Assembly: GCA_943704525.1 (NCBI GenBank)
Contig: CALSCQ010001420.1
Location: 1 to 59,329, forward strand
Reading direction: 5' to 3'
DNA length: 59,329 nt
Source of the DNA: Pigoraptor vietnamica
Lineage: Eukaryota; Opisthokonta; Filasterea
Numbering within the stretch: position 1 is the stretch's first letter; each line of letters begins with the position of its first letter. Of the stretch, positions 1 through 59,329 are shown piece by piece. Below the pieces are notes generated by a model. That model was given only the letters and a program-made list of their open reading frames with translations. It was not told the DNA's origin and did no database searches. The position numbers were made by a program, and so were the translations under genes.

Positions 1-3000
1 CGCCGGCATCCGCAGCGTTCGTAATTTCCACGTAGCCGCCGACGATCGAGTCGCCCTCGTAGTCCGACAGCGCCGCAGACCCCGCCAACGTCACGCTGGC
101 ACCCTTCTCGGTAAATGTGGCCGCGGAATCCAGAGTCGTTCCGCCGAGCTTGAGCTGAGGCGCGTCGTTCACAGGGACGACCGTCACCGTCACCGTCGCC
201 GTGTTGCTCGCGGATGGCGTGCTCTGAGCGCCAACATCTGTAACGGTCACCGTGATCTGGCGCGCTGGAGTCGCAGAAGGGTTCTCAGACGTCGACACGA
301 ACTTGATCGCGGCAAGCGCAGTCCCGTACGTTCCGAACGAAGCCGTTCCAGAAAGCGTGACAGACGTGGTGCCGGACCCGCTTGCCGTGATGCCGCCAGG
401 CAGGCTGCCAACAGACAGAATTTCGCTCGCCTCTTGCGGGTTTGTCAGCGTGATGACGGCCTCAGTCAAATTGGTGTCATCGGAATCCACGACACCAACG
501 TTGGCAGCCGTCACAATGGCCGTACCGGCCCCGTTTTCGACGAACGTGATGGAAGCGCCGGTCCCTCCCGCCGTGGTGTCCAAGTCGAGAGCGGGCGCAT
601 CGTTCACGAGAGTGATGCTCATCGTCGACGTCGCGCTCGTGATCAGGTCGCCGTCTGTCACGGTGATTGTAATTGACCGGGCCGTCGTGTCCGGCTCGTC
701 GGCCGTATTCCGGTACTTGATGGTCCGCATCACCGACTGATACGTCGCAATGGCGGCGGAACCCGTCACAGCGAGCGTTCGCGTCCCCGAATTGTACCCC
801 GCGGAGGTCAGTGACGTGCCCGTAAGGTCGACCGACAGCGATTCGTCCGCGGCATCGGGGGCGTTCGTCAACACAATCGTCAGCCCTTCGAGATGAGGAC
901 TGTCAACGTCGACAACAGTAAGCGACGGCGCCACGGCGAGCGTGTACGCTGCCTCCTCGACGAAAGTCCCGGAAAACCCCGTCCCTGCAGCGTTCGGATC
1001 GAGGTCGAGGATGGGAGCATCGTTCACGGAATCGAACGTAAGCGTTGCCCGCACAGAAATGCTATCATCTGTGCCATCGTTGACCACAAAATCGATAAGG
1101 CGCGCTGTCGTGTTCGGGTTTCCGGGGGCATAGAGGGTGTTCGAGTACGTAACCGTCTGCAGCACAGCGCCGTAGGTGAGCTTCGATGCGCTGCCGGAAA
1201 TCCTCAGCACGTGTGTCGTCGAATTGTAGGCGACGGTCAAACCGCCCGACGCCGTCGCGCTGAGGACTTCGTGCGTTCCGTCGAAGGGGTTCGTAATCGT
1301 GACGGTTGCGTAGGCCATGTTCGTTGTATCCGAGTCCGTCAGCGTGAGATTCTCCGTAGCGAGGTACACGGGACCGCTTCCTTCGACGTAGTTGACGACG
1401 TTGCCAGGGCCCGCATAGCTGTTAAGACTCAGGATCGCGGGATCGTTAAAGAGGATCAGCGAGACGACCGCAGTAGCAGGGAGGGAATTCTGCGCCCCGT
1501 CGTTCACGCGGAACTCGACGAGACGATCAGGCTGCCCTGTCGGCTCAACCGACTCGTCGCTGTAACGAACGGTCTTCAAGACAGTCACGTACGCTGCGAT
1601 GGAGGCAACGTTCGAGAACGACAGCGTGTGCGTCGTGGCATCGTACGAGCCGGCGATGCCCCCGCTAAGGGTGTACCAAAGAATCTCGTCAGCCCCGTCC
1701 TGCGCGTTGGTTATGCGAACCTGGGCCGATGAGATCGTCGTCGGTCCGCTGTCGGCGTCGGTGATCTGGAGCAGCGACGTCGTGATCGAAACGGGGGCTC
1801 CATTCTCCTCAAAGACAGCCGCCGAATTCTGCACGGTCCCATTCAGGTTGATGACCGACGCCTTGTCGTTGACGAGAGTGATGGAGACCTGCTTCGTGAC
1901 CTTCGCGGAGGAGTGCAGGCCGTCGTTGACCACAAACGAGATCGTCCGCGTGGTACTGACGGGTTCGTCGGCCACGTTTCCGTACGTCACCGTACGCAAC
2001 ACGGCCTCGTAGGTCGCCACGTCCGCGGAGCCCTGGATCACGAGGGTCGATCCCGAGAACGACGACGTGAGTCCAGACGCCGTGAGGAGAGCGGCGTCCG
2101 CCGCCAGCGTCTCGTTCGCGGAATCGACCGTCGATGTCTCGATCTTCACTGTAGCGTTGGCCATGAAGAACTCCGTGTTGAGGTCGTCGTCCGTCAGCGT
2201 GAGCGCCGCGTCAACGACAACAGCAGCGCCGTCCTCCGTGAAAGTCGTCGCACCCGCCGAAGTCGTCACGACGGGCGTCTCGTCATTGACGAGAACGATC
2301 GTCACATTGATCGTGGCGATGATGCTCCAGTCCAAACCGTCAAACGCCTGCACCTCCACGGTGCGTACGCCCGGCGTCGGCTCGTCCTTCGTGTTCCAAT
2401 AACGGAGCGCCTTTACAATGTTCTGATAGCGAGTGAAGGTACCCTGCGACCCAGAGAACTGCAGCACGAACGTGTTGATGCTCGTGTCCACGGTGCTCAT
2501 AAGAGCAAGGCGGTTCGTAGAGAGAGCCTGGAACGTCACCAGAATCGACTCGTCGTCACCGTCGTAGATCGTAACAAGGCGCGCCTCCAAGTAGGCAAGC
2601 TGCGCCGTGTCAACGTCAGAGATCGACACAGCGGCCGTATGGATGAGGCTGGCCGACGCGCCTTCGGTGTACGTGGCGTACGAGTCAATCGACGCGGACG
2701 TCGTGTCGAGATCGACGACCGGCGGGTCGTTCACAGCGATGATCGTGATGCTCATTGTACGGCTGGCTGAACTGTACGGCGTCGTCGAGGCGCCTATCGT
2801 GACGTCCACGCCCGTGTCACCCGAGCTTCCGGCCGACTGATCCCAGGCACGGAAGGTCCCCGAAGACGACCCAAAGTAATCGAGGGAAGGAACGAAACGG
2901 AGGCGCGCAGACGGCCCGAGCAGAAGCGCGCTGGTCGACGTAACAGAGGGAACCGCGGACCACGCGCCGTTCGACACAAGCTGATATTCCCACGCGCCGT

Positions 3001-6000
3001 GCGTCACGACCGCCCCCACGACGGCAATTCCGTGCACGTCGCTCGGATCGACGTCAGTCACAAACGCAGCGACGAGGTCGGAAACCAACGTCCCAGTGTT
3101 GTCCGCCGACGTAACGTCCTCGTTGATAGAAGTGAGGGTCGACGTGCCAGTCGCGAGCACCGGCGGGTCGTTCACGGGGTTGACCGTGATATCCGTGTAA
3201 ACGCTGTCCGTGAGGCTGCCCCCTGAGCCAGTGTTGCCGTTGTCGTTCACGCTGACCGTCACTCGATCGGCGCCGTAATAGTTCGCAGCGCCCAAGTAAG
3301 CGAGCTGGGCGAGTGCTGCCTGGAGTTGCACAAGTGTGCCGGAGAGCGTTGCAGGGGTCGCCGCCGCAGAAAACGTCGACCCTCCGTCCAGAGACACCTT
3401 GCCGTGATCGGCCACAACCGACAACGACATGGCTCCATTCGCCTCCTGCGCGTCGACATCGGCGAGATCAAACGCCGTCGCGAGCGAAAGCACCGTGTCC
3501 TCGTCAACGGTCTCCGAGCTCGACACCACGGTGAATACAGGCGCGTCGTTTACGGCGGTCACGACGACAGTGCCGGTAAGATCCGCCGCGCTGTAGGCAT
3601 CGATGATACTCACGTCCGTCGCATCCGCAACCGTGCCGTCCACGACCGAGTTTGTGCGATCCCAGCCGCGCAGCGTGATGGTAGCCTGCCCGTTCCAATC
3701 GGCATTGGGCGTGAACCGCAGCCGGTTGGCAGCAGCCGACGTGAGATGAATAGCACTCGCGCCAGACGCGGAGGAGATCGTCGTCCAGGTGCTGCCCGAA
3801 TCAGTTGAGAATGCCCACACGCCGTGCGTCGAATCGCGGGCAACAATGGCCACGCCGGTTACGGCGGGGCCGTCGGCGTCCGTGAACTTGCCGCTGATGA
3901 ACGACGAGATGGCAACAACCGCAGGGCCGTCTTCCGCAACCGTCGCAAGTGTCGCGGTCGCCGAGGCGCGCACAGGCGAGTCATTGACCGACAAGAGCGT
4001 GATCGTGGTCGTGATCGTGTTGCCCGCGTCGCCATACTCGTCCTGCACGACTGCAGTGACAGTCCGCTGGAGAGCCGGGTTGAAGGCGTCGTTCGTGTTC
4101 ACGTAGTCGAGAGACTGGATGAGGCTCACGTAGTCGGCCTTAGACGCGACTCCCGTGCACGAGATCGTCGTCGTGCCCGTGCACGTAATGCCGGACACGG
4201 TCCCAACCGACAGCGATTCGAGGCTACCGCCGTTACTCAGCGTGAACGTGGCGCTCTGCATGTTGGCGTCGTCCGAGTCCTCGATCGCAACCACCGTCGC
4301 GTTGAAGACGGGCGTCGCAGCATCGTTCTCCGTGAACGTCAGCGTCTGGCCAGCGTTCGCGAGGAGAGGATGGTCGTTCACGAGGGTGATGCTAACGGTC
4401 ACTGTCCGCGACACGCTGTTGAGGGCGCCATCGTTGACGACGACAGTGATGACCCTGCTCGTCGGATTGGGCTCGTCCTCCGTGTTAATGTAGCGCAAGC
4501 TCCGAAGGACTGTCTGATACGTCGAAGGCGAAGCCGAGCCCGTCAACAGGAGCACGCCCGTGTTCGAATCGTACGGCGTCTTCGTAAGGGAGCCCGCAGT
4601 CACGTCAATGCTCTCCAGCGTGTCCAGCGGGTTCGTCAGCACGATCGTCATTGAGGCGAGGTTATCCGAGTCAACGTCACCGACGACAGCGCTCGACACG
4701 ATGTTGACGGGGCCCGCCTCTTCGGTGAACACGGCCGTGTTATCCGAGCCAGCCGACCCGCCGTTCAAATCCACGGTGGGTGCGTCGTTAACAGGTGTAA
4801 ACGCCATCGTCACGGTCGCCGTTGGACTCGAAGCGCTCGCCGGATCGAATGCAACAATCGTCACCGACCGCGTCGCTGTGCCGGGGCGGTCGGTGTTCTG
4901 GTTCTCGTACGTGAGCGTCCTTAGCACCGCAATATAGTGCGCGACAGTGTCAGCGCCTGAGAGCGTGAGCCGCGCTGACGTGGTCGAGGTCGTCACGAAC
5001 GAGGCAGTAATCGACGTGCCGGTCACGTCCGCTGCGAGAACTTCCAGCGCGCCATCTGGGACAGGCGTCACGGTGACATACACCTGCGACAGCGACGTGT
5101 CGTCAGAGTCGAAGATGTCCAGCGCCGATGCAATGGACACGGCTCCGTCCCCTTCGGTGTACGGCGTGCTGCTATCGATCGTGTTGAAATCGCCAGTGAT
5201 GGTGACGTCCGGCAGATCGTTAACATACTGGATGGTAACGGTCGCCGTAACGTCAGACGAGTTGAAGATGCCGTCAAAGACAACAAACGTCACGACCCGT
5301 GTCGCAGGACCGCCCGCGGGCTCGTCGGCGTAGTTGACGTAAGTGACCGTCTTCAGCACAGTAGCGTACGCCGCCACACTCGCACTCCCGCTCAGGAAGA
5401 GCGTGTACGTCGCGGCGTCGTACGACACCGAGATGCCCCCGCTCGCAACGGCCGTCATCACCTCGTTGGCGCCCCCATCCCGGCCCGCAAGGTACACCAC
5501 CGCGCTGTCGATCGGAAGATTTCCGCTGTCCGCATCCGTGAGCGTCAACGAAGTAGGCGTCAGTGCGACCGGGGTCGCCGAGTCCTCGGTAAAATCAACA
5601 GCGTTGTTCGCGCTCGACGCGCCCTGAAGGCGAAGAACTGGCACCTTGTCGTTGACGGCGGCAACCACCAGATTGCGCGAGACGGCGCCAGTTGTGAACG
5701 TGCCGTCGCTCACGGCGAAAGTTATCGACCGAGTGCCAATCACGGGCTCATCCACGCCGTTCGAGTACTTCACGAGACGCAAGAGAGACTCGTACACGGA
5801 CACGTCGTCGTCTCCCGAGATCGTCAGAGTCCTTGTGGCAACATCGTACGAGACCGTAACAGTGACAGGCACCGAGGCTGGGTTGATCGAAAGCGCCTCC
5901 TGCGCGGCGTCCGCGGTCGCCGTCGAAATCACGACCGTCGCCGAGTGCATCTTGAACAGAGGGTGATAGTCCGCGTCCGTCAGAGTAAGCGCAGAGTCCA

Positions 6001-9000
6001 CGTACACCGCCGCGCCGTCTTCGGTCCACGTCACGGAACCGGCCGTCAACGTCAGTACCGGAGCGTTGATGTTCGCGACCTGCACCGTGATCGTGCTGGA
6101 AACGATGTCGCTGTCAAGCTGGCCGTCGTTTACCGTGATGTAGACCGTGCGCACTCCCGGAACTGGCAGCGGATTCGTGTTCTGATACGTCACCGAGGCG
6201 AGGATGTCCTTGTACGCAGCCACCGTCGCAACGCCCGTGATCGAGAGCGTCGTCGTGCTCGTGGATGCTCCCGTGATCGCCACGGCGACCGACGCCGCAG
6301 TCGTCAACGAGGTGTCGACCGCCAGAACATCGTCGGCGTAGACGCCGACACCCGCTTCCTGGCCCTTGTTGGCCAGCACAACAGTCAGGCTAGCCAGCGT
6401 CGTGTTGTCGACATCGGTCAGCTGGAACGTCGCCGTATTCACGACCGCCTTCGCCGTGTCGCTCTGCTGGAAGTTGAACGCATACACGGTCGCCGTGTTC
6501 GAGCCCGCCGACGTGACGACAGGCTTGTCGTTGACGGGCAAAACCGTCATACGCACGACGGCGGTGGTCGAGCTGAACGGCGTGTCGGCCGCGGCGCTCG
6601 TCGTCGAAACGCCCGTCTGCCCGTTGGCAAGACCGTCGGTCGCATCCCACGCTTTGATTGTCAGATCAGCCGTGCCAAAGAAGTCCTGGTTCGGCAAGAA
6701 GCGAAGCTTCGCGCTCGCGACATCGCGGAGCAGAATTGCCGAGCTCGCGCTCCGCGTCCCCACGCTCGTCCACGACGATCCAGAGTCAATCGAGAACTGC
6801 CAAGTGCCCTGCGTGTTCACCGCTCCCACGATGGCTATGCCGAACACAGCGTCCCAGTCAGCGTCCGTGATAACGCCGCTGAGGATCGACGGGAGCGACT
6901 GGCCGGGATTCGAGCCCGTCGCGACGTCCTCGTAAATCGACGACATAAGCACCGGACCCGCCGTCGTCAGCACGGGCGGGTCGTTGACCGAGTTGACAGT
7001 AATTGTCGCCGTCCCCATCGCCGTGCTAAACGCGTCGGTGATGGCGAGGTACCCAGCAGCCGACACGATTTGTCCAGCCGAGCCCGACGTCTGATCCCAG
7101 GCGAGAAACGTGAATGTCGCCGTTCCCCAGTAGTTCAGAGCCGGGACAAACCGAACCTTCGACGTCGTATTCGAGGGAATGAGGAGAGCGGCAGTGAGGC
7201 TCGTAGAGGACGAGATGTTATACCAGTTCGTCGCGTCCTGCGTGAACATCCACTGGCCGTTCGTGTTGTCGACAGACGTCACGGCAATACCCTGCACTGC
7301 GTTCGCGTCAACGTCCGTCACGGTGGAGCCCAGAAGCGTCGTCACTAGGTAGCCGGTGTTGGACGAGGCGGGGACATCCTCGTTGATCGCCGGGACGGTG
7401 AACGACGTTTGCGACATGACCGGCGAGTCGTTAACTGCCGTAATGGTCACGTTGCGCCAAACCGTTGTCCTCGCGCCCGACTGGTCGCGGACCTGGAGCG
7501 AAATCAGCCGAAGCGTGGCCGTATTCGGCGCCTGCGAGAGCGTCACGTAGCGAACGGTCAAGATCTGGTCCATAAACTCGGCCTGCGTGCCGAAACCGAC
7601 GATGCTGAGGGCGCGGGTGCCGTTCGTCTCCAGGTAGTCAAAGTTGTCGTTCCCGTCCACGAATAGCAGCTCGTTGGACGACCCGTCGACGGGGTTCGTC
7701 ACCGTGATGACCGCCGAGGACATGTACGTGCTGTCCGGATCGTAGATGTTGAAATCGGCGCCGAAAAGGTACAACGGATCGGCGTCTTCGACGTAGTTGA
7801 AAATAGACGAGCTGATAGAGATGCGCGGGGCGTCGTTCACGAGCTGAATGGAAACAGTCGCCACGGCGTACGAGCTCCAGTCGAGGGCATCAAACACGCG
7901 GATGCGAATGCTACGCGCCGTCGGGCTCGGCTCGTCCGTCGGGTTGTTGTAACGCAGCGTCCGCAGCATCGTCTGGTAGTCGGCCGTGGTGCCGTTGCCC
8001 GAGATGCGGAGGATGTACGAGCTGTACGTCACGGTGTAACCACCCAGTGCGGTCACGGTGAGCGTCTCGTTCGTCGTGTCGAGCGGATTGGTAATCTCGG
8101 CGGTGGCCTCGCTGATGACCGGGCCGTCGATGTCCGTGAGCGTCAGCGACGAGGAGCCCACGATCGCGATCGACCCGCTCTCTTCGCGGAAGGTCGAGGA
8201 AAATCCCGTGCCGGCCGACGCTCCATTAAGGTCGAGTATAGGAGCGTCGTTCACGCCATTCATGTTCACGGACGACGTAACCGACGTGCTCGACGCCGCT
8301 CCGTCGTTGACGACGAACGTAACCGTGCGCACGCCGTTCGTCGGGTTGCCAGGAGCGCTCAGCGCATTGCGATAGCTAACCGTCTTGAGCACGGTCATGT
8401 ACGCGGCCTTCGTTGCGCTGCCCGAGAGAGTCAGAGTGTACGTTCCCGCGTTGTACGACACCGTGATACCGCCGCTGCCCGTCGCGGTGAGCGTCTCGGA
8501 GGCGCCATCCGGATGGTTCGTGAGAACGACGGTCGCGCTAGCCATGTTTGCGTTGTCCGGATCCGTAACCGCAAGGTTGTTCGTCGTGATCACAACGTAC
8601 CCGGACCCCTCCGCATACGAAAGAGCGTGATTCGGTCCCGAGACGGTGTCGAGGGTGAGAACCGGCGCGTCGTTCACGTACGTGATCGTCACCGTCGTGG
8701 TCACAGAGCTGGACCAGTTGGCACCGTCGAACACGGTAAACGAAACATGGCGCGTTCCCGGCGTCCCGGGCTCGTCGGCCGAGTTGTGGTACGTAACGGA
8801 CTGCAAGTAGGCCGCATACTGCGCCAGCGTCGCAGAGCCCGACAGCGTCAGCACGTGCGTCGTCGAGTCGTACACGCCAGTCACGAACGCAGTGTCCGTC
8901 CCCGCAAGAACTTCCGCCGTGCCGTCGAGGGCATCGGTAATCGTGACGGTGCCGCCACTGATCGTCGTCACGCCAACATCCGCGTCCGTGATGGAGACAG

Positions 9001-12000
9001 TCCCAGTGAGGGAAGACGCCGCGACAGCCTCCTCAGTGAAACCGACAGCAAAGTTGGAATTGCTCCCGTCGAGCTTCATGACAGGGGCCTTGTCGTTCAC
9101 GGTCGTAATGGTGACCGTGCGAGTCGCCGTGTTCGAGTTGAACGACCCGTCGTTCACCGCAAACGAAATCACCCTGTTCGTGAGGGACGGCTCGTCCACT
9201 GCGTCAACGTAGGTAACCGTGCGCAGGACTTGTTGATAGTGAGCAACAGTGTCCGACCCAGAGAGCGTCAGGACGCCGTTGGAGTACGAAGCCGTGATGC
9301 TCGTGCCTGCCGTCGTCGCCGCCAACGTTTCCTGGGACAGGTCGCTTGTCGAAGTCGAGATGGTGACCGTCGCACTAGACATCATGAACTGCGAATTCAG
9401 GTCGGCGTCCGTGAGCGTGATGCCGTTGTCGATTACGATCGCGGCGCCGTCCTCCGTCCACGCCACCGTGCTCCCAGTGGTCGTGAGAACAGGCGCGTTG
9501 TCGTTGATGAGCGCGATGGTGACGCTCGAGGTCACCGTGTTGCTGTCGAGCGCGCCGTCGTTCACCGTAATGGAGATCGTACGAGTCCCAAGCGACGGCT
9601 CAGCAGCGCCGTTCGTAAACGTCACGCTGTCGAGGACGGCGGCAAACTCGGCCTTCGTCAGCGCAGCGCCAGAGGCCGAAACGACCAGCGTGTGCGTGCC
9701 GCTACCGCGCGACGGAGCGACCGTGATGCTGGCGACGCCCGTGTCGACCGCAACCGACTCGCTTGTTCCGTCGAGAATGCCCGACAGGACGATCGTCGTG
9801 CTGATGAGAGACGTCGTATCGACGTCAGTAACGACCGTCTGGTTGAACGCCGAAACGGCGCTTCCGCCCTCCGTGAAAGTCGGGTTGAGGGCCGTCGAGG
9901 AGACGACGGGCGCGTCATTGACAGCGTTGACGGTGATCGACGCCGACCACGAGCCCGAGCTGTACGCCGTGCCGGAAATGTCGTTCGTCACCGACCCGCT
10001 CGACAGCGAGTCCGTCCTGTCCCACGCCCGGAAAGTGAACGTCGCCGACCCAAAATAGTCCTGCGCCGGCAGGAAGCGAGCCTTCGTATTCGCCGTCAGA
10101 GAAATCACAATGCCCGCGCTGGATGGCGTCAGGTTCGTCCACGTCGAGCCTGCGTCCGAGCTGTATTGCCACTGCCCGTTCGTGTTTGCCGCACTCGTGA
10201 CCACAATGCCGAGAAGAGCACCAGCATCAGCATCCGTGATTTGCGGGGAAATCAGACCGTAAAGGCTCGTGCCCGCGTTCGAGCCGCTCGCAACATCCTC
10301 GTTGATGGCAGTGATCGTAGCGGGCGAGCCGGGGTCGGTCAGGACGGGGCGATCGTTCGAGTTGGCGACGGATACTGAGACCGTGAAGTCGTTGCTGGTG
10401 CCACCGTCGGCGTCCGTCGCGCTGACGACAAACTGACGAGTGAACGACGTGTCGGGCGCGTCGTCAGCATTGACGTAGCGGATCGACTTGATCAGCAAAT
10501 TAGCATTGGCGATCGAGATCGAGGCACCAGAAAAGGTATAGATCTTGGCGTTTCCCACGACGTTCGATGATAGAGTCATCCCTTGGAGAGACGTCGCAGT
10601 GATCGTGTCCCCCGCACCGCCGGCCAGCAAGTTGTAGTTGGTGAACGACACCTCGACAGAGTCAATGTTGTTGTTTTCGGCATCCGTCAGCACGATGTCG
10701 GCCGGCAAGAGAAGGTCAAAGCCGTCGTCCTCCACGAACGAGACCGAATACGTCACGGCGCTGTTCCCGCTCCGATGAAGCACGGGATCATCGTTCGTCA
10801 GAGTGATAGAAACGGTCGACGTGCACGCCGCACTCGACGAAGACCCATCCGACACGACGACAGTGATGCTGCGGCTCGTGGGCGACGGCTCATCGGCGTT
10901 GTTGCTGTACGTGAGGGTCCTTAGCGCAGTCTGGTAGTGAGCAAGCGTGTCCGAGCCCGTGACGGTGAGAACACCCGTCCCCGAGTTGTACGTCGCGGAT
11001 GTGATGGACGTCCCCGAGATGTCGATCGCGAGGACCTCCGCGGCGCCGTCGAGAAGGTTGGTAATCGTGATTGTGGCGCTCGCCAGGTTCGTGCTGTCGA
11101 CGTCCGTGACCGTGAGATCCGAGGCACCGACGATAGCAACGGGGCCAAGCATTTCCGTGAACGAAGCCGAGTATCCCGTGCCCGCAGCCGCGCCGTTCAG
11201 ATCCACAATGGGCGCGTCGTTGGCCGCGACAAACGTAATCACAGAGCTGCGAGACACCGAGGTCGCGCCGGCCGAGTCCGTCACGGTGAACGTAGCGGTG
11301 CGCGTCGCCGTCGACGGATTTCCGGGACTGGCCTCCGCGTTCTGATACTGCACGGTGCGCAGAGTGGCCTGATACGTCGCCACGCTGGCCGTGCCCGACA
11401 GCGTAAGCGTTCGCGTGCCCGAATTGTAGGACGACGTGATGCCAGAGCCGCCGCCTGGCGTGGAACGAAGAGACTCGGACGCTCCGTCCGGCGTTACGTC
11501 CAGCACAATTGTAGCACCACCGATATTAGCACTGTCAGAATCCGTCACTTGCAACGCGCCGCTGGCGACGATCGCAACCCAGCCATCACCCTCGGTGTAC
11601 GTCACGGCGTATCCCGGACCCGCTGCACTGTTCAGCGTCAAAACGGGCGCATCGTTGACGTAGGAAATCGACACGAGCGCGGTCGACTGCGACGTGATAC
11701 TGCTCCACGCAAGCCCGTCGTAAATTCTGAACTGAACGCTGCGATCCGTCGAGCCCGGCTCGTCGGCAGTGTTCATATACGTAACCGTCCGCAGCACCGT
11801 CTCCCACGACGCGAGCGCCTGCGCGCTGCTCGTCGAAAGCGTCAATACGTAGCCAGAATACGACGCGGTGATGCCGAGGCCGTTTGTCGCCGCGAGGATC
11901 TCAGACGCGCCGTCCTGCGGATTCGAAATCGTCGCCGTCGCCTGCGTGAACGTCGTATTGTCCGCATCGGTGATCAAGAGATCCGACGTGGAGAGATAAA

Positions 12001-13576
12001 CGGGCGTGTTCGAGTCCTCGACGTACGTGACCGCGTAAGAGCCCGGATACGTTCCGTTCAAACGAAGCGTGGGTGCGTCGTTTACCATGTAAATTGTCAC
12101 GGTCGCTGTCGCAGCCGCAGAGTCGTGAACGCCGTCGTTCACAGTGAACGTGATCGAACGCGCAGGCGACTGCGTCGGCTCGTCCGCCGTGTTCCTGTAC
12201 GTGATCTCCTTCAGGATTGCGACGTACTGCGCAATCGTCTTGGCCCCAGAGCTGAGACTCAGCGTGGCTCCGCTCAGAGTGCACGTAACCGAGTACGTCG
12301 TCGCGGAAGACCCGCACGCAAGAATTTCGCTCCCCCCGTCCTGCGCATTAGTGAGCGTCACGGTCGCAGCGTAGATATTCGTCGTGCCGACGTCGGCGTC
12401 GGTGATCGCCAACGAAGACGTCGACAACACGACCGCGGATCCACCCTCGGAAAACGCCGTCGCGTAGTTCAAGTTGCTGCCGTCGAGATTCAGAACGGGC
12501 GTCTTGTCATTCACCGGTGTGATCGACAGCGACTTGACCACGGCGTCGGAGTTGTACGTGCCGTCATTCACAACGAAGCTGATGCTGCGCGTCGTCAGGC
12601 TGGGCTCGTCCTGCGTGTTGACATACGTGACCGTGCGAAGCGCCGCCTGGTAGGCGGACACACTGCGAAGTGTTTTCCCCCCAATCGTCGTGCCGTCGGA
12701 CTCGATCCGCAGGGAGTTGCTCGTGTACGACGACGTAAAACCGTTCGCAGACAGAACCGTCGCATCGGCCGCGAGAGTCTCGACGGAGAGGTCCGCCGTC
12801 GACGTCGTGATCGTCACCGTCGCATACGACATCATGAAGTCCGAGTTGAGGTCCACGTCGGTGAGCGTAATGCCCGAGTCGATGACGACGGCGGAGCCCT
12901 CCTCCGTGAAAGAGGGCGTGCTCCCACTCAACGCGAGCACGGGCTTGTTGTCGTTGACGAGGACGACCGTGACGGTCGAAAAGGCCATCGGGCTCACCTC
13001 GCCATCGCGATCGGTGCACTGCACCTTGATGAGCCTAGTGCCCTTCGTGGGCTCGTCGGCCGTGTTCCAGTACTTGAGCGACTCGAGCACCGTCTGCATC
13101 CCGTTGTTCGTCGCTAATGCCTGGGCGTTGATGGTCAGGGAGAAGTAGTGATAGGTCGTGTCGTCAATGTCCGACACGACGTACATCTTCTTCTGAGAGA
13201 GCGTCGCAAAATTCACGACGATCTCCTCGTACGCCCCATCGGGAAGGCTACTCGTCGAGGGGGTAAAATTCGGGTTCGTCGCGTCGTTCGGCTCGAGGCT
13301 GACCTTGCACGACGCGACGTTATTGGACGTATCCGTACCAGCTATGGCAGTCGTCCCGTCACTCAGAGTGTCCGTGAGCGACACGATGCCCGTCCCCCCC
13401 ATAATCGATACTGCCACAACCGTGTTCGCCGTCTCGGTGAACGTGGTCGTGGTGTCAATGCCAGCCGTGCCGGTATTCAAATCCAGCGTAGGCGGTCCCG
13501 ACGCAACGACTGCCGCAACAAGCCACGCGAGAACGAAAAGGCGAGAGGCCGCCGCAAACGCAGCCCGTCGCGCCAT
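1..13576 (-). CDS. Giant cadherin-like/CSPG-like repeat surface protein (3' end beyond window)
   Basis: The minus-strand frame that begins with ATG at 13,576 stays open to the left edge, giving 4,525 codons with no intron; both ends fall in the same frame and I met no stop in the modules I translated. The first ~26 residues look like a signal peptide (Arg-rich start, then a hydrophobic core ending near VVASG). The rest is about 31 modules of ~140 residues, each closing with a VNDAPVL-type motif (rarer forms VNDKTPVL, VNDPPVL). Most modules carry T(E/D)...ADEPS..R.I.F.V.DG, as in cadherin-like/CSPG-type beta-sandwich modules of large adhesins and FRAS1-like matrix proteins. A minority carry W-Q-Y/F..D.G..W and RF.P...F.G.A.FTFRAWD. 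A secreted or surface adhesin or matrix role is inferred; membrane anchor and C-terminus are not seen. It reads away from ATP synthase epsilon. Confidence 0.85.
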   Translation of the reverse strand, partial: MARRAAFAAASRLFVLAWLVAAVVASGPPTLDLNTGTAGIDTTTTFTETANTVVAVSIMGGTGIVSLTDTLSDGTTAIAGTDTSNNVASCKVSLEPNDATNPNFTPSTSSLPDGAYEEIVVNFATLSQKKMYVVSDIDDTTYHYFSLTINAQALATNNGMQTVLESLKYWNTADEPTKGTRLIKVQCTDRDGEVSPMAFSTVTVVLVNDNKPVLALSGSTPSFTEEGSAVVIDSGITLTDVDLNSDFMMSYATVTITTSTADLSVETLAADATVLSANGFTSSYTSNSLRIESDGTTIGGKTLRSVSAYQAALRTVTYVNTQDEPSLTTRSISFVVNDGTYNSDAVVKSLSITPVNDKTPVLNLDGSNLNYATAFSEGGSAVVLSTSSLAITDADVGTTNIYAATVTLTNAQDGGSEILACGSSATTYSVTCTLSGATLSLSSGAKTIAQYVAILKEITYRNTADEPTQSPARSITFTVNDGVHDSAAATATVTIYMVNDAPTLRLNGTYPGSYAVTYVEDSNTPVYLSTSDLLITDADNTTFTQATATISNPQDGASEILAATNGLGITASYSGYVLTLSTSSAQALASWETVLRTVTYMNTADEPGSTDRSVQFRIYDGLAWSSITSQSTALVSISYVNDAPVLTLNSAAGPGYAVTYTEGDGWVAIVASGALQVTDSDSANIGGATIVLDVTPDGASESLRSTPGGGSGITSSYNSGTRTLTLSGTASVATYQATLRTVQYQNAEASPGNPSTATRTATFTVTDSAGATSVSRSSVITFVAANDAPIVDLNGAAAGTGYSASFTEMLGPVAIVGASDLTVTDVDSTNLASATITITNLLDGAAEVLAIDISGTSITSATYNSGTGVLTVTGSDTLAHYQTALRTLTYSNNADEPSPTSRSITVVVSDGSSSSAACTSTVSITLTNDDPVLHRSGNSAVTYSVSFVEDDGFDLLLPADIVLTDAENNNIDSVEVSFTNYNLLAGGAGDTITATSLQGMTLSSNVVGNAKIYTFSGASISIANANLLIKSIRYVNADDAPDTSFTRQFVVSATDADGGTSNDFTVSVSVANSNDRPVLTDPGSPATITAINEDVASGSNAGTSLYGLISPQITDADAGALLGIVVTSAANTNGQWQYSSDAGSTWTNLTPSSAGIVISLTANTKARFLPAQDYFGSATFTFRAWDRTDSLSSGSVTNDISGTAYSSGSWSASITVNAVNDAPVVSSTALNPTFTEGGSAVSAFNQTVVTDVDTTSLISTTIVLSGILDGTSESVAVDTGVASITVAPSRGSGTHTLVVSASGAALTKAEFAAVLDSVTFTNGAAEPSLGTRTISITVNDGALDSNTVTSSVTIALINDNAPVLTTTGSTVAWTEDGAAIVIDNGITLTDADLNSQFMMSSATVTISTSTSDLSQETLAATTAGTSITASYSNGVLTLSGSDTVAHYQQVLRTVTYVDAVDEPSLTNRVISFAVNDGSFNSNTATRTVTITTVNDKAPVMKLDGSNSNFAVGFTEEAVAASSLTGTVSITDADVGVTTISGGTVTITDALDGTAEVLAGTDTAFVTGVYDSTTHVLTLSGSATLAQYAAYLQSVTYHNSADEPGTPGTRHVSFTVFDGANWSSSVTTTVTITYVNDAPVLTLDTVSGPNHALSYAEGSGYVVITTNNLAVTDPDNANMASATVVLTNHPDGASETLTATGSGGITVSYNAGTYTLTLSGSATKAAYMTVLKTVSYRNALSAPGNPTNGVRTVTFVVNDGAASSTSVTSSVNMNGVNDAPILDLNGASAGTGFSSTFREESGSIAIVGSSSLTLTDIDGPVISEATAEITNPLDTTNETLTVTALGGYTVTYSSYILRISGNGTTADYQTMLRTLRYNNPTDEPSPTARSIRIRVFDALDWSSYAVATVSIQLVNDAPRISISSSIFNYVEDADPLYLFGADFNIYDPDSTYMSSAVITVTNPVDGSSNELLFVDGNDNFDYLETNGTRALSIVGFGTQAEFMDQILTVRYVTLSQAPNTATLRLISLQVRDQSGARTTVWRNVTITAVNDSPVMSQTSFTVPAINEDVPASSNTGYLVTTLLGSTVTDVDANAVQGIAVTSVDNTNGQWMFTQDATNWYNISSSTSLTAALLIPSNTTSKVRFVPALNYWGTATFTFLAWDQTSGSAGQIVSAAGYLAITDAFSTAMGTATITVNSVNDPPVLTTAGPVLMSSIYEDVATGSNPGQSLPSILSGVITDADWDAVFGIAIVGAVNTQGTWQFSIDSGSSWTSVGTRSASSAILLRDVASAKLRFLPNQDFFGTADLTIKAWDATDGLANGQTGVSTTSAAADTPFSSTTAVVRMTVLPVNDKPVVTSAGSNTATVYAFNFQQSDTAKAVVNTATFQLTDVDNTTLASLTVVLANKGQEAGVGVYADDVLAVDTSLTTAASVAVAITGASTSTTTLSITGVATVAAYKDILASVTYQNTNPLPVPGVRTVYITVNDGQLDSDIVSSTITVQVANINAPVLTLTAGSVTWTEDGAAVYVDSALTLTDADYHPLFKMHSATVVISTATADAAQEALSINPASVPVTVTVSYDVATRTLTISGDDDVSVYESLLRLVKYSNGVDEPVIGTRSITFAVSDGTFTTGAVSRNLVVAAVNDKVPVLRLQGASSANNAVDFTEDSATPVALTPTSLTLTDADSGNLPIDSAVVYLAGRDGGANEVMTAVASGGISVSYDAATYTLFLSGSASVAAYATVLKTVTYVNYADEPAGGPATRVVTFVVFDGIFNSSDVTATVTIQYVNDLPDVTITGDFNTIDSSTPYTEGDGAVSIASALDIFDSDDTSLSQVYVTVTPVPDGALEVLAADVTGTSITASFVTTSTTSARLTLSGADTVAHYIAVLRTLTYENQNTDRPGTATRSVTIVAFDPASASSPTATVTMAFTPVNDAPTVDLNGGSAGSDNTAVFTEEAGPVNIVSSAVVGDVDSDNLASMTIVLTNPLDTLESIDVTAGSLTKTPYDSNTGVLLLTGSASPSTYQTVLRSLRYINTEDEPNPTSRVITVVVNDGALNSVSRTVTVSITLVNDHPLLANAGQTLTFTENDAATPVFNATVVAIEDSDDANMQSATFTLSNGGSLESLSVGTVSGITCTGTTTISCTGVASKADYVSLIQSLDYVNTNDAFNPALQRTVTAVVQDEYGDAGNTITTTITLLSVNDSPVRASATATLATVAEDGPAVVAISSFISGKFTDADGPAVTGVAIVARDSTHGVWAFSTDSGSTWTTISSASGASAIHLTSAAANRLRFTPNADWNGQATITLRGWDRTNSVVDGTVADATDVSIIDAYSAADLTGTVVVTAVNDAPVFTVVSSSETVDEDTVLSLATAFDLADVDAQEANGAMSLSVVADHGKVSLDGGSTFSAAATPATLSGTLVQLQAALAQLAYLGAANYYGADRVTVSVNDNGNTGSGGSLTDSVYTDITVNPVNDPPVLATGTSTLTSINEDVTSADNTGTLVSDLVAAFVTDVDPSDVHGIAVVGAVVTHGAWEYQLVSNGAWSAVPSVTSTSALLLGPSARLRFVPSLDYFGSSSGTFRAWDQSAGSSGDTGVDVTIGASTTPYSSASRTMSITIIAVNDPPVVDLDTTSASIDSYATYTEGASASLIHTAAVSISDVDTAQLAYLEARLVTIYDGDDESILVTFQALSTNRLALMSTVDTSINTFVLQFSGSQGTFTRYQNIVKALRYWNTKDEPTPGVRTVEVQAFDGLDWSIIATINVTIVLVNDETPVVTTSAGATTFTEDGAAVVVDAALTLTDDDLNTEFFMANATVKIETSTVDSANETLAADAALLTASGLTSSFSGSTLVIQGSADVATYEAVLRTVTYGNVADEPVSTTRTISFVVNDGLHSSAKVTKQVSITLVNDKASVINLNGTVQNSAAVFEENGAPVSITTSLLQITDADSGPTTISSAQVRITNAQDGADEILWYTLSGGIAGSYDATTHTLSFSNVASIAAYVTVLKTVRYSDESVEPTGQPDRLVEFRVNDGAQNSLPATAVVSLILFNDPAILSLNSYAGPGNVVNYVEGSGPVYLATENLTLTDSDTTNMAYATVTITNPFDGTHEVLSATASGGLTVAYNSTTHVLRISGSASKLTYGAVLQTVTYSNTLYAPGNPNTTARLIDFVVNDGTDDSISVRATLTFDSVNDAPILDLDPNAAGTGFSGTFVEEAAYTLAVAPSLTVVDVDSPHLEGLTIVLTNAPDAADESLSVDLTGTSLTSAGYNSGTRTLAVTGSAAIATYQSVMRTIKYRNTADEPDTTARSITITVTDGDLITSATSTMSITLVNDAPALDLDTTAGGTGASITFVENGAGTAIVTAANVGVVDSDDTNLTEAVITLTNPQEASEILSVGSLPGGITASGSGTTSVTLSGTASFGTYGTALAAIKFVSTSENPSATPARQITVTVTDVGAQSTPSASNTATVTVTVVPVNDAPQLKLGGTTLDSAATFTEKGASVTLAGSAALSDYEGDSIVGGYVEITNAADAG

Positions 13577-14711
13577 TCGCGCTTCTCGGTTCGTCGGCGG
13601 AATTCCACCGAACTACCGATGCGTCCACGCAAAAAAGCGGGAAAAAAAGGGGGAAGTATACAAATCTATCCGCGTGCCCAAACTGGGCAAAGTGTCAAGC
13701 TGCGACCCACAAATCCCCGGGCCGCCAAGCGGAAATCCACCGAAAAAGTGAGCGATATGCAGAACCACCACCGCAAAAAACCGGTGCACCCACACCGCCA
13801 CACAATGATGCGCAGGCTGTGATTGCGCAATGCCTTCAAGTGGAAATGCGTCGTCGAGTGGAAGCAAGCATATCCACCCACACGCACGCACGCAGGCACA
13901 CACGCACACGTCACGCGCGGCGGCGGGGCATTCACACACCTGTGAGGGAGAACGGCGGGGTCACACGTGGGCAAGAGCGCGGTGAGAGCACGATTGCCGA
14001 GAGAACCGACCACCCACTCGGAACCAACCGCAAAGCCAGCAATGGTCCGCAACAGGCCAGGTCTCCCGCCGGGCACATTGAACTGCGCAAATGCGGGTTT
14101 CCATTCTCAAAATCGCCACCCATTTCCAATTCGAACCCCACAACTTTTTTATTTTGGGCCCTTTGACGCAATACATTCTCCATAGCGACGCGATTTTTAT
14201 TTTGGAGCCGGAGAATTTCAATTTTTTTCCAGGGTGTTCATGGTCCGGTTTTTCCCGCCGAAATCTCGCGGGAGACTCGGATCATTGATTTCACCTCAAT
14301 TTTTGTGTGATTTTTGGAGAACTTACAAATCATGATGCATTTCCTCGCACACCAATCCGCGAAACTACCACAAATGGACACCGTGGCAGTTTGGCAATTG
14401 ATTTTGAACAAAATTTCAGGCTTTTTCAAATCAATGGTGTCGACGGACCCCAGGTACCGCGCAAATGCCGCTGCGGTCGCCAGCAGTTGCCATGGCAAAA
14501 AGGTGTCCATTTGCGTCATTTTGGTGAACAACAAGATGGCCGAGATCTCGCCTGAACCGATTCGGTGCATGTGCCGGATAATCCCGCATCGCATCCTCAC
14601 GCCGCCCCCTCGCTCACTTGTCGCGATGCGGGCAAAAAAAACGGTATGCTTGCGCGTGTTGTATTAGAATTGCACGTTTGTTTGTTGTCGGCCTGACGTG
14701 CAAGAGAGAAA
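13577..14711. promoter_or_regulatory. Divergent intergenic region between the giant adhesin and ATP synthase epsilon
   Basis: This 1.1 kb stretch separates two divergent start codons. Its right half (about 14,090-14,560) is clearly more AT-rich than the flanking genes. It contains a TTTCCCGCC sequence near 14,250 that resembles an E2F site and an AAGATGGCCG sequence near 14,532 that resembles a YY1 site; both are motif resemblances only. The short open frames here have no recognisable domain or gene-like codon usage, so I do not call a gene. Confidence 0.4.
14371..14513. repeat. Perfect 12-bp inverted repeat with 119-bp loop
   Basis: CAAATGGACACC at 14,371-14,382 is matched by its exact reverse complement at 14,502-14,513. 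A separate 12-base palindrome, TTGCCATGGCAA, lies between the arms at 14,487-14,498. The function, if any, is unknown. Confidence 0.6.
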
Positions 14712-15461
14712 ATGTCGAAGGGGGCTTCGTGGCGTGCTGCGGGGATGAAGTGAGCATTTGCGTCAGCTTGCATGTTCGGGTTTGCGGAATCGATGCGTTG
14801 GTTCTATAGATTTTCATGCTATTGGCCACCTGTGCTGCTTTTGTGAAGGTCGTTAATAATGGTGGTCGTGTGCATGTGTCCATTCCCATTGACAAGATTC
14901 TGTGCGCGGGGTTGTTTTGTGTCGTGTGCGTTTGTGTGCGTTTGGCGAGTCAAGCTCTTTCGCAAAGTTCGCAATCTTGTCGATGGCGTTCTTTTGCGTG
15001 TATGAAATAATGTGAAGTAGCATGTGCCGTGTCCCGTCTCCTCCCACTCGTAATATTGTGCTCATCCTGACGCTGTCCTGTTATTTCAGCTACGTTCAAT
15101 ACTCGAACCTTTGCGCTCGTTTGGTGCGCCGGGCACTCAAGGAGGAGTTTAAGGGCCCCGCTATCAAGCGCGAGGAACATGGGCTCAAGCTGTTCAAGTG
15201 GGAGAACGGCAAGCCGACACCGCCAAGTGAGTCGTATTCTTATTTGCGAAGCTCATCGCATTTCGGTGTTTATCGGGTCGATTCGATTGAATGGGAGCGT
15301 AAAGTGCCGTTCTGATTTTTCCTGTTGTTGGCTGAAGGCTGAGACTCAAAGTTGTATCGTTGTGTTCAACGTTTTTCCGTCGTGACACTCTCGTTTCACT
15401 GGCTTATGAAGTTTGTTTTGTGTTTGCAGAGGAGCTCTATGAGAGCAACGCGAGCGCATAG
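14712..15461 (+). CDS. ATP5F1E: Mitochondrial F1 ATP synthase subunit epsilon
   Basis: Three exons, 14,712-14,749, 15,090-15,226 and 15,430-15,461, join in frame through GT-AG introns and give 68 residues. The N-terminus carries WRAAGMNYVQYSNLCA and then LVRRALKEEFK, which aligns directly with the W-R-x-A-G-x-(S/N)-Y-x-x-Y-x-x-(I/L)-C-A and A-L-K-x-E pattern of animal and fungal epsilon (human 51, yeast Atp15 62 residues). This small subunit stabilises the central stalk of the mitochondrial F1 motor beside gamma and delta. The first exon has only 38 bases and would be missed by an open-frame scan. The tail is slightly longer than in animals. Its 3' end faces PSMG4, 140 bases away. Confidence 0.9.
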
Positions 15462-15601
15462 ACCCCGTCGCGTATCGCTATGAATCCATTGCGTGTGTAT
15501 GTCTGGTAAAAACGAACCGAACCTGCTGTGTTGTGAGTTTCCCACGTGGACCGCTCGTCATTTTACATTATTGAACAAAACGTGTGGAAGACCGCATCGG
15601 T

Positions 15602-16184
15602 TTACAAAAAGTATTCCGGCCTGTCCTTCATCTCTTGGCTTAACCGCTGTTCCACAAAACCGAGTAAGAGGCTGTCGTGGCCAGGAACGTTGCTGCTTAC
15701 GAAGCACTGTCGTTTTGTTCGGCGGGCTGCAATGGCACGAACGAGACGTCAACATGGCTCTACCAACATGACCCAAAAACACCATTTCGCGCAAGCTGCA
15801 AAGGGGAAAAAACACGTACCCAGTCGTTGAGCCATTGCGGCAGAATGAGAGTCGGCGCTCTTGCCGAGAATGCTTGTGGTGGGTGGTATCGAATCCTAGA
15901 CAACAAATTCGTTTTATCCGTGAGCCAATTCCCCGAATAGATAGATACGCAAAAAAAAAAAAACGAACACACGAGAAACGCACCAATTCAGTGGGAATGC
16001 TCATCGCAAGCACGTCAAACGAGCCCGTGAGGCCGATCCAAACGAAGAGGCTGTCCGCCATCTTCATGACTTGAAAGTGGATGTTCTTGTCGACAAAGAG
16101 TTCAGAGAACGTGTGGATGTGCAGGTGCGACGCCTCTGTCCCACTTACAGCGCCCACGAGCGCTTTAGTATGTGGTGGTTCCAT
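15602..16184 (-). CDS. PSMG4: Proteasome assembly chaperone 4 homologue
   Basis: Three exons on the minus strand, 16,184-15,984, 15,895-15,820 and 15,726-15,602, splice in frame to 133 residues. Landmarks match animal PSMG4 in order: IHFQVMKMADSLFVWIG near residues 32-50, MSIPTELDSIP followed by SILGKSAD, then MAQRLARRTKRQCFVSSN and a C-terminus ending RPEYFL. The family forms a heterodimer with PSMG3 that helps assemble the 20S alpha ring. An A-rich tract on the plus strand lies in intron 1. The gene is divergent from the Rpn8 gene, 312 bases away, so two proteasome biogenesis genes share a promoter region. The start at 16,184 gives a length close to human PSMG4 (123 residues). Confidence 0.85.
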
Positions 16185-16496
16185 TGCAACGCCAATGAAA
16201 GTCTGTTGCAGTCGCAAGAAGAAAGTCACTGAAGACGGCGTGTTTCACTCGTGTTTCATGATCTTCACCTTTCACGGCCTGATCTCAATAAGCGACATCT
16301 CGCTAACTATCTCAGCTGACTTGTAAGTCCGTCCGCGAACAAAAGATCTCAACTTTTGAAACGCATGCAATCTCGTGAGAAGCGTTCATTGTTTTTTCTG
16401 TCAAGCGCTTCATAATTGGTACGAGTAGAGCATAGGCTTTGAGGAAGACGTTCTTGTAGCCGGTTCGCGGCGTATTTCCCCGCGTTTCCATCGAAG
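16185..16496. promoter_or_regulatory. Shared divergent promoter of PSMG4 and PSMD7
   Basis: The 312-base gap lies between the divergent start codons of two proteasome-related genes. I see no TATA box at an obvious position and cannot name a known proteasome control element in it. Confidence 0.5.
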
Positions 16497-17768
16497 ATGG
16501 CGCCGGCGCAGCCGACGTCAGCGGTCGTGCACCCGCTGGTGCTGCTGAGCGTTGTGGATCATTATAACCGAGTTGCGCGTGACTCGAACAAGCGAGTTGT
16601 GGGCATCCTTCTCGGAGCCCAGCGCGGCGGTGTCATGGATGTGTCGAACAGCTTTGCAGGTGTGTGGTTTGGTTGTGCTTTCCACATAAGAGCTCCCCTG
16701 TATTCAGTTTTTCGCCTTCGTCTTTGATAGTTCCTTTCGAGGAGGATGACAAGGACCCGTCGGTGTGGTTTCTCGACCACAACTACCTCGACAATATGTG
16801 GGCCATGTTTCGAAAAGTGAATGGTGAGTGAAGGGCGTTCGAGGCATTGCGTTATTCGCGACTATTGAGATCATTCTAACGGGTCGCTTGTGTGATGCAG
16901 CCAAGGAACGCATTATCGGGTGGTATCACACCGGCCCGAAGCTGAGGCAAAATGACCTCGAAATCAACGAACTGGTCCGTCGCTTCACGCCCAATCCCCT
17001 TCTCGTCATTATCGGTGTGCAGCCGAAGGATCAGGGGCTGCCAACAGACGCATACCTTGCAGTGGAGGAAATTCACGAGGTGGGAACTTCTCATTCATCT
17101 CATTTTTGTGAAACGTTATCTCTTTTGGGGTTCTTGCTTCCATTGGCGGCTGTCGTGCATAATATCAATTGTTGTCGGTGCTGCATTTCGGAGCTGTCGC
17201 CATTTATATTTGAATATTTCAGGACGGTACCCCCGCGTCCAAGACATTTGAACACATCGCCAGCGAGATCGGCGCCGAAGAAGCCGAGGAGGTCGGCGTG
17301 GAACATCTCCTGCGTGACATCAAGGACAGCACCGTCGGCAGTCTGGCCGAGCGCATCTCCACCCAGCTTGCGTCCTTGCGGAGGCTCTTCTCCCGTCTGC
17401 AGGAGATACACGATTACCTCGGCAAGGTCGCCGACGGAAAGCTTCCCGTCAACCACCAGATCGTCTACCAGCTTCAGGACATCTTCAACCTGCTGCCGAA
17501 CGTCAACGTGGAAGAAATGGTGCAGGCGTTCGCTGTCGAGACGAACGACGAGATGCTCGTCATCTACCTTTCCTCCCTAATTCGCGCCGTCGTTGCGCTA
17601 CACACGCTCATCAACAACAAGATCTCGAACCGTGAGGCCGAGAAGAAGCTCGACCAGCCCAAGGAGGACAAGAAGGACGAAAAGAAGGGCGAGGCGAAGG
17701 ATGCGAAGGACGCGAAGGACGCGAAGGACTCCAAGGACGGAAAGAAGGAGGCTTCGAAGAAAGACTGA
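16497..17768 (+). CDS. PSMD7: 26S proteasome regulatory subunit Rpn8/PSMD7
   Basis: Four exons (16,497-16,659, 16,731-16,823, 16,901-17,079, 17,223-17,768) give 326 residues. The protein starts with [16 protein letters not shown] and VVGILLG, has the MPN-domain stretch [19 protein letters not shown], and continues with [17 protein letters not shown] and NPLLVIIGV, all typical of Rpn8. Rpn8 is the catalytically silent MPN partner of Rpn11 in the proteasome lid; the metal-binding H-x-H of JAMM enzymes is not seen. The C-terminus is a charged tract with repeated DAK units, comparable to the Lys-rich tail of human PSMD7. ZPR1 follows on the same strand after 293 bases. Confidence 0.95.
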
Positions 17769-18061
17769 GTCGCTTTCTGGCTGCGTTGCGTTTTTTTTTT
17801 TGGGCTGCGTCGCGCGCTGGCGTCGAAATACAGTGCTGGTACTCCGATTTGGTGTTTTGTGGGGTTTGGTTGGCGAGTGCTCGGCATTTCTCGAGTCAGC
17901 TGGAAATGGCAATTCCACCGAACACGTGCCAAAGGCATTTGCGCAATGGTGCATTTCCGTGTCCCCTGTGTTGCAGTCCCCTGTGTTGCAAGCGCCTTCA
18001 AGTTTCTAAAGCGCGTACTGCTAAACTCATTCATCGCCAACGCGTGTGAGCGACTGTGAGA

Positions 18062-19878
18062 ATGGGGGAGAATGCGCCCATTTTCCGCGATATTGCGGCC
18101 GATGAGACGGAACAGGACGTCACGGAAATCGAAAGCCTGTGCATGAACTGCGAGGAGAAGGTTTGTGCGAACTATAGGGCACGCAATGTCTCGCTTGCAC
18201 TGTTCGAGGTCCTTGAGTCGTCTGCATCATGGAGCCATACTAACACGGGCGTCCTGCTTTCGCAGGGAGTTACTCGGCTGCTCCTCACCAAGATACCTTT
18301 CTTCAAGGAAGTCATCCTTATGGCATTCGAGTGCCCTCACTGCGGTTACAAGAACAACGAGGTGCAGTCGGGCGGCATGATCCAGGAGAAGGGCATCCGC
18401 GTCACTCTGCACGTCAAGTCCGCCGAAGATCTCAACCGCAATGTCGTCAAGTCGGACAGCGCGACCGTTAGCATCCCCGAGCTGGACTTTGAAATCCCGG
18501 CCAACACGCAGAAGGGCAAGTTGACCACTATTGAGGGCTTGCTGGAGCGTACGATCGCCGCTCTCGAGCAGGATCAGGACGCCCGTCAGGTTCGTGTCGT
18601 GTGACGCAACAATGTGAATAATCGTCTATCTCGGCTGATCTCGTGTGTGCACGCTGACCCTGAGATCTGTTGCAGGCTCACGAGCCAGAGAGTGCGGCCA
18701 AGATTGAGTCGTTCTTGTCGCGCATGCGGAGTTGCATGAATGGGGAGATGCCGTTCACTTTTATTGTGGACGACCCTTCGGGCAACAGCCACATCATGAA
18801 CCCATATCCGCTGCGCTTTGTCGATTTCCTTCATTTATGCTTGTTTCGTCTGCACGTTCCCTATTACGGTTTGGGTTGTTCCTGCATTGGCCTTAATTGT
18901 TCATCGAATTCACGTATGCGCCCAAGGAAGATCCCAACATGCATATTGTGCACTATGTCCGCACAGAGGAGCAGGACCATTTCCTGGGCCTGTACAAGGC
19001 CGAAGGAGGTGAGAGAATGTGTACAGTGTTTCCATCACATCGCTCGGTGGTTGTTTGTCCTTGAAAGGTGCTCACATTCTTGTTTGCCGCAGACGCGCCG
19101 GAGGTTGCGCCGGACGAGGTCGGGCGCGATGAAGTAATGATGATTCCGACGAACTGCTCGCGGTGCCACGCGCCCGCGCCGATGCTCATGAAGGTGCGGA
19201 TTGCGAAGAAGATGTGATTCAAAGTTGTGCTAGTGCAAGTGCTCAGCAGCTCCAACTTGCTGTTGTCGCTTGTTGTGAAATAGTGCTCAGCTGCTCCAGC
19301 TTGCTGTTGTCGCTTGTCGTGAAATAGTCTGAGCTGCTCCAACTTACTGTTGTCGCTCTGTGGGACAGGTCGTTGCGGTGCCCCACTTCAAGGACGTGAT
19401 TATCATGGCGGTGACGTGCGAGGCGTGCGGCCACAAGTCTAACGAAGTCAAGGCGAGCGGCGAGATTGCGGCGAAGGGCCAGATTCTCAAGCTGCACATC
19501 AAGGACTCGGACGACCTCTCGCGCGATGTGTTGAAGGTGCGGACATTGTCGACGCCTATCGCAACATGCATTCTATGCAGAGTTTATCTCTTATGAAAAT
19601 TGCCGTTCACAGAGTGACACGGCCAAACTCGTTCTGCCCGAGCTTGGTCTCGATATGGAGTCGGGATCACTGGGCAGCCGCTTCACGACTGTCGAAGGCC
19701 TTCTCACTCAGCTGAAGGAGGAGCTTACGAGCGCGAACCCGTTCGTTATTGGTGATTCCTCTGACCCGCAGCAGAAGGCGCGCATGGCTGACTTCATGAA
19801 TCAGCTCGACGAGGTATGCTTCGCACTCACTTTGCCGCGGTTACGCCTCTCGCCACTCTCTTGTCTCTCTCGTCTCTC

Positions 19879-19957
<79 letters not shown>

Positions 19958-20228
19958 TCTCGCTCTCTCTCTCTCGTTATCTTCGTCTTTTTGCGAACAC
20001 CCCCTGATGCTGTTGTATTTGCAGATCATCGAAGGAAAGAGGCCGGCGCTGTTCATCATTGATGACCCGGCGGGCAACAGTCACATCCAGAACCTCTATG
20101 CACCCGACCCGGACCCTTCGCTGGAGATTGAGGAATACGAACGGACGGAGGAGCAAAACGAGGAACTGGGCCTCACTCACATGGTTACGGAGGGCTATTC
20201 GGCCCATGGTTCGAACGGACCGTCCTAG
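18062..20228 (+). CDS. ZPR1: Zinc finger protein ZPR1
   Basis: Eight exons (18,062-18,160; 18,266-18,589; 18,676-18,803; 18,914-19,008; 19,093-19,193; 19,369-19,536; 19,613-19,813; 20,025-20,228) join in frame to 439 residues. ZPR1 is a duplicated protein and both halves are present: a zinc finger (CMNC ... [15 protein letters not shown], and CSRCHAP ... [15 protein letters not shown]) followed by an all-beta domain ending in [11 protein letters not shown] or [11 protein letters not shown]. In other eukaryotes ZPR1 is an essential partner of elongation factor eEF1A. Intron 3 is an AT-AC intron, intron 5 carries a 44-base tandem repeat and intron 7 a long CT run. The start at 18,062 is used because little conservation lies upstream; an in-frame ATG also occurs at 18,056. 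Confidence 0.93.
18804..18913 (+). other. U12-type AT-AC spliceosomal intron (ZPR1 intron 3)
   Basis: No GT-AG pair joins the flanking exons in frame. The only fit I found removes 110 bases that begin ATATCCGCT and end AC. The start matches the U12 donor consensus ATATCCTTT at seven of nine positions including ATATCC. GGCCTTAAT at 18,889-18,897 matches the U12 branch consensus TTCCTTAAY at seven of nine positions, 16-18 bases before the 3' end. Removal gives [19 protein letters not shown], the conserved ZPR1 sequence, and keeps the frame to the end of the gene. Confidence 0.85.
19241..19365 (+). repeat. 44-bp tandem repeat, about 2.8 copies, in ZPR1 intron 5
   Basis: Copies start at 19,241, 19,285 and 19,329. 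Copies 1 and 2 differ at only a few positions; the third diverges at its end, where it runs into the real acceptor at 19,367-19,368. Each copy brings its own pyrimidine-rich segment and AG dinucleotides. Confidence 0.85.
19881..19975 (+). repeat. (CT)n microsatellite in ZPR1 intron 7
   Basis: Nearly perfect CT dinucleotides for about 95 bases on the coding strand, with two interruptions near the right end. The run sits between the donor after 19,813 and the acceptor before 20,025 and supplies a very long pyrimidine tract. Confidence 0.95.
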
Positions 20229-20627
20229 ATCTCTGTTCAGAATGAAACAATAATAATGTTAAAGTGTAGGTGGGGGTTTCGAATGTGGCCTTTCGAGTTA
20301 CTCTGTTACACATGCGGGGTTTTACTCCGGATAAATTCTGCGTCCTCCCACTGCACACCAAAAAAAGCCGCCCGCAACACACGCAGCGCATTGGCACTGA
20401 TCACGACACAGCCACAAACACGCACATCTCTTTCTCTACATGACAGCGCTCCGTGCACGCCTCGTTTGGCTAAAATAGGCTCGCATTCGAGGCCTCGTCG
20501 GCAGGGCCTCGTTTCGCTGGCGAGTTTGTTGCGCTTATTTGCCGCATAGCTCGGGAGCAGGCGCTCACGGGGACCGTCGCGCGCCCCTCGCGACCTACGA
20601 AGCGGGGGAGTGCTTAGGACGGAAACT

Positions 20628-22007
20628 ATGGACACACACCAACTCTCCGTATTCGTGGGCACGTGGAATGTTGGCAACGCGCCGCCTCCCACCGACCTCG
20701 CGCCTTGGATTCCGACCGATGCGCACGACATCTATGCCGTGGGCGTGCAAGAGTGCCAGTATGAGCCGCGCCCGCCGTACGAATCGTGCGAAGATGACTG
20801 GTTCTCGACTATTCGCAATCATCTCGGCCCGAACTACAAGCTGCTCGAAAGCATCTCGATCACGCCGATGACGGTCGACACGTACAAGAACCCCGAAGAC
20901 TTTATGAAGGCGGTGGAGACTGGAAGGGCGCGGTCGGGCGAGATTCGGCTGTGCGTTTTTGCGCGTCTGGAAGTCGCGGGTCGCATTACCTCGGTCGAGA
21001 AGGCTCTGCGGACGACGGGTCGTCTGAACGGGCTCTCTGGGAACAAGGGAGGGCTCTGCGTGCACTTCCGCTACGGCGAGACAACGTTCGCTTTCATCAA
21101 CGCGCACCTCAATGCCCACGCGGAAAACCTCGAGCGACGAAACCAAGACGTTGTCAACATCAACGGGGGCCTGCGTGTCGGTCACGGCGAGTTCGACGCC
21201 ATCTCGCAAGCGACTTACTGTTTCTGGTTCGGCGATCTCAACTATCGCCTGGACTTTGAGGATGTCGAGCTGAGCAACCGACTGCTGGCCGCGGGCGATG
21301 CGGCAGCTCTCCGCGGGTACGATCAGCTCGTGCGAGAACAGGCGGGCGGTCGCGTCTTTGACGGCTTCTCCGAAGGCGAGATCCGCTTCTTGCCGACGTT
21401 CAAGGTGAAGAAGGGCAAGGGGACGTACGACCCGCAACGAGTGCCGAGCTACTGCGACCGCGTGCTCTACCGCGCACATCCGGGCTCGGTCGTCGCGCTC
21501 AAGTCGTATACGGCATGCGTTGACGTGCTAACCAGCGACCACAGGCCAGTGGCGGCGACGTTCGAGGTGCGGCCGATATACCGAGAGCTGTCGCCGTCCG
21601 CGCCTCCGTGCGCCATTACGGCACGCGTACGATTGTCGCAATTGCGGGTGCATTCAATGCGCCCGTCGTCGAAGCAGTTTACTCTGGACGGCACCTGCGA
21701 GCCTATTCTGCGCGCAGCCGTGCTCAAGAACGGCTCGACGACCGAAGCAGAGCTGAAGTCGCCAGCGGTGGACTGGGCGTGGGGAGAGCCGCTCGTTTTG
21801 TCGGTGCCGTTGCGGTCGGCGTCGCACGTCGGAGAGTCCCACGTGCTAATCGCGATGAGGGACGCCAAACGGCCGCGCAACTTGCTGGGCGAGGGCGTTC
21901 TGGCGCTCTCTGGCACAGACTCTCCGCGCGAGTTTGAAATTCCGTTGCGGCAGTACGGCCTTCCAGTGGCTGTGTTGGCGGGGACGATTCAGACCGAATG
22001 TGAATAG
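20628..22007 (+). CDS. Inositol polyphosphate 5-phosphatase with C-terminal C2-like domain
   Basis: A single exon of 459 residues. The signatures of the 5-phosphatase fold are in order: GTWNVGN near the start, a VGVQE-type strand, LSGNKGG near residue 140, INAHLNAH, the catalytic FGDLNYRL near residue 205, PSYCDRVL near 277 and TSDHRPV near 303. Such enzymes remove the 5-phosphate from inositol phosphates or phosphoinositides such as PI(4,5)P2 and PI(3,4,5)P3; which substrate is used here cannot be told. The last ~140 residues (from about AITARVRL) look like a C2 beta-sandwich, as follows the catalytic domain in SHIP-type enzymes. No SH2, SAC or RhoGAP domain is attached. Start 20,628 is the first ATG before the conserved domain. 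The absence of introns contrasts with its neighbours. Confidence 0.9.
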   Translation: MDTHQLSVFVGTWNVGNAPPPTDLAPWIPTDAHDIYAVGVQECQYEPRPPYESCEDDWFSTIRNHLGPNYKLLESISITPMTVDTYKNPEDFMKAVETGRARSGEIRLCVFARLEVAGRITSVEKALRTTGRLNGLSGNKGGLCVHFRYGETTFAFINAHLNAHAENLERRNQDVVNINGGLRVGHGEFDAISQATYCFWFGDLNYRLDFEDVELSNRLLAAGDAAALRGYDQLVREQAGGRVFDGFSEGEIRFLPTFKVKKGKGTYDPQRVPSYCDRVLYRAHPGSVVALKSYTACVDVLTSDHRPVAATFEVRPIYRELSPSAPPCAITARVRLSQLRVHSMRPSSKQFTLDGTCEPILRAAVLKNGSTTEAELKSPAVDWAWGEPLVLSVPLRSASHVGESHVLIAMRDAKRPRNLLGEGVLALSGTDSPREFEIPLRQYGLPVAVLAGTIQTECE

Positions 22008-22295
22008 CGTGCGCTTCGATCGGACGCAAGCGTTGCCGCTGCGCGCATTCGTCCGTCGACATTGCCGCTACGTGTGATCTACTCCCCTTCGTACTCTGGC
22101 GCACAATAGTTTGCGATGCGTCCCCTGTCTGTTTCTCCCGAGTGTTACCGCTAAAGGCTGGCAAACATTCTACAACAGCATGGGTCATGCAATGTGTCAG
22201 TTAGCTTGCTTTAGTCTGTAGTTTGCGTCTCTGATGCAACTTTGCAAGTGCGTGTTCCAAGCACACACTCAACGAGCCCTGCGAAGAGTACCCAA

Positions 22296-22726
22296 TTACG
22301 CCTCGCTCTCCGGTGGACGGCTTTGCCGTGCGCCGGCGCGCGCCAACGGGCTCACGAACATGCTGCTGTTGGGATCGACCTCGCCGAGAATGAGTTCGCG
22401 AAGGCCCGCCGACATCACGGCGTTTTCGTCGTAAACGGAATTTGTGATCACCGCTGAATTGAGCGAAAAAAAAGAAAAGATACGTGTGAGCACAATTGGG
22501 TTTCGAGCCAAAATCATGATCGTGACAACCAAAACATCGCCCTTCGCCAGGAATGCAATAACCCACTCGTTGAGTCTGCGCGTTTGTTGAGCCACGACAC
22601 TGGGCGGCTGCGAACGGGCGACAGCGGACTTCCAGGCGATGTTGTTGCGCTGGTGCCCTTGAGCCAATCGGACGCGCTCTTGGACAGGCCCATCGTACCG
22701 TCGTCAGCAGCGCTGCACGCGGGCAT
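22296..22726 (-). CDS. Possible small protein of unknown family
   Basis: I do not recognise this one. From the ATG at 22,726 two short introns (22,698-22,658, 41 bases; a second of ~31 bases ending at the pyrimidine-rich acceptor near 22,450) would join three pieces into about 120 residues ending at 22,296. The middle piece reads QPPSVVAQQTRRLNEWVIAF followed by a hydrophobic stretch ending ARNPIVLT, and the last contains VYDENAVMSAGLRELILGEV. The model rests on splice consensus and an amphipathic or hydrophobic pattern only; the gene could equally be absent and the region be the shared 3' flank of the phosphatase and the Delta-like gene. Confidence 0.25.
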
Positions 22727-22893
22727 GGCAAAAAGCTTGAATTACAACCGAATTGAAAGAGATTCATGCCAACGGACGACGGCACCAAAACATCATCGCG
22801 CACAGGTTTCGGCCGGTGAGATTGAAAGTTCACGTTGCATGCCATTAGATCGGAGCTGGACACTTAAAAATGGCCGCGCAAAGTGCACAAACA

Positions 22894-25800
22894 CTAGTCG
22901 CACCTCTTTTGCCTGCGAATGACCAGGAAGGCAACCGCACCGGCGAGTGCCGCGACGCCCACAACCGTACCCGTCGCGATGCCCGCAACGGCACCCGTCG
23001 AGAGCGAGCTAGACGAAGAAGATTGCGCGTTCGAAGAGCCGAAGCCTACGTTTCCGAATGAAGAGGGCGGAGGTCAATGCAAGGCACCAGTCGCAGAGCC
23101 AATACACATCGGACAACCAACGAATAGACTGGCGCATTCGGCGTACATACCGACAATGGCACATGTCGGACAGGCTTTGCAGCCGCCCGTTCCGCCGGGT
23201 CCGTCGTCGCACAGCATGTCACCGCATGCGCAAGTGTGCTCACAGCGATGTCCATAGTGCCCTGGCAAACAAGTGAGGCAAGTGCCGTTGCCCTTGACAC
23301 CGTCGAAGCAACCGCCTCCCTCGCACGCGCACGTTTTGTTACAGTACGCTCCGTAGCGACCGCTCTCGCATCCCGTGCACGCACCTGCGAAACCACAATA
23401 GTCACACACATCGCCGCATGCCTTTGTACGCCGGTGACAGGTCTCCACGACATTCATAACAGCGACTGGATGCTCACCAGAGCCGTTCACGCCGTCGTCG
23501 CACCTGTCGCACTCTGCCGGACATTCTGCGAGTTCATCCATGAAAAATTAGGCAGTGTCGAAACAACTCTTACCACGCGAAAAAAGGAGTCCGCGCAATA
23601 CCCACGGTTTTGGCACTGCGGCCCAAATCGCCCCTTCGGGCATGTTACACACGCGCCCGTCCCATTAACACCACCAGAACACGTGCCGCCGTTGCAGTTG
23701 CACTTCACGCAACGAGCGCCATAAGCGTCCGCGCTACAGGCCGCGCACGTTCCGGTCGCGTTGACGCCGTCTCGGCAACCGATGCAGCTCTCGGCACACA
23801 CGATGCACGTTGTTCCGTAGTGGCCGCGTGCGCAGTCATCGCAGCCCGATCCCACGTAGTTGCCGGAACACACGCATGCTCCTTGGCTATCGCACGTGCC
23901 GCGCCCGTTGCAGGTGATCAGGGCGTCACAAAAGTTCGCACATTTGGCGCCCAAATATCCCGGCGCGCAAATGCACCGTCCGCTTCCAGAAATGCCGTCG
24001 TCGCAAGTGGCACCGTTGCGACAATCACACGCGGACGCGCACGCCGGACCATACCGTCCCGGGGCGCACCGCGAGCATGCGGTTCCGGTCCATCCCGCCG
24101 CACACGTGCACGCGCCCGTCGAGGCGTCGCACGTCCCATGGCCACTGCAGCTGGTCGCTGCAACGCAATGCGTTCCGCAATCGCTTCCGTAGTAGTCAGC
24201 GGCACAAGTGCAGGCGCCCGACCCAAGACGGCCGTCACTGCACGTGGCGCCGTTCAAGCATGCGCACTTGGCTGCGCACCCGGCACCGTAGTAGCCGGGT
24301 TGACACGCCGCGCACCCCTCGCCCACAAAGTTGCCCGTGCAGGCGCAAACACCGTTGGAGTCGCAGGTGCCATGTCCGCCGCACGTACTGGACGCCTCGC
24401 AGCGCGTCTGGCATTTCGTCCCAAAGTAGTTTGCAGTGCACGCGCACGCGCCCGAGCCGCCAATGCCGTCAGAGCACTTCGCCCCGTTCAGGCAGCTGCA
24501 GCTCGCGCAGGACGCGCCAAAGTACCCATCCGCGCAGCCAGTGCAGCTCGTCCCACTCCAGCCAGCCGCGCATACGCACGTACCAGTACCGGTGTCGCAC
24601 GTCCCGTGGCCACTGCACGTTGACGCGGCAGTGCAGCCAATAGCACAGGTCGCGCCATAATAATTTGCTGCGCACGTGCACTTGCCAGTTCCAGAAACGC
24701 CCTCGTTGCACGTCGCCCCGTTCAGGCAGTTGCACGCGGCGCATGTAGGCCCGTACCGACCCGTCGTGCATGCGTCACACCGCGCGCCCGTCCACCCCGA
24801 GCTGCACACGCACGCCCCATTCGAGTCGCACATCCCGTGACCGCTGCACGTCGTCGACGCAAGGCAATACGTCCCACAGTTCGCCCCGAAGTAATTCGCC
24901 GCGCACGTGCATGCGCCGGACCCTTCCACACCATCGTTGCACGTGCCTCCATTGAGGCAGTTGCAAGACGCGCACGTCGGCCCATAGAAGCCCGCTTTGC
25001 ACGACGCGCATGAGGACCCAGTCGCTCCCGAACCGCACGTGCATGCCCCCGTCCCACTGTCGCACGTGCCCCGCCCGTTACAAGTCGATGACGCGAGACA
25101 ATACGTCCCGCAGCTCGTGCCATAGTAGTTGCTCGCGCACGTGCAGGCCCCGCTCCCACCCACGCCGTCGCTGCACGTCCCTCCGTTCAGGCAGTTGCAG
25201 GCCGTGCATGACGACCCGTAGAACCCCGCCTTGCACGTCGCACACGTCGCTCCGCTCGCACTCGACGAACAAACGCACGCACCCGACGTCGAGTCGCACG
25301 TTCCGCGCCCGTTGCACGTCGACGCCGCGACGCAGTTGGTCGCGCACGCCGGTCCGTAGTAGTTGGTGCTGCAAACACACGCGCCAGCCGTGTTGCACGT
25401 GCCGTGGCCGTTGCATGTTGAGGACGCGAGGCAATATGTCGCACAGTTCGTCCCGAAGTAGTTGCTCACGCACGTGCACGCGCCCGTTCCTCCGAGGCCG
25501 TCGCTGCACGTCCCGCCGTTCTGACAATCGCACGGGGAACAGCTTTGGCCGTAGAAGCCTGCTTTGCACGTAGCGCAGTTCGCATCGGCTGCGCCGGGCG
25601 AGCATATGCAAGCGCCCGTTGCGCCATTACAATTGCCTCGCCCACTGCATGTCGTCGACGCGAGACAGAACGTACCGCAATCGGCACCATAATAGTTCGC
25701 GGTGCACGTGCCGCACGATCCAGTGCCGGAGACTCCGTCGTTGCAGACGGCGCCGTTGAGGCACACGCATGCCGAGCAGGACGCACCCCAGTAGCCAGGC

Positions 25801-28800
25801 GAACAGGCCTCGCACTTCGTTCCTGACGCACCGGCCTTGCACACGCACGCGCCAGAGGCACCACAGGTCCCGCGACCGTTGCACGTCGTGGAGGGGTCGC
25901 AGAAGGTGGCGCAGTTCGGCCCAAAGTACTTGTCATCGCACACGCACGAGCCGCTCGATCTGTCGCAAGAGCCGTGGCCGCTGCAAGTCGTGGAGGGCTG
26001 GCAGAACGCCTCGCACTTGGCACCGTAGAAGTTGGGCGCACATGTGCACGCGCCCGTGCCCGCAGAGCCGTCACTGCACGTCCCGCCGTTGAGACACGCA
26101 CATGGCGTGCAAGATGAACCGTAGAACTTTGCGGCGCAAGTGCTGCAGGTGCTCCCTGTCCAACCGACGTTGCAGTCACACGCTCCCGTCGTCCAGTCAC
26201 ACGCACCACGCCCACCGCACGTTGAGGACGCGAGACAATAAGTCCCGCAGGTGGCGCCGTAGTAATTCGTGGCGCATGCGCACGCCCCGGTCCCCGATAC
26301 GCCCTCGTTGCACGTCGCCCCGTTCAGGCAGTTGCACGCGGTGCACGTAGGCCCGTACCGACCCGTCGTGCATGCGTCGCACCGCGAGCCCGTCCACCCC
26401 GAGCTGCACACGCACGCCCCATTCGTGTCGCACGTCCCGTGACCGCTGCACGTCGTCGACGCAAGGCAGTACGTCCCACAGTTCGCCCCAAAATAGTTCG
26501 CCGCGCACGTGCACGCGCCGTTTCCACCAACGCCATCGCTGCAAGTGCCTCCGTTTAGACAATTGCATGCAGCACACGCCGGCCCATAGTAGCCGCTGAG
26601 GCACGACGCACAGGTATCCCCCGTCGCTCCTGCGCTGCATTTGCACGCGCCCGTTCCGCTGTCGCAGGTGCCCCGCCCGTTACACGTGGACGACGCAAGG
26701 CAATACGTTCCACAGTTCCCTCCATAGTAGTTGCTCGCGCAAGTGCACGCCCCGCTCCCACCCACGCCGTCGCTGCACGTCCCTCCGTTCAGGCAGTTGC
26801 AGGCCGTGCATGACGACCCGTAGAACCCCGCCTTGCACGTCGCACACGTCGCTCCGTTGGCGCCTGCCGAACACAAGCAGACGCCTGACGTCGAGTCGCA
26901 CGTTCCGCGCCCGTTGCACGTCGACGTCGCGACGCAGTTGGTCGCGCACGCCGGTCCGAAGTAGTTCGTGGTGCAAACACACGCGCCGGCCGTATTGCAC
27001 GTGCCGTGGCCGTTGCATGTTGAGGACGCGAGGCAGTACGTCGCACAGTTGGGCCCGAAGTAATTGGCGGCGCAAGTGCATGCACCTGTGCCATCGACAC
27101 CTTCGCTGCACGTGGCCCCGTTCAGACAGTTGCAGGACGCGCATGACGCCCCATAGCGACCGGGCGCACAGGCGGAGCAACTTGCTCCAGACCATGCGGC
27201 ATTGCACACGCAGGCCCCCGTGTTGGCATCGCAAGTGCCGCGTCCGCTGCATGTGGTCGTGGCAAGGCAATACGTCGCGCAGCGCTGGCCGTAGTATCCG
27301 TCCGCACACGTGCACGCACCCGTGCCCGCAATACCTTGACTACAGGTGCCACCGTTGAGACAGGCGCACGCCGTGCACGAGGGACCATAGAATCCGGGGG
27401 CGCACTCGCCGCAACTAGGCCCAGCCCAGCCCCCGCTGCAAACGCAAGCGCCCGTCGCAGGGTCGCATGTGCCGTGCCCGCTACACGTGGTCGCAGCCAC
27501 GCACTTGGTCGCGCACAGGGGTCCGTAGTACGTGGCCGCACACGTGCAAGAGCCCGTGCCGCCTGTCCCCTCGCTGCACGTCGCACCATTGAGACAGCCG
27601 CACGGCGCGCACGACGGTCCGTAGTGCGCCGCGACGCACGCGTCACAGCTTGCACCCGTCCATCCGTCCGCGCACTGACACGTCCCTGTAGAGGGGTCAC
27701 ATACACCGTGGCCGCTGCAAGTTGTCGCCGCAATGCAATACGTCGCGCAGGAGGCGCCGTAGTAGTTGGCCGCGCACGCGCAGGCTCCCGTCCCGGAAAC
27801 GCCCTCGTTGCACGTCGCCCCGTTCAGGCAGTTGCACGCAGCGCACGTAGGCCCGTACCGACCCGTCGTGCATGCGTCGCACCGCGAGCCCGTCCACCCC
27901 GAGCTGCACACGCACGCCCCATTCGAGTCGCACATCCCGTGACCGCTGCACGTCGTCGACGCAAGGCAATACGTCCCACAGTTCGCCCCGAAGTAATTCG
28001 CCGCGCACGTGCATGCGCCGGACCCTTCCACACCATCGTTGCACGTGCCTCCATTGAGACAGTTGCAAGACGTGCACGTCGGCCCATAGAAGCCCGCTTT
28101 GCACGACGCGCATGAGGACCCAGTCGCTCCCGAACCGCACGTGCATGCCCCCGTCCCACTGTCGCAGGTGCCCCGCCCGTTACATGTCGACGACGCGAGA
28201 CAATACGCCCCGCAGCTCGTGCCATAGTAGTTGCTCGCGCACGTGCAGGCCCCGCTCCCACCCACGCCGTCGCTGCACGTCCCTCCGTTCAGGCAGTTGC
28301 ACGCCGTGCATGACGACCCGTAGAACCCCGCCTTGCACGTCGCACACGTCGCTCCGCTCGCACTCGACGAACAAACGCACGCACCCGACGTCGAGTCGCA
28401 CGTTCCGCGCCCGTTGCACGTCGACGCCGCGACGCAGTTGGTCGCGCACGCCGGTCCGTAGTAGTTGGTGCTGCAAACACACGCGCCAGCCGTGTTGCAC
28501 GTGCCGTGGCCGTTGCATGTTGAGGACGCGAGGCAATATGTCGCACAGTTCGTCCCGAAGTAGTTGCTCGNNNNNNNNNNNNNNNNNNNNNNNNNNNNNN
28601 NNNNNNNNNNNNNNNNNNNNNNNNNNNNNNNNNNNNNNNNNNNNNNNNNNNNNNNNNNNNNNNNNNCGGTCCGTAGTAGTTGGTGCTGCAAACACACGCG
28701 CCAGCCGTGTTGCACGTGCCGTGGCCGTTGCATGTTGAGGACGCGAGGCAATATGTCGCACAGTTCGTCCCGAAGTAGTTGCTCGCGCACGTGCACGCGC

Positions 28801-31800
28801 CCGTTCCTCCGAGGCCGTCGCTGCACGTCCCGCCGTTCTGACAATTACATGGAGCGCACGACGCGCCGTAATACCCCGGCTTGCACGTGGCGCACGCCGT
28901 GCCGGTGGCGCCCGCGCTGCAAGTGCACGTCCCCGTCGCCGGATTGCACGTGCCACGACCGTTGCACGTCGTCGACGCGAGACAGAACGTACCGCAATCG
29001 GCACCATAATAGTTGGCTGGGCACGAGCCGCAAGACCCCGTACCGCCGACTCCGTCGTTGCAGACTGCGCCGTTCAGGCAGTTGCACGTTGTGCATGACG
29101 CGCCCCAATACCCGGCGAGGCAGGAGGCGCACGTGGTACCCGTCGCCCCAGCATTGCAAGAGCAAGCCCCCGTCGCATCGCACGTGCCGCGCCCGTTACA
29201 CGTTGTGGAGCCGAGGCAGAAAGTGCCGCAGTTGCTTCCAAAGTAATTGGCGTCGCACACGCACGCACCCGCAGTACTGCAAGTGCCGTGTCCGCCGCAG
29301 GTGGTCGAGGCCTGGCAAAACGTTGCACACGTCGGCCCATTGTAGTTGGCCGCGCACGTGCACGTGCCCGTCCCGCTGAGCCCTTGGCTGCACGTTGCGC
29401 CGTTCAAGCAATTGCACGGCGCACACGTCGACCCGTAGTAGCCGGCGGCGCAGCCATCGCAGCGGCTACCCGACCAACCAGTACTGCAGACGCAAGCGCC
29501 CGTGGAAGGGTCGCACGTCCCGTGCGCACTGCACGTGGACGATGCAAGGCAGTATGTCGCGCAGCTTGCGCCAAAGTAGTTGGCTGCGCACGTGCACGCT
29601 CCGTTTCCGCCGATGCCCTGGTTGCAGGTGCCGCCGTTCAAGCACGTGCACGCCGTGCACGTCGGCCCGTAATACCCAGGGGCGCACGAGGTGCAGCCGC
29701 TCCCAGTCCAACCCGTCGCGCACACGCATGCGCCGGTCGAGGGGTCGCATGCGCCATGTCCGTTGCACGTGGACGATGCGACGCAGTTTGTGGCGCACGT
29801 CGTTCCAAAGTAGTTGGCCGCACACGAGCACGCTCCGTTGCCTCCGAGACCCTGGTTGCACGTTGCGCCGTTGAGGCAACTGCACTGCGCGCACGTCGAC
29901 CCATAGTAACCCGACGCGCACGAGCTGCAGCTCGAGCCCGTCCATCCGGTCGCACAAACACAGGCCCCGGTCGACGGTTCGCACGTGCCGTGTCCGCTAC
30001 ACGTCGTTGACGCAAGGCAATAGGTCGCACACGACGTTCCAAAGTAATTGGCCGCACACGCGCACGCGCCGTTTCCGGACAGACTTTCGCTGCACGTCGC
30101 GCCGTTGAGACAGTTGCACTGGGTGCACGCGGCTCCGTAGTAACCCGGCGCGCATGCGTTGCAGCTCGTCCCAGTCCAGCCCGCCGCACAGCTGCATGTC
30201 CCCGAACCCGTGCACGTCCCGTGCCCGCTGCACGTTGACGAGGCGACGCAGTTGGTCGCACACTTCGGCCCAAAGTAGTTGGCGGCGCAGGTGCAGGCGC
30301 CAGACCCCGACACACTGTCTGCGCAAGTTGCGCCGTTGAGACAGTCGCACGCGGTGCACGTCGCACCATAATACCCGGCAACGCAAGTCGCGCAACTGGC
30401 ACCCATGGCCCCGGTGTTACACGTGCACGCGCCCGTTGACGGATTGCACGTCCCCCGCGCGTTGCACGTAGTTGCTGCGACGCAATACGTCCCGCAACTC
30501 GTGCCATAGTAATTGGCCGCGCACGTGCACGCGCCTGTACCGCTCAGCCCCTCGTTGCACGTCCCGCCGTTGAGGCAGTTGCAGGCGGCGCATGACGGTC
30601 CGTAGTAGCCCGAAGCACACGAGTTGCAGCTCGCACCCGTCCATCCAGATGCGCACGAGCAAGCGCCTGTGCCAAAGACGCACGTGCCGTGTCCGCTGCA
30701 CGTGGTGGCTGCGACGCAGTTCGTGGCGCATGTAGTTCCGTAGTAGTTGGCCGCGCAAGTACAGGCGCCCGATCCGCTTGATCCTTCAGCACACGTCGCT
30801 CCGTTCAAGCACGCACATTGCGTACACGCTGATCCATAGTAGCCCGCGGCGCACGTGTTGCAGCTCGTTCCCGTCCAGCCCGCTGAGCAGCTGCACGCGC
30901 CGGTGGAAGGGTTGCATGTGCCATGCCCACTGCACGTGGCCGACGCGAGGCAGTACGTCGCGCACGAAGTGCCATAGTAGTTGGTCGCACAAGTGCACGC
31001 GCCGTTGCCGCTGTTGCCCTGGTTGCACGTCGCGCCATTGAGGCAGTTGCACGCCGCGCACGTCGATCCGTAGTATCCAGACGCGCACGTGTTGCAGTTT
31101 GCGCCCGTCCAGCCCGTTGAGCAACTACAAGCGCCGGTGGAAGGGTTGCACGTGCCATGCCCACTGCACGTGGCCGACGCGAGGCAGTACGTCGCGCACG
31201 AAGTGCCATAGTAGTTGGTCGCACAAGTGCACGCGCCGTTGCCGCTGTTGCCCTGGCTGCACGTTGCGCCGTTGAGGCAGTTGCACGCCGCGCACGTAGA
31301 CCCGTAGTATCCCGACGCGCATGTGTTGCAGTTTGTGCCCGTCCAGCCGGTCGAACATGAGCAAAGGCCCGTCTGAGAGTCACAAGTGCCGTGCCCGCTG
31401 CACGTTGTCGACGCTTGGCAGAACGTCGCGCAGGTGGTCCCGTAATAGTTGGTCGCGCAAGCGCAGGCACCCGACCCACTCGTCCCCTGGTTGCACGTCG
31501 CGCCGTTGTTACAATTGCACTGCGTACACGACGCTCCCCAATAACCCGACGCGCAAGTGTTGCAAGACGTCCCCGACCATCCCGTGGAGCAGCTGCAAGC
31601 GCCGGTCGAGTCGCATGTTCCGTGTCCGTTGCAGGTATTCGACGCCAGGCAGTACGTTGCGCACGACGATCCATAGTAGTTGGCGCTGCACGAACACGCA
31701 CCGGCGGACGTGCACGTGCCGTGGCCGTTGCACGAGGACGAGGCGAGGCAATAGACGGAGCAGTCAGACCCGTAGTAGTAGGTATTGCAGGAAATGGAGA

Positions 31801-32610
31801 ATGTCACAGTCACCGAATTGCTTCCGCTGCCGCCGGTCAGAGAGAGCGTCGTCGCGCTGCTGGGGAGCGGTGGGGTGTACGAGAGGGTACCCGAGCCGCC
31901 GAGGTATCCGTCAAAGCCGTAGTCGTCATCCCACGCGTCGATTTTCAGTTGAAGCTGTTTGGTGTTCCGTCGGGTAAAGGGACGTTAATACGAACACGTT
32001 GTAGGTGACTGAGAACTGACAATGCGCGGAAGCCCGTGTTATTCTGCAACGCACACACAGAGAACACACACACAAACACACGTGGTGAACACGCAACACA
32101 AACACATACGTCTTCTTATTATAATTTGACTCTGAGACGCACTCACTTGGAAAGGCGTCGTGAAAGTCAAACTGCACGTGTTGTCGAACGAGAACACGCC
32201 GCCGCCGCGGATTGACGTGTACGACGTGCTGCAGGAGTACGTCTCCGATGTCTTGCGGCCGTTCGTCATGACAATGTACTGGAAGTACGGGTCGCAGCAC
32301 GAGACCGAATTGTAATAGAAATAGCCGCTCGTGACCGTCACAGTTACGGTGCCGCCCTGGCCAGCCTGCGGCCGCCGAAGTGGAAGATCGGCTTCACATT
32401 AGCAACCAAAACGAAACAAGAAAAAAAAGGAACAAAACATCGTCCGCCAGACGCCACAGTGAGACGTATGCCATGTACCTGTGCCGTGTTGAATGCAGCG
32501 AAGAATGCGGCCGCAGCGAGGACACACGCGGCCGCTATCCGCGGTCTGAGCAAGGAGCTGTGTACCGTACCGCACGCGGCGGCGCCCCTCGCGCGCCACT
32601 TCGGCCCCAT
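22894..32610 (-). CDS. Giant type I membrane protein with MNNL-like and tandem DSL/EGF-like repeats
   Basis: Six exons: 32,610-32,479; 32,365-32,147; 31,954-23,606; 23,525-23,478; 23,384-23,088; 23,045-22,894. If the 96-base gap is closed as described for that feature, the product has about 2,993 residues. Exon 1 encodes a hydrophobic signal peptide. Residues ~45-170 contain SGYFYYNSVSCCDPYFQY and LQLKIDAWDDD, resembling the MNNL/C2 region of Notch ligands (ECDTYF..., LLVEAWD). Then come about 37 units of the form C-x8-C-x3-C-x11-C with NYYG and GHGTC, followed by an EGF/laminin-like half (CNCLNGATC..G.SGTGACTC). The first half keeps the DSL cysteine spacing, with one extra pair. The last exon has a Ser-rich stalk, one membrane helix and the tail RRQKRCD. 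A surface adhesion or signalling role is inferred. Confidence 0.85.
24694..28570 (-). repeat. Near-identical duplicated block inside the Delta-like gene (offset 3,102 bp)
   Basis: About 775 bases starting at 24,694 recur almost unchanged from 27,796, an offset of 3,102 bases, which is exactly 1,034 codons. Part of the same block occurs a third time near 26,290-26,560. The near-identity at DNA level, including synonymous positions, points to recent in-frame duplication within the array. Confidence 0.8.
28571..28666. other. Assembly gap (96 N) with identical flanks
   Basis: The ~119 bases left of the gap (from 28,452) are repeated exactly right of it (from 28,667), a shift of 215. The coding frame differs between the two sides by exactly the amount that 215 bases would cause. 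Overlapping the flanks therefore restores one continuous reading frame. Confidence 0.8.
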
Positions 32611-33013
32611 TCCGCCGGATAGATACCGTTCTCCTCAGCGTCTCTGATTTTCGCGATCCTTTCTTTGTGTTGGGCCTTAGCGCGTGTTAGGCATGCTGGG
32701 TGTTGCCGTTGAAAAACGGTGTGCAGAACAAGCCGGGTGGGGTGACATGGTTAGCATAATTAGATTATTTAAACTTTTCCATGTCCTTTCCTGGCCAGTT
32801 GGCTCCGATGTATCCTATTTTGTACAATTCGGAAACGGGGTCACGTGCCATCACGAGATTCAATCACGTGACACCCGCTTGTCCACACCAAAACAATGGC
32901 TGTTTTCTCGGCAACGCGCGTCGCCCTCAAGAGGAAGGAAGAAAAACTCTCCTCGTCGGCTTTCATCATCGCCCGTCGACTTCGGAACGACTGCTGTGTT
33001 CGCGGCAACAAAT
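32611..33013. promoter_or_regulatory. Divergent promoter region with two CACGTG E-boxes
   Basis: This is the 403-base gap between the starts of the Delta-like gene and the ankyrin-DnaJ gene. GGTCACGTGCCAT at 32,839-32,851 and TCACGTGA at 32,864-32,871 are palindromic E-box-type sites 25 bases apart. The first 13 bases recur exactly in the CapA/RhoGEF promoter. Confidence 0.45.
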
Positions 33014-34669
33014 ATGGGCGGCGCGGACTGGTTTGCGCTCGCGCGTGCGGGCGACGTCGACGGCGTGCAAAAGGTCCTCGCGAAAAAGTCGTCGTTCTGG
33101 AAGAGCACGGTGCGCGCGACAATCAAGGGGCGCCTCCCGGACGTGAATGACGCCGAGAACGACACGGGCGATACGGCGCTCCACATTGCAGCCAGCACCG
33201 GCTGCGTCCCGTTGATTGAGGCATTGCTGGCGGCGGAGGCCAACCCTTCGCAGCGAAACGCACATGGGGAAACACCGATGCACGTAGCCGCCCGCTGCAA
33301 CCGGCCCGACGTCGTGCGCGTGTTGGCTAAGCACGGTCGCATGTTGTCCGAGGACAGGGTCACTTGCGGTGGCGAGCAGTACACGTGCCTGCACCTCGCG
33401 GCGGAGCACGGCCACGGCGGCGCGGTGGAGGCGCTTCTCGGGTGCGGCGCCAACGTCGATGCACAGACGGTGCCTGGAAAGAAGACCGCGCTTCACATCG
33501 CGGCAGCGGCGGGGAAGGCTGAGATTGTGAGCTCGCTGCTTGTCCAGGGCGCCTCGCCGACAGACAAGGACGGCGCCGGTCGCGTGCCCAAAGATTGCGC
33601 GAAAGATGATGGCACGCGCGCCGTATTCGACCGACAAGAGCAGGCTGAGCAGCAGAAACAGAAGCGGGCTGCCGGCACCAGCGGAGCGCCACCGCCATCG
33701 CAAGCGCCTCCGCAGCCCAAGCAGCCCCCGAAAGTCTCGGGTCCCGACTACTACGAGCTGCTCAAGGTGCCGCGCAACGTGTCACCCGGCACGTTGAAGA
33801 AGTCGTTCCGGCGCTTGGCCGTCCAGTACCATCCGGACAAGAATCCCGACGCGAAGGAACTCTTCCAGCAGATCAACAACGCCTTTAAGATCCTCTCGAA
33901 CCCCGACACGCGCGCCGTGTACGACGCGCAGGGTGCCGATGCGGCGGAGGAGGCCGTGCAAGAGGGGCTGCGACAGAAGCAGACGATGGTCCAGGAAGAT
34001 CTCGACGACATCTTTGGCGACCTTGCCAAGGGCGTCGGGAATGCGACCGTGGAGCCGACGTCGGACGACGACCTCCTCGACCGCGTCGCGGAGCAGCTCA
34101 GCGGCCTCGGTGGTGCCGACGCACTCAAGCGTGCACGCACTGCGAGCCAGGAGCGCGAGTTCGACGACCACGAGACGCCCGTCGTGGCAGTGAAGGACTT
34201 GGACGCGGCGATGAATGGCCTGGAAGCGGAATTGGACGGAATAGACCTCAATGCCTCGTCGTTGTCGTCCGCGCCGACGTCTGCACCTGCGGGCGGACAG
34301 AAGCCGCAGAGCGACCGCCGCGTGTCGTTCCATCCGGAGCGCATATTTAATGTCGACAGCGCACCCGCGGCAGCCCCGTCTGCGACTACGACCGACAAGT
34401 CCCCGCGCCCGCCGTCCTTCCATCCCGAGCGCATCTTCGGTCTCGGCGGCGACACGGAACCCGCTGTTTCCTCTGCGCCTGCGAGCACCACGTCGTCCGC
34501 GCGGCCCCTCTCCTTCCACCCGGAGCGCTTCTTCGGCTTCGACGCGTCTGCCACGGCCCCTTCGCCCGCGCCTGCCCCGGCAGCCTCGGCGCCACCAGCG
34601 GAACCGGCTGCGATCAGCGTGAACGATATTGACAAGTTGTTCAGCGACTTTGTCGTGCCGGAGGCGTGA
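33014..34669 (+). CDS. Ankyrin-repeat and DnaJ-domain protein
   Basis: One exon, 551 residues. Four ankyrin-type repeats fill residues ~50-200 (GDTALHIAASTG, GETPMHVAARCN, YTCLHLAAEHG, KTALHIAAAAG). A Gln/Pro-rich linker leads to a J domain at ~245-310, from DYYELLKVPRNVSPGTLKKS through the catalytic YHPDKNPDAKE to NAFKILSNPDTRAVYDAQG, with the HPD tripeptide intact. It should therefore stimulate an Hsp70 ATPase. Ankyrin repeats would select a client or partner, which is inference. The C-terminal third is low complexity and carries SFHPERIF or SFHPERFF three times, each followed by a short Gly/Asp-rich gap. The ATG at 33,014 is chosen because the in-frame upstream stretch has no conserved features. 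Confidence 0.88.
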   Translation: MGGADWFALARAGDVDGVQKVLAKKSSFWKSTVRATIKGRLPDVNDAENDTGDTALHIAASTGCVPLIEALLAAEANPSQRNAHGETPMHVAARCNRPDVVRVLAKHGRMLSEDRVTCGGEQYTCLHLAAEHGHGGAVEALLGCGANVDAQTVPGKKTALHIAAAAGKAEIVSSLLVQGASPTDKDGAGRVPKDCAKDDGTRAVFDRQEQAEQQKQKRAAGTSGAPPPSQAPPQPKQPPKVSGPDYYELLKVPRNVSPGTLKKSFRRLAVQYHPDKNPDAKELFQQINNAFKILSNPDTRAVYDAQGADAAEEAVQEGLRQKQTMVQEDLDDIFGDLAKGVGNATVEPTSDDDLLDRVAEQLSGLGGADALKRARTASQEREFDDHETPVVAVKDLDAAMNGLEAELDGIDLNASSLSSAPTSAPAGGQKPQSDRRVSFHPERIFNVDSAPAAAPSATTTDKSPRPPSFHPERIFGLGGDTEPAVSSAPASTTSSARPLSFHPERFFGFDASATAPSPAPAPAASAPPAEPAAISVNDIDKLFSDFVVPEA

Positions 34670-34831
34670 AGTAGGCTGATGAAAATGGTAGTGTGAGTGG
34701 CGGGGTCGGGGAGGCAGGCGGGGCGCTCTGTTGGACGGGGTGCCGAGACGCAATGCCTTTCGAGTAAAGAGCTACGATGACTTTCTTTTGACGGGGTGCG
34801 TGAGGAAGACCATGCTGCACAGTGACACATT

Positions 34832-36752
34832 TTACTCTGCGCGTATCATCTTGAATGCATCGATTGTGGCGAATGGTCGCTGGGTGAGCGGGTCGCGGTA
34901 CTTTGCAACGAGGCCCGTTATGGTGCACAGCGGCGCCTTTTTCGCTGCAGCGCGCCGCATTGGTGTTAACGGGGACGGACACGCAACTCGCGCGCACACA
35001 CACGCACAGACACGCGCTGGCAGTACACGACAATGAACAGGCCCACCTGTCGGCGGCGTTCCCGAAAACAGGGGCGGCACGTGATCCTCCGATGGAAAAA
35101 TGACAAAGTTGCGGCCCACCCTGTCGGCGGCGTTCTTCTGGGCGGGGCTCTTCTGCGCGGGCTCTGTCGGCTGTTCTGCAGTCGACGCCTCGCCCTGTTC
35201 CCTCGCCTTCAGCTTCGGCGATGCCGGCGTGCGCCGGGGGGATCCGACACCCCCCTCGTACCGCGTCGTGGAGAGATAAGTTACCGCAGGACCCACATAT
35301 CTGCAAAGGCACGTGACGGAACCTTAGGAGTGGGCCAAAGCGCCCGAATGGCAGAAGTCACGTGCTCGCAGAGGGCTGCCACTCACCGTGGCCGCTCATT
35401 GCGAGCCTTCTTGCGCTCGTCCTCCATGCGCAAATACCTAGCGACCAAGACGCGCGCGTATGAGCATGCATACCAAAGGGGTCCCACAAAGTCCATTCCG
35501 ACCATGCCAGTCTAAATTTTCTGCCGGAATGCACTCGTCCCACACTCGCCTGTCCAAATCGGCAACGTTGAGAATCGCCGTCTGCTCGGCCTCCTTCAAC
35601 AGCTCTTCCTGAGTCAGCTTCGGCACAAACGACTCGGTGCGCCTGTGCCGCTTCTGAGTGTCGCAACGACGCAACGCAAGACGCGCGTGAGAACACAACA
35701 GCGGCGCATTATACAGGCTGAGGCAATGCCAAGCATCGACGAGAGACGCCCCACGGCAACACACGCACCCGCTTCGCCTCCCGCAGTTCCGCTCGTCGCT
35801 GGTACTCCACTTCGCGCTCAATAGCACTCGCGCGCTGCGACTTGCGCACGCCAAGCGCCTCCGCCTCGGCCGCTTCATTGCAAGGGCGCAAGTGCGGATT
35901 AGTAGATTTGATCGCATCACAGCCAACGGGAACACTCTGCGACACAGCTGCGTGGGACCCACCTCTTCGTGCCCGTCTTTCCGCAGCCAGCTGTTCCTTT
36001 TTCCGCCGCTCCTCTTCAGTCTCCGGCTGCGTCTCTTCCTGCTGTTTGTGTCCGCGCGTGCGTCCCACGGCCCTCCGTTTTGCCGGCCGTTTTGCGGTGA
36101 AGTCGTAGGCCAGCTTGCGTTTCCTCTGTGTGGCGAAGTGCCCACACAAGATGGCCGCGTGAACCAACGCACTTATAATATTCTCCCATCTAAGAGCAAT
36201 GTGCAAAGACGGACAAGGCGACCCTTAACGTACCTGGCTGCCGTCCTCGGCCGCTTCGGCCGTATCGTCCTGCGGCGCCTCTTCCTCGTTCTCGTCAATG
36301 TCGAAGTCCGAGTCGACGACATCCTCCTCCTCTGCACGACGCAAACAAGTGAGCCCACTTTGTAAAGTGCAACTGAACAACGCACGCAAACACATGGAGG
36401 CGCACTGACGAGTGCATCCCGGCACACGCACCGTCTTCCGTGAGGTACTCTTCGTCGTTGACCTCCTCCTGAAAGCCGCCGTACAGTTCCTTGTAGAACT
36501 CGTCCTCCTGCTCGTCCTGCATCACGAGCTGCATTCTGCGGCAACAGCAAGCGGGAAGGAGATCAACACGAGGACTCTCCATTCACGCATCCTTCCGCTG
36601 AGACCATGAGAATAGGGGAAGAAGCGACGCAATCCGACTACAGTAGCGCACACACGGCAGACAAACGCCCACTTGCGACCGGCCGTGGATCTCGCCGCAC
36701 GCGACTTGACCAGCGACCAGTTGCTGTCAACTTTCTCCACATTCTCCTCCAT
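34832..36752 (-). CDS. VPS72: YL1/VPS72, subunit of SWR1/SRCAP chromatin remodeller
   Basis: Nine exons (36,752-36,673; 36,535-36,432; 36,331-36,234; 36,125-35,963; 35,872-35,769; 35,653-35,535; 35,437-35,387; 35,300-35,047; 34,944-34,832) keep frame throughout and give 361 residues. The N-terminus has RSTAGRK then EDEFYKELYGGFQEE and VVDSDFDIDENEEE, the YL1 acidic H2A.Z-binding region. The middle has KLTQEELLKEAEQTA. The end carries the YL1_C motif LCTITGLVAKYRDP...FATIDAFKMIR. The protein chaperones the H2A.Z-H2B dimer for SWR1/SRCAP. Exon 5 is preceded by a near-perfect branch site (TACTAAT). The donor of exon 6 is the least certain join; GA at 35,536-35,535 is chosen because it gives DEYLRMEDERKKARN in frame. 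Confidence 0.88.
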
Positions 36753-37156
36753 TTTCAACGCTGAAAGAGGCCGTTTGCCCCGAGATGTCGAATTATGGCC
36801 GTTTGTAGAGAAACGGTTGTGGTGACTTCAGCCTTCACCGAAACGCATGTGAGTTTGGCGCGATGTGCACGTACGGTGAGGGTAACACCTTGCTTGCACG
36901 CAGAGTGAGGGTTATCGTGACACAAAGGCTCCTGTAAGATATGGTGGGAGTTTCCCTCACTTAATTGGCGCGCTGTAGGTGGGGGTAACGCGGTGTGAGG
37001 GATAGTGAGGGTTAGGCACGCAATGTTACGCAACTCCACGACGGCACACACACACACATACACACACACGCACACACACACACACACAGAGTATAAATGG
37101 GTCAGGTTCCTCAAAAATTGGCATCTACACTCCAGAAGGTGCTTGAAACTGCAAAA
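36753..37156. promoter_or_regulatory. Divergent promoter of VPS72 and GLO1 with five GTGAGGG motifs
   Basis: GTGAGGG occurs at 36,876, 36,905, 36,995 and 37,005 on the plus strand and once on the minus strand at 36,954-36,960, all within 136 bases. A short (AC)n run follows at about 37,044-37,088. Confidence 0.5.
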
Positions 37157-37799
37157 ATGGCGGCCGTTTCTGGATTTCGCTTCCATCACACTATGCTTCG
37201 GGTCAAGGTACTGCTTCCACCAAACTGATCACAGCCAAGTGCATGTCCCCTTAGGAATTTACATCTCCGCCCTGTCTCCGCAGGATCCTGTCAAGTCCGT
37301 CGACTTTTACACACGGTTGATGGGGATGCGCCTCATCGGACGCAAGGACTTCAACGAGCACAAGTTTTCGCTCTACTTTCTCGCGCAGACGGAGGAGACG
37401 TGCCCAGAGGGGACCGACTTGTTCGAGTGGATCTTCTCTCACGACCTCCACTATCTCGAGCTTACGCACAACCACGGGACGGAGTCGGATCCCGCGTTTC
37501 AGGGGTACCACAACGGCAACACGGAGCCGCGCGGCTTTGGACACATCGCATTCCGCGTGCAGGACTTGTACGGCGCCTGCGCGCACCTGGAGAAGGAGGG
37601 CGTCAATGTTCGCCGGAAGCCTGGCCCGATGGGTGGCAGCGTGAATCACATTGCGTTTGTGGAGGTGGGTTGGTTGTGTTGCGGCTTAATCGGCTCGGTG
37701 TACCGTGCGACTTGCGATCTCACTCGCACTCGACCTCATTCGCAGGACCCGGACAAGTACTGGGTGGAGCTCGTCCAGGATGTGCGCTGGCAAAAATGA
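37157..37799 (+). CDS. GLO1: Lactoylglutathione lyase (glyoxalase I)
   Basis: Three exons (37,157-37,207; 37,284-37,664; 37,746-37,799) give 161 residues, one compact glyoxalase unit of the animal/fungal/bacterial type. It isomerises the glutathione hemithioacetal of methylglyoxal to S-lactoylglutathione in the cytosol. Landmarks are FHHTMLRVKDPVKSVDFYTR, KFSLYFLA, LELTHNHGTE, HNGNTEPRGFGHIAF and DPDKYWVELV. All four metal-ligand positions are filled: His before TMLRV (the position is Gln in human), Glu in LELTH, His in GFGHI and Glu in WVELV. The first exon of 17 codons is identified from the TMLRVKDP join. It diverges from VPS72 and converges on the CapA gene, 89 bases away. Confidence 0.95.
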
Positions 37800-37888
37800 A
37801 CGTGACGTATTGGAACGAACGACATCACTCGCTCGGCGCAGACAACGTCACGATTTCTGTGTGCAGATATCTCTGTGTGGTTGCAGTT

Positions 37889-39286
37889 TTATAAGGCCAG
37901 GTTGAAGAAGCCCTCCCTCTCCGTCGCAGTCAAATCGAGGCTGCGCGGCGATGCCTCGCGCAACTTGCGCTCGAACCACTCTGCGTCGCTACCCGTCGCA
38001 ATGGATGTCGTCCCCAAGTCGGAAATTTTCAGCGCAACAAGGGTCGCCGATGCAAGCTCCACTTCGCTGCCACCCGCTGGCCCCGCTTTCAAACGCACGA
38101 CGCACCCCATCCCAATGTCACTCCTATGTCTCGCAAACTGTTCGAAATCGTCGGCGTCCGGCAGCACCCTTGCAGCGGCACCGTAGTCGTCCACCGCACC
38201 CCCGAGCCCATACAGCACGAGGCCCGTCGATTGCGCCCCGTGCAGTGTGCTCTCGTCCCCGTCGCTTGAACCGTCATCGGAAACACTGTCGGAATCGGAC
38301 GGCGGGAGGTCGTCCGAAGGGTCATTGCCGCCAGGATCCGCGACATTGCGTGCGCACTTTACAATTTCGACGCCGAGAATGTGGTGTGAGGAGTGGCCGT
38401 GAACGATGGTGGCACCCGCCGCCACCATTTCGCGCGCGGCGTCGCGAAACTCGTCCGGCATTTCTTCCACAAAGTTGTCGCCCCAGTGCATGCTCACGAC
38501 CACCATCGCGCAGCCGGGCGTGCGAAGACACGCCGCAATGTCACGGCGGATGCGGTCGAGACGATGCGTCCTGTAGCGGTTGGGGTTTCCTCCCGCTCCG
38601 CGCCGCAATTCCGCGTGCTGAAAGTCAAAGTAGTTGATGCCCGGCGTTGCCTCGCCGCACGCCCACTCGGCAAAATGGTCGGCATAACTCAACACTGCGA
38701 CCTTACGCGGCTCGCCGCCGACGCGCACGGTTACAAACGCCGGCGCAGATGCCAAGAACGCGTCCTTCCCGTAACCCGCATGCGCGACGCCGAGAGACTT
38801 CAGCAGCGAGAGCGTCTTCATCGCACCAACCTCGCCGTCGTCCAGAATGTGATTATTCGCCAACGAGCAAAACCACTTCGCTCCGTCAAACACCTGTTTG
38901 ACGCACGCGGCATCCACGCGGTGTCGTTGGCTCCATTCATCGCCATCCACTGCAAATGGAAAGGCACTCAGACAACAACCCTTCCGTTGCACGAACAAAC
39001 CGAATGACTTACATGGGCGCTCGCTCACGGCCCCTTCAAAGTTGCACAAGACCACGTCACAGGATCCAAATTCCCGTTGCAAATTCTCCGCGAACACAGC
39101 ACAGTGCCCCCGCTTTTGCGCGGCTTCGTGCGCGGCCAGCATGGCCCTGAAGTGCGCGTGCCGCTTCGCCGACTCGACCGCTTTTTTCGAGGCATCTCGC
39201 GCACCTGGCGACCGCCCGCGCTCTCCCGCCACCGCAAGTGACAGGAGTCTTGCGAGCATTACATCGCCGAGAAGAAACAGCGCCAT
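37889..39286 (-). CDS. CapA-type (PGA_cap) metallophosphoesterase-fold protein
   Basis: One exon, 465 residues from the ATG at 39,286. Motifs of the CapA/PgsA family appear in order: FLLGDVMLAR at the start, VLCNFEGAVS near residue 83, LANNHILDDG near 142, VVSMHWGDNF near 247 and IVHGHSSHHILGVE near 280. These supply the Asp, Asn and His residues of the calcineurin-like metal site. In bacteria the family makes or anchors poly-gamma-glutamate; the role in eukaryotes is unclear, so I call the fold and not the reaction. An acidic Ser/Asp-rich insertion (about 300-330) separates the last metal motif from the LVLYGLGG segment. Intronless and of bacterial-type family, it could be an old transfer, though its base composition matches its neighbours. 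Confidence 0.85.
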   Translation of the reverse strand: MALFLLGDVMLARLLSLAVAGERGRSPGARDASKKAVESAKRHAHFRAMLAAHEAAQKRGHCAVFAENLQREFGSCDVVLCNFEGAVSERPCKSFGLFVQRKGCCLSAFPFAVDGDEWSQRHRVDAACVKQVFDGAKWFCSLANNHILDDGEVGAMKTLSLLKSLGVAHAGYGKDAFLASAPAFVTVRVGGEPRKVAVLSYADHFAEWACGEATPGINYFDFQHAELRRGAGGNPNRYRTHRLDRIRRDIAACLRTPGCAMVVVSMHWGDNFVEEMPDEFRDAAREMVAAGATIVHGHSSHHILGVEIVKCARNVADPGGNDPSDDLPPSDSDSVSDDGSSDGDESTLHGAQSTGLVLYGLGGAVDDYGAAARVLPDADDFEQFARHRSDIGMGCVVRLKAGPAGGSEVELASATLVALKISDLGTTSIATGSDAEWFERKLREASPRSLDLTATEREGFFNLAL

Positions 39287-39680
39287 GTTTTGGCAAAGTC
39301 TAGTGCGCGTGACTTTGAGCTGAGATCGTTTGACACTAAAAACCCTTCTGAAAACGAAGTGGAGCAGGTGGCACGTGGACAGTGATCGGTCACGTGCCAT
39401 TTCCTTTTTTGGCGCCGCACGGCATTTCAAAAAATGCATGAAACGCACACAGTCTGGGCTTGCACGGACCGCACGAGGCCAACAACCTTTTAGCCGCTGT
39501 CGTGTCTGCGCATGCCGATCACCCTCTCTCATAAGGAGGGTTCACAATTGCACGGGGTGCTTTGAGCGGCCGTTTTCAACGGAACGCCCGACGCCCGCAG
39601 TCCCGTGACCGACCTCCGCGGGCGGAAAAATCACCGTGCGGACGTCGTCGTTGCCGTTGGGCAGGACGCTGTGAGCTGTC
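39287..39680. promoter_or_regulatory. Divergent promoter of the CapA-like and RhoGEF genes with two E-boxes
   Basis: CACGTG occurs at 39,372-39,377 and inside GGTCACGTGCCAT at 39,388-39,400. The 13-base site is identical to that at 32,839-32,851 in another divergent promoter. Confidence 0.45.
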
Positions 39681-42600
39681 ATGGCCGCAACAATGGTACG
39701 TGTTCCCATGCCGGAGCTGGGAGACTTGCAGGATGCTTTCTCGCATGCGTAATCTTGCGGCGTATTTCGAGTAATTGACAATTGACGGTGGCTCACTTCT
39801 CTGCCCATTGCGTTGGCGTGCAGCAGTCCGAAGCTGAAGCACGCAGGCAGATTGTCCTTGAGCTGCTCGACACTGAGCGCAACTATGTCAGCTCTCTACG
39901 GGTTATTATTGAGGTGCGTGTGGGTGGTTGTGATCAGCAGCTGCTGGGGGCTCATCTCACGGCTCGCTCTCGATTGGCGCAGGTGTTCCTCGCGCCCCTC
40001 AACGAGTGCATCGCGCGCAATGAGCGCATTCTGAACGAGAAGCAAGTGAGCATCGTGTTCTGCAATGTGGAGGCAATCTACAAGGTCAACGAGCGGCTGC
40101 TGGCGGCTTTGGAGGAGCGCGTGGCGCGGTGGTCGCCCACGCAGACAATCGGCGACGTTTTCTTGCAGCACGTGGGTGTTACGCATCACCGACGCACACG
40201 CGCGCCGCAAGTGGCAGCCGACAGGGTTGCATTGAGGCTGATGCTTCTTTGGTCACGCAGGCCGAGTCGTTGCGCAAGTACGCGCCCTTCATCACGGCCA
40301 AGGACAACGCGCTCGACCGGCTGCGCGAGTACGAGAACATGAACGGCAACTTCCGGAACTTTCTCAAGGTACGACGGGTGCACAGGAGCGTTGCAGTACA
40401 CGTACCATGCGCTTAATATCCTTGCTTCACCCCTCGTGTGCGCCCATCTCATGCACGTCTTGCACGTCGCGCAGGCTGCGCACCAGCGGAAGGAGTGCCG
40501 CAAGCAGACGCTGTCGGACCTCCTCATCCAACCCGTGCAGCGCATTCCGCGCTACATTCTCCTTTTGAAGGGTGCGTGGCACGGCCGTCGCCATGTTTGT
40601 GACCGGTCGTCCGTTCTCGCTTTCAGTGACTTCTATCTTAACATTTTGTCCGCGTGGTCGTGCGCAGAGCTTTCGAAGCGCACGCCCGTGAGTCACCCTG
40701 ACGCCACTCGCCTGGAGGAGGCCATTACGAAGCTCGCGGAAATCACGCAGTGAGTCGCGCTATCCACGTCCCCCACCGTCCCCCCCGTCTCTTAGTGCAA
40801 TCGCTGTGTTCGAATGTGACCGTCCCCTCAGCGTGCCCCAATTGATGGCGGCCGCTTTCCGCTCCGTTTGCTCGAAGGCACTTGAACGACACGAAGAAGC
40901 AGTCGGACGAGCGCGTCGAGCTCTTCGCCATCTTCGAATCGATTCACAAATTTCCGGTGTGCCGCTGCGCAAGCATGTATAGATCCGCTCAGCGGTCGCG
41001 CTGCCTGTTCTCACACAAATCCTCCCACAGCCCCAGCTCATCTCGGCACATCGGCGGCACCTCCTGACGGTCGAGGTCATGCAGCAGGCCACGGAAACGG
41101 ACCAGCTCGCGCAGCCGCGTCCCGTCGCCCTCGTCCTCTTCTCGGACGTCCTCGTGTTCGCCAAGGTGAACACGGGTACCATCGCCGCCGTTCGGAGTCT
41201 GATGGCCGCGGGCGGTGGCAAGCCGCGCTACCGGTACATGGAGGCGTCGGACGTGGGACTTATCCGCATCATCGATGCCCCGGACGTCCACGGTGGGCGC
41301 CAGTGGCTGTGTCTGCATCGCTGTGGCTGTGGAAGTGCTAGGTTGGGTGGGAGTTTGTGCCCCTTGGCCAAGAACAGCAGGGGCAAGTGCTCACGGTACA
41401 TGGTGTCTGGCCGCTTTCCTGCAGAGATTCGCAATGTGTTTGCCCTGGCCATCAAGGACGAGGGGCTGAGGATCTACGCCGCGCACTCGTCGGAGGACAA
41501 GTCGCGGCTCTTCGGCCAGCTGCAGAGGGCGGGTGCGACCTTTGGGGTTCGTATCTCGTGTGCGCGTTCGCCGTTTATTTGTGGCCGATAGAGTCGACGG
41601 GGCTTCAACCTTTTATGACTGTCGCGAACTGAGGTCGTTGCTTGTGGTCGTTGTCCCACTCGTGCTCATCGCCGCTGCGTCCTTGCGCTGCAGAACGGGG
41701 TCCAGACGCAACCCGGCACTCAGCCGGCGGACCGCCTTCCGGACTCTGGCGAGATTGCGACGGCCGTGAAGCGTACGAGTTCGTGGGACCGTTTCGGGCA
41801 GCGCATCAAGTCGACGAGCAGCAAACTGAACAGGCCCGGCAGCCTCATGCTGACGCCGAAGAAGGTGTTCAGCGGCCTGCGACGCAACGGTAGCTCCAAA
41901 GACCGAAGGGATGCGAGCTCGTCGAACGTTTCCGAGACGGAGTCGGACCTCGACCAGGATGGGCGCAATCGCAAGCGCGTCTTTGGCAACAGCCAGTCTT
42001 TCAACGCTTCCGTGGGGCCGACACAGGCGCCCATTCGCCCGCCGCGCGCTGGCAGCGACAGCGCCGTGCAGCCGGTGCTCGATCGCTCGGGGTCGTTCGT
42101 GAGTCACATTGGTCCCATCAGCGAGGAGGTCGCGTCCGCACAGCTGGCCATGGCAGCCGCGGCTGCAGCGGTGGCGGCGTCGGGCGAGCGCGGCGGTCTG
42201 GAAGGCAGCGCGGCGGTGTCCACGGCGACGGACGAAGACGCCGGTGGACTGAGCCACGCCGAGCGCGCGGAACGGCGCAAGTCACGCAGGTCGAACATGA
42301 GTGGCCGTCGGTCGATTACGTATCCCGGCCGACAGTCGACGTTTGACACTTCGGTGGGTGGCGCATTGTTGCCTCAGAGGCATCTTCAATCTAATGATGT
42401 CTTGCCGCTTACTCATCCCATTTGCCTCGTTTGTGTGCCGCCGCGGTTGCGCAGACGGTGCAAGGCATTCTCGAGCAGGTGTCCAGCAAGCGCCGGTCGC
42501 TCCTCCCTCAGCAGGGCCCGCTCTTGCCGAACGATGACACGGACGAGTTCCGTTCCGCCCTTGCCGATGAGAATGCGGCCGGTATGTTCCCGTGACATCG

Positions 42601-44396
42601 CTGCGCTGAGTGTTAGGAGAAACGATTGGGACGCCCTCTCATGTTTTAATATTGTTCTGTCGTATTTTCAGCCGCGGGTGCGTCCGGTGGGCGTCCGTCA
42701 CTTTCTCGCGGCGGGTCGCGTGTGGACCGGGGGGAGCAAACGCAGCAGCCGAACCCCGCCACTGGCGGCTACATGGACAAGATTGCGGCTGCGATCGAGA
42801 GAGATCGCGAGGAGAAGGCGGCGCGTGTGGCGCGTGAGCTTCAGGAGTCTGAGGCACAGCGCCAGGCGCAAGTCATGACCCTCTTGGAAGACTTTCAGGC
42901 CGCCGGGGAGACCGCGACTGATGCGAACGGAGGGGTGGGCGCGCTGTTCACCTTTCGTTCGTGTGTGCCTTCCTGCGATTGTTCGCTTTCCTTTGTCTCG
43001 TTGTTCCGTTGCGCCCGCACACTCAACCGTATGTCTTGTGAACGCAGCGGCACAATGGGACGCGGCACGACGATGCCGTTGGTCAGCCGGGCCGAAATTA
43101 CTCTCTCGGCGACGTCAACCGCCGCATCAGTAACCTCGTCATTGACGCGTGGACCGCCGTCAATTCGAATCCCTCGGGAACGCCGGTCCGCGCGGCGACG
43201 CCCACGGAACAGCGCGCCAGTGCCAAGAAGCAGCGCGCGCGCCTCGGTCGCCGTGGGTATTGTGTGGCTTGTTTAAAATGCTTGTTGGTTTAGTATGTGT
43301 CTTCTCACGTTCTCCGCGATTGCATGTCGCAGAGAGCAAGCGCACGTCCAACGCCAACGAGGAGGCCACGGATTCGGATGCCGACGAGAACGAAGCGCCC
43401 GCCCACGCCCCGGCGGCAAGCGGCAGGCGTCCGAAGCGCGAGTGGACGTCCCGCAAGTCCATGTCACTTGCCACGGAAGAGCGCCGTCTGTCGGCCGATT
43501 TCGCAGCTGAGCTGTCGCGCCGCTCTCTCGCCCGCGATGGACAATCGTCGTCGGCTGCCGAACAGATAAGCCCCGCCCTTGCCTCCGCCGCGGTCAATGC
43601 CGGGGCTTCCCCTGCGTCGGGAAGTGGGACGCCTGCGCGCCGGTCGCGCGGGCGCGGGAGTGGCGGCGATGGCCGTCGCGCCCTCTCCCACAATTTTGTC
43701 AGCGGTGCTATGCGTACTGCGCCCGTGGTTGAGGAGACACCGGAGGAATATGCTGCGCGCGCGCATCGTTCGATGGCCGAGTTCTCGGCTGTTGCGCGGG
43801 CGGAGAAGGGACTGCCGCCCGCGAGTGACAGCCGGCGGTCGGAAGGGGGCACGCCGCGTGCTGAAGCGGCCGTTCCTCGCTGGTCTCCGTCGCGCACGCC
43901 TTCGTCGGCGGCTCTCCCTGTCACGCGGTCCCTCAGCGAAATGGCGAGCGACCTCGAGGCCGAGATGAACGGAATCCGCACGGAAAGGGACGCACTTCGC
44001 AAGGTGAGGAGCATGCGCACACGCATGCCGGCTCTGTGTGCGTGTGTGTGTGTGTGTGCGGGGGGGGGGGGGGGGGGGGGGGGGNNNNNNNNNNGGGGGG
44101 GGGAAGCCGCTTACAACTGAACGCATTGTTATATGCTGTAATTTGCACAGGAGCGTGACGATGCCGAGGCGGCCCTTGAGGCGGTGAAGTGCGAATGGGA
44201 AGAGTCGCTCAAGCGCGAGAAGGAGCTGACCGCCTTCAACATGCTGCTCAGCAACCAGCTCTACGCGGCGCTGTCGTCTCGAACCGGCGACCACGCCGAA
44301 CTCAAGCGCATTCTGTCCGAGGTCAAGGAGGGGATCGAGTCGCTGCGCAGCGAGCTCACCGCACGGGCCAGGAGCCCCGTGGAGACGCGCCTGTGA
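39681..44396 (+). CDS. Rho guanine nucleotide exchange factor (DH-PH) with long disordered and coiled-coil tail
   Basis: Fifteen exons join in frame to 1,071 residues: 39,681-39,695; 39,824-39,913; 39,983-40,171; 40,261-40,368; 40,475-40,571; 40,668-40,749; 40,878-40,956; 41,031-41,292; 41,425-41,546; 41,694-42,353; 42,455-42,581; 42,672-42,934; 43,048-43,252; 43,333-44,003; 44,151-44,396. The DH domain spans about residues 8-195, with ELLDTERNYVSSLRVI, LYAPFIT-like KYAPFITAKDNA and LLIQPVQRIPRYILLLK (the CR3 helix). A PH domain follows from VEVMQQATE to about 345. DH-PH proteins load GTP on Rho/Rac/Cdc42 at membranes. The remainder is Ser/Arg-rich with short coiled coils (DKIAAAIERDREEKAARVAR; final 80 residues). 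Exon 1 is only five codons and is the least certain. Confidence 0.87.
44060..44103 (+). repeat. Poly-G tract with 10-N gap in a RhoGEF intron
   Basis: A run of G at 44,060-44,084, ten N at 44,085-44,094, then G again to 44,103, preceded by (GT)n. It lies in the last intron, so coding sequence is not affected. The true length of the homopolymer is unknown. Confidence 0.95.
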
Positions 44397-44559
44397 CGTG
44401 GACAGTGACGTACTTAAACTATGCTATTTTGTCATCGAAGGATACCAAGTTTCCAGTGTTCAATATAGGGCACGCAAACGCTACGCAGCGCACACGCCGC
44501 ACGCACAGCAATCGATGGCAAGACGCAACGCACAAAAAGACAACGCGACAGCGGACGGT

Positions 44560-46216
44560 TCACAGCACAGAGTCGTCGAAGAGCTGCTCGATCGACGGCC
44601 GTTCGCGCTGCATTTCGAGGAGGACGCGCCTGCGTGGGTCGATGTTGGTCCTGTTCTCCAGCGCAATGCGGCTGTTCGTCTCTTCGATGGCCGCAATTTC
44701 GCGCTCGAGTTGCGCGAGCGCCTCGTTGTGCGCGGCCATCTCGCGTCGCATGAACATGTTCTCCAGCGCAAGCTCGCGCGTGTCGGCGTCCATCAGCGTC
44801 AGTGTGTGCTGGGGGTCGACGGCGAAGGCGCGTTTGAGCATTGCTGCTTTCTGAACGCAAGAACCCAACAGACACTGCACCGAAAAGACAAACGTGCACA
44901 TCCCGTTCCTCGCAGACTCGCCACATACCGAGCAACGCACACAGCAACGCGGGGACCCATACGACAAGCCCAACAACACACACCTCGGTGACCTTGGCGG
45001 CAATACCCTGCTGGATCGAGTCGACAAACGCCTCCGCAGCCTTCCCGTCCCGCGCAAAATCGGCAAGCAGCTCCTCGACCTCCGCCGCATGCTGCACCTT
45101 CAGACGCTCCACGCTTTGCTCGAGCTCGCGTATTTGCGCCTGTAACCTAGGGTAGCCGTCGTTCTGAGCGGAGGGCGAGAATAACGTTAGAGACTTCGCG
45201 CCACACAATAAAACGCAAAGTGGTACCGGCAACACACCTTGTAGGCTGCCACGTCGATGCTCTCGGCCTTGCGCTCCTCCGCAAGCTGCTTGGTCCTGTC
45301 GTGTTCCCGTTGTACGTCTGCGGATTAGGGTGATACAATCGGTCATCCAATCTGCCGTTCGAACGAAAAGAGTGTGTCTCAACAGCACAGCCAGCACTCG
45401 TAGGGAGGTCCAGTAAAGCCCCCCTCCAAATCCCCTCTACTTACCCTCAAGGAGGCGAGTGGCGTGCGCAATGTCCCGCGCCGCGGCCTGCTTGGCCCTG
45501 CTCAGCTGCACTTCGTAGTTGCGCCCCAAAATCGAGAGGGCTCCGTGTATCTTCACGTTGCGGTCGAGTATGCCATTCACAGAGTGGATGCACTCGTTGT
45601 CAAACTTCTCCACCTCCGCCTTGAGCCGCTGGTTGTCCTCCTTCAACTCTGCGATCCGCTGGCGCGCCTGCGCAATCGACTTGCGCCGCGCGTCAATCCT
45701 CAGCCGCAGTATTTGCTCAGAGTCTGTGTCGGGCTTGTTGTCCCTGGCACGCTGTGCGCGCGTCGTGTACCCCGCCGGCGCGGTCGTACGGTGCGCCCAT
45801 ATGAGGAAGCGCGTGCGGTCGCGCGGGTTCTCGATGGCCTTTCGTGGCGGGACGTAATGCGGCGTCGCATCGTGGAGGTACTGAGACAACGACGCATTCC
45901 GGGGGTTATAGAGACCACCGCTTACGCTCTTCCGCCCTCTCCCAGCCTTTCGCGCGGCCGCGGGTGCTCGCACGTCGGGGAGCGATGCGGGCACGTCTTC
46001 TTCCTCGTCGTCCTCAGCCTGTTGCTCAGAGCCGCCTTCGTCCGTCCGCGCAGTAACAGAGGACTCGGCCGTTACGGAAGAGCGCACGGTGACGGAGGAA
46101 GTTGCAACCGACGTCACCGAAGAGCGCTCTTCGGAATCGGACGCCGACGTCGACGAGTTTTGCGACTCGTTGTCGGACCCTCCGCCGTCGCTGGCATCGT
46201 CGTCGCCCGACGGCAT
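44560..46216 (-). CDS. Coiled-coil protein with acidic N-terminus
   Basis: Four exons (46,216-45,445; 45,317-45,238; 45,163-44,984; 44,850-44,560) give 440 residues in frame. The first ~100 residues are rich in Ser, Thr, Asp and Glu and probably disordered. A conserved-looking segment YNPRNASLSQYLHDATPHYV follows, then three long heptad regions (RKSIAQARQRIAELKEDNQR; LQAQIRELEQSVERLKVQHA; ENMFMRREMAAHNEALAQLE). Order and style resemble small axonemal or basal-body coiled-coil proteins, but I cannot name a family with confidence. Its 3' end is 163 bases from that of the RhoGEF. The ATG at 46,216 is the first in frame after an upstream stop-prone region; an additional 5' exon is possible. Confidence 0.75.
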
Positions 46217-46974
46217 CTTTTCCTGGGCCAAGAACTGCCACCCAGCCGACGGTATGGACGTGTGAGGGCGCTATCGCTTGTGGCGTTGCTCCATGTGACG
46301 CTGCTCCATGTGAGGGCAGAAGGCGACTAGCGACAGTAATAATCTGGGACGATGTGACCTTTGCTTTGTCGGCCCGAGTTTGAATCAAGACGGTGGTTGC
46401 CATGGACGTCAATGTGATGCCATTACGAGAGATGACGCAATTAAACGAATTTTTGTGGCGCGCACGTGGCGTCAGAGGAGGATTTTTAAAAAATGTTTTG
46501 AAATGTCCCCAAAATCGCGCACAAATTTCCGCACCTTTTCAAATTATTTCGCCGGATCGAGTCCGCGCACACACCGTGTGTCACCCAGCGCGCGCCACAC
46601 CGAACATGCAGCCCAGCTGTTTCACACAGACCGGCGCAGCACATCCCCTCGCTCTTGCCTCGCGTGCGCCTAGAAAAAACGGAACGCTCTGGTTCTCCGT
46701 GCGTTCGTGGCCGCTGGGTAAGTACGGCGTGCGGCAAACGCTGCCCACGTGTGGCGTTACGTGTTTCGGCGTTGCGCCTGGCAAAGGAGCATTGTTTCGC
46801 TTCAAATCTTTCTGGCGACGGCGACGGGTGACAGCCGCAAATTCTCTGTGACTCCACGTCGGACAACGGAGGTACGGTTCGTGTGCGCACGCAATTAGCC
46901 TTCCTCACACACGTGGGCGTAAAACGCTTAATGATTTACTCTCTCGCACACAGGCGTTGCCGGCGTGAGCGGAA
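46217..46974. promoter_or_regulatory. Divergent intergenic region between the coiled-coil gene and NUP153-like gene
   Basis: 758 bases with no supportable gene. It holds a CCCACGTGTGG E-box-like site near 46,744 and a GACGTCAATG CRE-like site near 46,405. These are resemblances, not demonstrated sites. Confidence 0.35.
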
Positions 46975-49900
46975 ATGGTCGACACGGAGGACGACGGCCG
47001 CAACGGCGAAGATGCGCCACACGATTACAAAGGAAAGACGCGGCGGTCGCAGCGGGCGCGTGGCTCGAAGCCGTATGACCGACCCAAGGTACCATGCGCT
47101 CCCGTGTAACGTGGTCACTGTCGTTTGCGCTGGTGTTCCCTATAGATGTTGTGTGATGCCCCTCTCACGCACACTTGCTCGCGCCGCAGTCTCTGTTGAA
47201 CAAGGTGAAGGACATTGTGTCGTCGAAGATTCCGTGGTCCTGGCTTGGTTACGGCGCGGGGGCCGACGGCGAGAACGAGCCCGACGCTGACAACAACGAG
47301 ATGGAGGCGGAGACCCCCGCGGAAGAAGCCGCGCGCGGCGAGGATGGCGGCGCCGGGGCGGCTGACGACGGAAGGGCGGTCGAATCCGACGGGCATCTCC
47401 TTCACCCCTCGGCCGCGCCATCGCAGCCGTCCTTGCGGCGACCCGCGCACGTGACCGACGCCGACCAGCGCTGGCGTGCGAGCCATGCGGCGCCGGCTGG
47501 GTACACTGTGCAGCAGCTGAGTCGCATTGAAGTGACGGCGCAAGTGGACGCGGCGCGGCTTCGGCAGGTACGTGCGCTCGCTGCGCGGGTAACGCGCACT
47601 CTGGAGCACCGTTACACTTGTTGTGTGGCTCTCCGAGGCGTGCTGAATGGTGCGTGTCTCGCTGCGCAGGCGTTTTCAGAGGATTCTGCCGCGCAGGATC
47701 GCCGCCACGTGGCTGTTGTGAGCGCGCTGGCCGCGGACAAGGGCAAGGGGCGCGTGGATGCGGGCGTTGCGGGCCACGCGGCCGCGTCGACACCCCGCGC
47801 GCCCGCCTTCTCGCCCGAGGCGTTTCTCAGTCCGTCCAAGGTGAGCGTGGTGTATGTTGGCGCCTGTTGTCGTGCCTCTATGTGGAACGGACGGGTTGCA
47901 CGCGATCATTTGTGGGGCGCTATTGTGACATTGCTCTTGCGACGGCGATGCAGCTCGCCATGCGCAGCCCGTTTGCGCCGCGCATGGACCAGTCGTCCTT
48001 TTACGCCGGCCGCACCAGCTATGGGGGCGCCGCCAGCGTTCCTTCTGCGCAGGCGGTGAGGTTCCGCGCATGCGTGCTGCGACTGATAGTTCCTTAGTAG
48101 CTCCCTGATGTGATGCCTTGTCTTGTCGCGAGATTTGAACAGACCCTCCTCACGCCGCAGACGCGCAAGCGGCGCATGTCCCCGTCGCCGCCTCCGGAGG
48201 GGGGCCTTGCGGGCGCGCCGGTCGGGGCGAAGCGGCGCGTGATTGACGCCGAGGGCGGTTCGCGCGTCGGCACGCCCGCATTTGCGAGCGAGACGGCCAA
48301 GCGCATCATGGAGACGCTGGAGCGAATATCGACACCGGTGGCGGTGGGTGGCTGTCGTTTGTGGTGCGGGGTGTGAGGTGGCGTGAGGCGTATGATTTCG
48401 CCGTTGTGCCTGACTCGGGTGGTTTCTTGGCGTGCGTGTGAGCAGGATGCGCGCCGTATGCCGTCGCTGGCGACTGCCTCGCCGTTTTCGGACGTGAGTG
48501 TTCTCGGCGCGCGAATTGCGTGGGCAGCGTAAGCATGAAGTGGTAATACTCACGCTTGTGCATCTATCTGCTCCCGTCCAGGCGGCCATTCGGCAGAGGG
48601 CTCTGCAGGGTGCGCGCCCCGCCGGCACTCCCACGCACACGCACGCGAACGGCCATGCGGTGCCCATTCCCACGCGCTCGCTCTCGTCGCAGCAGCAGCC
48701 GATTCTGTCGCTCCGCCTGCGCAGCGCCAGCGCGAAGCGCACCCACGACGAAGTTGAGGCTGACGTCGTTGACAAGGCCGGTACGCCCGCTCTCGCCTCG
48801 AATGCCCACGCGCAGACGAAGGCGCCTGTCGCTGCCAACGACGCTCCCGGGAAGATGCGCAGGACTCTCGGCGCGCGCGAGTCGGCGAACCCATTGTCGG
48901 CTGTCGACGGCCCTGCGTCGAAGCGGAAGCGACGCGACAGTGACGACGCGGATGTCGCCGGCGTGACTGGGCTGCAGGGCGTGGTGCCGGGTCCCATTGC
49001 TAAGGCCCCTGTCTTTGAATCGCCGGCTCCAGCGTCAGCGCCTGCGGCCGCGGCTAAGTCTGCCGCCCCTGCCGATCCCGCCCCCGCCGCTTCTGTGACC
49101 ACTGGCGGCTTTTCGTTTGCTGCGCCCGCCACGGGCTCGTGGACGTGCGACACGTGCATGGTCCTCAACAAGCCGGAGGCTGCTGCGTGCGCGGCGTGCA
49201 GCACACCCAACCCGAAAGCCCCTGCCGCCACGAAGGGGGCTGCGCCAGCGGCGGCGCCCACCAAGCCCTCGTTTTCGTTTGGCGTAGCGGCCCCGAAGGA
49301 CGCTCTGAAGCCCGCGTTCGCGTTTGGTGCTGGCGCCGCGACTGCCGACAAGAAGGACGAGACGACCAAGCCTGCGTTTTCGTTCGGCGTGGGTCCCGCG
49401 GCGGAGAAGAAGGCGGAGGCGCCGAAGCCGTCGGAAGAGAAGGACGCCAAAAAGTCCGAGTTGCCGAAGGCGGGGTTCTCTTTTGGCGCGCCTGCTGCGG
49501 ACAAGAAGGAGGAGGCGCCCAAGACGGGCTTCTCGTTTGGTGCGGGTGCGGCGAGCGCTGAGAAGAAGGCGGATGCTCCGAGGGGCGCGTCGGGATTCTC
49601 GTTCGGGGCTGCGACTGCAACCACGGAGAAGAAGGAGGAGGCGCCGAAGACGGGCTTTTCGTTTGGTGCTGGTGCGGCGAGCGCTGAGAAGAAGGCGGAT
49701 GCGCCGAAGGCCGGTTTTTCGTTTGGCGCCCCTGCGGCCGAGAAGAAGGAGGAGGCACCGAAGCCGACGGGCTTTTCGTTCGGCGCTGATGCGGGAAGCG
49801 CAGAGGATGCGCCGAAGGCCGGTTTTTCGTTTGGCGCCCCGGCGGCCGAGAAGAAGGAGGAGGCGCCGAAGCCGACGTTTTCGTTTGGCGCTGGGGTGAC

Positions 49901-52562
49901 GACGGCGGCGACGGCTGAGAAGAAGGAGGAGGCGCCCAAGCCCACGTTCGCCTTTGGCTCGACAGCGGCTGCGGTGAAGAAGGACGACGCGCCTGCTGCC
50001 AAGCCCGCGGACGTCAAACCCGCCGGATTCGGTTTTGCGGCGCCGCCCCCCGGGTCGTGGTCGTGCAGCGTGTGCGACCTGACGAACAAGCCGACCGCGA
50101 GTGTGTGCCTGGCGTGCGGCACAGAGAAGCCGGCATCAAAGCCTGCCGCCGCTGCTACCACTGCCGCGCCGAAGGACGAGAAGGCGTCGGAGAAGGCGGC
50201 TCCTGCGCCGTTTGCGAAGTTTGCGGCGGCCGCCGGCTCGTGGACGTGCGACGTCTGCATGATAACCAACAAGCCGGACGCGTCCGCGTGCGCTGCGTGC
50301 CAAACGCCCAACCCGAAGGCCCTGCCTGCGGAGAAGAAGGAACCCGCCAAGCCAGCGTTTAGTTTCGGCGTGGCCGCCGCGCCCGAAAAGAAGGACGAGG
50401 CGACGAAGCCGTCGTTCTCGTTTGGCGTGGCTGCGGCTGGCGCGGACAAGAAGGACGACACGACCAAGCCGGCCTTCTCGTTCGGCGCGCCCTCGGCGGC
50501 TGCAACGGAGAAGAAGGAGGAGGCGCCGAAGGCAGGGTTCTCGTTTGGTGCGTCAGTTGCGGCGGCCGATAAGAAGGAAGAGGCACCGAAAACGGGCTTC
50601 TCGTTTGGTGCGGGTGCGGCGGACAAGAAGGAGGAGACGCCGAAGGCCGCGTCGGGATTCTCGTTCGGGGCTGCGACTGCAACCACGGAGAAGAAGGAGG
50701 AGGCACCGAAGACGGGCTTTTCGTTTGGTGCTGGTGCGGGCGCAGAGAAGAAGGCGGATGCGCCGAAGGCCGGTTTTTCGTTTGGCGCCCCTGCGGCCGA
50801 GAAGAAGGAGGAGGCGCCGAAGCCAACGTTTTCGTTTGGCGCTGGGGCGACGGCGGCGGCGGCGGCTGAGAAGAAGGAGGAGGCGCCGAAGGTCGGGTTC
50901 TCGTTTGGTGCTGGGGCGGCGGCTGCGACGGCGGAGAAGAAGGAGGAGGCACCCAAGCCCACGTTCGCCTTTGGTGCGGTGGCCCAAGGCGCTGAGAAGA
51001 AGGCGGAGGCGCCGAAGACGGGCTTCGCGTTCGGCAGTGCCGGCGCGTCGGAGAAGAAGGAGGAGGCGCCGAAGCCGGCGTTTTCGTTTGGTGCTGGGGC
51101 GGCGGTTGCGGTTGAGAAGAAGGAGGACGCCCCGAAGGCCGGATTCTCGTTTGGTGCCCCAGCGGCCGCGGCGACCGAGAAGAAGGAGGAGGCGCCGAAG
51201 CCCGCGTTCTCGTTTGGCGCGGGTGCGGTGGGCGCGGGTGCGGTGGGCGCGGCCAAGAAGGACGAGGCGCCGAAGGCGGGCTTTTCGTTTGGCACCCCTG
51301 CGGTAGACAAGAAGGACGAGGCGCCGAAGGCGGGCTTTTCGTTTGGCACCCCTGCGGTAGACAAGAAGGACGAGGCGCCGAAGGCGGGCTTTTCGTTTGG
51401 TGCGACCGCCGCGGCTGCAGAGAAGAAGGCGGAGCCTCCCAAGCCCGCGTTTTCGTTCGGTGCCACCCCCGTGGCTGGCGGGGAGAAGAAGGACGACGCG
51501 CCGAAGGTCGGGTTCTCGTTCGGGGCGCCGTCTGCGCCCGCGGACGCGAAGGATGCACCGAAGGCGGGGTTCCAGTTTGTGAGTTCGTTCGCCGCTGCTC
51601 CGGCTGCCCCCGCGGCGAAGGAGGAGCCACCAAAGCCGACGTTTGCGTTTGGTGCGGCCGCGCCCGCGGCGACCGAGCTGCCCAAGCCCGCGTTTCCGCT
51701 GGGAGCCGGCGCTGCCGCGGCGCCCTTTGGCCAGGGGACGCTGGGGGCGGCTGAACCCCCAAAGCCCACGTTTGCGTTTGGAAGCGCTGCGCCTGCAGCC
51801 GGCTTCAGCACCCTCGCTGCCGGCGCCCCGCCGTCGGTCGGTTTCAACTTTAGTTCAGGCGCTGGCGCTGCGCAGCCCGCGCCGGGCCCGACGGTCCCGA
51901 AGACGTTCAACTTTGGTGCGGTGTCGACAGCGTCGCCCGCGCCCGCGGCCGGATTCAACTTTTCGTCGTCTCCCGCCGTCAATGGGGCTCCGAAGAGCGG
52001 CTTTGCGTTTGGTGCGGTGAGTGCCGATGTTGTAACTGTCTGTTTGCTGACGACGGAAGCCGTTTGCGACGGGACAGCTGTTTAGGTGTTCCTGTTTGCG
52101 CTTTAAGCGTCTATTGTTGTGTGTCTGTGCATGTGTGTTTTAATCCTGAAATTTGTCTGTGTGCCATACTTTCAGGCCGGAACTCCCGCCGCGCCGACTG
52201 GGTTTTCCTTTGCGAGCAACCCGGCTCCTGCTGCGGCTCCCACCACTTTCCAGTTTGGCACCCCGAGCACTCCGTCCGGGCAAGGTTTTGCCTTTGCAGG
52301 CGCAGCCGCGCCCGCACCTGCCGCCCCGACGGGATTTAGCTTTGGCGCACCTGCGGCTGGCGGCGGCAGCGACACGATGATGGTGTCCCCACCGTCGGTG
52401 CGTACGGCGGCGGCACCGGCGGCGGCGGCGCCCGCCCCCTTCTATGGCGGCATGCCTGCGGGGCTTGCCGCGAACACGACTGACGACGCCGCTGCGGCCG
52501 CATTTGGTGTGCCGACCGATCGGAAGGTTTTGAAGCCTGTGCGGCGGACATCGCGAAAGTAA
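46975..52562 (+). CDS. NUP153: NUP153-like FG nucleoporin with three RanBP2-type zinc fingers
   Basis: Eight exons (46,975-47,088; 47,190-47,567; 47,670-47,840; 47,954-48,055; 48,161-48,343; 48,446-48,493; 48,582-52,016; 52,176-52,562) give 1,605 residues. Exon 2 opens with SLLNKVKDIVSSKIPWSWL, like the amphipathic helix of NUP153/Nup1/Nup60. Exon 4 has SPFAPRMD...FYAGRTSYGGAAS, matching the FYPGRTTYGGAA motif of animal NUP153, and exon 5 SETAKRIMETLERISTP matches its ARRILQSLEKMSSP motif. Three W-x-C-x2-C...N-x6-C-x2-C fingers (GSWTCDTC, GSWSCSVC, GSWTCDVC) bind Ran in the family. About 40 FxFG repeats alternate with AEKKEEAPK spacers. The C-terminus KVLKPVRRTSRK is basic, as in NUP153. It should sit on the nuclear basket. 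Confidence 0.92.
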
Positions 52563-52779
52563 AGCACTGGCGGTGTGGTGTGGAGTGAGGTGCAATGTGG
52601 TCTGACAGCTAGTGCGTGGAAGCCGGGTTTGCTCCTCGGCGATTACGACGGCTGTTGTCACTTCTGAGGGTGGCTGATCGTTCTGATTTCTAGTAAACGC
52701 GCACGCCCGCAACTCGAAGGCAACGCACGGGATAGTGAATACACTTCACGTGGGTCGCTCAGCTTCGATGTTCCGTCCT

Positions 52780-54491
52780 TTACAGACGCGCACGAAAGCG
52801 CTCAACCGCCGCGGGTTCGTTTTCCTCAAACCAACCCAAGAAGTCATCCTGCTGCGCATTATCGCACGCACTGAACGCAGCGTCACACTGACTGGCGCGC
52901 TCCGAAGGGTCAATGCGGCCAAGGACCCAGCGAAACACACTCCACCGCCGCGACTGACACGCGGCTGCTAGCCGTGCATACAGGCCCGGCACACGCCGGT
53001 CGATCATCTGCGCAAGGCGGAGATGGCCCCCGCACGGCGGCATCCAGCGCGCCCATCAGATAGAAGGGCCGCCGCCGAATGTCTTCCGACAGCCCACAGG
53101 TTGCGTTCACGTCGATCATGCACGTCACCACGCCCCAGTGGCCCGCGCGTGCGGCGTCGTTCACGAGACCCACGTTGTCCCCTCTCCCGTGCCAATAAGC
53201 GACAGGGTCAAAGCGCGCGCAGACGTACCGAAACAAGGCGGCGTCGCCCCGTTTAGCGGCAGCTTCAATGAAACAGTCCGCAGCGACACGCCCCGGCAAA
53301 TGGACGTCCGTCGGCCACGTGCTTGTCATCGCATGTAAGTAGTCAATCTATGCGACCGACCACGGCGCGACATTCGGGGATGCCGGGAGCGATTCTGCTA
53401 CCGGCGTGCCACGTGACACCCCCGTGCGGCACAGGCTATCGGCCGCGTCGCGCGCCGGGGCTCTCTCGAGACATTGACACAACGCGTACCATATCTCATC
53501 GCGCCGCATGAAAGGCACAACTGCCTCCGCCGACGCAAAATCTGAGCGGAGAAGGAAGCGCGCCAGAACGTCCCCATAGCACCTCGCGCCCTCGTGAGTG
53601 ACGCTGAACACAACGTCGTCGGCGTCAATGTTGGCGATCGTCCGCCTGAGGCCACACTGGCGCAGCCACGTCGAGACAGCGCCGTCGACAGCACTATCCA
53701 TAATGTTCTCTCGCTCTCTCTCCGTTAGATCTCCGAGAGTTGCAGGCGCACGAACCAGCGCGACGTCCAGCAGCGCGGTACCGTAACCACGTGTCTTCGC
53801 AGCCGCCAGATAGAGCGAGAACGCGACGTCGCGCTCGTGAATCCCTCGCGCCTCGCACTCGCTAAGAACCGTCTCGAAGGCAGCTGGGCATGCGCAGTAA
53901 AGGGAGAACGAAAACTGCAGCGACTTTGTGAGTTCGGGGGTCCTAACGAGCGGAAGGAGGCGTTTCACGAGATCCAGCTTCGCCCCTACGCATGGGACCT
54001 TCGATCGCCCAGTGCGCCGCGCCATCGAGGATGTGCGGCGCTTCCTCCAACAAGCGCAGCAGGCGCCCACGCGGAAGCTCTTCTAGTTTCTCCACGGCGA
54101 CACTGTCGATGACTCCGTCGTCGGTGCGTTGCACAAAGACGGCGCAGGGAAACTGCACGGCGATATCCCTCGGACCTGGCTAGCGCCCGCTGTCGACGCC
54201 GCCCCTGTGCTGCAGCGGAACGAGGTCACGGAAGTAGCCGTTTCTGGCTCCGGAGGACAGCGTCCAGTCGCCATAAAAGGACTGGTACTTGCTGAGGTCG
54301 CCAACAACGAAGTCGTTAACAGTGAGATGGATTCGGTCCAGGAACCCACACAAAGCGCTGCACGTCGCACGCAGGTGACCAATGTCGGTGGGCGAGAAGC
54401 CGCCGACCTTGACGATGTGTACGAGCACCTCCTCCGAGAGGTTAAGAAGAGGGGAGGCGCTACAAAGGTCTTGCGTGTCCATGGCTAACAT
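52780..54491 (-). CDS. F-box-like, ankyrin-like helical-repeat protein
   Basis: Five pieces on the minus strand: 54,491-54,198; 54,152 to about 54,000; then to 53,361; 53,321-53,036; 53,007-52,780. The N-terminus SPLLNLSEEVLVHIVKVGGF and HLRATCSALCGFL looks like an F-box, suggesting an SCF substrate receptor. The rest has degenerate ankyrin-type helices (HWAIEG, KLDLVKRLLPLV, CFIEAAAKRGDAALFRYVCA, VNDAARAGHWGVVTCMIDV). Introns of 45, 39 and 28 bases are needed. Near 53,990-54,005 the frame changes by one without a credible intron; only removal of 13 bases (GT...AG) or a one-base sequence error joins HWAIEG to AKLDLVKRLL. Everything after that point depends on this. It might instead be two genes or a decaying one. 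No close family is recognised. Confidence 0.6.
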
Positions 54492-55323
54492 CGCGGCTGC
54501 TTTCGCTTTCACTGGGAGTGGTGTTTTGAGTTTCAGCGTCGGGTATGGAGTAACAGCCGCGACCGCCCCGGATGTAAGGACACTACAATGAGTGACGTGT
54601 GTTAACCGCCTCTGTTTAAGGCCCCTTTACCCGACGTCATCGATTTTGGACTGAGCGGAATGCGCTTCAAAATAAAGCGATATTTCCATAGTGAGTCCAT
54701 AATGAGCAGGCGCAATAATAATTCTCGTTGCGCAGGGAATTGAAAAAAGGCGCGCAAAAACGGCCTAGATTGCAGGCCGCGCCCCAATCTAATGCCCCGG
54801 GTGTGTTCGGGTGTCTGCTTCCTCTGTGTGTGTGTGTGTGTGTGTGTGTAGCGCGCCTTTCTATTGCCCATTGAGTCATGGTTGTGTTGGTGCGAGTGAA
54901 CGCGTCCTTTCTTTTTCGAAGAAAGTGTCCTTTTCTTGCTTCGCCGTGTCTTGCAGCCGATTTTTTCCTGCATACATTTGAGTTCTCTTTCGCCGTTAAG
55001 TTGCTTTGTCTGCCACTTGCTTTGCCCCGCGTGCACACAGACACCGATTCGCGCGCGCAAAACAAGGTGTGTGCGTCGCGCATTTTGGTTGTTGACACTT
55101 TGGATCACTGCCCTTTTTCTCCCTGCTGGTTGAACTCGTGTGCTTGCGACAGAAGAGGGATCTCCAGACGAAAATTTGTCTCGCTAAGTGCGTCGGGAAG
55201 AGCGTGCAGTGCAGAAGCTGATTGAAGTTAACTTTGACATCAGGCTATTAACAACGTACGATTGTGCTGCGGACGAACGACTCGCGTTTCGGATTGTCGA
55301 GAGCGGGCCTCTATCTCTGGAAA
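54492..55323. promoter_or_regulatory. Divergent region between the F-box-like gene and ATG8
   Basis: 832 bases without a supportable gene. A (GT)n run lies at about 54,824-54,849. The short open frames on both strands have no recognisable content. Confidence 0.35.
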
Positions 55324-55860
55324 ATGAAGTCGTCGTTCAAGCAGGAGCATCCGTTCGGTGGGTGCGCGTCCGAGTCTCAGACACGGACTGTGATTATTTG
55401 TCCCTGAGGGAGTTGAAAGTGCTCACTCGAAATGGTTTTTCCGTTGCAGAGAAGCGGAAGCAGGAGGCGCAACGTATTCGCCAGAAGTATCCTGACCGCA
55501 TCCCCGTGGGTCATCCTCCCGGTCCTTGTTTGCGCTCCAATTGCGTGTTCTCGATTGTTATCCTCACCCCCCATTCTTATGTCGCGGACGCAGGTTATCG
55601 TCGAGCGAGACGAAAAGTCGGACATTGCCGAGATTGACAAGAAGAAGTACCTCGTACCCGCCGATCTCACCGTGGGCCAGTTTGTGTATGTCATCCGGAA
55701 GCGGATCAAGCTCAGCCCCGAGAAGGCCATCTTCATTTTCGTGAAGAATGTGCTGCCCCCGACGAGCGCGGCCATGGCCACGATCTATGAGGAGCAGAAG
55801 GACGAGGACGGCTTCCTCTACATCACGTACAGCGGAGAGAACACGTTCGGCGACTGCTGA
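55324..55860 (+). CDS. ATG8: Ubiquitin-like autophagy protein ATG8 (GABARAP type)
   Basis: Three exons (55,324-55,357; 55,450-55,505; 55,594-55,860) give 118 residues. [20 protein letters not shown] opens the protein as in GABARAP (MKF.YKEEHPFEKR), followed by [34 protein letters not shown] and [16 protein letters not shown]8 is conjugated to phosphatidylethanolamine on autophagosome membranes. The conserved C-terminal Gly is followed by two residues, Asp-Cys, so maturation by the ATG4 protease would be needed before conjugation. Hydrophobic-pocket residues around KKKYLV and FVYVIRKR are kept, so binding of LIR motifs is expected. The first exon is only 34 bases. Confidence 0.96.
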
Positions 55861-56612
55861 ATGTGGTGGCGCGCGACGTCACGGGGTGCGCTCGTTGAGG
55901 TCATCGTCTGTGGACGCGCCGAGACGGCTGTACGTCGAATGGATCGCATTGGGGATGCTGTGCCGTGGCATCTGTGACGGGGCGTTGACGTGGCGGGATG
56001 CTGTAGCGGCCCCTTTGGCGCTGGGAAACTGCGGTCGTTGAGTTTCCTTCGTCAGAGTGCTATTCGTCTGCGTGCAGGCGTGCGTTTGCTCAGCGTGTCT
56101 TTATGGTGGTGGCCGGACTTGCTCGCCTTTTCGAGCTTCTGTGTGTACTGTACCGTCTTTCCGCTCTTGATTTCTTTTTTCCCATTTTTTTTTCTGTGCG
56201 CGCGTTTGTGTTTTGCGACCGTCCGTTGATTGCCTCCGACGCGTGCGTGCTTCGCTGCTTTGTTGTGCCCTCGTGAAGTGTGATGCGTCACGGTGCGGTC
56301 GCACGTGTGCTGGCCACTGCTGTAAATACTTGACAGTTCACTCGACGCGCTTTGTTCGTGAGCCGCCATTTCGTGCACAGTTTTGCAGTTTTTGTCTATC
56401 AGAGTCACCGGAGAGTAGAATTCTCCTTTAAAAAAAGGCTGGAATGGCGGCCAGCAACTCGATTATAGCTTCCTTGCGTTGTGTGCATGAATTATATACA
56501 CTATATCGCCGCTCCAAAAGCAGTGCGAAAACAAAACAGACGGGCCACTTGGTGATACATCGCGCAGTGAGTGCGTGAATGAGTGCTCACAACCGCAGCT
56601 TCATGGCGCGTT
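55861..56612. other. Convergent 3' flank of ATG8 and OTUD6B
   Basis: 752 bases between two converging stop codons. It contains T-rich runs (about 56,160-56,205) and no supportable gene. It is unusually long for a tail-to-tail gap in this window, where the others are about 90-220 bases apart from the one before the Delta-like gene. Confidence 0.5.
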
Positions 56613-57909
56613 TCATGGCTCCGCGTCGCCCTGCTCAACGGGAGCGTCCACGACCGAGTTGTAGTGCTCGCCGAGACCGTACTCGTGGCGGTGATACGAC
56701 AGGCGCACCTTTGGGCCGCCGTAGTCGTCATTGACCTAGAGCCACAGACAGAGACGTGACATCAGTGAGCTTACTGCGTCTCTCTGGACCCCTCGTTCTT
56801 AAGGCTCAAATGCTTCACCGCCGACACAGGGGAACACTGAAGGGCACAGACTGAGGGCGGATCCACCGCGTTTCTCTCAAGAACTCCAAAGTGCGGCCGC
56901 TTTGATTATGTCCCAAAGACAGGTGAAACAGACACCATTCTAACAAGTTGAGCGTGCAAGAGACTCACCGCAATTGTGCTCGAGTACGCCTGAAATATCT
57001 CCACCGGTACGCGGAGGTCGTGCGAGAGCGCGCGGATTTCCACCTCGCCGCCCCACGCGGCCGTCTTCTCCACCGCATCGCAGTACTTGTCATACTCAGC
57101 GTCCGTCATCACATCGCCCGAGTCGCTCGTCACAAACGGCAAAAAATCGTCCTTATGTCGCCGCAAATACGCCGCGGCGCGCGATCGCATCTCGGCCAAG
57201 GTGACCCGCGGGTACCGCTCAGACAGGCCGTCCCGCGACATCTGGTCGACGAAGGCGTTGTACAAACAGTGGCCGTCGGGGACAATCTCGCGAGTGCACA
57301 GGTTCAAGGCGCGCAATTTGGCGCCCAACTGCGCGCGCTCGAGGTCCCTGGCGGCGGGACCGGCGCGCGCCTTCTCCTCCTCGATTTCCTGAAGCGCACG
57401 GCGCACATGCATGAGCACGTAATGTACAACACGGCACAGCAGGAGGGGTGTACCAACAGAGTGGTCGGGCGGGTGCTGCACACCTTCTTCCGCTCACTGT
57501 CGCGCTCCTCCTTCTTGTCTCTCCGCTTCTGCGCGCGGGTGGGTTTCCGCTTTCCCTCCCCACTTCCCTCCGCAGGCGCATGGCCCGCAGCCACACCGTC
57601 AACGTCCTTCTCGTCGCCCTTCGGCACTTCCGACTCTCTGGTCTCTCCCGACGGCTGTCCCGCGCCCGCAGCAGCGCCGGCCGCATCGCGCGACTGTGCC
57701 TCCTTCAATTCGGCCGCGTGTCGCGCCTTGACCTCGTCCTCCTGCCGCTGCGACTCGGCAGCGACCTCCTTCTTGCGCTTGTTGTCACCCTTTGGCACCG
57801 AGTGTTTCAACTTTTGGAGGCGCGCCTCGAGCTCCTTCATCTCTTTCTTGTGCCGCCGCTTGGCCTCTTCCACGGCCGAGAGCGGGCCATCTTCTTCCCC
57901 GTCCGACAT
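56613..57909 (-). CDS. OTUD6B: OTU-domain deubiquitinase, OTUD6 type
   Basis: Three exons (57,909-57,484; 57,388-56,969; 56,735-56,613) give 322 residues. The N-terminal third is a charged coiled coil (EEAKRRHKKEMKELEARLQK, KPTRAQKRRDKKEER) that matches OTUD6A/B (RRHRKEKKELQ, SKAQKRREKK). The OTU domain follows: catalytic Asp and Cys in VPDGHCLYNAF, FLPFVTSDSGDVMTDAEYDK, TAAWGGEVEIRALSH, and the catalytic His in YGLGEHYNSV near the C-terminus. It should be an active cysteine protease that cleaves ubiquitin from proteins; in animals OTUD6B affects translation and proteasome assembly. The start at 57,909 gives the length of human OTUD6B (about 290-320). It diverges from PEX10. Confidence 0.93.
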
Positions 57910-58166
57910 GGCGACGCAGCGAAGTGCAGTACGAAGTTGGGATGCCCAACGAAACCTACAAAAACCACCGAGACCTGTGTGAAAGAGACTGGAGCATGCT
58001 TCATGCTCCACTTCAAACACACTACTCAACACGGATATTAGATAAATATTAATTCCTAGTATAAAGTAGTGCAATCTAACAATGTACCAGAATATAACGT
58101 TAAGTAATTAGTGTAACAACAGGTCTCGGGAGACTTGGCTGCCGGCCGTCAAAGGTTTTTCAAAAC
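57910..58166. promoter_or_regulatory. Divergent promoter of OTUD6B and PEX10
   Basis: Only 257 bases separate the two start codons. The stretch 58,030-58,115 is markedly AT-rich (TTAGATAAATATTAATT), unlike the rest of the window, which would suit a nucleosome-free core promoter. Confidence 0.45.
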
Positions 58167-58403
58167 ATGCGCCACGACGCCTTCATCGCGAACAAAGAAA
58201 GCATGGCTGCGCGTCGGTTGCGCGCGGCTGGGCCGCAGGACATAGTTCGTTCGAACCAGAAGGACGTGTTTTACGCGCACATTCTGCGAGAAGAGTTTGG
58301 GGATTTGTGCGCGCGGCTGTGCGGGTCACGCGTGGCGACGCAGTGGCAGAAGGAGATACAGCTCGCGGCGGCGATCGCGTACTTCGGGCTCACAACGGGC
58401 ATT

Positions 58404-58471
<68 letters not shown>

Positions 58472-58490
58472 TGTGTGTGTTTGTGTGTGA

Positions 58491-58522
<32 letters not shown>

Positions 58523-59329
58523 CTTTGTCCTATCTGTGTGAATGTATATGTGTGCACGAATCCCGGTAGCCTTTTCCATCTCTGTATCGCCTCGATAGTG
58601 TTCTAATCATGCGTGTGCTCAGGGCGCCAAACACTCGGCGAAGAGTACTGCGACATTGTGCAAGTCTCTCCAACTGCGCGCGGCGCCTCACCGTGGAGGG
58701 GTCGCGTGCGGCGTGCCATCCTTGTCGCCCTTCAAGTCGCGTTCCCCTACGTCCTTGAACGGTGCCTCGACCGCATTTCCGCCGTTGCGCGTGCGAAACT
58801 GAGGGGTGAGAGTAGTCGAGGGCTGGGCTCGTGTGTTGGCGTGCGCATATTTGGTTGTTTGTGTCTGCGTATGACGTATGTCGTGTCTGTCTCTGTTTGC
58901 GCTGTGTCCTAATGCTTCCCTCCGCAGAAAGCGAGTCGTCACCAACAACTGGTGGCAACGACGGCGCCTTTCCATGGCCTCGTGTTCGGCGCATCCTCCT
59001 TGCTCTGCTTCCCGTCGCCGGCGATGTCGTGGCGGGCTTTCACCGCGCGCACCTCGCCCTTTTCTACTTTAACGGGCTCTTTTACCACGTCTCGAAGCGG
59101 GTGATGTCCACGCGCTACGCCCTCATGCGCCCCGTGCGTCCGGGGGAACCGCGTCCAAGCTACCGAATCCTCGGCATTTTCACCGCCGTGCAGCTGGCCA
59201 TCACGCTCGCGATGTGGCTGGCCGCGCAGGCGACGCGCCCCGCGGACGACGACGCAGCGGCAGCGGCAAGGTGGGGTTCTGTGTTTGATGTTTGTGTTCG
59301 TGTGTGTGTGTGTGTGTGTGTGTGTGGGG
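58167..59329 (+). CDS. PEX10: Peroxisome biogenesis factor 10, N-terminal part (3' end beyond window)
   Basis: Three exons are visible: 58,167-58,404, 58,623-58,805 and 58,928-59,270; the last donor leads into an intron that leaves the window, so the RING finger is not seen. The Pex2/Pex12 N-terminal domain shows IVRSNQKDVFYAHILREEFG, WQKEIQLAAAIAYFGLTT, the family mark RQTLGEEYCDIVQV, PYVLERCLD and FYFNGLFYHVSKRV with YRILGIF. These match human PEX10 (YFGLTT, YQTLGEEY, FYIHGVFYHLAKR, YRLLG). PEX10 is a membrane-embedded ubiquitin ligase that, with PEX2 and PEX12, ubiquitinates the import receptor PEX5. The start could also be the ATG at 58,203, which is closer to the conserved QKD motif. Confidence 0.92.
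58405..58522 (+). repeat. (GT)n microsatellite beginning at a PEX10 splice donor
   Basis: The first intron of PEX10 starts directly in a (GT)n run: exon ...ATTG is followed by about 34 uninterrupted GT units and then by imperfect ones to about 58,522. Another (TG)n run ends the window at about 59,300-59,326, also inside a PEX10 intron. Confidence 0.9.

What the first reader, a model, noticed from the sequence alone, without database searches (positions are those of the whole stretch)
22894..32610. Notch-ligand-like architecture (signal peptide, MNNL-like, DSL-like repeats, TM, short tail) outside typical animal context
Each repeat begins C-x8-C-x3-C-x11-C with NYYG after the first Cys and GHGTC before the last, which is the DSL spacing (CDENYYGEGC...GHYTC...GWTG). 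The only change is an extra Cys pair within the x11 loop and the next loop. The N-terminal globular region has CCDPYFQY and LQLKIDAWD where Delta/Jagged have ECDTYF and LLVEAWD. In animals a single DSL domain occurs per ligand; here the unit is repeated about 37 times and fused to EGF/laminin-like halves. Either the DSL fold arose from such arrays, or this is strong convergence.
Basis: partly seen in the sequence, partly recalled or inferred. Interest (0 to 1): 0.78.

Follow-up and report, generated by a model that had tools for sequence, protein, structure and literature searches.

The report
Giant Notch-ligand-like protist surface protein
A single-celled relative of animals carries a very long cell-surface protein whose tip and repeats resemble the part of animal Delta/Jagged proteins that touches Notch, but the repeats keep two extra cysteines, so it looks like a relative of Notch ligands and not a true one.

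Summary
The observation largely holds. The minus-strand gene (about 32610-22296) encodes a signal-peptide-like start, a ~130-residue N-domain, a repeat stalk, a TM helix and, by my exon model, a 105-residue tail (not short). All 36 complete units have DSL spacing plus two cysteines; none has six. Pfam DSL passes its cut-off in 35 of 38 window matches; 0 of 10 Cys-fixed shuffles match. Against PDB sequences the best-scoring unit prefers Notch-ligand DSL domains; the first and a weak unit do not clearly. Notch-contact arginines are absent. Pfam MNNL does not hit the N-domain, but N-domain plus first unit finds Delta, DLL1 and Jagged-1 first; without the DSL part the evidence is weak.

The genome is a unicellular holozoan, probably filasterean. 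Two other genes carry MNNL domains above Pfam's cut-off; one appears to end in a tyrosine kinase. A Notch-like LNR-TM-ankyrin gene shows no EGFs.

Best reading: a kinase-less adhesion/recognition protein sharing ancestry with Notch ligands, whose units suit a proposed "DSL lost one disulphide" origin. New variant of a known kind; not filed as a DSL ligand.

The parts
22296..32610 (-). whole gene model (ATG 32610, stop 22296-22298)
   Evidence: exons by reading frame and GT-AG sites chosen by eye; intron 2 supported by paralogues; no transcript data
32479..32610 (-). exon 1, 44 residues, hydrophobic, signal-peptide-like
   Evidence: sequence; no signal-peptide predictor run
32147..32365 (-). 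exon 2, first half of the N-terminal C2/MNNL-like domain (CCDPYF, C-x20-C)
   Evidence: paralogues on C871, C816, C355
31955..32146 (-). intron 2, 192 nt, phase 0, in frame with two TAA
   Evidence: C871 and C816 read as having one intron here, C355 ends after the donor side; an alternative with a microexon was considered
31790..31954 (-). second half of the N-domain (LQLKIDAWD ... FSIS)
31661..31789 (-). first DSL-like unit, joined directly to the N-domain as DSL is in Notch ligands; Pfam DSL 28.5 bits on its own, 20.8-21.8 inside longer pieces (cut-off 24.2)
28667..31954 (-). exon holding the N-domain's second half and 14 complete 8-Cys units alternating with short EGF modules
   Evidence: Pfam DSL 217, EGF_TEN 220, EGF_laminin 212 bits in total over 1095 residues
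28571..28666 (.). assembly gap (96 N); the 119 nt before it recur directly after it; open frame differs across it
23841..28570 (-). second part of the array, 22 complete 8-Cys units
   Evidence: holds an 865-nt block 95.6% identical to another (24604-25467 and 27706-28569)
22904..23004 (-). single transmembrane helix (GAVAGIATGTVVGVAALAGAVAFLVI) and RRQK
   Evidence: hydropathy scan
22567..22712 (-). cytoplasmic tail, exon with SPLSPVRSRPVSW
   Evidence: open frame and splice sites
22296..22453 (-). last coding exon, NSVYDENAVMSAGLRELILGEVDPNSSMF ... stop

Best explanation
It is a type I single-pass surface protein of a unicellular holozoan (probably a filasterean). A small beta-sandwich cap, related to the C2/MNNL domain of Notch ligands, is held away from the membrane on a stalk of alternating laminin-type and short EGF modules, and is anchored by one TM helix with a ~105-residue tail without a kinase. 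The unit that follows the cap is homologous to the DSL domain but keeps two more cysteines, probably a fourth disulphide; tandem duplication has made at least 36 such units. It most likely works as a contact-adhesion or recognition receptor (cell to cell, or predator to prey): the cap and first units bind a surface or another EGF protein, the stalk gives reach, the tail signals or anchors. It is a kinase-less relative of EGF receptor tyrosine kinases of the same genome that carry MNNL or window-type caps. Shown: exon-level architecture, profile and PDB matches, paralogues. Inferred: splicing, fold of the cap, homology of cap and MNNL, disulphides, binding and function.
For: DSL: 35 of 38 window matches over the cut-off alone; 0 of 10 Cys-fixed shuffles match; the unit at 26379-26507 (chosen because it has the best DSL score) searched against PDB sequences has Notch-ligand chains as the ten best of 42, over its full length. 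Cap plus first unit on the final exon model: Delta 9.4e-5, DLL1 2.3e-4, Jagged-1 0.0018 are the first three of 15 chains, 11 of the 15 are Notch ligands, and the Jagged-1 match runs collinearly over chain residues 40-198. hhalign of the four-paralogue profile with animal MNNL plus DSL start: probability 90%, E 1.4e-6 for this one comparison, 113 columns; C2 part alone: score 22.9 against a maximum of 20.6 in 200 column shuffles; C-x20-C and AWD-x46-C equal Jagged-1, and 5 and 3 of 1000 shuffles reach the C2-only Jagged-1 score under two nulls. Foldseek's first 22 rows are all Notch ligands. Same genome: MNNL at 41.6 and 35.9 bits (cut-off 22.5) on C117 and C830, each followed by a YYG 8-Cys unit. 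On C117 a 469-residue frame with the last EGF, TM and tyrosine kinase lies 4-5 kb downstream on the same strand, with EGF exons between (linkage inferred). C816 has the window-type cap, EGFs, an FN3-like stretch, TM and kinase exons in order. No Pfam match in three minus frames of 19000-23499.
Against: MNNL profile does not hit this protein or C871 at E<=10. Without the DSL start the cap evidence is weak: hhalign probability 10%, no signal against Jagged-2 (348 of 1000 shuffles) or DLL4 (160 of 1000), none against the MNNL genes of the same genome (probability 0.2%; with the junction 68%, over 19 junction columns only); a PDB search with the four-paralogue profile found one unrelated chain and no Notch ligand. 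TM-scores are low, the geometric aligner listed no Notch ligand among 50 rows, and the paralogue domain alone did not fold (pLDDT 42) or match. The preference for DSL depends on the unit: for the first unit SREC and Jagged-1 tie for first (26.7 and 26.6 bits; 11 of 18 chains Notch ligands); for a weak unit (25008-25139) a mastigoneme EGF leads, Delta is fourth at E 0.11 and 6 of 17 are Notch ligands; for longer pieces Tie2 or SREC lead. Whole-chain scores add other EGFs of the chain; the best single DSL match there is 30.0 bits of those printed. EGF_TEN and EGF_laminin total scores equal DSL's. The first unit falls below the DSL cut-off inside longer pieces. The units at the DSL position of C830 (11.5 bits), C871 and C117 (no hit) do not pass DSL. 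The scan also missed the short EGF exons there. Function is untested.
Confidence: 0.55

Rival explanations
1. The protein is an ordinary EGF/laminin-EGF stalk (MEGF/SREC, teneurin or Tie type). The DSL score is cross-talk, because DSL itself is an EGF derivative, and the cap is some other beta-sandwich.
For: All 36 units have eight cysteines; EGF_TEN and EGF_laminin score as much in total as DSL; Tie2 has a unit with exactly this spacing and Tie2 is the best PDB match of a 79-residue repeat; SREC leads or ties for the first unit and for a consensus piece; no MNNL hit.
Against: The Tie2 piece (15.8 bits) fails the DSL cut-off and an SREC piece has no DSL hit, and 59 of 62 DSL matches elsewhere in the genome are not flagged over the cut-off; the best-scoring unit prefers DSL domains in the PDB; the first unit joins the cap as DSL joins MNNL.
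Confidence: 0.3
2. It is a true Delta: a ligand that activates the Notch-like receptor of the same genome.
For: Overall order signal peptide, C2-like cap, DSL-like unit, EGFs, TM; a Notch-like LNR-TM-ankyrin gene and a CSL match (52 bits) exist in the genome.
Against: The residues of Jagged-1 named as the putative Notch-binding face (F199, R201, R203, F207; PMC3415683, passages) are not kept: no Arg at the 201 or 203 place and no Phe at the 207 place in any of 36 units; the 199 place is aromatic in 26 of 36. No EGF family was found in the scanned C1027:6000-12500, and EGFs are where animal ligands bind Notch.
Confidence: 0.07
3. It is a ligand, co-receptor or decoy for the capped EGF receptor tyrosine kinases of the same cell or a neighbour, using cap-to-cap or cap-to-EGF binding.
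For: Same cap type on a gene with TM and kinase exons (C816) and on the kinase-less window gene.
Against: No binding data; caps of the window type and MNNL type are not detectably alike within this genome.
Confidence: 0.15
4. The DSL likeness is convergence on a cysteine frame in a recently expanded array.
For: Recent block duplication (95.6% over 865 nt) and loops rich in Gly, Ser, Thr and Ala.
Against: Shuffles that keep the cysteines lose the match (0 of 10), and cap and YYG unit co-occur in the order of Notch ligands in several genes.
Confidence: 0.1

Closest known systems
Jagged-1 / Delta N-terminal region (C2/MNNL-DSL-EGF)
   Same: order cap, YYG unit, EGFs, TM; C-x20-C and AWD-x46-C spacing as in Jagged-1; DSL profile passed
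   Different: eight, not six, cysteines; at least 36 units; no MNNL profile hit; Notch-face arginines absent
MNNL-DSL protein of the choanoflagellate S. dolichothecata (PMC6040629, passages)
   Same: MNNL plus DSL in a unicellular relative of animals
   Different: that protein has both profiles and no TM on its partial contig; here DSL is tandem and MNNL is below detection
'Delta-like' receptor tyrosine kinase of Capsaspora with two DSL domains (as told in PMC4810162, passages; the original Suga 2013 paper is not held)
   Same: DSL-scoring EGF units on a holozoan surface receptor
   Different: the window protein has no kinase found and has a C2-like cap; in this genome C117 appears to join a real MNNL to such a kinase
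Jagged-1 exon-6 unit (end of EGF1 plus EGF2; PMC2725086, passages)
   Same: EGF with one extra disulphide on its N-terminal side, which the 8-Cys units here would also have if they pair like EGFs (inference)
   Different: the units here have DSL spacing; pairing not tested
Tie2 EGF-like unit (PDB 2gy5)
   Same: identical 8-Cys spacing
   Different: fails the DSL cut-off; its N-terminal domains were not compared

Membership tests
Notch ligands (Delta/Serrate/Lag-2) | MNNL domain by Pfam PF07657 | tested here: not met
   no hit at E<=10 for any of the splice models of this protein nor in six frames of its contig; two other genes do hit
Notch ligands (Delta/Serrate/Lag-2) | C2-type beta-sandwich at the N-terminus | tested here: inconclusive
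   model pLDDT about 60, 22 first Foldseek rows Notch ligands but TM 0.16-0.28; VIA rows are other sandwiches; second model failed
Notch ligands (Delta/Serrate/Lag-2) | DSL domain by Pfam PF01414 | tested here: met
   35 of 38 window matches over the cut-off alone; the first unit 28.5 bits on its own, 24.7 in six frames, but 20.8-21.8 inside longer pieces
Notch ligands (Delta/Serrate/Lag-2) | six cysteines in DSL | tested here: not met
   36 of 36 units have eight
Notch ligands (Delta/Serrate/Lag-2) | disulphides between consecutive cysteines | not testable with these tools
   model coordinates not given; the pattern is from PMC3415683 (passages)
Notch ligands (Delta/Serrate/Lag-2) | Notch-face residues F199, R201, R203, F207 | tested here: not met
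   no Arg at 201 or 203 and no Phe at 207 in 36 units; aromatic at 199 in 26 of 36
Notch ligands (Delta/Serrate/Lag-2) | EGF repeats then one TM helix | tested here: met
   (hydropathy only for the TM)
Notch ligands (Delta/Serrate/Lag-2) | binds and activates a Notch receptor | not testable with these tools
   no experiment
laminin-type EGF arrays | EGF_laminin PF00053 | tested here: met
   212 bits over the 1095-residue piece, 27.2 on one 79-residue repeat
capped EGF receptor tyrosine kinases of this genome | tyrosine kinase domain after the TM | tested here: not met
   no Pfam match at E<=0.01 in three minus frames of 19000-23499; no row on this contig, where 134 of 718 candidates were scored

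The most novel reading that the evidence does not exclude
The 8-Cys unit is a surviving form of the ancestor of DSL. DSL arose when one EGF-array unit (last loop of one EGF plus the next EGF), fused to a C2 cap on a receptor of a unicellular holozoan, lost one disulphide. Notch ligands are then kinase-less descendants of C2-capped EGF receptors that, in this genome, still sit on tyrosine kinases, beside a Notch-like receptor that has not yet gained EGF repeats.
Probability: 0.27. Interest if true: 0.85.

Novelty: new variant of a known kind. Interest (0 to 1): 0.6.

Why it matters
Where the DSL and MNNL domains came from is open: PMC2770060 (passages) found both absent outside animals in 2009 and could not clarify their origin; PMC2725086 (passages) asked whether DSL and the Jagged-1 exon-6 unit share an ancestor with loss of one disulphide in DSL, and found no strong evidence in the genomes then at hand. 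This genome offers material for that question: units with DSL spacing and DSL score that keep an extra cysteine pair, next to C2-like caps, two MNNL domains over Pfam's cut-off (one apparently on a tyrosine kinase) and a Notch-like receptor without EGFs. The order of events can be tested by disulphide mapping and by trees across filastereans. In the held library I found no paper that puts MNNL on a tyrosine kinase; what I saw are the listings (8 of 8; 20 of 44; 20 of 56; 1 of 1; 20 of 39; 6 of 6; 2 of 2), and passages of the papers named. Subscription papers and preprints are not held.

Tried and rejected
Considered and dropped: (1) a microexon NNTGFRALS between two short introns; the paralogues read as one intron there. 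(2) The gap-flank duplicate as a real extra repeat: cannot be decided from the assembly. (3) Photosynthetic alga: no chlorophyll-binding match. (4) Choanoflagellate: T-box genes argue for a filasterean or ichthyosporean; that choanoflagellates lack T-box is recalled. The species was not identified; an rRNA search gave no answer. (5) PDB search with the four-paralogue N-domain profile: no Notch ligand, one unrelated chain at E 0.18. (6) The MNNL-DSL region of C830 against PDB sequences: one Delta-like chain at E 5.9 only, although Pfam MNNL hits it. (7) Second structure job (C871 domain alone): pLDDT 41.8, no Notch ligand in the 50 Foldseek rows shown: uninformative. (8) VIA second look: no Notch ligand in 50 rows. 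(9) Integrin beta as a further taxon marker: cap reached. (10) C1171 with LNR matches is a Stealth protein, not Notch.

Searches with the first unit, a weak unit and a consensus piece are less specific, so I lowered the best explanation from 0.6 to 0.55, the true-Delta rival from 0.08 to 0.07, the novel case from 0.3 to 0.27 and the interest from 0.62 to 0.6, and raised the plain-EGF rival from 0.25 to 0.3. One search had used the dropped microexon model; one search repeats it with the final model. The LNR count was corrected to 13 matches, 11 over the cut-off.
Full report
What is there. The finding lies on the minus strand. The gene starts at 32610 and, on my exon model, stops at 22296-22298. 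Exon 1 (44 residues) is hydrophobic and looks like a signal peptide (by eye). Exon 2 and the start of the next exon encode a domain of about 130 residues, split by a 192-nt phase-0 intron; paralogues on C871 and C816 read the same way, and C355 has the first exon before its contig ends. Then come a cysteine-rich array (17% Cys), further EGF exons, one TM helix and a tail. A 96-N gap at 28571-28666 has the same 119 nt directly before and after it, and the open frame differs across it; part of the array is a recent duplication (865 nt at 95.6%); so the unit number is uncertain. The tail was called short; two more exons with fitting phases give 105 residues, without transcript proof.

The repeat. 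36 complete units occur in the readable sequence and all have eight cysteines with one spacing, C-x8-C-x3-C-x5-C-x5-C-(x5 or x6)-C-x-C-x8-C. Without the fourth and sixth cysteine this is the DSL spacing of Jagged-1 as printed. The array alternates a laminin-type EGF (eight Cys) and a short EGF (six Cys); the DSL register takes the last loop of the short EGF plus the first six cysteines of the next laminin-type EGF. In 5 places two units overlap, so that one loop is both the end of one unit and the start of the next. This agrees with the view, told in PMC3415683 (passages), that the C1-C2 and C5-C6 loops of DSL superimpose and that DSL may come from truncated tandem EGFs. If the units pair like EGFs (inference), the pairs left after removing the fourth-sixth pair are consecutive, as in DSL.

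Is the DSL match real? PF01414 gives 100 listed matches in the genome, 38 of them on the window contig, of which 35 pass the 24.2-bit cut-off alone and 1 more with its neighbours; of the other 62, 3 are flagged over the cut-off. The five of those others that I read out also have eight cysteines. For the best-scoring unit DSL leads with 40.8 bits, before EGF_2 34.7, teneurin EGF 34.3 and laminin 15.9; for the first unit DSL has 28.5, EGF_2 26.7; for a 79-residue repeat 36.3 against 31.7 and 27.2 for laminin. In the laminin register teneurin EGF (36.3) and EGF_2 (34.3) lead and DSL falls to 25.1. Summed over 1095 residues EGF_TEN 220, DSL 217 and EGF_laminin 212 are level. Inside longer pieces the first unit scores 21.8 or 20.8, below the cut-off. 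Controls: 0 of 10 Cys-fixed shuffles match DSL; a Tie2 piece with identical spacing scores 15.8 and an SREC piece has no DSL hit. PDB sequences: the unit with the best DSL score matches 42 chains at E<=1 and the ten best are Notch ligands, full length (whole-chain scores include other EGFs of the chain). Other units are less specific: first unit, SREC 26.7 and Jagged-1 26.6 bits, 11 of 18 chains Notch ligands; a weak unit, mastigoneme EGF first, Delta fourth at E 0.11, 6 of 17 Notch ligands; a 79-residue repeat and a 67-residue consensus, Tie2 or SREC first with Notch ligands after them.

The genome. G000 has 32.5 Mb in 1395 contigs. It holds T-box matches (11, of which 5 of 150 bits or more), PK_Tyr_Ser-Thr kinases (150 matches listed, 7 of 274 bits or more; this model also rings in 8 of 14 bacterial and archaeal controls), cadherin repeats on two contigs (47 matches) and no chlorophyll-binding match. 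From these I infer a unicellular holozoan, most likely a filasterean; the species is not known to me. MNNL passes its cut-off in two genes, C117 and C830 (41.6 and 35.9 bits on spliced pieces), each followed by a YYG unit with eight cysteines that does not pass DSL (C830 11.5 bits; C117 no hit). On C117 EGF exons follow and a 469-residue frame joins the last EGF, a TM and a tyrosine kinase with HRDLAARN; that all this is one gene is inferred. C816 has the window-type cap, EGFs, an FN3-like stretch (17.1 bits, below its cut-off), TM and kinase exons (35.7 bits) in order. C1027 has a signal-peptide-like start, 13 LNR matches (11 over the cut-off), a NOD-like stretch (17.1 bits, cut-off 20), a TM and ankyrin repeats, with no EGF family found in 6000-12500. 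A CSL match is present (52 bits).

How it may work. Shown: exon-level architecture and kinship of the units. Inferred: the cap is the distal recognition end, since the C2 domain of Notch ligands has lipid- and receptor-binding properties (PMC5538765, start of abstract); the stalk gives reach; the tail replaces the kinase of the sister receptors. The Jagged-1 face residues named in PMC3415683 are not kept, and the Notch-like receptor shows no EGF repeats, so canonical Delta-Notch signalling is unlikely. Adhesion or recognition is my best reading (0.55).

Against the literature. PMC2770060 (passages): MNNL and DSL absent outside Metazoa in 2009; cnidarian genes with 1-11 DSL domains, perhaps misassembled. 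PMC6040629 (passages): MNNL plus DSL in one choanoflagellate, one of the two in four others, DSL in two ichthyosporeans. PMC4810162 (passages): a Capsaspora kinase with two DSL domains. PMC11594159 (passages): a Ministeria kinase proposed as ancestor of DLL, JAG and NOTCH on BLAST grounds. PMC9492541 (passages): three filasterean genomes, the word Notch not in the main text. PMC2725086 (passages): DSL may have lost one disulphide. So Delta-like parts in unicellular holozoans are known. New here, as far as these searches show, are the tandem 8-Cys DSL-scoring units behind a C2-like cap and an MNNL domain apparently on a tyrosine kinase. I do not file the protein as a DSL ligand, because the MNNL profile, the six cysteines and the face residues were tested and not met.

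Noticed in passing
G000 contig C1027, about 7000-11000 minus (L034): A Notch-like gene: signal-peptide-like start, 13 LNR matches (11 over the cut-off), NOD-like stretch (17.1 bits, cut-off 20), TM, ankyrin repeats, no EGF family found in 6000-12500.
   Followed up: partly
G000 contig C117, 6054-12307 plus (L032, L047): MNNL domain (41.6 bits) followed on the same strand by EGF exons and a 469-residue frame with EGF, TM and tyrosine kinase; one gene by inference.
   Followed up: partly
G000 contig C816 (L016): Window-type N-domain, EGFs, FN3-like stretch, TM and kinase exons in order.
   Followed up: partly
G000 contig C1171 (L035): Stealth-type protein (CR1-CR4) with two LNR matches.
   Followed up: no
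window 37892-39532 minus: 547-residue ORF with PGA_cap, a bacterial capsule-synthesis family, 135 bits, in a eukaryote contig.
   Followed up: no
window 48498-52082 plus: ORF with RanBP-type zinc fingers and a weak Nup retrotransposon-binding motif, nucleoporin-like.
   Followed up: no
window 32684-34666 plus and 20610-22004 plus: Neighbours: an ankyrin-DnaJ protein and an Exo_endo_phos2 (inositol-phosphatase-type) protein.
   Followed up: no
window 24604-25467 and 27706-28569: 865-nt blocks of the array 95.6% identical, a sign of recent duplication or of an assembly error near the gap.
   Followed up: no
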